NCBI GenBank assembly: GCA_011503125.2
Contig: WWBZ02000013.1
Coordinates: forward strand, 186,001 to 250,000
Direction of reading: 5' to 3'
Origin: Botryosphaeria dothidea
Taxonomy: Eukaryota > Ascomycota > Dothideomycetes > Botryosphaeriales > Botryosphaeriaceae
Length of the DNA stretch: 64,000 bases
Part shown: piece after piece, positions 1-64,000 of the stretch
Numbering within the stretch: position 1 is the stretch's first letter
How the letters are laid out: each line of letters begins with the position of its first letter
Notes under the pieces: generated by a model
Databases searched by the model: none
What the model was told of the DNA's origin: nothing
Seen by the model: the letters and a program-made list of their open reading frames with translations, nothing else
Translations under genes and position numbers: made by a program

Positions 1-3000
1 AGAAGCTGTCGAATATTCGAGGTTGACCGCGTCAGGTTGCGCGTAGCGTGAATGCAGTTGGTCGACAGCACGACGTGATGTTTGCCCAACAGTTCTGCTG
101 GCGGGGAACTCTCGATATCGATCACGGTGAAGTGCATGTTCGAGCGGCCAGCGAACTTCTTGCGTGCTGCGGCCACGAGAGCGCCGGACAAATCACTGAA
201 AGTGTACGTGAACTCGACACCCTGTCGGGTGAGGTAGTCTACGACGTACTTGGTGGTGCCGCCGGTGCCGCCGCCGAGTTCGAGGATGTGGAGCGGCTCG
301 CCCGCACTGCCAGCCTTGAGAAGAAATTCGCCGAGCAATTTGGTGATGGCTTCGTACATGGGCCCGTTGGTGTACACGTCCTCGAGTAGATCTTTGTTCT
401 TGCGATCCGCAAATAAGAGCTTCAGCGGATCCGCAGCACCGGTCAAACAGTCGGCCAGCCGCGATCCGGTGATGTCCAGAAGGCGGTGCTCGGCTGCGTG
501 CTGAGGAAACTTGCGCACAATACGCTGGAAGATTGAAGATGCTGGCTCGTGGTCGACAGGCTTCTCCGTGCGTCGTACATCCACACCGTCCGAGTACACC
601 AGGCCACTGTCTTCAGCGATAATGTAGAGCTGCTTGATCAGCGGCTCGTGACGCGCCAGGCCCTTGATACGCGGAACAAGAGCATCGGCGGATAGAGCAT
701 CAAGGGAGCAACCCAGCTGTGTAAAGGCTTCGACAGTGTAGGCCAGTGTCAGCCGTGCCTGCTCTGGATACACATCACGCCAGAAGTTAGCAAAGCCCGT
801 CTGGGCAGTGTAGACGTCATAATCAAACCGCACGTCTTCGAAGGCTTGCTGAGGATTGTACTTGGGGCTCGTTGCGGGCATTGCCACCGGCGGAGAGGTC
901 CGGGACATGCTCGCTGAGCGAAGTGCCAACGGCTTGGGCGTTGTGGGCGGCGGAGAGCGTCGACGTGGCTCAGGCTTTTTAACAACCACAGGCACCTCTT
1001 CGACTGACGTAACGGAGCTGGTGTCTGTCTCGGCCCCGCCTACGTCGCTGGAAGAGCCAACAGAGGAAGACGAGCTGGAATTCGACTCGCGGGAGCCGCC
1101 TTGGACGCGCTTGGCAAGGTAGTCGGAGAGCAGCTTCGGGGTTCCAAGATTTTGCCAGTCGACATTCGGAATTTCAATCTGAAAGGTGGATTCGACCTCG
1201 CTCTGGACTTCCATCACCATCAAGGAGTCAATGCCCAGGTCATCCAGCGTCGAATCTTCCTTGATCTCAGCGACGGCAACCTCGGAGACCTTGTTCAGCA
1301 GGACTTTGACCTCCTGCAGCACGTCACGCGTGGGGACGCTGAGCTTTCGGGTCTTTTTGGGCCGGATCGGCACAGCGCGTACGACGGGGCTTCGGAGAGG
1401 CGCCGAAAAGGTGATGGGGCTGCTGATGGGCGTGGGCTTGATCGGCAGTGCCGGGGGTGCTTTCGCCCTGTTCTGGAGCAGAAGCGGCGCCTTGGTGGTT
1501 GCAGGGCTCACCACGGTGCCACTATTGGCGCGGCCCAGGATTTTTGAGAGGCCTGCAATGGAGGTGCGCGTGAAGCGGGCACCAATGCCAATGAAAACGA
1601 GCTGCTTGGTCTCGGCATCGAATACGAAGACATCGTTGACGGCCTCCCTATCGTTGGACGGTGTGTAGCTCGAGTACACGCGCCACGAGTTCTTTCCTCC
1701 GGAGCTGCGGAATTGCGGGCTGGCATGGATGCTGTCGATCTTTGTGCAGACCATAACCTCGCCCTCGGCGCATTCGTTCAGGCTGTTCACGTGCAGACCA
1801 GCGACCTGGAAGAAGTTGTCAACCGCAAGAGGATTGGTGACCATGTCGTTGAGTGCCGGCAGGCTGTGCTGTGGCAAGCGCACTGTGCCCGCAACGTGAT
1901 GGTCCTTGGCGCAAACATTGCGGACACCCTTGTAGTAAGGCGCGTAGAGGACAACGCTGGAGAAGACGCGATAGATCATGGATCCCTTGAGCGCTTCTGC
2001 GTCGAGGTCGGCCTCCAACTCAGCAAAGCGGTTGAAGCCGACCAGGCGCTGGTAACGAGCGAATTCCGCCTGCAACTTGGTGGAGTTGTGCACGAGACGC
2101 ACGCGACCAGTAGCATGAGAGACCGTCTTGACATCGCCCTTGGCTGCCTTGCTGCTCACCTCGAAGTCCCAAGCACCCGTCGCGTCCTCTGAAGCCTCAA
2201 GCTTGAGCGTGATGAAGCGCGTCGGGTCCAAGCCGAGAGGCATCTTGATCTCGAGGCCCTCAATGGCCGGGGCGCCCGCATCAGCTTCATCTGACAGAGC
2301 AGCGGCAGAACGCACGGCGAGCTCGGCGTACAGCGGGGCGGGGCAGAGTGGCTCGGCGAGAACGGCGTGGCCCTTCACAAGCAGCTTGTACTCGTCGACG
2401 CTCGGATCAACGTGGAAGAGGGCGCTGCGGCGGTCCTGGGACTGGAAGCCCACGAAGCGCAGGAGCACGGGAGGCTTCCTCTCGTCGTCCTCGCGTGCCG
2501 GAGCAGCATCCGCGGCAGACGGTCTCTGCTCGGCGAAGTCGGTCCATGGCAGCCAGTGGCGGGACTTCTCGAACTGATACGGCGGGAGGTTGACCTGTGG
2601 GGAAAGGCAGCGCGGGCGGCGATCGAAGGGCCAGAAGCGGGCGCTGCGGTGACCGGCCTTCCAGAGGGCGACGGCGGTATCAGCAAGGTTGGCGAGAGCC
2701 GGGGCATCGTCGACATCGGCAATGCGGGCGGGCACAAATGTGTGCGTGTGCTGCTCGTGGGAAGGCAGAGCGCGGCGCACCATGGAGGTGATGCCGGAGG
2801 ACGAACCCGCCTCCACCCAGGCACAGGCGCCGTGGAGGCGGGCGGCGAGCCGACGCACGGCATGGGTGAAGTAGACGGGGCTGCGGGTGTGTTCAACGAT
2901 GAGCTGCGGCGTGGGGACGGGCCAGGAACGGTCCTTGGAGCAGGTCTCGAGCGGGATCGAGGGCTCGCGGAAAGTGAGCTGGCCGGCGAGCTGCTCGAGC

Positions 3001-6000
3001 TGCGGCAGCAGAGGCTCCGTCAAGCGCGAGTGGAAGCCGTGCGAGACGGCGAGGCGGCGCGTCGACACGCCCGCGGCCTGGAAGCGCGCGTGCGCGGCGT
3101 CGATCTCGGCAGCGGGGCCCACCAGGACGTGGCTGGCGTCCGCGTTGAAGCACGCAACCTCGACCCCTCCACCAACCATCCCGTCCAGCACCGTCGCGAG
3201 CTCGCCATCGACCGACAGCATCGCCCCGCGCTCCGCTCCCCAGCTCTGCTTCATCAGCGCCGCCCGCCCGCACACCAGCCGCAGCCCGTCCTCCAGCGAC
3301 AGCGCCCCGGCCACGGCCAGCGCCGTCAGCTGTCCGAAGCTGTGGCCGATGACGCCGGCAACGCGGAGCCCTCCCTCGATCGACGCCCGCGCACTCGCAT
3401 ACTGCATCGCGAAGAACATGGCATGCAGCCGCACAACGTCGTCGTCGGCCGGAGAGCGCTGGAAGATGGCCGGGTAGATGCCCGGCAGGCCCAGCGTCCC
3501 GAGAGTCGCGTCGACGTGGTCCAGCTCGTCGCGGAGCCTGCCGCAGCTCTCGTACACCTCGCGGCTGAGGCCAACGTAGCTGCGCACCTGGCCGCCGAAG
3601 CACAGCACGACCGGCTTCGTCTGGGCAGCCTGCTCGACGGCTTTGTTGGGCGACGAGAGCAGCTGCAGAAGCTCGGCCGTGGTGGACACAGCAGACGTGA
3701 TGGTGCAGGGGAGGGCGCGGCTCTGCGTCCTGGCCAGGGCGCGGGAAACACTGCCGACGATGGTGTTGCCGTCGTCGTTGCCAGGAGCTGCTGCCTTCTT
3801 GACCTGCGCGCTCAACTCGGCGCAGAAGGCCCGCATGCTCTCATCCGTACCCGCTGACATGTAGATAGGGTACTTCGGCAGCTGCTGCACTTGTGCATTC
3901 TCCTGGCCAGGCGCTTCGCACACGATCATGGCGGCATTGCTTCCGGCTGCGCCGTAGTTGTTGATGCAGGCCACCCGGAAGTCTGCCGACCAGGGAGCCG
4001 TTGCCGTCGGGACAGCCATCTTCTCCGTTGCGCCCACCGCTATCTTTGGGTTCATGGTCTTGAAATTGGCTTGCAGCGGCACCGTCTTCTTCTGCAGCAT
4101 CAGGCAGACTTTGATCAGTGAAGCGACGCCCGCCGCGCCCTCCAAGTGGCCGATGTTGCCTTTGACCGACCCCACCGCGAGTTGCTGTCCATTCGAAAAC
4201 ACCTTCTTGATGCTGTCGAACTCGATCGGATCACCAACCGGAGTTCCCGTGCCGTGCGCCTCCACGTACGAGACATCATCCGGCCGCACTGCAGCGCCGT
4301 TCACGACCTTGCGGTACAGCTGCTGCTGGGAATCGCCGTGAGGGACGGTGATGTATGTGCAGTTCTGGTTCTGATTCACGGCCGAGCTGGCGATCACGCC
4401 GATGACGTCGTCTCCGTCTGCGAGCGCCGCCGACAGCTTCTTCAGCACCACCAACCCTGCTCCTTCGCCGCGGCAGTACCCGTCAGCACTTGCGTCGAAC
4501 GGCTTCGTGGGACCCGTGGGGCTCAGGAAAGACGCTGCTGCCAGATTCTGGTAAAAGTTGGGGTTCGTGTACAGGCTGACGCCGCCAGCCACCGCTTGGC
4601 TGCATTCTCCCAGCTGGATTGCCTTGCAAGCAGCGTCAATGGCCACGGCGGACGAGGAGCACGCTGTGTCGTACGTGATTGACGGCCCGGTCCAGTTGAA
4701 CCAGTGGCTGATGCGGCCGCTCAGAAATGCACGGAGCGTGCCCAGCGATGAGAAGGCATTGGGCTTGTGCGAGGCGACGTTGTCGTTGTAGTCATTGGAG
4801 CAGGCGCCGATGTAGACGCCAACATCGCGCGGACTGCCCTCCTCGGGTCGGGATGAGAAGTACCCGGAGTTTTCCATGGCGGCGTAGGCGACCTGCAGAA
4901 GCATGCGCTGCTGAGGATCCATCGAGGCCGCCTCCCTTCCAGACTTCTTGAAGAATCGATGATCGAAGGCGTCCGCGTCGTCGACAAAGTTGCCCCAGAA
5001 CTTCAGCTTCCCATCGGCGCTCCTCCTGAGCCCTTTGGTGCCAAATCGACTCTCGGGCATTTCGCGGCACATGGATCGTCCCTCGGAAATCACATCCCAG
5101 AACTCCTCGAGGCTGTTCGCGCCGGGAAACTTGCACGCCATACCAACGACGGCAACCGCGTTTTCGGGATACCGCCTACCGGGTGTCGGCGTGACGGTTC
5201 CAGGGCTTGGCAGAGCTGCGGCCGGCTGAACCGTCTTCCATTTGATGACCTTCAACGTGGAGTCTCGACTCAGAGAGGACGGGAATCCGTCGATCAACCC
5301 GAATGTAACGACGGAAGGGTCGCTCGTCTTTATCAACTTCGAGACGGCAGTCGTGGTGGTCAAATACCAGTTTGAGACATCGCAAAGAATGTCTCGCAGC
5401 AGGAGCTCATGGAGCGGCCTGCCTCTCAGAACCTGTGCGTCGGCGTTCGAGCAGACGGGGACCAGCAGATGGCTTGCAGATGGGAACGTCAGGCCGGGCC
5501 GAGCAGCGCAGAGATCGGCAATCTTCTGGTAAGCCCCAGTATTCTCGTTCGAGTGGCAGCGGCCTTCGATTCCGGTAGGTTTCGCAGTGATTCCACGGCC
5601 AGCCAGCGCGCGCAAGAGTGAGTCCACCGACGCTACAGGAGCAGTGATGTTGACGTCGGTAGAGTCTCGGATGACGGAAATGTAGGCCTTTGGTCCAGAA
5701 TCAATAACAGCGACGCAGTGAGAGTATGAGGACAACTTACATCGGGGTAATTCTCCAAGATTTGAGTAGCCTGGTTGTGACCTTCTGACGAGCCCCAGCG
5801 AACGGCCAGGGATGAGGTTGAGCGGCCGCGGGCCGCATCAAGATCCACGTAGGCTCCCACACACGTTGCCAGGCGGACAGCAACCCCTCCAAGAACACCG
5901 ACGTCTTGCTCCGTCCGCGAGGCAGCAACGGCAACAGCGCTGAGCAGGCCGATGCAGAAGCCTTGCACGCCTCCGACACTTACCGCCTTGATCACCTCGG

Positions 6001-6352
6001 TGTGAGGCAATCCCTGCTCATTGTGTTCGATGAAGTGAAAGTATTGCAACAGCTGGACAATGACCGTGAGCGGCATGCAGCTGATGTTCGGCGAAGCGCC
6101 GGACTGAGTTCGTGTGTGGCCATGGCTGATCCAGTCGTCCAGCTCCGCCAACGCTTCGGCGCCACGGACAACGCGCAGCTCCGGGTCGCGTTGGACCATT
6201 ATATGCCACAGATCGCCCAGCTCTTTGATCGAGCAAAGCAGACTTCGAAGTCGTGGGTCCAGCAGGAGCATTTCTCGAAGCTGGGCCATGACTTCCCGCG
6301 ACGGCCATGGTGCCTGAGGCCCAAAAAGGAGCATGGAGGGAGAAGAAGTCAT
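1..6352 (-). CDS. Non-reducing polyketide synthase SAT-KS-AT-PT-ACP-CMeT (C-terminus off window)
   Basis: Iterative PKS expected to build and cyclise an aromatic polyketide on its ACP, with methylation from S-adenosylmethionine. The start at 6352 gives MTSSPSMLLFGPQAP, typical of a SAT domain. One intron (5688-5740) joins exon 1 to an exon open to base 1, about 2,100 residues visible. Order: SAT with GFCIGLL (catalytic Cys), KS with TACSSSAV (Cys near 546), AT with GHSFGQ (Ser near 988), product template with HAVLAEP (His near 1311), one ACP with GIDSLMV (Ser near 1690), and a methyltransferase with ELGGGTGGTT near 2010. The releasing domain (TE or reductase) lies outside, so the product is unknown. 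This order is known from methylated orsellinic acid synthases. It is divergent from the A-T-R gene, which suggests co-regulation. Confident in the class, not the product. Confidence 0.95.
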
Positions 6353-6831
6353 TGCGATGATGGGCAAAGGAAAAGGACACAAGGTGGGTAGCGATGGAGA
6401 GAAGAGGAAGGCACGAGGCGTTGAGTGTCTCTCCCAGTCTGTTGAAAAGAAAAATTGCGATGTTGACGATGGCCGACGTGAAGAGCACTACATTCCAAGA
6501 ATCAAATACTACTTCAAGAAACCCCAAAGCGAAGCTGAAAATAGCAGCAAACGTTCACTGAAAGGCATTGCCGAGAGGACCCGACATCCAGTCTGGAAGG
6601 AGTGTATGCACGCAAGCAAGCGACCCTGCAAGCATGCTGCCCGGACCCGACGGCGTTTGCCGCACCACCACCAAGGCTGCAGTCCACTCGGGTCATGCTG
6701 ACGGATCCTTCTAATCCTCCATGTGTCGGACCCTGTCCACCGAAACGACCGGAATCTTTATGGTATTGCTCGTTCCGCTCATTAACCAGCGCGTTTCGCG
6801 TCTGCCTTAACCCGCCCTGACGCTGCGCACC
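6353..6831. promoter_or_regulatory. Divergent promoter between the PKS and A-T-R genes
   Basis: This 479-bp gap separates two start codons that point away from each other, so it must hold both promoters. At 6727-6742 there is an inverted CGG-N10-CCG pair, the kind of palindrome a Zn2Cys6 dimer can bind; a regulator of that class lies 4 kb downstream. That link is inference. Short open frames here (for example 6514-7020 minus) overlap the start of the A-T-R gene and look spurious. Confidence 0.5.
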
Positions 6832-9800
6832 ATGTCTTCTACCACCGAGATGCCACCCTTCTCGCGCCCACCGATTGAACCGCACAACCTTTCCAGCGCC
6901 ATCAAATCTTTGCCCGATCTGGTCGATTTTAATGCGAGAGAAAATCCAAACCATCTGTTTTGCCTGCAGAGCTACAAAACCGCCGAGGACAGCCACTTCA
7001 GAGTTGACCGTGTGTCGCACCTTCTGTTCAAACGGGCCATCCTAAGGTGTGCACGATGGCTCGCAACCGATGTGTCCGGCCTCAAGCCGCCGCATACAGG
7101 CGCCGATGGCACATTTGTCAAAGGGCCACCAGTGGCTATCCTTTTGGAGAGTAGCGTTGGGCTGCTGGTTCACGAGATGGCTTTGATGGGCCTGGGAGTT
7201 CCAGTAACAGAGCAACGTCTAGATTCAAGTTGACCTAAGCTGACGAATGCTCAGGTGCTTCTTCTCTCGGCACGCCTGAGTCCGACTGCCATCCACCACC
7301 TTCTCGTTCAGACCGGAGCTACGTCCGTGCTGGTTTCGCCGAAACTGCGCAGAGATGCGGAACGCGCGCTGGCTCTGTTTCCACCGGACGCGACCAAGCC
7401 AAGCGTATACGATGAGAAACCGCTGGATGATTTGCTAACCACGAATGATGCTGCGAGCTCGAACTGTGAGGCAGAAAGCATTTGTCATCCCGGCCACTAC
7501 ATCGGCGAGAGTGATCGCAGTGCTCTCATTCTGCATTCCTCGGGAACGACAGGCCTACCCAAGCCAATCTACACCAGCCATCGGCAAACGCTCACTTTCG
7601 CGACGTGCCACGAGCTTCCCACTGATGGACGTGACCTTGGGGTTTGCCTGACAACGCTGCCGTTTTATCATGTTCGAAGCCCCTCTTCTCTCGGCGTCGC
7701 CACAATGCTAACATATGGCAGGGGTTCGGGATAATCGCGTTTGTTCTGTCACTGGGGGCTGGTCTGCCTTTCTGCATGCCTCCACCGTCTTTGATCCCGA
7801 CAGGAGAGGCCGCGATGGAGCTGCTACAGGCCGCCAACGCTCGTTCATTCATGAGTGTGCCGTCTATACTGGAAGAGCTGACTCTCTTGCCGGACAGCGC
7901 CATTGACGTGTTGAAGAGTCTCAATTTCGTGGCTTTCGGCGGTGGCCAGCTGAAACAAGACGTCGGCGAACGCCTAGCTACTGCCGGCGTCCGATTGCTC
8001 AACCATTACGGAGCCACAGAGTCCGGACCAATCACTCCAATCTTCTTTCCTGACCAGGACTATGACTACCACTATTTCCGGCTGCGATCGGACATTCGTC
8101 TAGATCTACGGCTGGGCCCGGAGCCGACGGATGGAGATGAACGGCAGCACTTCATCATCACAGCATATCCATATGGATGGGACACTCCCTTTGAATTACA
8201 GGATCACTTGATAAGCAGTCCAGCTCACCCTGAGACGGATTTCGCTGCTGTCGGCCGGAAGGATGACATGATCGTGCTTGCCACAGGGGAAAAGGCACTT
8301 CCGGGCATGCTGGAGACTGCTCTAGCCGAGAGTCCCGCCATACGTGCGGCGGTCGCATTTGGTGAAGGGCGTTTCGAGATTGGCGTCCTCGTCCAGCCCG
8401 CCACCGAGATATCACACAGCCAAGTTGCAGCCTTCAAGGACCGTGCGTGGATCATTGTGCAAGAAGTCAACCAGCGCATGGACGCCCATGCACGCATCAC
8501 CTCCAAAGATTCGATACTTGTTGTTAACTCGACCGCCACGCTGCCGCGATCCGACAAGGGATCCCTCCTGCGGCGAGAGATTTACAAGGCTTTTGCGGCC
8601 GAGATCGACGGAATCTACCAGGGTCTGGAAATCAAGAGCTTGGAGAACCTGAAGCGTCCTCTGAGATGGGAACAGCTCGAGCACGACATAAAGAGCATTG
8701 TACAGCAGAGTGTCGGCTGGAACATAGCAGAAGACGAATGGTCCGTCGAAGACGACCTATTTGACCTCGGCTTCGATTCTCTGCAGGCCTTGCGGCTGCG
8801 GCGCGTCCTGCTGGCGTCGGTGTCCATTCTCTACACGGACGCTCAGTCTCCTCCAGCAGAAGAGGTCGTTCCCCGTAACTTCGTTTACCACAACCCGTCT
8901 GTTTCCCGCATGGCCAGAGCACTAAATAGCGTCGATGACGGCGGCCAGAACCCTGGATCTGAAGACAATCTCACCATTGCCCAGATCGTTGAGCAGTACC
9001 GTGTTCTGCCATCTTCCACCCAAACCACCGTCCTTGTGACTGGTGCTACTGGTAGTCTTGGAGCTCACGTTCTGGCGCACCTGGTCTCGCTTGAAAACGT
9101 CGCTCGTGTCATCTGTCTGGACCGCCCGAAGACTGGCGTGGACCCGTCCGCGCGGCTGCAAGCAGCAGTGCGGGAGAAGGACCTGCACATCGAGCCGCAC
9201 CTTTGGAAGCAGAAGGTCCAAGCACTGCAGTGCAACACGGCGCTGCCAACCCTCGGCCTGCCTGCAGAGACGTACAGGAATCTGCAGGGAACCGTCACGC
9301 ATATCCTCCACGCAGCCTGGCCGATGAACTTCAAGCGCACACTCATCTCCTTCAAGTCGTCTTTCCAAACGCTGCAGAACCTCCTCCACCTCGCCCATCA
9401 AGCGCACCAAGCCCGGCCATCGGTCCAGCCTCGCTTCCTCTTCGTCTCGTCGATAAGCACCGTCGGCAACTTCAGCGCAGTCACGGGCGAGAAGACGATC
9501 GCGGAAGCGCCGGTCCCCAGCGCCGCCTGCGCAGCCGGGCTCGGCTACGCCCAGGCCAAGTTGGCGTGCGAGCAGCTGCTCGAGCGCGCGGCGACGACGG
9601 AGCTCGCGGGCGAGGTGCGCGTCAGCTTCGCCCGCGTGGGCCAGCTGTCCGGGAACTCTCGCACCGGCTTCTGGAACCCGGCGGAGCACCTGCCGGCGCT
9701 GGTCAAGACGTCGCAGGAGGTCGGCGCGCTGCCGCACCTGGAGGGCACGCTGTCGTGGATCCCCGTCGACGTGGCCGCGCAGACTGTGAGCGACATCCTC

Positions 9801-10172
9801 CTCCGCCGGGCTGCCGCAGGGGCGACGGTCTCCGACGACCTCGTCTACCACGTCGAGAATCCGGTGCGCCAGTCTTGGCACGACCTCCTCAGCTCGCTCG
9901 CCGCCAAGTTGGGCCTGGCTGGAGAGACGGCGCTGCTGCCGTACGATGAGTGGCTGCGTGTGGTCGAGGAGCGTGCTGGGCCCGCCAGCCCGGCGCGCAC
10001 GCTGCTCGAGTTTTTCGAGGCGGACTTCTTGCACATGGCGTGCGGCATTGTTGTGCTGGACACGTACAAGGCACGGAGGGAGTCGCCCGCATTGAGACGG
10101 CTTGGCGTGGTTGGTGACGAGGAGATGGGTAGGGTGTTGGAATATTGGCGGTCGGTGCATTTCATTCACTAG
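6832..10172 (+). CDS. NRPS-like adenylation-thiolation-reductase (carboxylic acid reductase type)
   Basis: Probably activates an aryl acid as its adenylate, loads it on the carrier domain and releases it reductively as an aldehyde. Three exons, 6832-7203, 7255-7671 and 7722-10172, with introns of 51 and 50 nt, both phase 0, give 1,079 residues. The adenylation domain has LILHSSGTTGLPKP near residues 217-230 and NHYGATESG further on. The carrier domain has DLGFDSLQAL with Ser near 615. The reductase domain has the nucleotide-binding motif VTGATGSLGAH near 702 and the catalytic GYAQAK (Tyr near 871). There is no condensation domain. Fungal relatives next to methylating non-reducing PKSs reduce methylated orsellinic acids to aldehydes, which fits the divergent neighbour; the substrate here is inferred. 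The 5' end is GC-moderate and the reductase half GC-rich. Confidence 0.93.
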
Positions 10173-10853
10173 ATTGATGCCTATTCTCTCGCGCTCTGTT
10201 GTCATGAGAAATGCAGATTGGCTTTTACTGCGTTGCCCCGTCTTTTTTGTGATTTCTCAGTGCGAGAAGTACATGTGTACACAGCCTCGCAAATATTTAA
10301 CGGAAGATACTCGTCAGAACCTTTATGATCAGAAAGTTACGTCAGTGCTATACAAACTCGCGGGACGAGATTCGATTCCCCTTGCAATAAAAGCGCGAAA
10401 GATACCATGGTAGAAGCTGTCGTATCCTGGAGGTTTCTAGAACCATTCCATTCATTGCGGCTGAATCGCAAGACCCCAAAAGTGGCTTATTCGTTGCTGC
10501 CTGTGTGTACCTACCCTACCCCGAGTGCAGCTTACATACCCCGAGCCCATTTCTGCAACACGGACTTTTCTGACGGCTTTCGTGGCGCAGACCGTTTTCA
10601 GCCGCCTGAATTCTGGACAAAGATTCTATTTTCAGAGCCAGCGGCTCTTCGTGCCGTGGGGGCGAGGACGAGGGCTCAAGAGTGGACTTGCCTTGGGTAC
10701 GGGGTAGATTTTCGCCGTAATCGATGAGTTACTCGGGTCCCGAAATGGAGTACAACTCCAATTCTGCGATCCCATATGGACGACATAATGCTGGTTTTCT
10801 CATGGTGCTGGTTTCCGAGCCTATCATCAAACTACATCGTTTCCAAATACACA
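10173..10853. other. Intergenic region upstream of the Zn2Cys6 regulator
   Basis: No supported gene. It holds the terminator side of the A-T-R gene and the promoter of the regulator. Two overlapping short frames (10,407-10,727 and 10,525-10,707) show no recognisable features. Confidence 0.5.
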
Positions 10854-12041
10854 ATGCCACGGGTCAAAAATGAAAGAATTGGAAAGGAGAGGCAGTCATG
10901 CGAGAGCTGCTACAGATCGAAGGTCAGATGCGCCGCGGACGGGCCCGGCCCATGCGCCCGCTGCAAAGACAGGGAGATCACCTGCGTCCGGGGAGTCCAG
11001 AAGCCGCTGGGCCGCACGCCGGGAGCGCGAAACAGGAGGAAGAACAAGACGGCCACAACGCAAACGGAGGATAGATATCCATTGACGCCGGAGACCATCG
11101 CAACAGTCGCTAGTGAGAAAAACAGCACCGGGCCCACGGCAACGAGTACGGAAATGGGCGACGTCTTCACCTTTGATGATCACAACCAACTGTTCGACGC
11201 AGACTTTGATTTTGGAGAGTTTCTCAAGCCCGTTGCCGATTGCCCGGATGCGTTTTTGGACTGTGGGGTCTCCACCATGACCGACGTGTCACATGGATCT
11301 TCTGCAACTCCTGGAAACTCATCATCCATTTCAACCTCTCCTCCCAGCTCTTCTGCGACATCCGGCCTTTTCAGAATGACAACAGGAGCGGACCTTACAG
11401 AGCCACCGCCATCCACAGAACATTCTCCGAGACCATTCAGCGTCGACCTCTCCGTCGCTTTCTCAACCGGCAGCGCTGACGACCTTTTCGACCACCTGCC
11501 CTGCACATGCAAGGAAAACATAATTCAGGTAGTCGACACCCTCCAAGCCGCCCAGCAGCGAGACGATGGGAACAATAGCAACGACGATCATCCGGCGCTG
11601 GACCGTCTCCTCAACGTAAACAGCATCTCTCTTGGCACCATCACTACCTTCCTCGACTGCCTTAGCATCCACGACGCCTCGCTCGTGCTACTCGTGTGCC
11701 ATCTTTTACAAAGAATGCTCTCCCTTTACCAAGACGCGTGGTTCGCTACAACAACAACAACAACAACAACAATAAACGGGATAACGCCTGCGGCAGCTGT
11801 GCTTGCACCGGACAACGGGCTCACCATCTCTTTCGGAGCGTACAAACTCGTCGGAGAAGATGCGCAGGCGATAGTGCGGCAGGTCATCTTCCTAGAAGTC
11901 GCAAAGATAGGGGGAGTGCTGCGGCGTTTAGAGGAGGGGGAGGCGATGTATGGCGATTCGAGCAACAATACCCTTGTTCCAGTACTACAGCGGTCGTTGA
12001 AGCAGGAACTTAAACGATTAGAAGATAGACTTAACATTTAA
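10854..12041 (+). CDS. Zn2Cys6 transcription factor, AflR-like
   Basis: Likely pathway regulator of the adjoining PKS/A-T-R genes, acting in the nucleus. The ATG at 10854 (MPRVKNERIG) is preferred over an upstream in-frame ATG at 10776, because the zinc cluster normally lies near the N-terminus. The 395-residue product has CESCYRSKVRC then CARCKDREITC, that is CX2CX6CX7CX2CX6C, followed by a basic stretch rich in Arg and Lys. The middle is Ser/Thr/Pro-rich with acidic patches. The C-terminal half carries LPCTCKENIIQVVDTL and later LVCHLLQRMLSLYQ, resembling the conserved region of AflR-family regulators. An ACA trinucleotide run near 11,749-11,773 encodes a polythreonine tract that may vary in length. 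No intron is needed. Class is certain, targets inferred. Confidence 0.93.
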   Translation: MPRVKNERIGKERQSCESCYRSKVRCAADGPGPCARCKDREITCVRGVQKPLGRTPGARNRRKNKTATTQTEDRYPLTPETIATVASEKNSTGPTATSTEMGDVFTFDDHNQLFDADFDFGEFLKPVADCPDAFLDCGVSTMTDVSHGSSATPGNSSSISTSPPSSSATSGLFRMTTGADLTEPPPSTEHSPRPFSVDLSVAFSTGSADDLFDHLPCTCKENIIQVVDTLQAAQQRDDGNNSNDDHPALDRLLNVNSISLGTITTFLDCLSIHDASLVLLVCHLLQRMLSLYQDAWFATTTTTTTTINGITPAAAVLAPDNGLTISFGAYKLVGEDAQAIVRQVIFLEVAKIGGVLRRLEEGEAMYGDSSNNTLVPVLQRSLKQELKRLEDRLNI

Positions 12042-12976
12042 AAACGAAAGGGACCTGAAATTTTCTGTCCGGTCCGCCGATAGTGATGCTCGGAAAAAGA
12101 AATGCGCTAAGGCCGACCATCAATCACGCTCGCCTACAAACCTGGTCGTAGGGAATGACATGCTTCCTGGTTACGTATTTGAGTGGTTCGATATAGTTGG
12201 CTCGTGACGGAGGGTGGATCGCCTTGTCGTACTTCCCGATGGCAATCGAGACGCCGCTTGTGATGAATTTCCCACCAGACATCGACACTGTCGAATGCAC
12301 AGCCGCTGCCTGGCGTCTTGAGAACCACATTGGTTGCTTACCTCGTGTATTTGCAAGTGAAAGAAGCAATATCGTTGCGTTTAGGATCTGGGCCCATCCT
12401 GGCAGCTGAACTGTCCATCCTCCGGCACGTTATGAGACATCTGATTCGTACTATCCGAAATCTGGTCGTTGAATCGGCGCAAGTCATCCTGAAACACACA
12501 CGAGGCTACGGTTGCTGTTACTGCACGTCACGCATCACACTGCACCGTGCCGAATTCATGAGTAATAGAGCTCGGGAAGCAGGGATTTTGAGGATTAGAT
12601 TTAGGCAACGGCGCGTGTAGATCATCTGGAATCCAGGCTAAGTAAGCAGCTCTGAGCAGCTGTGTTTGCCAGCCGAATTTTCTTAGCGGCAAGCATTTTC
12701 ACGCCGAGGGCCTGCAAGGGAAACATGGCCACTCAACGCACTCGAGACGAAACGCTATTTCCGCCCAGTAACCAAGAGGTCTCACGAAATGAATCCGGTA
12801 TTTAACTGCTTAAATAAGCCCTATATACTTTCCACCCAACCACCCAGCCACAAACGTAACAGATGGTCCTCCTTTCTCTACGGCGCCCGCCATTGGGATC
12901 GCGCACAGCGCCTGTGGCATCATATCCCAAAAAACTGCCACGCCGTCAAAAAAGAGAAATCACTCTCACAGCCATA
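12042..12976. other. Unassigned region between the regulator and the AsaB-like gene
   Basis: No gene can be supported. A minus-strand frame at 12,124-12,369 (81 residues, including AAAVHSTVSMSGGKFITSG) reads like a protein fragment but shows no family signature, start context or continuation. It could be a gene relic. The convergent 3' ends of the two flanking genes lie here. Confidence 0.45.
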
Positions 12977-14167
12977 CTATTCCTCCGTCTTCAACTCAGC
13001 CCCAAATCCCCGATCCTGAACCTCCTCGGGCTGGATCCCGCGCTGGTCTTCGTAGAAGGCGAGCGCGCGCGCCTCGATACTCCAGCGAGGCTCGCGGCCC
13101 TCGTACTCTTCGTCGGAGAAGGCCGAGTGCAGCACCTGGCCGAGGCAGACGCGGTCGCCGCTGTCAAACTGCTTGAAGACGAGTGGCTCGTCGGGCCGCT
13201 GTGCGTGCTTGTAGTACCACGTGTGCTTGGGGTTGTGCCGCACCGCGAGGTTGGACGTCTTGACGCCGTCGACCAGCACGACATCGATGCGCATCAGGTC
13301 CTCGGGGCTTTGCAAGCGGATGTCGATGATGGCGAGGGGGTCCTTAAAGACGGTGCGGAGGGGTCGCCAGACCTTTGGAAAGAGAGGAAAATGTGAGTCG
13401 TTTTTTGTCGCGGAAGATCAAGGCACGTAAGTGCCAATAAAGAAGAAAAGGTAGGATAGTGCAGAGAGGGGAAGTCGTACATTGATAATCTGGAAGCGCT
13501 GCTTCATCATCTCGGCGCCCTTTTCCGGACCAAAGGCCTTGTAGACATGGTCCTTGACCTGGAGCCAGGACTGGTCAACATGCACCTTGTAGGCCTGGTG
13601 GTGCACCCTTTCTTTTCCACCCAAAGCCTGGGGGCTTTTCCCATGGCTGATGCGCCGGAGGTGGTTGAACACATGGACGTGCGAGGCGCCAGTGCTGAGG
13701 GCGTGTCAGAGGAAAGATGAGGTCGGAAAGAAAGGGACAGGATGTGACCTATAGTTTCTGGATCAAATCTGCCGTCTCTGGGTAGTACTTGGCCTCGATT
13801 TCCTCATCGGGCATGGTCATCATATCCTTTTCGATGGCACTGCCATGGTTGACGTAGCAAAAGGCGCTGTTATCTCGCGTAAAGTCGGCCTCGCGACCAG
13901 TGACGTCACGCAAGGTCAGGCTCTTGGGATCGTTGAGCTCTCCGTAGCCGTTGGGGCGCCTACAGAGGCACGGTCAGTACCTCTAGGATATGTACTTGCG
14001 AGGCCAACTAACGCAACGCTCCTGCTGGCATTCAGGACCTCGGGCGTGATGGCACCGTCCACGTAGTGGAAAACAGCGTCTACGTCGCGGCGGGCAGGAG
14101 ATGACCGCTTTTCTTCGTTGACAACCTCGATCTTGGAGATGGGAGAAAGTAGGGTTTCGGTGGCCAT
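12977..14167 (-). pseudogene. CmcJ/AsaB-like hydroxylase or desaturase gene with a lost splice donor
   Basis: Family of 2-oxoglutarate/Fe-type oxidoreductases (cephamycin CmcJ, AsaB) common in fungal metabolite clusters. Exons read 14167-14013, 13959-13753, 13694-13481 and 13372-12977; together they give exactly 324 codons. Family traits visible: LTLRDVTGREADFT, GASHVHVFNHLRR, VHVDQSW, QIINVWRPL and HNPKHTWYY. Introns 1 and 3 have normal GT-AG ends. Intron 2 (13695-13752) has a proper AG acceptor, and its phase fits only if its first base, at 13752, were G on the minus strand. The sequence reads AT there instead, so the exon runs into an in-frame TAG after LIQKL. The change equals plus-strand CpA to TpA, a RIP-type transition. 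Without cryptic splicing the product would stop near residue 121. It could have been a tailoring enzyme of the PKS cluster. Confidence 0.82.
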
Positions 14168-14867
14168 TTCGAAGGTAGTGTGGAAGTTCAAAGCTATGGG
14201 ATGTAGGATAAAGAGAAGCTCAATGTAAATAATTCAATACGAACCTAGGTTGCAAGATGCACAGGCACGCCTTTATAGTAATGATCGAGCACGCTGTTCA
14301 TACCACTTCTTACTAATGCCTACGCAAGTGCTAGGAATTGGGACTAGGAACGCGAGGAGAAAGATTAGACTCCAACCAATTATTACATGATCCGAGCCCC
14401 ACTTAAGCCAGCCGCTGCTATATCATCCAATTACGACGACATCCGAAGAATACGTGCTAATCATCGGGACGATCTGTAGATTGGGGTAGACGGGCTCGTG
14501 TACAGACCATAGACTTGGGGTCTTGCTTTAGCTTCGGGTAATACTCCGCCAACATACCCGGATTCGATACTGCTTGGACTTAGGATAACTTGGACTTGAG
14601 GGACTCGAATTCGATAGAATCGGATTCGGGTTCGACGACCTGAAACTTGGAACGGTCCGTACTCGCAAATCTGGTGCGAGCCGAGTCCGAGTCAATCACG
14701 TGCCCATACATATCATAAACCCAGTTTCGGGAACAGGCTACCAGTTCTCTAGTAAATCGCGGGCGACGAACCTGAATATTGAAGTTTAATGGTCGGGCCA
14801 CTAGTTCCTATTAAGTTATACTAGTCTCAATATTTTAAGTTAATAATCTTAGATATTATCTATGTAG
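14168..14867. other. Gene-free border of the transposon island
   Basis: Becomes AT-rich toward 14,870. A 73-codon minus frame at 14,580-14,801 has no recognisable features. Nothing else is supported. Confidence 0.5.
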
Positions 14868-14881
14868 TATATACATGAAGA

Positions 14882-15408
14882 CCCTAGCCCTGCCTGTCCA
14901 TGCGGCTGGCATAGACAAACCCCAAAGCATATCCTCCTCTTCTGCCCCCACTTCCAACAGGGCAGGGCACAGATGCTCCAAAGGGCAGGGACCACGGACT
15001 ACGATTCCCTCCTCTCAACAAAAAAGGGGATCAAAGTAGCAACAGACTGGTTCTTACACCTAGGGCTGCTCAAGCAATTCAGCCTAGCAAGGGAACTAAT
15101 CCAGGAGGATAACCAGGAAGAGGAACCAGGAGGACCACCAGGACCACCAGGACCACCAGGACCCGGACAACTACGAGGATAAGGACTAAAGGGATAGGTC
15201 TAGTAGGTAAATGTAGGGCTGCCATAGCAGCCGCTACTAGTAAGAAGGAAAAACAAGAACTAGTATAGGATAGCATGCCTAGAGAGAGAGGAGGGGTTTT
15301 TGCCAGGCGAAAAGGTTTTCCCCCTCGTGTAAAATAACTACAGATAGCCAGCCCCGCATGGACCCGTAAGGGAGCTATATCGGGAAGAAATGAATTTATC
15401 TATCTATC
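14882..15408 (+). mobile_element. 5'-truncated LINE (Tad1-like) 3' end with a TATC tail
   Basis: Non-LTR retrotransposon end flanked by a 14-bp duplication (TATATACATGAAGA at 14,868-14,881 and 15,409-15,422), as expected from target-primed reverse transcription. The coding part begins within the Cys/His region following RNase H (CPCGWHRQTPKHILLFC), runs through TDWFLHLGLLKQFSLAREL, and ends at 15,182 after a Gly-Pro-Pro repeat tail. The 3' untranslated part ends in TATC repeats (about 15,396-15,408). Tryptophan codons are intact, so this copy escaped strong RIP, unlike the other LINEs in the window. Confidence 0.85.
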
Positions 15409-15422
15409 TATATACATGAAGA

Positions 15423-15890
15423 TGGTAGTATGAGGGGAAGCTGAATAGTATCTTGCAGACGCTCGTCATTGTAGGCGCTCTTCAGTGTCCTTTTGGTCTT
15501 AGGACTTTCAATTGCTGTGAACTGCCAGTTAAGCTTTTCCGAGTTCGTTTCAACGCGGTGGCGCTGCCAAAGCGTAATTCACTTCAGAGATTTTCCTATG
15601 GGAAGTTCGGATCACTTGCGCTTAATCACACTAATGATTTCAGCGATCATTGCCATTTCTTTCTAAGTCATTTCGATTTCTAAGTCATGTTCGATATGTG
15701 GACTTGTCTTCAACTTTTGCCCCTCACGGTGACGATCCTGTGAGGTCGGCCACTTCGTCAATGCCCCGTGCTCCCTCATCACCTTCGCCATCGGTCTATG
15801 ACTGCGAGGATCCGGCGTTGTCCCGGAAGAGCAGTTGGGCGGCTACCTTGGTGGATAGAGTGCTGCTATCGTGGAGGTAGCCGGTAACGT
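15423..15890. other. Unassigned stretch between the LINE and the solo LTR
   Basis: Short frames at 15,453-15,683 and 15,650-15,880 show no family signature. The second may be a relic of older repeat DNA into which the solo LTR landed. No confident feature. Confidence 0.4.
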
Positions 15891-15895
15891 ACTGG

Positions 15896-16373
15896 TGTTA
15901 CGACGCAGCCTCCACAGGTTGAGGAAGTTAGGGATCAGCCCCGCCGGAACAACAGAAGTCGGGGTCATAGAGATCCGAGGTCACGTGACCTCGCGCTCAA
16001 CCGGACCCACCCGCTCAGACTACCAAGGCTGTCTGGGCAGATCCAACTTACTAAGCCATCCTGCTCAGTCACAACACCCTGCTTAGAAGACTAAATGCCA
16101 TTAAGCGCAACCTACCTACTAAGCACATGGATTATAGACACTCTCCTACGTATATATAAACCATACTCCTTAGATGGCTTTAACCTTCGTAGTCAACTTC
16201 GCAATAGAATTTAGACTCTATTGGTAACAAGGCCTTCGCACGTAGTGCTCAGTCTTCAGTCGTCTACTCGTTCCTCGCGTACCTCTTCTTGTACCCACTC
16301 AAGGAAAACCCTTCGACAGGTTTCTACCCTCTTTGGTGTTTGGATCCTTAGAGGCAGAGGCCCGCTCGTTACA
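15896..16373 (+). mobile_element. Solo LTR of the chromovirus family (478 bp)
   Basis: Same length and sequence as the LTRs at 25,497 and 38,430, starting TGTTACG and ending CGTTACA. It is flanked by the 5-bp duplication ACTGG (15,891-15,895 and 16,374-16,378). No internal element sequence adjoins it, so it is what remains after recombination between two LTRs. Confidence 0.92.
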
Positions 16374-16399
16374 ACTGGTAAATTTTGTCGAAGATGTCT

Positions 16400-16535
16400 T
16401 GTTGGAAATCGAGTTGATTTGATTATTGTCTGGATTGTTGGCATGTCTCATGAGAGGGGTATGAGAGGGTGCCTGCTATATAGACTATTTGACGCTAAAC
16501 CTAATTCGGAGCATTCTGAGACTATATTTCCAACA
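16400..16535 (-). mobile_element. Copia family 3 LTR, inverted copy (136 bp)
   Basis: Begins TGTTGGAAAT and ends ATTTCCAACA. It is the reverse complement of the LTRs at 16,767 and 43,988. The flanking 5-mers (TGTCT, CATTA) do not match, and neither a primer-binding site nor a polypurine tract adjoins it, so it is a broken or rearranged copy. Confidence 0.75.
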
Positions 16536-16902
16536 CATTATCATCCAGTACTTTTTTTGATTTGGCACTAAAAGTCATATGATTAAGCAAAGGATGACAC
16601 AACTCATCTATATCACAGTTAATTTCCTTGCGAAAACCGCAGATAAGCGTCAAATCACGTTTTTCAACAACGTCCCCAGTTATTTTTGTTATTTGTAAGT
16701 AATTTATAAACTTAACACCATGGATTTGTCGCGCATTGCCTTATCCGGCAACACGCGAAGGGGGTATATTGGAAATATAGTCTCAGAATGCTCCGAATTC
16801 GGTTTAGCGTCAAATAGTCTATATAGCAGGCACCCTCTCATACCCCTCTCATGAGACATGCCAACAATCCAGACAATAATCAAATCAACTCAATTTCCAA
16901 CA
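16536..16902 (+). mobile_element. Copia family 3 fragment: internal 3' end plus 3' LTR
   Basis: The 136-bp LTR is at 16,767-16,902. It is preceded by the polypurine tract GCGAAGGGGG (near 16,755-16,764), the same arrangement as before the 3' LTR of the copia at 30,299-35,702. The LTR start reads TATT instead of TGTT, a RIP-type change. The region 16,536-16,766 appears to be untranslated internal sequence. With the LTR at 16,400 it forms a 136-bp inverted repeat around a 231-bp spacer. Confidence 0.7.
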
Positions 16903-17863
16903 TAAGAAGAGGCAGATTAGAAGAGATAGAACAAAAGCATGGCGCAGAACAGTAGCTGAGATTACTTTAGACCTATCTATACTCTGGAAGCTCTCAAAGT
17001 AGGCAAGAATAAGGGCACTAGAACCTCCAGCCCCACCTTAGTTCCCACCCCTCTAGGGAGCAGATAAACAACTACGTTACGACAACCAGTCCAAGGCAGA
17101 AATCCTTACCAACCAGTTCTTCCCACCTCCCAGGGCCACCGACCTCTCAGATCTAGATAGGTGTATATACCCAGTGCCAGTAGAGATTCCCCAAGACCTT
17201 ACTAAAGAGCAGGTCCTCCACACCATTAAGAAGCTTCCCCCAGACAAGGCACCAGGCCCAGACAAGATCATCAACAGGTTCCTAAAGCAATACGCTGAGA
17301 CACTAAGGGGACCCCTCACTAGGCTCTTCTAGGGATGCCTCGCACTTGGATACCACCCTAGGCAGTTTAAAAGCTCTATTACCGTAGTCCTCAGGAAACC
17401 ATAGAGGGATGACTATACTAAAGCTAAGTTATTCAGGCCGATTACTTTACTTAACACGCTAGGGAAGCTGCTTAAGAGGATTATAGTAGATCGGATCTCC
17501 CAGGCTACTAAGGCCCATAAACTACTCCCCGATATATAGATAGGAGCTAGGAGAAATAGGTCAGCAGTAGCAGCTCTCGACCTACTTACAGAATAGATCT
17601 ATACTATCTAGGCATAAGATCCTAGACTGGTGGCTTTAGTCCTTAGCCTAGACATCTTAGGAGCATACGACTATATATCTTATAGGAGGCTTCTCTATAA
17701 TATAAGGATGGTAAGGCTCCCGGAATAGATAGAAAGATTCACTTAATCCTTCTTATAGGACCGTACTACTCAGCTATTCTTCGGAGACTTTACTAGTCCA
17801 CCAATCTAGACCTTAACCGGGATTCCCTAGGGATCCTTACTATCTCCGATACTCTACCTTGTG
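16903..17863 (+). mobile_element. RIP-mutated LINE fragment with reverse transcriptase
   Basis: Reverse-transcriptase blocks are readable across TAG stops: QVLHTIKKLPPDKAPGPDKI, then FRPITLLNTLGKLLKRII, then TLTGIPQGSLLSP. Most stops sit where tryptophan or glutamine is expected, the RIP pattern. The similarity ends near 17,863, just after the SPILYLV block, before the catalytic YVDD box. It is a truncated, dead Tad1-like copy. Confidence 0.8.
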
Positions 17864-17951
17864 ATGGCTTGCATCCGGTGCACTCGCGGAAATGCAGTGG
17901 CATTACTATCTACGAGAAGACTAAGCTAAAGAGAAAAGAAAGAAAGGTTTG

Positions 17952-18191
17952 TGTCAGACTTTCTTGCCTTACTACCTCAGGCATCTCAGTTATCTCGAAT
18001 GTTCTATCCTTTATACAACAACACTCTTTGATGCCCAACCCCGCATCGGCACTCTCTCTCGGATCTTTAGTATCCTCGGTTATATAGTCATCACTCGTGT
18101 ATATAAGCAAGTCTACCGACCTCCCTCTCAGGAGACAGGCAGAATCTACTCTCTTTTCTGACCTCACAACTCTTCACTCTCAAATCCAACA
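17952..18191 (+). repeat. 5' LTR of copia 1
   Basis: 240 bp, from TGTCAGAC to CCAACA. Contains a TATATAAG promoter-like box near 18,099. Same sequence as the 3' LTR as far as compared by eye. Confidence 0.93.
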
Positions 18192-18205
18192 GTTATGAGC
18201 CCGGG
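18192..18205 (+). promoter_or_regulatory. Primer-binding site, half initiator-tRNA type
   Basis: GTTATGAGCCCGGG directly abuts the LTR. It is complementary to the anticodon arm of initiator methionine tRNA (GGGCTCATAAC), not to the tRNA 3' end. This is the half-tRNA priming mode known for Drosophila copia and yeast Ty5. The same site occurs at 30,447, 39,155 and 42,416. Confidence 0.8.
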
Positions 18206-18424
18206 GGACGCTACGGCTGGACGCCAAGACTACCCCACTTCTTAGCTCTTTGCTAATCAACTCTTCTACTCAACTGAGTACTCTTTACTGACACGCAACT
18301 GCTGTCATCTACGGCTTCTGCCCGGTTACAGGCTACGGCGACTGAACCGACAACTCAACACGGAGCTACACTGGCTACCACCTCTGCTCGAATCCAACTA
18401 GACTAACAACAACTTACTGACAAC

Positions 18425-21400
18425 ATGGGAGACTCTACCAAATCCCACATACTCACCAAGTCTTCGGACTGGAACCACTGGTTATTCCTGGTGAAAGGAA
18501 GAGCCCAGAACACTGACATCTGGAGCCTCGTTAATCCTTCACTGACAACCAAACCTCAGGGCACAACCAAACCTGAGAAACCAATAATTCAAGGCACAGT
18601 TACTGCTGACAAGAAGCTCACTTATAACTATGAGATGAGCAACTACCGCGCAGACTACGCACTCTACGAAAAACAACAAAAGGCACTTGCTAATCTTGCA
18701 ACCTACATCCAGGACTCAATCGCCACAAATCTACTCCCGTACATCAGTAACACGGATTCGGATAATCATCCTTGGACCTATCTGACAACGCTTAAAGCCA
18801 AACTTGCACCAACCAACGAAGCTACAGATCTGGAACTCGAACAGCAGTACAATCAGCTCAAGCGAGGTCCATCCAACCAGAACATTGAGAAATGGCTTCA
18901 ATCTTGGGAAGAGGTCTACACCAAAGCCAAGCAACGCGACTTGCCATAAGTCAAAGACGACCGACCAGTCAGAGACTTTCTCCTCTCCCTTCGAGGAATC
19001 GATTCCACCTACTCTCAGATGGAACTACACCTTCTACGAGGCCAAGAAACTAAGCCAACCCTTCACAAAGCTGTTGAAGACTATAGGCAACACCTACGCA
19101 TCGAGAATCTCGAGAAACCATCCAAATCCTCGAAGCACTCAGCCTTCCCGGCCACTTTCAAGGGCAAGGAACAGGAAAACAACGAAAAGCCACCTTGTAT
19201 CTGTGGACTCAATCACTGGTATAAGGACTGTTTCTACCTAAACGAGGATATACGGCCTAAGCACTGGAATCCAAATAAGGCTGCTCAAACACGTGTCAAC
19301 GAGAAACTCAAGGATCCAAAAATCAAGGCACGAATCGACTATGCACTAAATCGAGAAAAGGAAAGACAACTCGGTTCTCCATCCACTACAAACACGACTG
19401 CAACTCTAACACCCAACGTTCAAAGCAAATCACCTTCAATCGAAGTCGCCTCATTCTCTGTTATCAGCCACTCTACAAGGAGAGCCAATACCTCTCTTCA
19501 GTCATCCTGGATTCTCGACTCTGGAACAGATCATCATATCTGTAACCGATCCATGCAGGATAGATTCAAACAAACCAGAGCTGCTGAACTAGACGAATAC
19601 CTCACCTGTGGAGAAACAACTGCACCAATCACTGCGTATGGGACAGTCACTGTCAACGTCAAGACACCATCTGGTAAAGGCCATATCACTCTCCAAGATG
19701 TTGCAATGTCTCCATCTTTTATGGCCAATCTTATATCGCTTGACAAAGCTCTTGAAGCAGGAATCGACTGGAACCCAAGGACTGGAACTCTAAGCAAGAA
19801 CAATCAGACTCTCTGCTTCACTGAACGACATAACGGACATTTCTACCTTGAACGCAACACAGCACCGCTCCAAGCTCACTCTTCACTTCTCGCAACTTAA
19901 CTAACTGCTTTCGCAACCAAAGCCGCACATATCACCAACTGGCACCGCATCCTTGGCCACGCTAGCCAGGAAACTCTTCAACATCTCGAAGAATCCACCG
20001 AAGGAACACAAATCACTCCATCACCATCTAAACAACCACTCCAGCACTGCGAAACCTGTGCACTATCAAAGGCACACAGGATCGTCTCTCGATCTTCAGA
20101 CAAAGAAGAAGAACCAACTAAGCCTTTCTCACGCGTTACATTCGATCTTCTCCAGCTCATACCAGCTTATAACGGAGATAAATGGACAGCTCATCTTGCT
20201 TGCTCATCATCAAACTTCATCCTCCCATTCACATACAGGCACAAATCAGACACAGCGGAACTTGCCATCTATGGACTCAAAATCATCAAGATCCGCTACC
20301 AGGGCAAGGTTATCTTCTTCAGAACTAATGGAGAAACTACACTCGGAAATACCTTCCTCTCCTATCTCATGGATCATAGAATCACCCTTGAAACCTCAGC
20401 TCCTGCAACACCCGAGCAAAACGGACACTCTAAACGCTCAGGGGGTGTACTTCTCATCAGGGCACGAGCCATGCGAATTGGCGCGAACCTTCCAGAACGA
20501 CTATGGCCTGAAACCATCCGAGCCGCTGCCTATATCCACAACAGGACTCCACTCAAGAAACTCGGCTGGATCACACCTTTTGAAAGAGTCACTGGCAACA
20601 GACCAAATCTCTCGCATCTTAAAGCCTACGGATGCAAAGCCTACTCTCTGCGCAAAGATCTTCCACGCACTCATAAGCTTGCTGAACGAGCATTCATCGG
20701 ATATCTTGTTGGGTACGACTCGACCAACATCTTCCGCATCTGGATCCCAAGCCAGGATAAAGTAATACGGACCAGAGACGTCACGTTTGATGAAAACAGC
20801 TTCTTCGACCCATTAGAGACTGATATTGGTAAAACCCTTGGAAAGGAGATAATTGAAACTCTCAATACTCCTGCTCTGCCATCAATCTATGGTCTCATGC
20901 CTCAGGAAGAACCTGAATCCTCTACCCTCAATCAACACAATCAGACGACAAACCAACAATCTCAAGCTGAGAAAGACCCATCAACTCAAACGTTACCCAC
21001 ACCCTCAGAATCAGTAGAACCTGAAGTAGGACCTCTCGAATCAGAAGAAGAACAAGAACAAGAACAAGAACAAGAACAAGAGCAAGAGCAAACTGAACAA
21101 CGACTTGGACCTCTACTCCCTGCTCAATATAACACTCCACCGCAACCAGGCGCTGCTCCCGGCAACAGAGCACCACGAGGAGCAGATATCTCAGCCACAT
21201 TCACTGAAGAAACTATCATTCCAGAAAACAGCTCACGGAGTTCTCGAAATCAAAATCCAAACTACAGCAATGACCCTTTTAGAAAGCCACGAAAACCACG
21301 AAAAGAAGCATATACTGCAAGACTTGCTCAAGCTCAAGAACAACCAAAATCGACTTTCTACAACGCGTTCTCAGCTGCAATCAACACTCCAAAACCTAAG

Positions 21401-23005
21401 TCTCAAGTTCATCGAGACAATCTTCCACCAGAGCCAAAGAACTTCGAGGAACTCCTCAATCATCCATTCAAGGACGATTTTTTAGCCTCACTCCTTGAGG
21501 AAATCAAGAAACTTGAGCAAATTCAGACCTGGATAGAAGTCCCTGTTACACAAGCACACAAGGCAAAGAAACGGATTATTCCACTTACCTGGGTATTTAA
21601 GTACAAGTTTGACGAAGAAGGATACCTTATCAAGTTCAAAGCTCGACTCTGTGTTAGAGGAGACCTTCAATCAACTGCTCAGGATACCTACGCTGCCACG
21701 CTTGCTGCACGAATCTTCAGAGGACTTATGGCAATCATGACTGCTTTCGACCTTGAATCAAGGCAGTACGACGTCATTAATGCATATCCACACGTCCCAA
21801 TTGATGAGGAAACATACTGTAAACTACCACCAGGCATGAACATCAAGGACGGACTCGTTCTCCTACTCCTACGAGCACTATATGGACTTAAACAATCACC
21901 AGCTCTCTGGCAAAAGCACTTGTCAAAAACACTTCAAAATCTCGGCCTTACTAAAGTGCCAGAAGCTCCTTGCCTATTTACAAACGAACATATAGTCCTA
22001 TTCTTCTTCGTGGATGATATCGTTATCATCTACCACAGGGATCACACTGCTTATATCGATGAATTCCAACGAAAACTCTTCGAAATCTACGAGAGTCGAT
22101 ACCTTGGCGAACTCCAATGGTTTCTAGCAATCAGAATCATCCGAAACAGAGACGAGCGCAAACTCTGGCTATGCCAAGACTCCTACATCGCCAAACTCGC
22201 TGCGAAATTCAACGTTAAAGAGGACTCGAAGCGCTCAGTTCCTCTCCCTCCTGATGAACCTATCACTCAGAATCCCGATAAAGCTACGGATCAAGACATA
22301 TACGCTTTTCAGCAGAAAGTCGGATCAATCAACTATGCTGCAGTCCACACCAGACCAGATATTGCACACGCAGCATCACGACTCTCTGAACACTTGCAGA
22401 ATCCTTCAGCTCAGCACCTTCATCTAGCTCAACGAGTTCTTGAATATCTATCATACACTCGAAGCTACGCTCTTACTTTCTCAGGCTTCACTCAGTCAAC
22501 CAAAGATCTCTTTATTGCCTCCAGCGATGCCTCCTTTACTTCGGATATCGACACAAGAAAGAGTGTTCAAGGCTTTCTTTTTCGACTCTTTGGAGGAGCT
22601 ATCGACTGGAAAGCAGCCAAACAACGTACTATTACGACCAGCAGTACTGAAGCCGAATTACTCGCGCTCTTAACCACCGCCAAGGAAACTATATGGTGGG
22701 AAAACCTCTTCAAAGCAATCGACTTCTCGACTGGACATCAGACGAAGATCCAGTGTGATAACACTCAGACAATTCGCCTGCTTGACGAAGAGACCTACAA
22801 GCTTATTACGAAACTTCGTCATGTTCAAATTCACAGCCACTGGCTACGCCAGGAAGTACAAGAAGGCAACATCTCAATTTCCTGGACTCCTACTGCAGAA
22901 ACAATTGCAGATGGACTTACGAAACCTCTTAATAAACAGAAACATCAATACTTTCTTCAACAGATTGGACTCGAAGACATCACTACCAAATTGCAAGACA
23001 ACTAA
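18425..23005 (+). pseudogene. Copia 1 gag-pol polyprotein with two stops and a mutated integrase
   Basis: A single frame from 18425 to the stop at 23003-23005, broken by TAA at 18,947-18,949 and 19,898-19,900; both fit CAA to TAA. Order: gag; Cys/His knuckle CICGLNHWYKDC; protease WILDSGTDHH; integrase; a linker with a Glu-Gln repeat (about 21,045-21,092); reverse transcriptase with FFFVDDIVII; RNase H ending in DGLTKPLNKQKHQYF. In the integrase the second catalytic Asp is Asn (AAT at 20,327-20,329, in FRTNGE) and the catalytic Glu is Lys (AAA at 20,432-20,434, in NGHSKR). Both are G to A changes. The copy should be unable to integrate by itself even if the stops were bypassed. Confidence 0.93.
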
Positions 23006-23085
23006 CTACTCTGCTCAATTTCTCACGCTCAATGCTGCTTTTACTATCACGACCCTCCTAATACGTACACGTCGTGAAGGGGGTG

Positions 23086-23325
23086 TGTCAGACTTTCTTG
23101 CCTTACTACCTCAGGCATCTCAGTTATCTCGAATGTTCTATCCTTTATACAACAACACTCTTTGATGCCCAACCCCGCATCGGCACTCTCTCTCGGATCT
23201 TTAGTATCCTCGGTTATATAGTCATCACTCGTGTATATAAGCAAGTCTACCGACCTCCCTCTCAGGAGACAGGCAGAATCTACTCTCTTTTCTGACCTCA
23301 CAACTCTTCACTCTCAAATCCAACA
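23086..23325 (+). repeat. 3' LTR of copia 1
   Basis: 240 bp, matching the 5' LTR, followed by the GTTTG target duplication. Confidence 0.93.
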
Positions 23326-23330
23326 GTTTG

Positions 23331-23555
23331 AGTAAGATAGCGCTGCTTATATATCTCTCCAGAGTCCCTTTTATTGGTAGCGAGTTGCAGGGTTTTCTTG
23401 TTGAGCTTCATTGAGCTTCAGGGTCCTCTCAACCCAAGGTCTCGCCGCAGGATCCATCCAAGGCACCCTCAGGGTTCAAACCGTAACAATTCTTAGCTAT
23501 ACGGAACTAGAAAAAGCATGCTTAAACTAAATAAAAGGCACGACCCTAGGGCTAG
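23331..23555. other. Sequence between copia 1 and the SINE
   Basis: Partly unassigned. The last 80 bases may be the 5' part of the host LINE, since a readable stretch (LEKACLKLNKRHDPRA, with the usual frame) leads toward the LINE coding region resumed at 24,197. No gene is supported. Confidence 0.35.
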
Positions 23556-23568
23556 ATGCTATAATATA

Positions 23569-24183
23569 GATAGATAGATAGATAAATTCAATTTTAAGCT
23601 GATTTAGCTCCCCGAAGGGTCCATGCAGCTGTGGCTATCTGTAAGGGTATATGGAAGGGGAAACCGTGGCTACTTTCTTGGGATAGCCCGGGTAAAAACC
23701 TTCCCTATCTACAATGGTAGTATCCGCAGATACTCTATTTAGTATGGTTTTTCTATATACCGGTAGCGGTGTCTAAAGTAGGAAGAGTAGCTAAGAGGGA
23801 GGAACTGTAGAGAGAGGTGACTGTAAATCTTAAGACTAAGCCGTAAGAAGTCCCGGCTTACCTATTTATAAGCGCTGGTAAAGCGCTCTTAAAATTTATT
23901 TTTAGAAGCGCCTAGCTGGCCCTTCTCCCCCTTGTTACCGCCAGAGAGAACGCGGGTACGTATGCTTTTATAGTGGGACGTACATGCCACTTGTGGCCCA
24001 CCCTAACCACCTGTGGATTTTCCCCCTTATCACCGCTAGGGAGAACGCGGGTACGTGTGCTTTTAACGTGGGACGCACATGCCACGAGTAGGTAAGCGGT
24101 CTAAGATTCGAACTTAGAACCTGTGCCACCCCAGAAAGGCTAGGTTACCGTGGAAGTGTACCCTACCAGTACACCACCCCGCC
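23569..24183 (-). mobile_element. SINE-like element with a tRNA-type head and a LINE-type tail (615 bp)
   Basis: Flanked by a 13-bp direct duplication ATGCTATAATATA (23,556-23,568 and 24,184-24,196). Read on the minus strand, it starts with a tRNA-like head of about 90 nt. The head has a D-arm with a 6-bp stem (GTGTAC/GTACAC), an A-box-like motif (24,166-24,176), and a T-arm with a 5-bp stem (CTAAG/CTTAG) round the loop TTCGAAT, whose B box GTTCGAATC is exact (24,105-24,113). The body holds a roughly 95-bp sequence in two similar copies, each with GAACGCGGGTACGT. The end resembles the 3' end of the LINE at 14,882-15,408 and finishes in TATC repeats. It contains no coding frame. The structure suggests Pol III transcription and mobilisation by that LINE family. 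Confidence 0.85.
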
Positions 24184-25491
24184 ATGCTATAATATAAGAG
24201 ATAATTACTTATGCGTTTTAAGCCGCCCCCGACGCCTTCTATTAGGTATATAGCCTACTTTTTACCTACGGATACCATCCGTTACGCTAGAGATAGACTA
24301 CCGGTATAATTCTAAAGAAGCCGAATAAACCCGATAAGTCCGCCCTAAAGGCTTATAGGGTAATTTTACTTCTAAATTGCCTAGGAAAAACTCTTAAACG
24401 AATACTTGTAAAAAGGCTAGGCTTCTTAGTAGAAACGACCTCTCTTCTAGACCCCTCCTAAATCGGGGGAAGGCTAAAGAAATCTACTATCGATACCGCC
24501 CTATTATTAACGAATATTGCTAAAAAAGACCGCCGTAAAAAGCGTAAAACGTCGGCCCTATTCCTTAATATAAAAGGAGCCTTTAACTACGTCGCCTAAG
24601 AATAACTACTAGCTATAATGGTAAGAATAGGCCTACTAATTAACCTACTCGCGTGGGTTAGGTCGTTTCTTAATCTACGAGTACTACGCCTCGCCTTTAA
24701 CGGAGAAAATAAGAAATTTAGTAGAATAGAGACCGGGATTCCTTAAGGAAGCCTAATCTCCCCTATACTATTCCTTATATATACCCGAGAGCTCTTTAAA
24801 ATAAACAAAATTACCTACCTATTCTATATAGATAATATTATTCTTATAGCTAGTTCTTCTAGTTATAAGCGTAATAAATATCTATTAGAGGAAGAGGTAA
24901 AATAGCTCTATAAGCGGGGCTAAGAGAACGGGGTAGAATTCGACCTTTTAAAGACCGAACTTCTATACTTCTCTAATAATAAAGAGGCTAGCTAAACCTA
25001 TATTATCTTACTAGACGGTAATATAGTAGAACCTTAAAAACTCGTCCGGTAGCTAGGAATCTTCTTCGACCTAAAACTTACTTTTAAGAAGTACGTCTCT
25101 ATAAGAGTTAGCTAAGCCCGTTTAGCCTTCTAACGCCTCTCTAGACTAGCTAATACCGAACGAGGTCTATCCCCCTACGCGGTTAGACAGCTATATATAG
25201 CCTATATTACTAGCGTAGCCGATTTCGGCTATCCGATCTTCTAGAAAAATTAGGTATAGTTTAAACGCCAATATATACTACTTTAAAATCTTACTCTACG
25301 AAAGATTCTAGGAGTTTTTAAAACTACCCCTATTATTCCTCTAGAACTAGAGACGGCAATCCTACCCTCCGAGCTCCGCCTAGACGATACTCTAAAAAAG
25401 TATACGTTTAGAATAAGACAGCTTAAAAAGGAATATCTAATCCGCTACGAAATAGAGAGAGAATCTAACCGAAATATAGGAGGTATACCTT
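24184..25491 (+). mobile_element. RIP-saturated host LINE, part 1 (reverse transcriptase)
   Basis: Tad1-like reverse transcriptase read through many TAG and TAA stops: SLLDPSQIGG-like region near 24,450, FLNIKGAFNYV, SLISPILFLIYT, and the catalytic box as YIDNI near 24,830. Dinucleotide TpA is extremely frequent. Part 1 ends at the chromovirus target duplication CTATA (25,492-25,496). Parts 2 and 3 lie at 38,908-39,024 and 40,056-41,269. Confidence 0.85.
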
Positions 25492-25496
25492 CTATA

Positions 25497-25974
25497 TGTT
25501 ACGGCGCAGCCTCCACAGGTTGAGGAAGTTAAGGATCAGCCCCGCAGGGAACAACAGAAGTCGGAGTTATAAGGATCCGAGGTTACGTGACTCTCGCGAT
25601 CAGTTGGACCTACCCGCTTAGTTGCCAAGGCCAACTAAGCAGATAGAGCTAACTAAGCTGGTACGCTCAGTTAGCAACCCTCGATTAGTTGCCAAGGCCA
25701 ACTGATCGCGCTCTATTAACTAAGCACATAGATTGTAGACAATCTCCTACGTATATATAAACCACACTCCTTAGATAGCTTTAACCTTTATAGTTAACTT
25801 TATAATAGAATTTGGACTCTATTAGTAATAAGGCCTTCGCACGTAGTGCTTAGTCTCTAGTCGTCTACTCGTTCCTTACGTACCTCTTCTTATACCCACT
25901 TAAGGAAAACCCTTCGACAGGTTTCCACCCTCTTTAGTATTTGGATCCTCAGAGGCAGAGGCCCGCTCGTTATA
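25497..25974 (+). repeat. 5' LTR of the chromovirus
   Basis: 478 bp, TGTTACGG to GTTATA; the canonical end CA is mutated to TA. More AT-shifted than the 3' LTR. Confidence 0.93.
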
Positions 25975-28900
25975 CTTTGACCACCATCCTTGCAAGGAGA
26001 GGGACCCTTTTAGAAACGAGTTCATTAGGTTAAGTATTACCCCGCCTAACGCGTTTAGGGAAAGTATACGATGGCACCGGGATCTTAGATAGATGTCGAC
26101 CTAATGGAGGGCCGCGCTAAGGGTGCTTAGGGGCGTGCTCCGCCCGCGCTATAAATAGAGCCTACTCGAGAAGAGCTCTAGGCACTTATTTAGAAATAAA
26201 AAGCCTAGATCGAGCGCCTGTTGGCGTATTAGACAAAACGGAGCGCTACTAAGGTTAAAGTAGCGGTACCCGAGAAGTTCGATAGGGATAGGAAGAAGCT
26301 CTAATCCTTCCTACTCTAGATACAACGCTACCTCTAGTTTAACTAAGTATAATTCGATAACGACGCCGAGGAAGTACTCTTCGTATTAACCTACCTTAGA
26401 GGAACGGTAGAGGCATAGATAGAACCATACCTTCGCGATTACCTAGCTAACGAACACTCTCTCGAGAAGAGACGGGTAAAGACTAAGGAAATCTTCGATA
26501 CCTACACGGGATTCGCAGATAACCTTAGGGCTACTTTTAACGATCGGGACGAAGTCCGTAAAGCCTCTAACGATATTATAACCGTTAGATAGATAGGATC
26601 TATAGCTGTCTACGCAACCAAGTTTTAATAGCTTATAGCCTACCTCGAATGGTTAGATAAGACTTTCCGCGACCTCTTCTATAAGGGCCTAAAGGACGAA
26701 GTTAAGAAGAACATAATTACTTACGAATATCTACCTACCTTTTAGAAGATAGTAGACCTTACGTCTTAGATCGACGGTCGCATATACGAATAGAAGATAG
26801 ATTCTCGATAATCTAATACTTCGAAGCCACGCCGTGAAAGAATAACCCTCGAAGGCGGAGACGCTATAACCCTCGACGCGGCTAATAGATAGGATTCTAA
26901 GAAGGGTAATAATAGTTATAATAATAAGAAGCCTAAGGGACCTAACCCGAACTAGACGGATAAGCAGAAATAGCGCTATAAGGATCGACTCTATATTACC
27001 TGCGGTAGTAATAAATACTTCTCTCCTAAGTATTCGTAGAACCCTCGTAGTAAGAAGGATAATAAGTAGACTTCGAGCGCTCAGCGTAAAGCGTCGGTTA
27101 TATCTCGCCGAGATAACTACGATACGCTATACTAGACAGCCTATTACGATAACGGCTGTTAGACGCATTAAACTAGCAAGGATATCTCTAAATAGTACCC
27201 CTACGAACCTCGAAACTTCGGAATAATAACTAGGAACGAAGAAGTTATCGAAGCCGACGATATTATCGATAGTTTCCCTCTAGACGACGAACTTGTTAAC
27301 AGCGAAATAGGAGAACTATACGAGAGTACTAGTAAAACGCAGTTAGATAATATACCTATACTATTAGATAAGCTAGATACCCTCGTCTCGCTAGAAGTTC
27401 TCGCCGAAAGATACGGCATTAGCAACTATCTACGGGACGAATGGGGCAATCTTAGCTAAATAATCTAGATTTCGCATTAGAAAAGCATCGCGCTTACGGT
27501 TATTTGGGGATGGCGTTAGAATACCCTTTAGGAAACCCGAATTAAATAAGACGGAAAAAAGTACGAACTCCTAGTAACTAAAGAAACGATACTCGTCGAA
27601 CGCTACTACTAAGGAACCTTAGTACGCGAGTAAGTAGACTACGACTCCCTCCGGGAGCTAGTACGGATTCTCTACTAGTACGGCACGGTAACGATCTAGT
27701 ATCGTATACTCTAGTAGATTCCGGATAAGAAGCTTAATTAACTAACCTTTAGATATTAAGTTCGAAAAGATAAAGTCTACTGGCGAAGGAAGCAGAACGC
27801 CGATAAATAGACTAACTAGAAGCAAGTATATCTATAAGTTAACGAATAGGAAGACTATATACATAGCGAAGTCTACGGCTACCCTATACTAAAAAACTAG
27901 ACGGCCCTACGGTAACGGGACTAACCTAGGGGCTATAGTCTAGGTTTCTTTATATAGTATCGCGTATATCGAAAACGGAAACTCTTACCGGACTAAACCT
28001 ATAGAAATAGTTTAAGATATAGGGAATACTTAACGGAGTACCTACTAGAATTCTAATCGATATAGGATTAAGCGGAAATTTTATCTATAACGAGCTTGTA
28101 TAGAAGATAAATATCCCGTACCGTAAGAAATAGGAACCGTATTCCCTTAGTAGATTCGACGGATCCTAGGTAGCCTACGGAGAAGGATAGGTAAAGATAG
28201 AAACGGAGGAAGTAATCCTCCGAATAGGGAATTATTAGGAATAGATTTCCCTCGACGTTTAACGTATTCCCGGGCACGATATTATTCTAGGTATGCCCTA
28301 GATCCGGATATAGAAACCTATCTTCGACTTCGAAGAAGGAGACTCTATTATCTTTCGGGAGAAGCTCGAGGACCTCCTACGAAAATAAGGATTATAGAAG
28401 GAGAATAGGTTATTAGATACCCTTCGAAAACTCCTATTAATATTAACACGGGAAGTAGCTAGTATAAGGCCTAAATATAGTAACCGTATAGGCAACTCCG
28501 ATAGTAGTATAAGTTAGTACTAGGACTACGACGTAAGTAGCGAAGCCTCCTTAGTAAAATATAACCCTATTATAGGAATAAGCCCTACTAAGCGAAACGA
28601 TATTCCCGACTTAAGCTACGACTCTAGCTATAATAGCGTAAGGCCTAGTAACGGTAGTATTAACGGCAATAATAGCGTAAGATCTAGTAACGGTAGTATT
28701 AACGGCAACCTTAAGAAAGGTATAAGATAGGACTAGGATAGTAGCGTGCGAGACGCCGCTTCCTCGGTAAAATATAGTACCTTAAGCGGAGTAAGACTAA
28801 CTAAGTCTAGTATCCCCGACGAATAAGTATAGTATATATTACGAAGAACTACGAGGAAAAGGTATAAGGCTAAGAGTAAGGCTTCGCGTAAGTAATTAGT

Positions 28901-30298
28901 AGCCGTAGATCCTTAGATCGACGTCTAGATAATCTTAGGAGAGGTATTTAAGCGTATAAGACGCTAAGGCCAGCAGGTCTACCTTATATATATTAAACCC
29001 TTATAGGCGGTATAATAGAGAGTATTAGCTAAGGCCGCACGGGAAAGGCTTAAGGATAAGAATAGTCCTACTCCTATTAGCGGAGACGATCCCGCGAGGA
29101 TTAGAAGAGGATAATACGGTAGTTTGGAGATATAGAATAATCTATATAGAGAACCTCTAATACCGGAAATAGAAACGGTATCTAGCGAGTACTAGGACTT
29201 AAGAGCCGTTTACTAAGAAAGAGGAAAAGGAGATTTGCTAAAGCATTAACTATGGGACCACGAGATTCTACTTAAGCCGGGCACGAAGCCAGCTTATAAG
29301 CCTATCTACTCCTTATTAGCAAAGGAAATAGAGGCTTTAAGGGAATACATCGAGAAGAACCTCGAGCGTGGATATATTCGGCCTTCGACGTTATTAGCCG
29401 GATATCTAATCCTTTTTATCCTAAAGAAGAACGGCAAATTACGCCTCTATGTCGACTACCGATAACTTAACGATATTACGATTAAGAACCGCTATCCGCT
29501 CCCGCGTATCGACGAGCTCTAGGATAAGTTAGGGAAAGCAAAGTACTTTACGAAGCTAGACCTCCGGGAAGGATATTACCTAGTTAGGATTAAAGAAGGG
29601 GAAGAATAGAAGATAGCCTTTAGAACGAGGCTAGGACTCTACGAGTATACGGTTATGCTATTCGGGCTTACTAACGCGCCAATAACCTTCTAAAATCTCG
29701 TTAACGACACGCTGCGCGAATACTTAAATATCTTCTACTTAGCTTACCTCGACGATATCCTTATCTTTTTAGAGACCCTCGAGGATTATAAGAAGTATGT
29801 TAGAAAGGTCCTAGAAGCCCTCTAGGCAAAGAATCTATCTATCGCACCCGAGAAATGCGAATGGCACGTTTAAAGGATAGAATTCTTAGGCTTTGTTATT
29901 ACCCTAGGTCACGTCGGTATAGACGACTCGAAACTGGATTCTATTAGAGAATAGCTAGTACCCAAGACGATCAAGGAAGTTTAGTCCTTCCTCGGATTCG
30001 CGAACTTCTATCGGAAGTTTATTTAGAACTACTCGAAGGTTACGGAACCTTTAACGCGACTTACTCGAAAGGAGTATAGCTTTAAATAGGGAGACGATTA
30101 GCAATAAGCCTTCGAATCGCTTAAACGGATGTTTTACGAAGCACCGGTTCTAGGAATATACGATCCCGATAAACCTATCGAAGTAGAAACTAATACGTTA
30201 GGATTCGCCCTCGGAGTATGTCTTAGTCAGCCTAACGATTAAGGTAGATAGCACCTAATCGCGTTTTACTTTAGAAAGTTTACACCGGTAGAGCTTAA

Positions 30299-30446
30299 TG
30301 TTGGAAATCACGTGTTTTGCATATTGCTTTTGCAACACCAGATAGCTTAGTCACTCACTTACGTATATAAGGAGGGTGGGCCACCTACGCCCTTCCTCCT
30401 CATGCCAATCATCAATAGATCATCATTGTTCATCAACATACCAACA
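30299..30446 (+). repeat. 5' LTR of copia 2
   Basis: 148 bp, TGTTGGAAATCACGTG to ACCAACA, with TATATAAGG near 30,362. Related LTRs lie at 41,768 and 57,065. Confidence 0.95.
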
Positions 30447-30459
30447 GTTATGAGCCCGG
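30447..30459 (+). promoter_or_regulatory. Primer-binding site of copia 2
   Basis: GTTATGAGCCCGG abuts the LTR and matches the initiator-tRNA anticodon arm, as in copia 1. Confidence 0.8.
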
Positions 30460-30754
30460 GATCACTTCCAAAACTCGTTATCCATCGTTTGATCTCTGTA
30501 TAAGCGTCTCATACGCTTATAACGTTCTCTCTGCGGCATCCAGAAGAACACTGTGTTGTTGCACCCTGCTGTAACACACTGCGACCGTGCGACGGCTTCC
30601 CTCCACGTGTCATTTCATCAACAGTCATCACGACACAGCTATTTGCCTCAACATCGAGCATCTCAAGTGTCTGATACACGTTCCTAGCTAGCTTTAACCC
30701 TTTTGGTTAGCTGTACGACGTCAACTGACGAATAGCACCTATTCGTCACCCACC

Positions 30755-33700
30755 ATGTCGTCTTCGAAGCCAATCATCGTCCTCAAGTCTTCGCAAGACT
30801 GGGATGAATGGTTCTTCATCGTCCAATCGCGTGCAAAGAAGGCTCGCTTATACGACTACATCGATCCAACCAAGGACTCACGTCCGCAACAACCAATCGC
30901 GCCCACCAAGCCTCCTCTACCAACAGGCAACATCACCGACGCGGATCGTGAGGAGCATAAGTGGAAGCGCGAGGACTATAAGGAGGATAAAAAGGAGTAC
31001 GACAGGCAGATGCGAGAGCTCAATGACCTCTCATCACTCATTGAAGACTCAGTGTCTCAGCCACTGCTGCCGCTCCTGCGCAAGATCGAGGACTCTCATC
31101 CCTATGCGCAGTTGCGCGCTCTACAAGCTCGACTCCAACCTTCCGTCTCTACACAACAGGAGTTTATTCTCAACAAGCTCCGCGAGCTTGAGAAGCCTCC
31201 AACTACCCAGAGCACTGAAAAGTGGCTCACACAATGGGAAGAGTGTGTATTCAAAGCACGCTCTCTTGGCCTCTCTGATGTCGAAGGCTCTCGAGGAGTA
31301 AATGCATTCCTCAAGCCTATCATGCAACACGACTCAGAATACGCTAGCCCTATCCTTCGTGAGCTGCGACTCGGTACTAAGACGCTTGACGTTTCAGATG
31401 TCATTGTCGATTATCGTGAGCATGCTCGCCAGAAGCAAGCGCTCATAACGAACAAGACTCATGCGACCTTCGCAGCTACTCTACGAGGCGAGGAGCAGCC
31501 GCAGAAGCCTCCTAAATGCTTATGTGGACTCTTACACTGGTACTTCCAGTGCTTCTATCTCAATCCGAACGCGCCCAACCGTCCTGCCGACTTCAAACCA
31601 AACAAGAAGGTCCAGGATAAGATCCTTAAGCTCATGAAGAATGATAAGATCAAGACGCAAGTTGAGAATGCACTCAAGCGCGGTACACCGCCAACACCTC
31701 ACACACAAGGTAACAAGGGTAAAGGCAAGGAGCCTAAGCCTGACACGCTTGCAAATGATGACAATAGTGATGACGAGCAAGGATCTATTAAGTCCTTCCC
31801 AGCCGTTGTTGCGCAGTCATTTGCTACGCACCGAGACTCGCGTCCAACCACGTTGGAGCTCTCATGGATCGCAGACACTGGTACCACTCATCACGTGTGT
31901 AACAGATATATGCGCAAAAGGTTTATCAAGACACGCAACGCAGGTCCAGATGACTTCGTGATCTGCGGTAACACGCGTGTGCCTATTAAGAGCTTCGGGA
32001 ATGTCACAGTCAATGCCCGCAACGGAAAGAAGAGCAAGGTTATCACCCTTCGTGATGTAGCCTACGTCCCAGCATTCATGGGCAACTTAGTCTCCATTTC
32101 TAAGTGCAATGAGAAAGACGTTCATATGGACACTAAGAGTCTTCGACTCTACAAGGACGACACTACAGTGTGTGTCCTTACTCCGTCTGAAGGACAGTTC
32201 TTTCTTGAACTACACCAAGCAGAGTCCGTACCAGCCATTACGAGTGCTGCGACCACCCGTAGTCTCCCAGCTGAACAGTGGCATGGAGTCTTTGCTCATG
32301 CCAACTACCACGCTATCAAGGCGTTGCTCACAGCTGTTACCGGCGTAGAGTTCACGAACGACGTCGTGCCTGTTCACTGCGACACCTGCTCGCGAGCAAA
32401 AGCTCATCAGCTTATTGCGCGAGACTCATCACCAGAGGAAGCTCGCAACGAGTCATTCTTCCGAGTCTCATTTGACCTCATCCAGATGACGCCCGCCTTC
32501 AATCAACACGAGTGGATCACTCATATCGAGTGTATAAAGAGCAACTATGTCTTCACCCGCACCCATATGCTCAAATCAGACTGCAACACGCTCATTCTCG
32601 ATATTCTAAGTATGATCGAACGTCGCTTTGACGCTCTCACTGCGTTCTTTCGAACTGATGGCGAAAGATCACTTAACACCGCGTTTAAGGCTGAACTTAA
32701 GCGAAGAGGAATCACAATAGAGGTCTCAGCACCCTATACACCTGCTCAGAACGGACATGCCGAGAGAACTGGTCAGTCTATTATCATCAAAGCACGAGCA
32801 ATGCGTATCGGGGCAAACCTCCCTGAACGCCTATGGCCAGAGACAGTCCTGGCAGCAACGTACATACACAATCGGACGCCAAGTAAAGTCCTCAAGTGGA
32901 AGACGCCCTTCGAGCTTGCTCATGGCATTAAACCAAACGTAGCTCACATGAGAGTCTACGGATGCAAGGCCTACGCCCTTAACAAAACCATCCCGCGTAG
33001 TAACAAGCTCCAAGAACGAGCCCTCGTTGGCTATCTTGTTGGGTATGACTCCACCAACATCTACCGGATATGGTATCCACCAGGGGACCGTATCATCCGC
33101 TCAAGAGACGTCAGTTTTGACGAGTCATCAAAATACTCACCAGATGAGCAAGAGCAGTATCAAGAAATCGAGGATGTAGAAGAGGAGCCTCAGGAGGTAA
33201 TTCCTCGCATCCGTCTGGGCTCTGAGGACCTCATCACGTCAGATTCGTCGTCCAGTGAAGATGAGGAGGTTACTCATGAGCAAGCCACTGATATAGAAGA
33301 ACAACCTACTTCGTCATCAGATGGACAACAATAAGGCATACTGCCTGATAAACCAGATGTACAACACACTCAACTACATACACCATCGCCGTCCACCACG
33401 GACAACAGCATACCACACCCACCAAGCGATGACGTCTTGCCGTCACCTACTCTCAGAGACTCGCACACCTCAGGGGGTGAGGAAGACGAACAACAGCAAG
33501 AGGGACGCCTTGGTCGTCTCCTCCCTGGTCAATACGATACTGAGCCTGACCCAGGAGCAGCACGGGGCAATCGTGCACCCCTTGCAGCCAATATCAACGC
33601 GGACCCCAACCCGAACCTTATCATCGAAGGTCCAAGGAATCGAAGAAGAGCTGCGCATGCCGCGAAGGTTATCAGTAACGCTCACTGTGAGCAGACCTTT

Positions 33701-35412
33701 CTCGCCGCGAGCATGTGTGCACTGCTTAAACACGCTCCTACGGGTAATCACGAGCAAATATCTCAACCTACTGCACACGAGGATCCTCCACCCTCATATC
33801 AGTTAGAGGAGCTTCCTCCTCTGCCACGCATTCATCGGGACGACCTTCCGCCCGAGCCTCGTTACTATAAGGACATCCTCAAACACCAACTCAAGCCTTA
33901 TCTCTTTCAAGCACTCTACCGTGAGCTGCAGGAAGGCAATGGTAAGGGGGTGTGGATCGTTGTAGACGAGGATCAAGCACGCAAGGCCAACAAAGAGGTC
34001 ATTCCTCTTACATGGGTCTTCAAATACAAATTCGATGAGAAGGGATATCTCACTAAGATCAAGGCACGAGTATGCGTACGAGGTGACCTCCAAGTCTCCT
34101 ACCAAGACACATATGCGGCTACCCTTGCCTTCCGTATCTTTCGCACGCTTATGGCGATTGTCTGCGCATTCGACCTCGAGATGTGGCAATACGACGTCGT
34201 TAATGCCTTTCCTCATGTCCCTCTCGATCAACCAACCTTCTGCCGAGCACCAGAAGGCATGACACTTCCTTATAGGAAGATCTTGTTGCTTAAGAAAGCT
34301 CTCTATGGGCTTAAAGAGTCGCCAGCGTTGTGGCAAAAGCACTTTCAAGCCACGCTCAAAGACCTGGGACTTGAGCCTGTGCCAGATGCTCCATGTCTCT
34401 ACGCAAACGAGCACCTCTTTGTGTTCTTCTTCGTAGACGATATTATCATGGCCTTTCCTAAGAAGGATGAGCCATTCGCGCACGTATTCGAACAAGACCT
34501 CTTTCAGCGCTACGAGATGCGTAAGATAGGAGAAGTTCAGTGGTTCTTAGCTTTACGAATCGTCCGTGATCGAAGTAAGCAACTGCTATGGCTATCACAG
34601 GAGTCATACCTTACCAGCCTTAGGGCTAAATATAACGTCAAAGAATCATCGGTTGCCACGCCTCTTCCGATAGAGGACCTACCTACCCCAAATAACGAGG
34701 CTCATGCAACACCTCAAGACATCCACACGTTCCAGAGCAAGATGGGATCTGCCCAGTTCGCTGCTATTAGCACGAGACCTGATATAGGCCACGCCTGCTC
34801 AGCCCTCTCTGCGTATTTGACGAACCCTTCTAAGCGACACCTCTATCTTGCACACCGCCTCCTAGAATATCTCGTAAACACGAAGGACCTCGCAATTATG
34901 TATAACGGCAACGTGGCAAATGATCAACGCATCTTCGTGCCTAGCAGTGATGCATCCTTCGCAAATGACACGGCCACACGCCGTAGTTACCAAGGATTAC
35001 TCATAATGCTGTTCGACGGACCCGTGGACTGGAAAGCCTCCAAGCAACCAACAGTGACGACCTCAACAACGGAAGCAGAGCTCCTCGCTCTATCAGAGAC
35101 TGCTAAGCAAGCATACTGGTGGAAACGCTTCTTCAGAGGCATCCAATTTGAGCCAGGTCACCTCGTTCAGATCGAGTGTGACAACACACAGACGCTCCGC
35201 CTTATGGAAGAGAACGTCGGAAGCTTGTTACGAAGCTTCGTCACGTTGATATCCATCACCACTGGCTTAGGCAAGAGACTCAAGCAGGCAACGTTCACTT
35301 CAAATGGACACCAACAGCTCAGATGATCGCAGACGGTCTCACAAAGCCGTTAACAAAGCAAAAGCACGCCCACTTTGTGCAAGGCTTAGGCCTCTCATTA
35401 CTACAACAGTGA
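30755..35412 (+). pseudogene. Copia 2 gag-pol polyprotein with one stop and one frameshift
   Basis: Almost intact. The frame opens at 30755, meets TAA at 33,332-33,334 in the variable linker after integrase (fits CAA to TAA), and continues in the same frame. Near 35,221 one A is missing relative to the related copy at 41,431, which shifts the frame inside RNase H. The original C-terminal frame (DGLTKPLTKQKHAHF) resumes out of phase and ends at 35,410-35,412. Order: gag; knuckle CLCGLLHWYFQC; protease WIADTGTTHH; integrase with FRTDGERS and NGHAER, so catalytic Asp and Glu are kept; reverse transcriptase with FFFVDDIIMA; RNase H with SSDASFAND. Confidence 0.94.
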
Positions 35413-35554
35413 TTATAAGCGTACACACCGCTTAAACCAGATTGTCACCATTTTATTTATATATTTCGGTAATCACGTTCCTTTCACACTGTTAAAGGTC
35501 AACACTAAGCAGATTATCGCGCACTGCCCGATCGGACACCACGCGAAGGGGGTG

Positions 35555-35702
35555 TGTTGGAAATCACGTGTTTTGCATATTGCTTTTGCAACACCAGATA
35601 GCTTAGTCACTCACTTACGTATATAAGGAGGGTGGGCCACCTACGCCCTTCCTCCTCATGCCAATCATCAATAGATCATCATTGTTCATCAACATACCAA
35701 CA
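35555..35702 (+). repeat. 3' LTR of copia 2
   Basis: 148 bp, reads the same as the 5' LTR base for base, followed by CTTAA. Confidence 0.95.
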
Positions 35703-37467
35703 CTTAACTATAATACTTATAATAAAGAGCTCTTAGCTATCGTCTTAGTATTTAAGTAATAGAGATACTATCTTAAAGGAGCTAGCTATTAGATAGTAGT
35801 ATATTACGATTATTAAAACCTTACGCGCTTTACTACGACTAAGAAGCTAAACCGACGATAGGTTCGCTAGTTAGAAGAAATAGCCTCCTACGATTTTAAG
35901 ATTATATATAGAAAAGATATAGATAACGCCGCCGCTGACGCGCTTAGTAGAAGGGTAGACTATATAGAAGAACGAATCGAGCCGTACCCTATAGTGTTCG
36001 TAGTAGATAGCGATAGATCGCTTACCCTTACTAGACCGTCTTTCCTAATACTTCGCATCGAGTTAAACCTATAGTATTAGACGATCCGAGAAGTATACGC
36101 ATAGGACTCCTTCGCGTAGGAACTTTTAGCGCTTAAGGACGACCCGCGTATTACTCGAGATAGAGAAGGAACGCTTCTCTTTAAAGGATTAATCTATATC
36201 CTGGTAAAACTACGAAAAGTACTAGTTAAGGATATATACGAAGCACCCGCGTATAGATATTAGGGTATCGATAGGACAACCGAAAGAATTACACGAAACT
36301 TCTACTTTCTAGGGTTACGGAAGATAGTCTAGCGTATAGTCTCGTAATATAATCTTTATATTAGAAGCAAAGCCGCGATATACGCTCCGTACGGATAACT
36401 ATAACCCCTAGAAGTTCCCGAACGACTATAGTAATTAGTTACGCTAGACTTTATTACGAAGCTGTTATAGTCTAAAGACTCGCTTACCGGAGTTAAGTAC
36501 GACTTAATCCTAGTCTTTATCGACAGACTTACGAAGTACGCTTACTTCTTACCCTACCTTAAAGCATCGAATATAGAGTAGCTAGCTTATACGTTCCTCC
36601 GATATATCTTCGCGGATTACGAAATACCGGAAGAACTAGTTTTAGATAGAGATAAGCTAATACGTTCTAAATTCTAGCAAACGCTTATGCGTTAACTTAG
36701 GGCTAAGAATAAACTTTCTATAACCGTATACCCGTAAACGGATAGTTAGACAGAACGGATAAACCGGACTCTCGAACAATATCTCCGCTATTTCGTTAAC
36801 TACCTACAGGACGATTAGGCTACATAGCTACCTATAGCATAGTTCGCCTATAATAGCGCTAAATAAGAGTTAACCAACGTATCCCCGTTCTTTACCAACT
36901 ATAGATTCGAACTAGACGCGTATAGAGAAGCTATTCTAAGTCGAAAATTGGCCTAGTAAGGTGTTCTTAAAGCCGAACAGCTAAAAGAACTATATAGAGC
37001 TATTAGTCTCGACCTTAAGCACGTACGAATTATAATATCTAAGTACTATAATAGACGGCACTAGACGGCACCGAACCTAAAGAGGGGGGATAAAGTATAC
37101 CTCCTTACAAAAAACATCAAATCGAAGCGACTAAGCGACAAATTGGATTTTAAGAAAACCGGTCCATTCGAAATTTTAGAAAAACTCGGAAACGTTACGT
37201 ATCGACTCAAATTGCCAACAACGACACGAATAAATTCCACCTTTCACGTAGTATTGCTCGAGCCAGCACTAGAAAACGCTATAATCCTAGAAACTCTAGA
37301 AGAGATAATCCTAGAAAACCCAGATGCCGAAGAAAACGAATACCTAGTCGAGAAGATCTTAGACTGCAAAAGATTCGGATATCAGCTCAAATATCTTATT
37401 AAATAGGAAGGATACGGAAATGAGGATAACTAATGGGTACCCAAGGACGATATATATTTAGATCTCG

Positions 37468-38332
37468 TCACAGAATTCCACCGTCAAAATCCCGACCTCC
37501 CACGGAAACGAGGTCGTCCCCGAACGAGAACGGCGAGAGACCCTTAAGATAGGGGGATAAACGGGCAGAATTTACAGGCTTAGGAGAGCATAGAGACTTC
37601 GCACTAGCTACAGGCTCGCCGGCAGACTCGGTAGACTTAGCCACATACGGCGCAGCAAGACCTACCGTCTCGTGACGTGGCCGTTTTAACGCGGACGGAC
37701 CCTCAGAATTCTTAGGGTTAGGAGCATACCCCTCATCCTCGGCCAACGCAGCCAGTAGCTCCTCCGCCTCCCGACGATTATGTTTATATAACGCGTTAAG
37801 ATTATCGGACTTAGCAAGAAGAGCCCGGAAACCTCTCTCCTCTAATAAACGCTGGTTATCCCGTAAACGCTTTAGACGGGCCGCAATAGTCCTAAGCTCT
37901 TTCTCTTAACGACGTAAGCTTTCTTTATGAGCCAAACGAGCCTTCTCCTGTTCCGCGTGTAAACGGTCCCGCTCCTCTTACAACCGATCTAGCTCGGCTA
38001 GAGAAGTAAGGAATTTCTTATAAGCTTTAGCCTCCTTGGCCTTCAACTTCTCCTGCTCGCGACGAAGGCTACGGGCTAGGATATAGGTTAACACACGCGA
38101 CCGGGGAAAAGAATCAAAACTTACCTCTAGCAAGCGATAAACCCTTCGCGTCGTATATTGTAAAACCCTTCGCGAGACAAGCACCATAGCGAGCGCGACC
38201 CGGTAGAACCTTATAAACCACGCTATGCAGCTCACACTTAAAATAAGAACGTTCCGCGGGTAACGGGATAGACGCTACTAGATCTGCTAGACGCTGTCGC
38301 TCCTTAGTAGTATCCCGCTTACGCTTAGACAT
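37468..38332 (-). pseudogene. Antisense spliced coiled-coil gene inside the chromovirus
   Basis: Runs opposite to gag-pol, between the chromodomain and the 3' LTR. The start at 38332 gives MSKRKRDTTKERQRLADLV. A textbook intron (38,076-38,124: GTAAGT donor, TTAAC branch-like site, CTAG acceptor) joins exons 38332-38125 and 38075-37468 into exactly 272 codons. The N-terminal half has one compact region (SYFKCELHSVVYKVLPGRAR). The second half is a long Lys/Glu/Arg/Leu-rich coiled coil, then a Ser/Pro-rich tail ending GGRDFDGGIL. Two in-frame TAA codons (after AELDRL and after KESLRR) fit RIP of CAA. The 3' end overlaps the polyprotein tail by 80 bp. I recognise no family; a helper, regulator or captured gene are all possible. 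Confidence 0.75.
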
Positions 38333-38429
38333 GATGGACTTACAGGAAAAGAACAATCCGAGAAGAATCCGCAAGAAAATAGACAACGCGGAAGAATCTT
38401 CGGGCCGAAGATCCTTAAGGGGGGGATAG

Positions 38430-38907
38430 TGTTACGGCGCAGCCTCCATAGGTTAAGGAAGTTGAGGATCAGCCCCGCAGGGAACAACAGAAGTCGGAGT
38501 CATAAGGATCCGAGGTCACGTGACTCTCGCGATCAGTTGGACCCACCCGCTCAGTTGCCAAGGCCAACTGAGCAGATAGAGCTAACTGAGCTGGTACGCT
38601 CAGTTAGCAACCCTCGATTAGTTGCCAAGGCCAACTGATCGCGCTCTATTAACTGAGCACATAGATTGTAGACAATCTCCTACGTATATATAAACCACAC
38701 TCCTTAGATAGCTTTGACCTTCGTGGTCAACTTTACAATAGAATTTGGACTCTATTGGTAACAAGGCCTTCGCACGCAGTGCTCAGTCTCTAGTCGTCTA
38801 CTCGTTCCTTACGTACCTCTTCTTGTACCCACTCAAGGAAAACCCTTCGATAGGTTTCCACCCTCTTTGGTGTTTGGATCCTCAGAGGCAGAGGCCCGCT
38901 CGTTACA
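38430..38907 (+). repeat. 3' LTR of the chromovirus
   Basis: 478 bp, TGTTACGG to GTTACA, with both canonical ends intact. Confidence 0.93.
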
Positions 38908-39024
38908 CTATATAGGTAGAAAGAATAAGAAGAATATACTCTAAAATCTCTAAGGAGATAGAAGAGGTAGACCTCTTTCTTTTTAAACTATAGAGCGGTA
39001 GTCCCCCCTATTCGGTTAGGATAT
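38908..39024 (+). mobile_element. Host LINE, part 2
   Basis: Short stretch between the chromovirus target duplication (CTATA, 38,908-38,912) and the TRIM-like element (GATAT, 39,020-39,024). Same AT-rich RIP character as parts 1 and 3. Confidence 0.75.
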
Positions 39025-40055
39025 TGTCAGACTAGAAAATTATGTGATATTCCGGCGGATCCGGCCGCCAGTGTAGCATAAGAGGGGCTCCCCCCACTAC
39101 CCTCTACAGATAGCCAGCGACTGCACAATTAATCACTTTTCTCAAAGTTCGACAGTTATGAGCCCGGGAGCGTTAAGACTCCGCGATAGCTGTTCGCAGT
39201 CAGCTCACCACTTCGTGGGGCCACTGGGGCCACCATTACCTCTTCTGCTCAACTGAGCACTCTTTCTGACGCGCAACTGCCGTCACCTCTGCGGCTTCTG
39301 CCCGGTTACAGGCTACGGCGACTGGACCAACCCTTTACGGCTTCTGCCCGGTTACAGGCTACGGCGACTGGACTAACCCTTTACGGCTTCTGCCCGGCTA
39401 CAGGCTACGGCGACTGGGTCAACTACTCAACTCGGAGCCACGCTGGCTACCACCTCTACTCGGATCCAACTAGATCAACTCTACGGCTTCTGCCCGGTCA
39501 CAGGCTACGGCGACTGGACCAACAAGTACTACTGCTTCGGCACGGCTACAGGCTACGGCGACTAGGCCATTACTCTACTCGGAGCCATCTGGGGCTACCA
39601 CTACTCGGAGCTACCTTGGCTACCTCTACCTCTACTTCAATACGGCTACGGGCCATCACGGCGTCTGGGCTAATAAACTCTTCTTAAGGCTATCTCCGGG
39701 CCACTACTTCAATACTACGACCAACAATTTAACCTTCTCAACGACCACTACAAGCAACAATCCTAATAAATACTTAGTAATACTAGTTAGGATTGGCACA
39801 AGCTCACACGGTATATTGTAGTTGGATTACATTCTGTTCCTCTGATCTACCTGGCTATGTGGAGGAAGTTCAACACCACGGGTATATCACGACCTTCCTA
39901 ATGCGTACAGCTCGTGAAGGGGGTGTATCAGACTAGAAAATTATGTAATATTCCGGCGGATCCGGCCGCCAGTGTAGCATAAGAGGGGCTCCCCCCACTA
40001 CCCTCTACAGATAGCCAGCGACTGCACAATTAATCACTTTTCTCAAAGTTCGACA
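39025..40055 (+). mobile_element. Non-autonomous LTR element (1,031 bp), derivative of copia 1
   Basis: Two 130-bp LTRs (39,025-39,154 and 39,926-40,055), target duplication GATAT (39,020-39,024 and 40,056-40,060), primer-binding site GTTATGAGCCCGGG at 39,155 and polypurine tract GAAGGGGG before the 3' LTR. There is no coding frame. The interior holds several copies of a unit with CGGCTTCTGCCCGG followed by a CTACGGCGACTGG block, tandem with about 47-bp spacing near 39,290-39,420. The leader of copia 1 has one such unit, and the sequence before the 3' LTR also matches copia 1. LTRs of the two elements share only their ends. It probably depends on a copia for its enzymes. Confidence 0.9.
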
Positions 40056-41269
40056 GATATCTACCTTAGAGAAGGAAGCCGAAGCTAAAGCATACGCTAA
40101 GGCCCTCCTAGAAGCCCTAAATAGTTAAGTATCTATATACTCCGACGCCTTATAACTTCTAATAGGAAAAGGGATAGGAATAGGAATAGGAATACTAGAC
40201 CTTAGCTAATCTCGAGATACTATATAATAAGAACTAGTTAGAAACTACGGTCCTAACTACCTCGTTTATAATGGCGAACTAGAAGGTATTATAAATGCCC
40301 TTGAATTTGCTAGTAAACGAGGATATAAAAACCGAGAAATAAGAGTCTATGCGGATAACTAGGCCGTACTCTTACGGCTATAAACCCTAGCTAATACTCC
40401 TAGCTAAGATTAATAAATCCGGGTAGTTAAAGTAGTAAAAATCCTACAGGATAAGGGGAACAAAATCTCTCTAGAATGGGCACCTAGATATAAAGATATC
40501 CTTAGGAACGAGGCCGCGGATAAACTCGCAAAAGAAGCTACTAGACTACCTATATCAAGCTCTAAAAATAGCCTAGCCTTCTATAGAATGCAGCTAAAGA
40601 AGGAGCTTTATAAGGAGTGGATAAAGAAGCTTAAAAATACCCTAGCCTCTACCTATAAGGAACTATACGGCTATTAAGTTAAACGGAAACTAAAACCCCC
40701 TCTAAAGGAGCGGGAATTAGCCTCCGTCTTTTACTAACTAAAGATAGGATACGGATACTTTAGATCCTATCTCTTTAGGTTTAAATACGCCGGAACCGAT
40801 AGGTGCCTATACACGAATACAGCAAAATAAATACCTAGATATCTTTTACTAAAATGCCTAAAATACTCCTACGAAAGAAGGAGTATTAAGGATATACTTA
40901 GAAGAGAATATCTAGACCTAAAGGAGCTTCTTACCTCGATAAAAGGAATATCTAGTACGCTAGATTTTCTAAAATAAATATAGATATCTACACGGAGGTG
41001 GTATCTAGAAACTAGCTCGGCGGAGCTCTAAATAAACGTATACCTACCGTATTTCCTTTTACTTTCCTTATATACTTCCTCTTTACTTCCTTTGGCTATA
41101 AGCCTATTTAGGCGATAGACGCTATACCGTTCACTATACCTAAAAAGCCTACCTTTACTAAAAGAGGTATTAACCTTCTATAGCCACGAGTTCTAGAAAC
41201 TCCGTCTTTAATAGTCTTAGGCTGAAAAAAAGGACGTAAAACTAAATAAATAAATAAATAAATAAATAA
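40056..41269 (+). mobile_element. Host LINE, part 3 (RNase H to 3' tail)
   Basis: RNase H region readable through stops: YNGELEGIINALEFA near 40,270, REIRVYADN near 40,340, KISLEWAPRYKDILRNEAAD near 40,470. Then a Cys/His-type region (LLKCLKYSYERR) and the 3' end with an AAAT-type repeat tail at about 41,243-41,269. The tail differs from the TATC tail of the LINE at 14,882, so this is another LINE family. Confidence 0.8.
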
Positions 41270-41915
41270 CGACCTTAACAACGGAAGTAGAGCTCCTCGC
41301 TCTATTAGAGACTGCTAAGCAAGTATACTAGTAGAAACGCTTCTTTAGAGGCATCTAATTTAAGCTAGGTTACCTCGTTTAGATCGAGTGTAACAATACG
41401 CAGACGCTCCGCCTTATAGAAGAGAACGTCGGAAAGCTTATTACGAAGCTTCGTCACGTTGATATCCATCACTACTAGCTTAGGCAAGAGACTTAAGCAG
41501 GCAACGTTTACTTTAAATAGACACTAATAGCTCAAATGATTATAGACGGACTTACAAAGCCGTTATTAAAGCAAAAGCACGCCCACTTTATGCAAGGCTT
41601 AGGCCTCTCATCACTATAATAGTGATTATAAGCGTATATATCGCTTAAACCAGACTGTTACCATTTTATTTATATATTTCGGTAATCACGTTCCTTTCAC
41701 ACTGTTAAAGGTCAATACTAAGCAGATTATCGCGTACTACCCGATCGGATATCACGGGAAGGGGGTGTGTAGGAAATCACGTGTTTTGCATATTGCTTTT
41801 GCAACACCAGATAGCTTAGTCACTCACTTACGTATATAAGGAGGGTGGGCCACCTACGCCCTTCCTCCTCATGCCAATCATCAATGAATCATCGTTGTTC
41901 ATCAACATATCAACA
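41270..41915 (+). mobile_element. 5'-truncated copia 2-family fragment with 3' LTR
   Basis: Matches the RNase H end and 3' untranslated region of copia 2 (41,270-41,767), then a 148-bp LTR (41,768-41,915) starting TGTAGG. It carries RIP-type stops but keeps the A missing from copia 2 (GGAAAGCTT at 41,431). It directly adjoins the LINE tail. The LTR reads the same as the inverted solo LTR at 57,065 and shares its differences from copia 2. The 3' flank is ATTAT. Confidence 0.88.
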
Positions 41916-42348
41916 ATTATCAAATCTGATCGGTCGGGATCAGGGAATCTCGTTAGGAAGTAGGGTGACAGACGCCACAGGCTGGTGGAAATAAGCATAA
42001 CTCAGCATCACAGTGGGACCCCGCATCTGGCTTCGCGTATTGAGCCTCACGAATGGGTCGACTTTTGCAGGATTCAGCTTTGACAAGATTTGCCACATAT
42101 TCGGATCTGGGGTGTGTGCCCAAACGTATGAATATCAATATTGCTTCCAGATACCGTGCCCGTCGAGCTGTAGTTCAAGGTCGGGGTTTGCAATTCTAAT
42201 CGTAGGATTTTTGAACAACGTTACTTGATCGACACTTGGTGGCTGACTCCTCAAAGCAGGGGGTTCACATAAAGCTTTGAGCCTGCTTTGTTGCCTGGCT
42301 GATGTTAACTGTGTAGCTCGGCAGGAGGCTCACGACAGGATATCCAGG
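41916..42348. other. Unassigned sequence between the copia LTR and the TRIM
   Basis: Non-repetitive looking and with no RIP shift. Frames at 42,013-42,228 and 41,953-42,138 are short and carry no signature. It is the first sequence inside the proposed inverted segment. Confidence 0.4.
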
Positions 42349-42795
42349 TGTCAGAATATAAGGCAGATTAGCACGCACTGGTAACAGTGCGGCGTCGTAC
42401 TTTTGCAGTTCGACAGTTATGAGCCCGGAATCACTTCTGCCGCGGTAGTCTAGTGGTAGACTTGGACACAAAACGCGCGCATCATCCATACGCACCATCA
42501 CGGGGTTTGGCTGTGCCCCACACAATCCACGTTTCAAGGGGCTTGGTGTTCCCCAATCACAACAACGACCTTGTGGTGCCGGGGTCCGTGTCAGTCGCAA
42601 GTAGGCCATGCGTTCGAATCACAGCAAGATCAACCATGCCTCACCACAGAGAGAGACTATTCCTCCACTACAACGACATGAGATCTCTCCACCTGTGCCT
42701 CAAGCACTTCGCCACAGGTGAGGGGGTGTGTCAGAATATAAGGCAGATTAGCACGCACTGGTAACAGTGCGGCGTCGTACTTTTGCAGTTCGACA
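42349..42795 (+). mobile_element. TRIM element (447 bp) with a tRNA-like interior
   Basis: Two matching 67-bp LTRs (42,349-42,415 and 42,729-42,795), target duplication CCAGG (42,344-42,348 and 42,796-42,800), primer-binding site GTTATGAGCCCGG at 42,416 and polypurine-like GAGGGGG before the 3' LTR. The interior has a perfect A-box consensus TAGTCTAGTGG (42,446-42,456) in a tRNA-like context and a perfect B box GTTCGAATC (42,612-42,620), 166 bp apart. No coding frame. Non-autonomous, probably mobilised by one of the copias. Confidence 0.88.
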
Positions 42796-42800
42796 CCAGG

Positions 42801-43443
42801 ACTCGCTTCTTGTCTTGGTTGTGCCCTGAAGAGTGGCTCAGTTCTAGAACTAAAGGATGAGTTGGAGACCGGAAATACGAAGCGGCCACCACGAGTTGCC
42901 TCAAAACCACTCCAGAGAAGTCATTAAGCGCAGGGAGCTTATTACCGAGGCAGCGCCATCCGAATCCAGATTTGGGTCATACAAGTTCGGGCCTCAGACG
43001 GTCGTAGCACTCATGACGATTAGTTCATCATTCCTGCAGAACAGATGGAACCACCCAGCACCAAGCAGCGACAGCCTCTTCCAACGCATTCCAAGCACAG
43101 CCAAAAATACAACGCAAATCAGCCCTCAAAATGCAGGCCAGTACCGCTCTAATGACCTCCATCTCCGCCATCGCCATTGCCGCAGCCCCTCGCTCTGCCG
43201 CCGCCGCCGATATCGAGAAGCGCCAGGCCTGCCCGGTGCTTGCCTGCACGAATGTTGCATCGCCACGGGCCTCGGGACCTAGCCTATTGACGATTTCCTC
43301 GAGTCTGTTGCCGGCAATGAGTCCTTTGTAAGTGTTGGAATTGAGCAAAAGGACGGATCACTTGATTGGTCTTAGCATGGAGTCGTGGGTGGAGCCGGGG
43401 GAGGCTCAGTTACGAGTCGAGCTGATCCGCGTCCAGACATGGA
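42801..43443. other. Possible 5' part of a decayed gene
   Basis: A frame from about 43,128 starts MQASTALMTSISAIAIAAAP and reaches DIEKRQACPVLAC. This looks like a signal peptide followed by a Lys-Arg site, but the frame soon ends and no join to later exons is convincing. Other frames here are short. I make no functional call. Confidence 0.3.
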
Positions 43444-43910
43444 CTGGTTGTTGTCGCACCCTCCAAGGGACGAGCAGTGAACTGGGCGCGGGTGTTTGAG
43501 CGGACGTGCAAACATCATGACGACGGGCATATGGCGAAGCTGATCCGGGCAGTTAAGCCCGCGGGGGTGGTTTCCAAACCGGTTGACCACCTGCCCGAGT
43601 TCCGCGTCAAACAGCACATGTTCCTGCTAGCCGCTGTCGCTGCCATTGACTTATCCAGTGATGTGCCGATGATCGGGATCCAGCACTTTGATCTCGTCCG
43701 TGGTGCTGGCTACTACTCGTCAAGTCCGTTCGGGAATTCCGCCCCGGCAGGCCCTTGCAAGAACGGGTGGACGGTATCTTTTGTCCGTGGCCGTTCGCAG
43801 AAGTCACAGCACACTTGGGTTGTCGCGCATCAAAAGGTTTATAAGCCACTTGGATCTTTGCACGGCAGACACAGTAGTAACTGGACCACCATGACTGCTC
43901 CCGAATAGAC
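43444..43910 (+). pseudogene. Questin-oxidase-like (AflY family) C-terminal remnant
   Basis: The open stretch before the stop at 43,909-43,911 includes VNWARVFERTCKHHDDGHMA followed by KLIRAV, then FRVKQHMFLLAAVAAID and LVRGAGYYSS. This resembles the DDGHAAKLIRA and (F)RVKG...AID motifs remembered from questin-oxidase/AflY Baeyer-Villiger-type proteins. The long N-terminal part of that family is not found upstream, and in-frame stops occur at 43,423. The sequence after about residue 90 does not look like the family. Probably a decayed fragment; possibly once part of a metabolite cluster. Assignment is by motif only. Confidence 0.45.
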
Positions 43911-43987
43911 ACTCGCCAGAATCCCGCACTGGCGCCTAGTCTTGTCGCAAGCACTCATCACCGACCAAATCCTTCACCATCAGTATG

Positions 43988-44123
43988 TGTTGGAAATATC
44001 GTCTCAGAATGCTCCGAATTAGGTTTAGCGTCAAATAGTCTATAAAGCAGGCATCCTCTCATACCCCTCTCATGAGACATGCCAACAATCCAGACAATAA
44101 TCAAATCAACTCGATTTCCAACA
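43988..44123 (+). mobile_element. Solo LTR of copia family 3 (136 bp)
   Basis: TGTTGGAAAT to ATTTCCAACA, with target duplication GTATG (43,983-43,987 and 44,124-44,128). Same family as 16,400 and 16,767. Confidence 0.88.
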
Positions 44124-44128
44124 GTATG

Positions 44129-44374
44129 TGGGGAGCGGCACTACAGATGACCCGTATCGTGCATGTGCTGTTCCGCACGCTCATCGACGCGTTGGCGCCG
44201 GATGCGGGCAAGCCCAAGTACTGGCGGCTGAATATCAGCAAGGAGATCATGAAGAAGGTGAAGGAGTTCATTGTTTGTGAGAAGGAAGTCGAGGTCAAAA
44301 TGGATGACGCTGATGAGGCGGCGCGGAAGGCAATGATCGACGCAGCGAATGAGTATATCAAAGTGAATGATTAG
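44129..44374 (+). pseudogene. C-terminal coding remnant of unknown family, separated by the solo LTR
   Basis: Frame reading MWGAALQMTRIVHVLFRTL onward, then an acidic/basic helix-rich end (MDDADEAARKAMIDAANEY). The stop is at 44,372-44,374. The solo LTR sits directly at its upstream end. Deleting the LTR and one GTATG copy extends the frame a little to KSFTISMWGAA before a stop, so an exon boundary probably lies there. Codon quality suggests a real exon. It may belong with the remnant at 43,444; I cannot tell. Confidence 0.4.
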
Positions 44375-44855
44375 CTGATCGAAGAATACGTAAATGTATT
44401 ATGACTGTACTTTAACCGGCGATTCTCTCGTTTCGAATGAGGATTGAATCCGAACTGGATAAGCGAATGAGGGATGAAGGATTGGGAATATGGCACACCT
44501 TATCCGCATGTGGATAGCTTTGCGGTCCGAATGCAGCATGTAAAAGATAGTTTTAACTCATTGAGGATTTTTCTGGTACCTCGTTTTGTTCTAAACAAAT
44601 AGTGAGGGGTTACTCACCTCATGATGAATCGTATGTAGTTTAAGCTAGGTTTACGTGTTAAGCATACGTGCGTTGGTGTTAAACTCTATTTGCTGACCCC
44701 AAAAGTATAATATAATCTAACCTCAACATCATCCGTAGCTTCCGTACTGTGAAACCTACGCTGCCCAATCGCTTGACGCATTTCCACATACACCTTTTCT
44801 GCTATAGCCCTGGTCATCTGCATCGAATATCAGGCTAGCATCGTGAGGTGACAGC
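44375..44855. other. Upstream region of the carboxypeptidase gene
   Basis: AT-rich and without a supported frame. Presumed promoter region of the gene that starts at 44,856. Confidence 0.5.
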
Positions 44856-46602
44856 ATGTACATACGTCTGGCGGCCGCTCTTTCTGGTCTTATCACTGCC
44901 GGCGAGGCCATTAGTAAATGGCCACGCATGCAGTATGGAGCATTCATTCCGGATCAAATCGTCGACGTTCACTTAAAACGCCATCTGGAGGCACAGCAGC
45001 TTCCAAAACAGTGGTTTCTCAACCCAAAAACCAAGCGTATGCCCTTAGCTTGAGCTACAATATTTCCGGGTTGCGCCAAATTGATGTTGTGTATGTAAGT
45101 TTCTCCGTCAACGGCAGCGGCATTCCAGAGGTTGATTGGGATATTGGAGAGTCTTACGCAGGGCTACTGTCCATTACGGATGATCCAGACTACGAACAGC
45201 AATTGTTCTTCTGGTTCTTTCCAGCAAAGAACCAGCTTCCGCAGAATGAGATTCTTTTATGGCTCAACGGTGGAGTAATATAATCAAGCCTTTGATTAGT
45301 AGTGCATACTTTTGCTTACTATCTCAGCCCGGTTGCTCTTCCCTCACCGGTCTAATAATGGAACACGGACCATTCGTCTGGAAGGACGGTAATTTGAAGC
45401 CAAGTCCAAACCCCTGGAGCTGGAATCGTCTTACCAATGTCGTTTACGTCGAGCAGCCGGTAGGAGTTGGCTTCACCACCGGTAACGTCACCGCCACCGA
45501 CGAAGACGACCTCTCGGAACAGTTCATCGGGTTCTGGAAGAACTTCATCAAGACATTTTCCATGCAAGGCTACAAGATTTACATCACAGGCGAGTCATAC
45601 AGTGGTGTATACTGTTCTTACATAGCCAATGCCATGTTGGAGAAGAACGACACCACTCATTATGACGTCAGAGGCATGATGCTCGTCGACGCACTGCTTA
45701 CCGACTACGACGTCCAGAGTACTGTACCAGCTGTCCCCTTCGTGGACTATCATAGGAGCTTATTTCACTTCAATGACACCTTCAGAGCCCGGATACATGA
45801 GCTACACAAAGACTGCGGATACGCCGACTACCTCGCAACGTACCTGACATATCCACCTCCTCATGAGCAGCCAGTGTTCAGCAGCAGCGACGAGTGCACA
45901 AACGTTTTTACTTTGATCTCCAACGAGTCATTCCGCATGAACCCTTGCTTCAACTACTACAATATAGCTTCGCTCTGCCCCTTCCCCTACAATCCAATTG
46001 GAATATCCCACTCTCTATTCTTCAAGTCAGCGCGTGGAGTCTATTTCGATCGCGCCGACGTGCGCCGCGCCATCCACGCCACCCACGGTGACAATCACAG
46101 GACCTGGCAGGTGTGCTCCCACGGCCCTGTTTTCATCAACGACACCGACCTCTCAGAGCTGCCCGCGCGCGCTGTCCTGCCGGCCGTTGTCGACGCGACA
46201 CAGAACGTCATCATAACGCACGGCCACCTCGACCTCAGCGCCGTGGCCAACGGCACCTTGCTCGCTCTTCAGAACATGACCTGGGGCGGCTCGTTGGGTT
46301 TTACGCAGGCGCCCATAGAGCCACTCGTCATCCCACGCCACGCATTCGCGGGTGTGGGCGCGATTCAGGAGTTGGCCGACAAGGCGGACCCCGAGAACAT
46401 GCACCCGCTCACCCAGCTCGGTGCTGAGGGAGTGCTGGGGGTCGCGCATGCAGAGCGAGGGCTCGTGTACGCCGGCGTGGACATGGCCGGTCACTTGGGA
46501 CCGGCTGACGCGCTGAGCGTTGCATTTCGACTGGTCGAGTTTCTGCTTGGCCGGGTGGAGAGCCTCAGTGATGGAGAGCCTTTTACTATTGAGATCTACT
46601 GA
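44856..46602 (+). CDS. Serine carboxypeptidase (peptidase family S10)
   Basis: Secreted or vacuolar exopeptidase removing C-terminal residues. The start at 44,856 gives a hydrophobic N-terminus ([20 protein letters not shown]) that fits a signal peptide. Then [36 protein letters not shown] (split by an intron 45,275-45,327 between GGA and CCC), catalytic Ser in GESYSG near 45,597, the acidic region [19 protein letters not shown] near 46,220, and the His region AGHLGP near 46,490. The stop is at 46,600-46,602. The frame also changes between 45,010 and 45,100; only a weak GTGGTT donor (45,011-45,099) restores it, so either that intron is used or a small frameshift is present. The usual SGHMVP reads AGHLGP here. 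Not obviously linked to its neighbours. Confidence 0.85.
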
Positions 46603-46815
46603 GCGCACTCTTGAATGAAATACATCATCATGCCATTATGGGAAGTTAAGGGGAAGAAAACTCTGAATTAATATGATGGGTTGCTTCGAGAAAAATGCTA
46701 CCTGTCCATTACGCCAAAACAAGAGACGCCGTGCCTAGTCTGCCATTTTTGACCTTTTCCTGTCCGTTTTCCGTGTTCCGTTTTCTCTTTTCCGAATCCA
46801 ATAAGCCGATCTGAA

Positions 46816-48319
46816 TTACCACTTCTTTTTTAAATCTCTGTCGCACAGAATACGTCCAACACACATTAGACAACCTCCAGCGATCAAAGTAATACCCTGG
46901 AGAATTCATCAGCGCAGCCGCGATGCATGAGTACTTGGAGAGACTTACGGCGAAAAGGATCATGTTCGTGTACCCGTCCTGCGAGCTCTCATCAACGAGC
47001 ATTCCTGCAATAGGCGATCCGAGCAGCGTCGCCACAGCCGTTGGTATAAAGAAAGCGCCGATGCGGGCACCGACCTTGTCGTCCGGCGAGATCTGCGCCA
47101 CGGCGGGAGGGGTGACGCTGATGAAGACCCCCGAGGTGACGCCGTACAGGCAGACGAATGTGAGCACCGTGCCAATGCTACCAGACCGATCAGGAAGCCA
47201 CATTGCCAGGCAAAATACGCCGGACAGGAGTGTCATCGGGCAAAGGAGGTTGAGTCGGCCGGTCTTGTCGGCAATGTAGCCGCCGAGGACACGCCCGAAA
47301 AAGCCGGAGCCGTTGATCAACGGGAGGAGGTACTGGTGGATTGAGGCCAACGGATGGCGCAGGAGCGCGTAGGACCCTAATCCTGTCAGTTTTTGGTGGA
47401 GGGGAAGGTGAGCACAAGAGGAATTACCGATGTAGTAATACGGAATGTAGAGACCGAGAGTGGCTACAAAGTTTCCGATGGAGAGCACGAGATAGCGCGG
47501 ATCCTTGTATCCGTGGAAGTCGAGAAGGTTGCTCACAACAGCCTTGGCCTTCATTGGTTTCGGCTGTTCCTTTGTGCGAGAAATAGCCATTGCGATCAGG
47601 TAGCAACACAGCATCATGAGCGCAACGACCCGCAACGACCACCCGAATCCGATCTTGGGTACCAGGTACGACAGCACGATGGGCAAGAAGGAGCTGCTGA
47701 TGCTGCTTCCGCCTGAGACTAAGCCCATGGCAAGCGCCCGGCGTTGTTTGAAGTGTTGTCCTACCACCGCCAGCGCGGGTTGGGTGTTGAAAGCAACAAC
47801 CAGGCCAAACAAAACACCCTGAAGTACGTTAGAACTCTGACATGGTAGAAAGAGACGATCCGCAGGAGGTCGAGCACGTACCTGAGAGACAAATGGTTGC
47901 CACAAAGCCCCTGGCTGTGAAAAGGAGAGTCCGACAACTGAGCAGCAACATCCCAAGGCAGCGGTAGGGTAGATCCACTAAGCGTATTTAGTATCGTCGT
48001 GCACATGGAAACCAGGGGCCAAGTTCCATACCCCCAAACCGTATGCATCGAACAGCGCCCCGGCAACTGGCCCGATGACGTACATAAGCGTCGTCTGTAA
48101 GGTCCCGATAAAGGCAATTGTTGACGGAGGATAACCCGGTAGGTAGTGAGTTTGGTAATAATCCTGGAAAAAGCCGAAGCTGTTGGTGAAGCCGAAAGAA
48201 GCAAAGTAAACGAGGGTGGAGCCGAGCACGGTTAGCCAGCCTTGAACGCTGCCATCAGCGAATGGCTCCTGCTCCTCGTCGATTGGGGCGATCTCGACGC
48301 CGATTTCTTCCTCTTTCAT
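46816..48319 (-). CDS. MFS transporter, monocarboxylate-porter type
   Basis: Plasma-membrane transporter of the fungal monocarboxylate/MCH-like group. Five exons on the minus strand: 48319-48032, 47977-47882, 47818-47428, 47382-46949 and 46896-46816, all with GT-AG introns (54, 63, 45 and 52 nt), give 429 residues. The start MKEEEIGVEIAPIDEE is followed by GWLTVLGSTLVYFASFGFTN, the typical first helix. Other family pieces: GPVAGALFDAYG, VLFGLVVAFNTQPALAVVGQHF, RRALAMGLVSGGSS, GFFGRVLGGYIADKTGR near the second half, and the end RILCDRDLKKKW. Substrate unknown. It could export a cluster product, but it lies 32 kb from the PKS, beyond the transposons. Confidence 0.88.
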
Positions 48320-50333
48320 GGCTGCAGGGCTTGCAGAAGCAGACAGTCCTCAAGCGCGGCACCTTAACAAGAAAGAATGGAATATCGAAGTATTGTCTGG
48401 CAAAGAACGGCTTCAGCTTGCGGTGACATCTCAGAATAAAAGGCAAATCAGTGAGCATCAGAATAACTCCCGCTCAATAATTGCAAAGCCTCTTCCAGAC
48501 CATGACTGCAAAGCCTGACGCATCGTCGACCGGCAGCATGCTGCCCAAGTCTCGTGCATCAAGGGCACCTCCGTTGCGGCTCTGGATTGTGCTTCCCTTT
48601 TGGGTAATCGAATTCAGAGTGAGTCTATGTTGGTACTGATTCAAACCAGGATCCAGACTGCTCTGCGGGATGTTTTCACTCCTTCAGGACACTGTCCGTA
48701 GGGACAAGCTTTTTCGAATTTGCAAGGGGACGATGGAATTTCGGTTGGGGAGACACATTGGCCGGGAGGCGACAGAAGCGGTCCGGTCCGTTGGCCCGCG
48801 CGGAGTTTTGTGATTGACGCTGGGACCGCCGTCTCGTGTCTGATTGAAAATCCACGTCACGCATCATACGCGCTCTTGCGCCAAGGTGGCGTGCTTGGGG
48901 TTCCAGACCATACGGCTCTTGTGGCATCGCCTTCACACTTGATTTCTGTTACGTGAAAGCCAACTATTGCTACCCAACACAGAGAAAAATTGGAAAATCA
49001 TGTGGCCTGCCGCGCGTAAAGCCTGGTCGCCGCATTACTCTCATGAAGCTCCTTGGAACAAGTGTCAACATCCGACCGAGCCCTTCGCCGTTACGTTGTG
49101 GTCTCGGGTCACCCATGAGGACATGCGGCACACGGCGGAACTGACAAACTGCAGAGGCGAAGAAATTGACTCACTGAAAATGACAAGCCAGATGAAATGC
49201 ATCTGCATGAAGTGATCAACATGGCAACGGAACTAGTCGCAGATAGATAGGCGCTCGAGGCGGCCATACGTTGAAAGGAATCCTCACGAAGATTGAAAAT
49301 TTTGCCAAGACTCACGATAGTTGCCTCGGTGTTGTATTTGCCGTATCCGAGAGCGTGTTTCCCTATTCCGGGGGATGGCGGATCCCCGGATACAATTAGT
49401 ATAGTGACTGTCTGAGCTTCGAGTCATCGCTTCGCCAACAAGATGAAGACCGGCAAACTGGAATGCACGAGCCTTTTCGGACTTTCTATTTTGATCTTCA
49501 AAGTCTCATTTCTACGGCTGAGCATCTACATGGTATAGTGACACCGTCACAGACTGCAGGAATTATGCTTATTGATAGTAGATCAGCAGAGACTTGAGCC
49601 TCACGGGTCGATAGTCGCGCTCGAGAGCCCCAAGAATGGCAGACAAACTCACGAAAATAACCTATCAGACCGAGCAGCTTGGAAGAATAATAGCGCGCGT
49701 CTGCAAAACCGACACGATGGTGAGAAATGACGGGTCAGTTTGGAAGAAGGTTGTTGCCGGTTGGTGGAGCTGGTGGCCCCTTTTCCACGTTGCACGACCC
49801 AGTTCTCCTCCTTCGCCGATCTCGGGGAGATCATCCAAGGCTCGTTCGGCCCTATTTAATGTCTCGTGCTTCTTTGGAATTTCCGTCCGTGCCACACCAC
49901 GACCCACAATACATCCGGCGGGCCGGCTCGCACCAACTGGCGTTGAAGCTTGACTACAGGTGATCCTCTCGAACTCATAAAGGACATCATCATGTTCCCG
50001 CTTCTTACCAAGTGAACAAATAGATTCCCCCTTAGCAACAGCATTGAGCGATGCCAGATGTATGTTAAATGCCTTGAAGTAAAGTCTTCGACTATATTCT
50101 TGAGTCCACCGTTGTAAGAGCCGCGTCCAACAATGGACATGGAAAAGTGGGTCGACCAAGAACAAGGAACCTGCATTGTACACAGTCTACATGAAAAATG
50201 CTCTAGAATGATGAGCGGATATCAATCCATGGAATTCAAGAGAAGATGAAGAGACTTCGCGTACAGGTTTTCTGGCATAGGTTTCTGGACTGGTGCGCTG
50301 GAAAAGCAACAATGTCCAATTTTTGATGTGTTT
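48320..50333. other. Unassigned 2-kb region
   Basis: Holds the promoter of the MFS gene and then no gene I can support. A plus-strand stretch near 48,690-48,810 (RRDKLFRICKGTMEFRLGR) and a 172-codon minus frame at 49,665-50,183 show no family signature. They may be relics. Confidence 0.4.
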
Positions 50334-50349
50334 TTACTTTGCTCTCCAT

Positions 50350-51012
50350 CTTCTTGCATTCTCACTCCTCACATTACTGGCTTTGTGTTGGATTTGAGAG
50401 TGAAGAGTTGTGAGGTCAGAAAAGAGAGTAGATTCTGCCTGTCTCCTAAGAGGGAGGTCGGTAGGCTTGCTTATATATATAAAAGAGTGTTTGAATAACC
50501 GAGGAGAATAGAAGCCGATGTTGATATCCGAAGCTTGTGAATATGAGGAGTAGTGAGGAGGTGGCAAAGAGTAGCTACTTGATCTTGATGCCCGAAAGAA
50601 TGTGATGCCTGATATAGTAGGGCAAAATAGTCTGACACTTTGTTGCGTCGTATTCTCCCTCCGAATTTCTGTCATGATGACACGCCGCCGAAATGAGCGG
50701 CGAGAGGCTTCTTGCTAAAGGCATTCCGACCTCCAGTCTTCGTCTCGCCATCAAGGCAGTCACAATCAGAATGCAGCCGCAGATTGTAACAGCGATGCTC
50801 GTGGCGATAGGTGAGAAGGCGAAAGAGGCGACTGACAGCTCAGCCACCGTATTTCCAGTCAATCCTTGGCCTCGATGAAGGCAACAAAGGTTTGCTTGAG
50901 CGGCCAATGAAGCACCGCGAAGGACATAAGAGATGTCACTCCATGGCAGACAGGTAGCATGATAAAGTAGGCTGAACGTCGTCCTTGGCGGTGATATGGG
51001 AACCTGCTCCAC
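50350..51012 (-). pseudogene. Relic of a fungal integral membrane protein, split by a solo LTR
   Basis: Minus-strand C-terminal part containing a hydrophobic helix (SPIATSIAVTICGCILIV) and the motif VGMPLARSLSPLISAACH near 50,690-50,750. The motif resembles the conserved end of large fungal membrane proteins of unknown function. The solo LTR at 50,386-50,637 lies inside it. Removing the LTR and one CTTTG copy continues the frame as DATKPVM followed by TGA where that family (from memory) has tryptophan. The relic extends upstream toward 51,250 with frame changes. Dead, with family assignment by motif only. Confidence 0.5.
50386..50637 (-). mobile_element. Solo LTR related to copia 1 (252 bp)
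   Basis: Minus orientation, TGTTGG to CTGACA, with target duplication CTTTG (50,381-50,385 and 50,638-50,642). The part nearest 50,386 closely matches the 3' half of the copia 1 LTR, while the rest has diverged. An older relative than copia 1. Confidence 0.88.
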
Positions 51013-52260
51013 TCAACGACGAGAGATACGTGTGTCCACATATTGTTCGTAAGGAAGTAAAGTATTGAAATGAACAGTTGAGGGTTGTTGGGTCAAGAGA
51101 AGAGAGGCTGGATTGGTGAAACGGCCGCTGACTTAGGAGGCCCATGATGGTCCTTTCAATATGTTCTTCCAATCAACTTGATTCCAATACTCAGATCCTT
51201 GGCTTTCAATACACCATCTTCGTAAACATAGTCAAGGGAACGGTCAACTGTGATGGCGGAAATACTGAAGCAGAAGTTGACAACAGCAGCAGCAGCGAGG
51301 GCTCCAATGTATCTGTTGTCTTCCCGTCAAATTTTTTTTTTTTTTGCTGTCCTCTGAGATAGCATAAGAACAACTTACAAAACCATTAGTCATATGCGCT
51401 TGCATACTGCATGTATTCTTGTTAGCGGACAATGGTCCTTGTAAGGCTGAGTTTCAGGGCTCGAAGCTTACGATCCACTCGACTGAAGTCTACTTTTTGG
51501 ATAGCTACAGCTTTCGTTTCTAGGAATTAGACGCGCCCCGAGGTGTTGCTCCCTTGAGTCGATCGTCGAGGATAGATCCCGGGATATCGTACGACGTTGC
51601 AACCTTACGAACACGTGAAATTCTATTTTCCAAAGGTCTGTTCAGCAAGAGATAGTCTAGCTTCTTTCTGGAGTGTTTCGAGGTTCTGTGTTGATGCCAT
51701 TGTCGATTTTCGCGAAGGCGCGTCTTGGGTTTGATGGGGTGTTCGGATGACTGGTGAAACAGGTTGGTCATGTTGTTTCAGAATATATATTTAGCTTGGC
51801 GCGCGAGCAGGGTACAAGAGCCGGCCCCGGCGAACCACCCTCTCGACAGCAATGCTGGATACGGAGTGGCGGCAAAATAACGATATGAACTGGGCTGTTC
51901 TCCTCGTTGATGTTCACTACCTAAATATGCCTCGCTTCTCTTTATGGGGCTTGGCGGCGGCTGATTATCAGGAAAATGGATCCGACGAGTTACTTTCCCT
52001 TGCCTTCGAAGAGCTGAATTGCAGAAAAATGTGATTAACTGTTGTGTAACCCGAACAAAGCTAAAGAGGGTTAACAATCCATGCAAGGCTGACAAGGCTG
52101 TCTTCAAGGCTATCAAATTCGCAGATCCATCAGGCTGTGTAGTAGCCTTGCAGCCATAGATGACGTGTCCGCCCCGCGCATATCACCTTAGATAAAGGCA
52201 CAGCCTCTGAGAGCCGAAGCCCTCCTCCTTGTCGTCCTTTTCGATTTTCCCCCGACATCT
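51013..52260. other. Unassigned region upstream of the first NLR gene
   Basis: Probably includes decayed N-terminal parts of the membrane-protein relic (51,013-51,250) and the promoter of the gene starting at 52,261. A T-rich run sits near 51,331-51,344. No supported gene. Confidence 0.4.
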
Positions 52261-55200
52261 ATGCGCACCTATGGCTACTTCCACATCAACGCAACCGTAT
52301 GCTCCAATATGCTCCAACTTTCCTTACGCTTATTCAAATACACTAATGTTACCCAAATAAATAGCATCCAAGATGCGAAGACAATTTTCCGCGACACTAG
52401 TGCGACTTTTAGTGCGTCTTTGTCACAGAAATGGTCCGCGTATCGGCCATTCCGCGATGCCCAGTCCATGCTAGACAGTGTCCGCAACCAGTTCGAGACC
52501 CATCCGATCCATGCTTCCCGCTGCACTAGGATTATGGAACCGATCACCCGTTTGGCAGATAAATTATCTCCATTCTTCGGCATCATCGGCATTTTTGTGT
52601 CATCTCATCCTGAGTACGCAGCCTTGGCTTGGGGGTCCATTCGTTTGGTCCTACTGGTATATATTAATGTGCTCTTTTACGCGCTGATCTAAGGATAACT
52701 GTCAATAGCTCGTCAGCCAACACAAACGGTTCCTTGAAAAGGTTACAATCACGCTTGGAGAGATCGGCGACGCTCTACCGATCTACGAGGACCTACTCGA
52801 GCTCATAAGAAAGAGACAAGTGCTACTTTGTAAGGCCGAACTGGAAAGCCACCCTCGCCTTGCCACTGCCCTTTCCAAAATCTACACAGATATCCTCAGC
52901 TTTTGCACCGACCTCTGCAATCTCTTCGAACCAAAGCCCAGTAGGTACTCCCGCATTCTACAATGGCTATTATAGCTTACGAAAGACCATCAGGTCGGTT
53001 CCGTAAAGCAACCTTGGCGTTCACGTTCGCGGTTAAGCCATTTGAAAACCGATACGGAGAACTTATGCGCAACATCTCAATTCATAAAGATCTCTTCAGG
53101 TCTGAAATAGAAGTTGTCAAACTCTCCATTTTCGCAGAAACTGCTACGGTAGCACAGCTTCAGGCCGCAGAAGCACGGCACAGAAATATTTTGGAAGAGA
53201 TCAGGGACCACCAAGCAAAACTATCTAAGGACTACCAAGAATGGTTCGAACGAGCTGGCGAATCCTTCGAGCGTCAAAAGACCGACAGCCCCACGTCAAA
53301 CCTCGAGAACCTTAAGAAATGGGTTCGTGCTAGCGATTGGGAGTTGATGTATCAAGAAGCTCTAGATCGGCGTGCGAGTGGCACTTGTGAATGGCTGTCG
53401 AAGAACTCTGCCGTTGGTCAATGGGCACGGAACATTCAAAAATCTGTCATCTCTGGGCATGAACGAGAAACCCCCCTGTTGCTTGTTGATGGTACGTATA
53501 TCAGCTCCTCGAGAAAAGATGCGCACTGATCATAGTAGCAAATCCCGGGTATGGTAAAACAACATTGTGTGCGTCTCTCATCAAACACATCCTCGCCGGA
53601 GGCTTCTGTCAACACGATTCGGACAATAGTCTGGAAGTCGCCTACTTCTTCTTCAATGGAATGGCCCCTGAAATGGCACAAGTCACACATGCCTGCGAAG
53701 CCTTAAGGGCACTCATTACCCAAATACTCCACATGCACAGGGATGATGAGGCAACTCTCGATGCAGTCGCCATTATGATGAACAAAAGTGCGCCAAGGAT
53801 GGCCACCAGAGATGACTTGTTAAACCTCTTACAATGGCTTCTACTTCGTTATCCCGACGTTGTCATCATCATTGACGGAGTTGATGAATGCTCGGATCCT
53901 AACGAGCTTCTGAAATACCTGGCACGAATCGATGCAGTACCAGTTGCGTCGCATGGCAGTGGTATTCCGGACAGAGCAGGGTCTTTTACAGCGCTGTTTC
54001 AAAGACCGACTGTTAAGATTCCCCCTCTCTGGGAGGCAAAAGCACAAAGACTAGCTCTTAGTAAAGACCACAATCACAAAGACATCAGGAATTTTCTTCT
54101 GCCCGCAATAACCGAATTGCAGAGGTCTGGGCTACTTGCAGATATAGAGGATGTGCAACAAATGGCAACAAAGGCTGCAAAACATGCAAATGGCATGTTT
54201 CTCTGGGCACGGCTACTATTGGACTACCTCAGTTCCGATGCTCTGACATATGAAGACAGATCCGAAGCGATGAAGAATATGGTTTTCCTGGAAAGTTTGG
54301 AATCACTTTACGGTGCAATCCTCATCACGCTCCAGCAGACATTACAGTCTGAAAAGTCAAGGACGACCGTCAAACATATATTCAGTTGGCTCTCAGTGTG
54401 CTTCAGGCCCCTGGAGATCCAGGAGTTACGTGTTGCATTAAGCATCAGTGATCACGGCAACATGATTCCCAACCTGGAAAGCTCGCTGCGGAGGATGACC
54501 GGGGCATTGGTAGAGATAACGGCCCACGGAATTGTGCGTTTCATTCACCTCTCAGTCTTGCAATATCTACAGCGGCAAGGAAAAAGGAACTATTTTGGAC
54601 TGGATTCGCCGGACAGTATACACTGCTTCATAGCGACTTCCTGTTTGTCATACTGGATCGATCATCTGCCTCATGGCCCAATTGCCGGATCCTTGGAGAC
54701 TACACCTGACTCTTCAGTCCAAAGTTTGCAGTATCCATTCCTGGGCTATTCTGTTCGCTTTTGGTGCGATCATTTCCGTGGAAGTGTTTGTCAGCAACAT
54801 TTCGAAGAAATGCCTATCAAGGAGCTCTTGGCCGCTTTGAAGGAGCTAACTACCGACAATGTCCTGGCAAGTACTTGGATTGAGGCAAGCTGGACCTTTG
54901 GGGTCCAGCCAAACCTAAAAGGCATCGTTGACACGGTCAATATACTTGTTCAGTCCGGCAAATGGAGCCAGGAACTGCTAAAGCTTCTCTCTGTCGTCAA
55001 ATCCGACCTTTCAGATTTTGCTTCCGATCTTGGAGTGCTAAATCGGGAGTGGTCCGCTGTTCTTTCAACAACACCGAACGAAATTTGGAAGGGAAACATT
55101 GCAGGATTCTTCAAATCTCGGTTCTGGCACAGCGAAGTTGAGGATACTCAGATTTTCTCCCTAGGGGCTTCTTCGATCGATGCCCCAAACACTAGGCTCA

Positions 55201-56912
55201 TTCAATCTCAATCTTCTTCGGATGGCAAGCACGTGGGTTGCATCAAGCTGAGGATTCCCACGTATGTATTGGCCTCATTATACTTATGCTTCTGACTAAC
55301 TCGACCAGGAATTTACTGAGCAGATCCACAGAACTTCTAGTCGAACGCGAGGCCTGGCTCCGAGAACACTCGACCGGATGGACAATTATCTACGAGATTT
55401 GGTCTTTGAAAGAAAGATGCCTTGCATTTGAGGTCCAAATTCCAATTCTCGATGAAGACGTTGAGACTTTACTTTTAGAGGGACTCTCCCAGCCATGTTC
55501 CGGCCCTGACAATCTTCTTCGCGATCCGTACATCTTGATGTCAGTCTCAGACTTCAGCTTCAAGTTTCCCGTTACAATATCTTCCGACCTCAAAAGAATA
55601 TTGATTCTCAGTTCCTTTGTTGCTCTGGAAGACTCGGAATCAGCTCACAGGTCCGAGAAGATAGCATTCGACCGCGTTCAACCATTGGGCATTCGACCGT
55701 GTATGATCAACAATCAATTCTTACGACGAAAGCAGAATATCAATTTATTCTCCGGCGTTTCGGTTTTCAGCCTCTGCGGATCCCATCTCCTTTTCACACG
55801 ACCTTCGCAGGAAAAAGCAAGCCCCGGCTGCACATCCTGGGACATTCTTGTGTTTAGCGACCTCAGGGATACCGGAAATCAAGGCGCAGCAAAACCTCCA
55901 TCTGCTATACTCACTCTCAGCCTACCGCGATTTAACCCAGGTGTCAAAAACTACTTTGAAGGCCGGCTCAATTTTCATCCAACTCTCCCGGTAACCGTGG
56001 TTTCGGTAGCGGACGCGACACTTCTGTAGCGCTTTTCCCAGCAGCGTGAGCCTCTATTTTTTATGTCCCTGTTATCTTCTATGTACACTTGGTTTCTTGA
56101 TTGCAGCATCCCATGAGGCAAAGTTACTGACGGTTCTAACTACAGTCATTCCACCTGTCAACGTCCACACGTATTCCATATCAGACGTAGCCTTTAAAGA
56201 TGATGGCCGTTATGTCGTGGGATATATCTGTGATCTCGGAGGTCAAAAGGTCAGCAAGATAGTCAAGAATGTCACCGAAGCGCTGAACAAGCTCTTCAAA
56301 GATGAATTTGGTACCTCATATCAGGTCTCGACGCATCTGAGCAAGAGACCAGACGTGCCAGTCACCTTGGGCGAGCTAGCGACATCGTCAACTCTACGAA
56401 CGCAGCAAGCCGGTACTATGAAGTTCTTCCGCAATAGTGTTAGCGGACAGGCTGAGATGTCGGTACTGGAGCAAGACGGCTCTGCGAATGCTGTTGTGCT
56501 CAACACGTGGGCAGAGGACGGGTCCGCGCGCACAGAAACACTGACGCGTGTTCCACGGTCACTCATGGCTACAAAGCCAACGCTAGCGGCTACGTCAAGG
56601 ATACCCACAGGCAACGTCATCCGCCTAATCTGGAACAGTCAGGCCGCTGTGCGCTACTCGTTCAATCCTTTGGATGCAGGTTCTGTACCACCGCCGCTGC
56701 TTCTGGAAAGACGCAAGGAGAAGATAGTTACTCTTCACACAACGGCGGAGGCGATTGAACCAGGAGACAGGCCAGGGCTACCGTTCAGGGTAACACAACA
56801 GCAGCAACTGTGTAGCAGCCAGAAGCGCATTGGCGGAGCTGACGAAACAGAAGGCCTCAATATTTCTGCAGCCCACTCGGCTGCACGACTATCAAAGAGA
56901 CAGCGCAACTAA
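52261..56912 (+). pseudogene. NACHT NLR-like (STAND) gene with one in-frame stop
   Basis: Fungal NOD-like receptor architecture: an N-terminal signalling-type domain (YAALAWGSIRLVLL, then YEDLLELI), a NACHT ATPase with P-loop VANPGYGKTTL and Walker B VVIIIDGVDECSD, a winged-helix-like region (FSWLSVCFRPLEIQELRVAL), and a C-terminal region with WD40-like blades (SISDVAFKDDGRYVVGYI). Exons: 52261-52656, 52709-52940, 52976-53491, 53536-55261, 55309-56045 and 56107-56912. Together they make exactly 1,471 codons. Intron 2 is only 35 nt, so its ends are less sure. A TAG at 56,027-56,029 (codon 1197) interrupts DATLL-RFSQQ, where a tryptophan would fit, just before a well-formed last intron. The change is TGG to TAG, RIP-type. 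Such proteins act in non-self recognition; the ligand is unknown. Confidence 0.8.
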
Positions 56913-57064
56913 GACATCGGTGTTTTTAGAGGGTACATCTCTTCTTCTGCATCAGTCTAACACTACCTTTCCTCTTATCTTTTCAAGTGTATCGCTTTTC
57001 AAATCTAAAAGATAGTGAAGACTGAAGTATTTTTAATGTTTTGGGTCGTTTCTAATTAAGTTAT

Positions 57065-57212
57065 TGTTGATATGTTGATGAACAACGATGATTCATTGAT
57101 GATTGGCATGAGGAGGAAGGGCGTAGGTGGCCCACCCTCCTTATATACGTAAGTGAGTGACTAAGCTATCTGGTGTTGCAAAAGCAATATGCAAAACACG
57201 TGATTTCCTACA
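57065..57212 (-). mobile_element. Copia 2-family LTR, inverted, without matching flanks
   Basis: 148 bp, reads the same as the LTR at 41,768-41,915, in opposite orientation. No internal sequence adjoins it. The flanks are GTTAT (left) and ATAAT (right), so there is no direct target duplication. The right flank is the reverse complement of the flank (ATTAT) that follows the LTR at 41,915. Confidence 0.92.
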
Positions 57213-59849
57213 ATAATTAACCATTTTTGAGGCTCGTTCCCTGATGCTTCAATGCTAGTGACTCCAGAATTGGCAATGAGAGTCCGAAATGTTCTACGCG
57301 ATGCCAGGTCTAGATCTTGCACACCAGAACGAAGCCTCTTCATCCCCGCAAACGTGTTCAACGGCATCGTTTGTGGCGATGGCTGATATTTTCGTAGGTT
57401 ATGATGCTACATGCAGAGACTTTGGGCCTCAAAACAGCGGAGAGTGCTGAGAGTGCTGAGACAGATAGGTGGGCTTTCGTCTCTGCCCATGCCGGCGCCG
57501 TAGCTTGAATATCCCAGGAGGCTGGCGGAGTGGGGTCAGTACCTTCGCGTGAGGAAAGGAGTAATCTCCACTGATCGATGGCCTGCCTCGGCTTGAGACC
57601 AGAAGCTGTCGACGAAGAAGTTGAGGAGTCGAGGGTTACGGAATCCTTTGATAATGCCGTTAGCCACATCCAACAGTTTCATGCACAGCGTAGTGTATGA
57701 TGATCTAAAAGTCCAATCTTCAAATCTGTGACTAATATCGAGCTCCAAGCGTAAGGGACTAAGCATAGGATTACCAGGAGTTGGTGGCCCGGGATGGACT
57801 TTAATGAGGCGGAGCTGCCGATGAGAAAGCAGTGATGGCTACGAAGTTTGCCATCGGCGTCACATGTTGGCATTGTGACAGCATAAGCGCAGGGGGCTAC
57901 GACAATCGCGGCGGTGAACAATTGGCATGGCTTTGGTGACCTGCTGCGTTGGAGTCCGCCCCGATGTAAGATTGAGGAAAAGCAACAATCCAGTTTGAGG
58001 GCTGATGAAGTCTAACAGGTTCTTTCAGCGTTTCATCACAAGTTTTCAGGAAGTGGGATGACATTATGCCTTCTAGAAAGACTGGCAACGACGCCGTGAA
58101 GGGCTCCAGGTCCGTTTGTACCTGTCAACAATGACTCGCGGTCGACCAATCAGTCGAGCAATGTGCTTGATTACCATTCCATCGGGCGTGACAGCAGCGA
58201 ACATATGGTTCAACTCATACAAGGCCTTCCTCATCGAGGATAAGGTGTCAGAGCTTTTTCTACCTGAACTCTATTCAACAAGACAAATCGGACGACAAAG
58301 ACAATGGCGTAGCAGTGAGCTGAGCCTGTCTCTGCTAACCCTCGCCCACGGCCTTGGCAGTGGATGCTTGATCTGACCGATCTGCTTGAATCGACGACTG
58401 TAGTATCATCTGAGTGGTGGTTGAAGGTTGCCACGCTGAAGAATGTTGAATCGTTAGCATGCTTAATAGTGCTGCGGATGACATGGCGGTCACGCCTGGG
58501 GTCCATTTTGGTGATATGCGTGCATGCGAAGAAGTAGGTAGCACTGGATACTATTTGCCACACTAGTTTGCGGTTGACTGTCGACCAGCCACGTTTCTTC
58601 ATCACCTGCATGATGGCGACTAAGGTGTGGTGGTGCGCCATTCTGATTTGCCAAAAGATTCGCTTGCTGCGCGGTCGCGAAGGAACGTCGACTTGTAGTG
58701 TAACATGCAATGGGTGGCCTAGAGTAGACATGATGCAGTGGCTTCGAACGCGTCGACATCTGGCCATAGATCATGCCTTCGATAAGAAATAGGGGAGGCC
58801 ACAGCCCCATATCTGCAGCCCTAGCGAGGGGCAGAGATCTGCGGGGCAGTGAGCTGATCTGACTGGTGGTTGGCGAACTGCCACCGCAAGTTAGACGAGT
58901 GGACGCATAAGCTGACAGGAACCTTGACAACTAAGTGCTTTTTCCCCATCATTTGAGCCACTAATGTCAGCCTTGCTCGAAGGATTTTGGAGTTTCCATG
59001 TTGGTAACGACCAAGGGATTTAACACCAGCTTTTCCTGATGCAGACGAATGATGCGACTTTCACCTTCCATGGAGCTCAATGTGGACTTGAACTAAATGT
59101 TATGGAGTCTACCGGTCTCAATTATTCTCTACATATTATTTTGCTCAGAATATCTACTCTCTTTTGTTGCCCTTATCCTCCTCCCAAACACACTGCGCAT
59201 GTGTGGGGAGCCGCGCCGACTCGACGAATGCAGGCAATAATTTAAGTAAACACCGCTTGTGCATCTTCATCATTAAGATGGAGACGCCCATTACGTCACC
59301 TTTCAAATGGCCACATTAAAGACAAGTGGTGGAATCCCGCGGAAAAGGACGAATGTTCAGCTCCCACGCTTAGTTGGATTGGAGGCTGAGCACCAACATT
59401 GGCATGTTCTCCAAGTCACTTCGAACGATGTCCTGAGAGACATCTCAGGCAAGAACATTGATTGACCTGATTTTTTTCGTAGTTGGCTGCTATGAGCGAA
59501 GATCTTCCTGTGGCTTATCGTCATGGCTGCATGAGAGTCTACGAACATAATAAGCCGTGAGGCTTGTACTTTGAATTCATCTCTAGTTTGATCATCTATT
59601 GCTTTATCACACGACCGGCACAGCCATGCCATTGGTGGCCTTAATCGAATGGTGTGTCAGATCGCTTGATTCTGATGGCAAAATGAGACATCCTGATCCT
59701 GTCACAAGAGATGGAGGCTGCCAAATCAACATTCTATTCCGAATATGGAACCAGAGCCGTGTCGCCCCAAGACTGTTTCTTCGAGAGACTGACGTAAAGT
59801 TAACAAATGAAAACCTCGTTTCTGAGTGAGCAAGGACCCAAGAAACACA
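57213..59849. other. Unassigned 2.6-kb region, possible decayed minus-strand gene
   Basis: Several minus-strand frames follow each other (58,930-58,490; 58,767-58,231; 58,088-57,897; 57,766-57,536), each 60-180 codons. I found no joinable exon set and no family motif. It may be an old gene broken by mutation, or simply non-coding. The distal 900 bp contains the promoter of the GH64-like gene. Confidence 0.35.
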
Positions 59850-59855
59850 TATAAA
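59850..59855 (+). promoter_or_regulatory. TATA box of the GH64-like gene
   Basis: TATAAA about 100 bp before the ATG at 59,954, followed by a CT-rich, CATCATTCC-containing leader typical of well-expressed fungal genes. Confidence 0.6.
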
Positions 59856-59953
59856 GGCAGGCTTGGTTGCTCTGATTCCCCATCATTCCAACTCCATCAA
59901 GCCTTCTATCATCCGCTCAAATTCACTCAACTCATCTTGAAATATATTCCACA

Positions 59954-61081
59954 ATGGGCTCCAAGGGCAACCAAGAAGTTTTCGACGCAGTGGCAGCCGA
60001 TCAGCACATCGCCCTCCACAACTCCACCCAGGCGTCCAACGTCCACGCCTACGTAGTTGGAACTGCTCCCTCCCACAACAATGACCTTTTCTTCCTGCGT
60101 GCCGACGGCCAAACTCCTTACTACCCTGCCGATCCTGGCCAGGACGGCGGCCCGCTCAAGCAGGACTGCGCCATCAAGCTGGGCGAGCCAGGCTCGACCA
60201 CCCAGGTCACGATCCCTTACCTCGTGAGCGGCCGCATCTACTTCGCCATCGGCAAGCTGCAGTTCTCCCTCTCCGCCGGGCCCCAACCCGTCTACCCCTC
60301 CCCCACCGTCGCCAAGAACCACGACGTCCGTTGGGGCTTCGCCGAGTTCACGTGGACCGCGGCCAGCGCGTTCGCGAACCTCAGCAACGTCGACCTCGTC
60401 GGCCTCCCCATCGGGCTCGCGCTGCAGAGCACCGGCGGCGACACGCAAAAGACTCCGGGCCTCCCGGCCGGCGGCGTGGCGGCCGTCTGCAAGAAGCTGG
60501 AGAACGTCGGGTCCGACGGCGGCGACTGGGCCAAGCTGGTGCAGAAGACCGAAGATGGCAAGTACCTGCGGGCCGTGGCGCCCGACAAGGCCATGGCCGC
60601 GGACGGCGCGCTGTTCAAGGGCTACTACGGGACCTACGTCGACAGGGTTTGGGGCAAGTACAAGGACGAGGACCTCACGCTGCACGTGCCCAACTACGGT
60701 GCGCTGACGGGCCGCGTCGCCAACGGCGTGCTGACCGTCACCGGTGGCGGTGGCGGGCCCGAGTCCTTCGGGCAGCCGACCACGGCTCAGATATTCAAGA
60801 ATGACGACGGGCCCTTTGCGAACTCGGGGAGCGCCAAGAGGTTGGCTATCATCCCTGTGCTTTGCCGGGGATTTGTGCGCTCCACGCTGTTGGAGAGCAA
60901 CGAGTTGCCCGATCCCGAGGGGCCCAAGGCCTATTACAACAATGGAGTTACGGATCACTACGCCAAGATTGTGCACAATGAATCTGGGAAGACGTACACC
61001 TTCCCCTATGACGACGATCAGGCTGGGGTGGTGTCGTCGAGCACTCCTCAGCTCTTGACGTTCACCGTCGGCGGCCAGTGA
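59954..61081 (+). CDS. GH64-like beta-1,3-glucanase (thaumatin-like fold)
   Basis: Intronless, 375 residues, strongly C-ending codon use. Family pieces: an N-terminal beta sandwich (VHAYVVGT, then DLFFLRADGQTPYYP), SGRIYFAIGKLQFSL, DVRWGFAEFTWT with acidic residues expected at the active cleft, and the thaumatin-like half (GYYGTYVDRVWGKY, then ALTGRVANGVLTVTGG). GH64 enzymes cut beta-1,3-glucan into short oligomers, acting on cell walls. No signal peptide is evident at MGSKGNQEVFDAV, so it may be cytosolic or exported by another route, which is known for some fungal members. Complete and without RIP-type damage, just outside the proposed inverted segment. Confidence 0.85.
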   Translation: MGSKGNQEVFDAVAADQHIALHNSTQASNVHAYVVGTAPSHNNDLFFLRADGQTPYYPADPGQDGGPLKQDCAIKLGEPGSTTQVTIPYLVSGRIYFAIGKLQFSLSAGPQPVYPSPTVAKNHDVRWGFAEFTWTAASAFANLSNVDLVGLPIGLALQSTGGDTQKTPGLPAGGVAAVCKKLENVGSDGGDWAKLVQKTEDGKYLRAVAPDKAMAADGALFKGYYGTYVDRVWGKYKDEDLTLHVPNYGALTGRVANGVLTVTGGGGGPESFGQPTTAQIFKNDDGPFANSGSAKRLAIIPVLCRGFVRSTLLESNELPDPEGPKAYYNNGVTDHYAKIVHNESGKTYTFPYDDDQAGVVSSSTPQLLTFTVGGQ

Positions 61082-61921
61082 TCTTGTGAGCTCAACCGAT
61101 GCTCAAGCATATCGGAGAAATAGAAGCATTTGAAGTGCTTGACATTCTTTTCACATTTTTTCTTTTTAATTTGTTTTTGTTAGCCCCTGTCCTCTCCCTG
61201 CTTATATAACTTCTATACAATCATTTCGTTCTCCAGCTGAATACTTTATTTGCTGATAAGAATTTCAATAATAGTAAGAAAAAGAACTGTCGAAGGTCTT
61301 GGCTAAAGTGTAACTTCTGTGCTTAGTTTCCCGCTTTCCTCTCCACTTGCTTCCTGACCATGAGCTCCTTTCATTCACATCCAAGAGCAGCCATATCCTT
61401 CCCTTCAATTCCTTGCAGGCCGATATCCGCTCGCTATTTGAATTTCTATATTTAGGAACAAGGAAGCGTGCAGCATGGTAAACAAGCCCATCATGCAGAG
61501 AACATGGACATATTCTGGCAATCGAGTAGAGTAGAGTGCACCGCCTTGATGTTTTATTTTTTTTTTTCGTCTACACAGAGGGACTTATTTCATGAACTGG
61601 CGTGAACAATGACGGTATCACCTGACATGCTTACTTCGTCTTAAATGTCAAAGAAAATTAATGCATGAGAAGATGCACTATCTTGTATAAATAGGCGTTG
61701 ACAGCTCAGCGAGCGCGAGGTGAATTTGCGCATATATCTCAGGCCGACTGAGTCTGAGACTTTTTCCAAAAACGACGGTCAAGATCAATAGGCTCCATGA
61801 CTGCGCTTACCTTAGTATTCGCTTCGACTTTCGCGTATCATCTACGCCTAGCATCCAGAGCACAGCGTCAACTGCATCTAAATATGATCTGCTGTCCTCC
61901 CAATTCTTTCACAAATATTGA
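61082..61921. other. Intergenic region between convergent genes
   Basis: AT-rich 3' region of the GH64-like gene. No frame is supported. Two T-rich runs (near 61,150-61,180 and 61,555-61,568) are the only notable features. Confidence 0.5.
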
Positions 61922-64000
61922 TTAGCCTTTCCTCTTCCACCTCACCCTACCATCTTCCCTCCTCCAAACCCTCCTTATCCACCTCCTCTTCCTCTTCTCT
62001 CCCACCCCCGAAGTCTCCGCCAATCCCCGCGCCAACCCCACAACCTTCCTATCCGCCCCGTACCTCGACATCTCCTCCCACACCTCCACCCCATACTCCT
62101 CCACCCCACCACCCTCGACAACCTCCTCCCACGGCGACCTGTCCGCCCCAGCCCTGAAATTCGGATCGGCCCCCCACTCCAGCAACATCCGCACCAACCC
62201 CGCCCTCTCCTCATCCTCGTCCTCGTCGTCGTCCCCGGCCCCTTCCCCCGGCCGCGCCGCCGGCGCAACCGCAAACGACAGCACCCCGGCGGCCCCGCCC
62301 TCGACCCTCCCGGCGCTGACCCGCGCCCACGTCCGCTCCAGCCGCTCCGCCACGTACGGCACGGCGCGACAGCGCACGGCCAGCGGCAGGAGTGGGCCGT
62401 CCGGGTGGTCGGCGGCGCCGCGGCACCAGCAGGCGGCGGCGCTGCAGCGGCCGCCGCGCTCGACGAGGGCCTGGGTCGCGCGCGCGAGGGCGTCCCAGAG
62501 GTCGGCGTGGAAGGCGCGGGTGAGGCGGTCGAGGGCGGAGAGGCGGTGGACGGCGGTGAGGACGAGGGCGGCGAGGGTGCCGGGGGGTGGGGGGTGGGGG
62601 AGGAGGGAGTGCGTGCGGTGCTGGGAGGGCGTGAGGCGTGCGGATTTGAGGCGCAGGAGGGAGGCGTGGGCGAGGGAGAGGTGCGGGTTGAAGGGGGGGC
62701 TGCGCGGGGGTTGGGGGGAGGTGAGGCGGGTCCAGATTTCGGGGCGGTGGAGGAAGTCGCGGACGGTGTGGTGGAGGTGGTGGACTGTGGTGTTTGGGGA
62801 GACGTCGAGGAGGCCTTTGCAGTGGGTGTGGAGGCGCCGGCGCATCTGGTCGGCGCGCGCGTCTTCTTGAGCTTGGGTTAGTGGCTCGATCGGGTAGTCG
62901 TAGGGGAGAGTTTCGTCTTCTTCGTCTGCTAATGAGAGGGAAAGAAGGTCTATTGGCGTCTTGGCTGCTTGGATGATCTCGAAGATCTGGGAGGCATGTT
63001 CGATGCGCTCTGGCCCGATGCTGTCCAGCATTTTCTCGAACAGAGGTTCCAGATCACCAGGCGCACTTTCCAGCCGCCGTCGAAGATCCGAAAGCCTCTC
63101 GCCATCTTCAAGACCCTGAAGCAGCATGGAAACCACAATACGGGCCCATAAGAAGACACCGGCAGCCTTGTCACCAATCGCGTGCACCAGTTCCTGCGTC
63201 TGTATCGGAGACACAGCGCGGAGGTGGATGACGTCTGTACTTTTCTCGAAGCTTGCTTCTGTAAATTGGATGATGTCCGAGCCATTTAGCTCTTCCAAGC
63301 ACAGACTCGGCCCTAGTCCAGAACCGTCCCGGGAATTGGTGCGAGGCCGGCTGCTTAGACAAAGCTTGATATTAGGATATAGCGGCGGCTTCTTGAACAG
63401 GGCTACCAGTGAGTTGGACTCTTCCAGTTCATCGATACCGTCAACGAAGAAGAGGAATCGTGTGTCGAGATTGCACTTGATCATGCGTTCCAGTGCCTGC
63501 TGTAAATCCAGCTCCGTCATTGGAGAGTCAGGTGGTATTCCCAGGAGAGTAAACATCTCCCATTGAACGGGAAAGGTCCTGGCAACGAGTCTTTCATCTT
63601 GACTCAAACACTTGTGCAGCAAGGTTCGGAGCAGGCGCTTTCTCGATGCCTGCAAGGAAACATCGCGATTGTCGACATAACATTGAGCGTGGATCAGTCT
63701 GTCGCTTGCAGCCCACTCCCGGCCTAGCTTGTCAGTATACTCGTGGTTACAGATGAACTTCAGGAGCGTTGATTTGCCAGCACCGGCCTTGCCAGTTATC
63801 CAGTAGATGTGTTGATCCGAGTCTTTCCGCAACCAGTCGACAACGCTGGCCCACCGTACTTCATCTGGTTGGGGCTCTCGAAATATCCATTGGAACGTGC
63901 CCTGGCATGGTTCGCGGATCTGATCTCCTTGATGTTGCATTTCCGCGGACCAGAGAGCCGAAAGAATTCCCGTCTCGAACTCATCGCTCGAGGCGAGCGT
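61922..64000 (-). CDS. NACHT NLR-like protein with ankyrin-like C-terminus (5' end off window)
   Basis: Open on the minus strand from base 64,000 to the stop at 61,922, so the visible 692 residues lack the N-terminus. The first visible ATG (63,940) is probably internal, because upstream codons stay in frame (DEFETGILSALWSAE). Visible: the pre-NACHT motif TFQWIF, P-loop ITGKAGAGKSTLLKF, Walker B RFLFFVDGIDELEE, CLSSRP sensor motif and FLWARIVVSMLLQGL, all typical of the fungal NACHT family. The C-terminal 250 residues are Arg/Ala/Gly-rich and end in an ankyrin-like VRMLLEWGADPNFRAG. Codons there are almost all G- or C-ending, giving long strand-asymmetric C-rich runs on the plus strand. No intron is needed within the window. 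Likely role: non-self recognition or programmed cell death. Confidence 0.88.
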   Translation of the reverse strand, partial: TLASSDEFETGILSALWSAEMQHQGDQIREPCQGTFQWIFREPQPDEVRWASVVDWLRKDSDQHIYWITGKAGAGKSTLLKFICNHEYTDKLGREWAASDRLIHAQCYVDNRDVSLQASRKRLLRTLLHKCLSQDERLVARTFPVQWEMFTLLGIPPDSPMTELDLQQALERMIKCNLDTRFLFFVDGIDELEESNSLVALFKKPPLYPNIKLCLSSRPRTNSRDGSGLGPSLCLEELNGSDIIQFTEASFEKSTDVIHLRAVSPIQTQELVHAIGDKAAGVFLWARIVVSMLLQGLEDGERLSDLRRRLESAPGDLEPLFEKMLDSIGPERIEHASQIFEIIQAAKTPIDLLSLSLADEEDETLPYDYPIEPLTQAQEDARADQMRRRLHTHCKGLLDVSPNTTVHHLHHTVRDFLHRPEIWTRLTSPQPPRSPPFNPHLSLAHASLLRLKSARLTPSQHRTHSLLPHPPPPGTLAALVLTAVHRLSALDRLTRAFHADLWDALARATQALVERGGRCSAAACWCRGAADHPDGPLLPLAVRCRAVPYVAERLERTWARVSAGRVEGGAAGVLSFAVAPAARPGEGAGDDDEDEDEERAGLVRMLLEWGADPNFRAGADRSPWEEVVEGGGVEEYGVEVWEEMSRYGADRKVVGLARGLAETSGVGEKRKRRWIRRVWRREDGRVRWKRKG

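Follow-up and report, generated by a model that had tools for sequence, protein, structure and literature searches.

A spliced antisense gene in a chromovirus of Botryosphaeria dothidea as a candidate regulator of the element's own LTRs

A retrotransposon of the plant-pathogenic fungus Botryosphaeria dothidea carries, on the strand opposite gag-pol, a reading frame interrupted by a well-formed intron, which raises the question of whether this frame is a gene of the element and what such a gene might do. The locus lies in a stretch of 64,000 nucleotides, hereafter the window. The host element is a Ty3/Gypsy chromovirus, with a gag-pol comprising reverse transcriptase, integrase and a C-terminal chromodomain between LTRs; its 5' LTR begins at 25497 and its 3' LTR ends near 38908. 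Its gag and pol frames are readable in the related copies L061 and L062, the domains being named by eye, not by profile search. The relevant features, in window coordinates, are as follows.

25497..25972, plus strand: chromovirus 5' LTR, sharing 95% identity with the 3' LTR in a 300-nt comparison
25598..25725, no strand: array of eight half-sites in the 5' LTR, the same as that in the 3' LTR
37380..37548, plus strand: 3' end of the sense pol with the chromodomain, its frame overlapping the 3' end of the antisense gene
37468..38332, minus strand: antisense gene in two exons, 271 codons, ATG at 38332, TGA ending at 37468
38125..38332, minus strand: exon 1, 208 nt, basic N-terminus and six-cysteine domain
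38076..38124, minus strand: intron, phase 1, 49 nt, GTAAGT...GTTAAC...CCTAG
37468..38075, minus strand: exon 2, coiled coil, KRPRHE basic motif and acidic/aromatic C-terminus
38430..38908, plus strand: 3' LTR of the chromovirus
38531..38658, no strand: array of eight half-sites G(A/C)T(C/T)AGTT in the U3 of the 3' LTR, in the order > > < < > > < <
38685..38696, plus strand: TATA-like box of the sense promoter in the 3' LTR copy, about 27 nt below the last half-site

An earlier note, made from the sequence of this locus, had proposed that the minus strand holds two exons joined by a 49-nt intron, between the chromodomain and the 3' LTR. The exon-intron structure was borne out, with an exon of 208 nt and a second at 37468-38075 that together encode 271 residues. 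The gene does lie upstream of the 3' LTR, but the sense pol frame overlaps it. The window copy of the gene is RIP-damaged: several Cys positions in exon 1 read Tyr, and exon 2 contains two in-frame TAA codons. These two stops are as the note described; their small number, however, is not in itself evidence of selection. The family-A antisense protein (see below) has no tryptophan and six glutamines, so few of its codons are convertible and RIP makes few stops, and copies more heavily RIP-hit than the window copy contain up to 12 stops in exon 2. We thus rejected the argument that few stops prove selection.

We searched the genome (51.7 Mb, 78 contigs) in six frames and obtained 116 matches, a part of which was inspected, so that the search provides a lower bound. 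The copies fall into families A, B, C and D, which are mutually close, G (L053), F (L043, L049-L052 and L058), H (L044 and L057) and E, which consists of L041 and its relatives and is a more distant chromovirus. Family A is a sister family to the window element in the same genome, and 20 of its copies are young, with 99.8% or more identity to L019 across the region. The antisense gene is open in 18 of these 20 copies, with 275 codons and a 47-nt intron; a stop interrupts the gene in one of the other two, and the frame is altered in the second. The five full-length young family-A copies measure 8012 nt each and show 2 to 8 base differences from the copy used as a yardstick.

The intron lies at the homologous place, in phase 1 and with a length of 45-52 nt, in all nine copies that we spliced, which represent seven families (A, B, C, D, E, F and G); the donor of L041 is RIP-damaged, and the H-family copy was left unspliced. 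Relative to A, the antisense protein is 88% identical in B, 74% in C, 75% in D, 62% in G, 49% in F and 36% in E. This identity resides mostly in the C-terminal part, the cysteine domain and coiled coil being variable. A chromodomain peptide is encoded on the strand opposite the antisense gene in 54 of 59 loci, with no match in 5 (L039 and L058 overlap). A donor-like GTAAGT also occurs approximately 5-15 nt upstream of the antisense start codon in the least damaged copies of each family; the site lies at window 38333-38345 and at the corresponding place in L041, L053, L058 and L044, and some RIP-damaged copies read ATAAGT here. If this donor were joined to the acceptor of exon 2, the cysteine domain would be left out.

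In the protein database, the antisense protein matched uncharacterised proteins of B. dothidea and Macrophomina phaseolina. One of them (P0001, a hypothetical protein of B. dothidea with 217 aa) matches the family-A product with 100% identity along its whole length, and another (P0002), predicted from a different B. dothidea record, has a stop-free and closely similar exon 2, which the gene prediction has joined to a separate gene. A search with the F-type N-terminal part returned none of 1630 candidates at E 0.01. No host relative was seen in the inspected part of the 116 genome matches, and we found no sign of a captured host gene, one of the functions that the earlier note had considered.

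In less damaged copies (L061-L065; family A), the sense pol frame extends beyond the chromodomain and remains open over the greater part of the antisense gene. The antisense frame could thus be a by-product of the overlapping sense frame, and we evaluated which strand is coding. RIP produces transitions only, so transversions were counted. A and B differ by 22 transversions at positions covered by both frames; in the antisense frame, 13 of these leave the amino acid unchanged (17% expected, P about 1e-5), compared with 2 in the sense frame (22% expected). Between A and two C copies and D, comparisons that share a common branch and are not independent, the synonymous counts in the antisense frame were 15/44, 15/44 and 13/44 (P 0.006, 0.005 and 0.04), and those in the sense frame 6/44, 6/44 and 7/44, with no excess. 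Changes at the first, second and third antisense codon positions numbered 6/3/16 for A-B (P 0.0055) and 13/12/28 for A-C (P 0.016); the pattern was weaker for A-D (14/14/26, P 0.08), and C-D, with only 7 changes (1/2/4, P 0.52), was uninformative.

In addition, the antisense frame was open in 0 of 2000 synonymous shuffles that held the overlapping sense protein fixed. The openness of the sense frame likewise exceeds what the antisense protein by itself would predict (P 0.0095 in A and 0.008 in E); this and the long open stretch in less damaged copies speak for a by-product. However, the sense protein does not account for the open antisense frame in the shuffles, an excess of synonymous transversions is seen only in the antisense frame, and the intron and cysteines recur across families. 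We consider it extremely improbable that the antisense frame is a by-product, and as the sole explanation this is refuted by the shuffles and the transversion pattern. We read the data as purifying selection on the antisense gene, the overlapping pol tail being apparently kept open yet otherwise free to change; in L061-L065, the two strands look like a coding overlap with both frames kept open. Together, the open copies, the selection on the antisense frame, the intron in seven families and the chromodomain opposite in most loci uphold the earlier description of a spliced antisense coiled-coil gene of a fungal chromovirus. Within this genome and the protein database, the comparison that the note had called for shows that both the antisense place opposite a chromodomain (54 of 59 loci) and the intron (9 copies, 7 families) recur.

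What kind of protein does this gene encode? Exon 1 specifies the cysteine pattern CX2CX6CX8-9CX2CX7C in A, B and F. C30, C40, C49, C52 and C60 are shared without exception by A, B, F and G, and the G copy has Tyr at the sixth cysteine position. The pattern of Zn(II)2Cys6 proteins is CX2CX6CX5-12CX2CX6-8C. A, B and F fit this spacing; family E departs from it, with 16 residues between Cys2 and Cys3, as do the C, D and G copies, in each of which at least one Cys position reads Tyr. Pfam Zn_clus (PF00172) scored 9.9 bits with the A piece and 8.6 bits with the F piece, far below its gathering cut-off of 21 bits, and was not listed for B, G or P0009, a relative whose translation runs through the intron. 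Pfam scans of the antisense proteins listed nothing significant, with no bZIP family at E up to 10 and neither DUF1985 nor DUF287 among the matches. A profile search against the PDB gave four matches at E 0.23 or worse, none of them a Zn-cluster factor. Since the Pfam scores were below the cut-off and the PDB search returned nothing relevant, we use "Zn2Cys6-like" as a label for the exon 1 domain and do not assign it to the Zn(II)2Cys6 family.

In the AlphaFold model of P0009, residues 82-148 form a coiled-coil helix at high confidence, and the cysteine part has a pLDDT under 65, mostly under 50. The last 25 residues of the antisense protein include 5 acidic and 1 basic. As predicted from the sequence, the layout (basic N-terminus, six cysteines, long coiled coil, KRPRHE motif and acidic aromatic C-terminus) is that of a dimeric fungal transcription factor.

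Candidate targets for such a protein are present in the LTRs. In both LTRs of the window element, the eight half-sites of U3 follow each other at start-to-start steps of 18, 19, 18, 12, 18, 19 and 18. Family A has eight GCTCA sites at steps of 18, 21, 18, 11, 18, 21 and 18; the C and D arrays are the same as each other, and B follows the same plan when RIP-type variants are allowed, with one or two extra matches. Family G has seven GTTCA sites at steps of 8, 19, 8, 11, 8 and 19, the outer step being 10 nt shorter, approximately one helix turn. Other families have other sites: four of TGTCGCC type in F (steps 19, 16 and 19), six of GATCYA type in E (13, 16, 13, 13 and 13) and TGCC/GGCA sites at steps of 14 or 28 in H. 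The half-sites are thus GMTCA in A-D, GTTCA in G, TGTCGCC in F, GATCYA in E and TGCC in H, and their geometry is fixed within the arrays.

The half-sites were first spotted by eye and the E, F, G and H stretches were placed around them, so the P values for U3 are guides only. With this limit, when the commonest 5-mer of U3 was compared with that of shuffled sequence, A, C, D and G gave 0/1000 and B 0.006; F (0.125) and E (0.276) were not significant, and the value for H (0.021) was driven by the ATATA of the TATA region. The commonest 6-mer gave 0.01 for E, 0.293 for F and 0.067 for H. As controls, the R-U5 regions gave 0.24 or more with 5-mers, except E (0.045). Inverted pairs of 6-mers in U3, read as guides in the same way, were enriched in A (0.005), B and D (0/2000 each), C (0.016), E (0.0185), F (0.001) and G (0.0065) and were not enriched in H (0.11); of three control stretches, two had no pairs and the R-U5 of A had four (P 0.01). 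Column conservation did not differ significantly between half-site cores and spacers (Fisher P 0.08 for A-C, 0.08 for A-D and 0.36 for A-B), partly because the cores shift by one base in the alignment. The analysis of spacing was chosen after seeing the data, following this null column-by-column footprint.

We then located the differences between family A and the window element by means of transversions. Across gag-pol (250-nt bins from 1000 to 6750), we counted 15 in 6005 nt, 0 to 3 per bin. The 5' part of the antisense gene contains 55 in 482 nt (26/234 and 29/248), and the bins with the U3 array contain 26/244 in the 5' LTR and 24/242 in the 3' LTR. The sequence between the antisense and U3 peaks is nearly unchanged, with 1/70 in the antisense 5' UTR and 1/95 at the start of U3. 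The antisense gene and the array thus diverge jointly, as two separate peaks. A further island lies at the start of gag (18/250), in the N-terminal coiled-coil-like part of Gag (window 26160-26240 compared with L061, L066 and L067). It separates A from B, C and D, and hence does not follow the antisense type.

Such a distribution could also arise if template switching had swapped divergent gene-plus-LTR pieces between old families; the gene would then be real, the pairing would reflect neighborhood and the co-evolution would be illusory. In the four comparisons listed, no transversion occurs in the antisense gene beyond L019 position 2055, the last 320 nt of exon 2 being free of them, and this abrupt end resembles a recombination break. 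Breaks are also seen in L049 and L058, immediately before the ATG, and recombination between LTRs was invoked by the authors who described the crapaud element of Podospora (PMC10787394). However, a single imported piece should diverge evenly, which does not agree with the nearly unchanged 5' UTR and U3 start, although these could be otherwise constrained, and a mosaic leaves the fixed geometry of the arrays unexplained. We consider it very unlikely that a mosaic accounts for the pairing.

We also asked whether each type of gene is accompanied by its own type of U3. Of 54 gene matches that were paired with a U3, 52 were distinct, as L039 and L058 represent a single locus; for five E loci, no U3 lay within range. 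Counting C and D as one, gene and U3 types agreed in 46 of the 52 pairs (25 A, 7 B, 10 C/D, 2 H, 1 F and 1 G), the F and G agreements being by construction, as these loci supplied the reference U3. Three pairs (L050-L052) had only a 51-nt match to the TATA region and could not be assigned a type. The remaining three were mismatched, at two loci: an F-type gene with an A-type U3 in L049 and L058, and an A-type gene with an H-type U3 in L058. The latter locus, which overlaps L039, is rearranged, with an F-type gene beside an A-type LTR followed by an A-type gene beside an H-type LTR, and the exons of this A-type gene are separated by approximately 300 additional nt. A strict correspondence between gene type and LTR type was therefore not borne out. 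Moreover, gene and U3 are only about 100 nt apart and most A copies are near identical and not independent, so their agreement is largely linkage.

Stronger arguments for a pairing are the two separate divergence peaks, the fixed geometry and a graded relation between protein and array, rather than the agreement of types. By eye and across few families, a small change in the cysteine domain (A-D) accompanies changed flanks of the half-sites, a larger change (G) accompanies one changed core base and the shift of one turn, and the largest change (E, F and H) accompanies other half-sites.

The U3 arrays might instead be bound by a different host transcription factor in each family, and the antisense protein might serve, for example, in assembly, integration or RNA binding. 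The three mismatched pairs (L049 and both pairs of L058) are in line with this, as is the N-terminus of Gag, an island of divergence that does not follow the antisense type. The U3 of crapaud also varies strongly, with no antisense gene reported (PMC10787394). On the other hand, each family would need a new host factor, and the joint divergence around a conserved stretch would be left as coincidence or linkage, so we regard host factors as an unlikely explanation. The recombinants themselves fit both possibilities, since they may use another family's regulator in trans or carry a protein unconnected with U3.

Among the functions that the earlier note had listed (a helper, an anti-silencing factor or a captured host gene), none was singled out; the evidence now favors a regulator of the element's own LTRs. 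We consider it probable, with moderate confidence, that the spliced antisense gene encodes a dimeric, sequence-specific regulator of this kind, probably an activator. A dimer of the antisense protein would bind the palindromic half-sites in U3; bound to the 5' LTR array, it would raise transcription of gag-pol, and bound to the 3' LTR array, which lies upstream of the antisense ATG at a distance of approximately 200-330 nt, it would raise that of its own gene. A single array would thereby serve two divergent promoters, that of gag-pol in the 5' LTR and that of the regulator in the 3' LTR, as suggested by the protein layout, the palindromes and the position of the array between TATA box and antisense ATG. 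We infer from these features that the gene is transcribed from a start in the 3' LTR and spliced, and that its product binds DNA, dimerizes on the half-sites and activates rather than represses.

Gal4-type Zn(II)2Cys6 factors likewise act on one array between divergent promoters. The antisense protein resembles the fungal Zn(II)2Cys6 factors in its cysteine spacing in A, B and F, the coiled coil that follows and the palindromic half-sites; it differs from them in the score below the Pfam cut-off, the longer Cys2-Cys3 loop in E and its antisense location in a retrotransposon.

As the cysteine/coiled-coil part and the array change together, and gag-pol and the C-terminus stay the same, the families may have formed separate circuits. 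We tentatively extend the proposal to a switch for each lineage, in which an antisense dimeric DNA-binding protein would co-evolve with a fixed palindrome array, giving insulated, self-amplifying circuits, and recombinants would borrow the switch of another family.

The same anatomy and joint divergence would be expected if the protein bound the U3 arrays yet acted as a brake on copy number, like HBZ at the 5' LTR of HTLV-1, or lifted silencing, like VANC. HBZ turns off the activating potential of CREB (PMC3736048), and VANC21 strips silent marks without necessarily activating transcription (PMC5735166). The acidic, aromatic C-terminus looks more like an activation domain, and we judge repression or anti-silencing improbable.

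How does the proposed LTR regulator compare with known systems? Antisense genes had been noted before in some plant Gypsy elements, and this is indeed the case for Grande, RIRE2 and Retand with TRP28 (Vicient 2025, PMC11963269). In Retand elements, antisense ORFs lie between pol and the 3' LTR and are probably DNA-binding (Vicient 2025, PMC11963269). The B. dothidea chromovirus also has an antisense ORF between pol and the 3' LTR in most copies; Retand, however, is a non-chromovirus plant lineage, and here a chromodomain is present and the genome is fungal. The plant ORFs resemble the present gene in being found in recently active copies and in being thought to bind DNA and regulate the element, as proposed here (PMC11963269). 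The differences are the fungal chromovirus as carrier, the six-cysteine/coiled-coil protein, the conserved intron and the matching palindromic arrays in U3.

HBZ and other antisense genes of HTLV type are also spliced, lie upstream of the 3' LTR, their likely promoter, and encode a coiled-coil protein of nuclear type. HBZ, a bZIP factor, acts on CREB proteins, whereas the B. dothidea protein has no bZIP match; the host kingdom and element group also differ. The VANC proteins of Arabidopsis VANDAL elements are element-encoded, combine conserved with highly variable parts and evolve together with their target motifs (Hosaka 2017, PMC5735166). The repeated non-coding motifs of VANDALs differ between related elements and have been shown to evolve with VANC; the corresponding targets are putative here. 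In contrast to the chromovirus, VANDALs are DNA transposons (MULEs), and VANC contains DUF1985/DUF287 and acts by loss of DNA methylation (PMC5735166). The best reading, by analogy, is that the antisense gene would work like HBZ, the plant Retand antisense ORFs and VANC and is a member of none of these groups.

The crapaud subfamilies of Podospora differ mainly in U3 upstream of the TATA box and are alike in the internal region, and they are subject to RIP; diversifying selection or recombination were considered as causes of this divergence (PMC10787394). The main text of that report never uses the word "antisense". A survey of fungal and plant elements mentions an additional ORF, giving neither function nor orientation (PMC2864245). 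The open-licence literature of PubMed Central that was searched, mostly as titles and beginnings of abstracts, contained no account of such a gene in fungal chromoviruses. As far as this literature goes, the kind of gene is already known; what is new is that it occurs in a fungal element, encodes a protein of the cysteine-cluster type and is accompanied by matching U3 arrays. The fungal version of the plant and retroviral arrangement brings an explicit candidate target, namely, spaced LTR palindromes that differ between families along with the putative DNA-binding part. If our proposal is correct, it would offer a reason why fungal LTR subfamilies can differ mainly in U3, as in crapaud, and would provide natural pairs of protein and DNA specificity. 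Retrotransposons, like a plant DNA transposon for which this is known, would then encode regulators that co-evolve with their targets.

Several other features of the locus were recorded. Immediately before the polypurine tract, at window ~38385-38412, lies a near-perfect palindrome, ATCTTCGG-CCGAAGAT, which was found again in the families read, E included. The chromovirus is split at 30299-35706 by a lightly damaged copia element with 152-nt LTRs that are 99% identical, which is younger than the chromovirus, and a fragment of a related copia copy is present at 41269-41919. Directly downstream of the chromovirus 3' LTR, at 39027-40060, a TRIM-like element has 133-nt terminal repeats that are 98% identical, internal tandem-like GC-rich units and a TTATGAGCCCGGG stretch after its first repeat. 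A miniature LTR element of 448 nt occupies 42348-42795, with CCAGG on both flanks and identical 68-nt terminal repeats that start with TG and end with CA. After its first repeat, it carries a TTATGAGCCCGG stretch, as in the copia element; the stretch in the TRIM-like element is the same.
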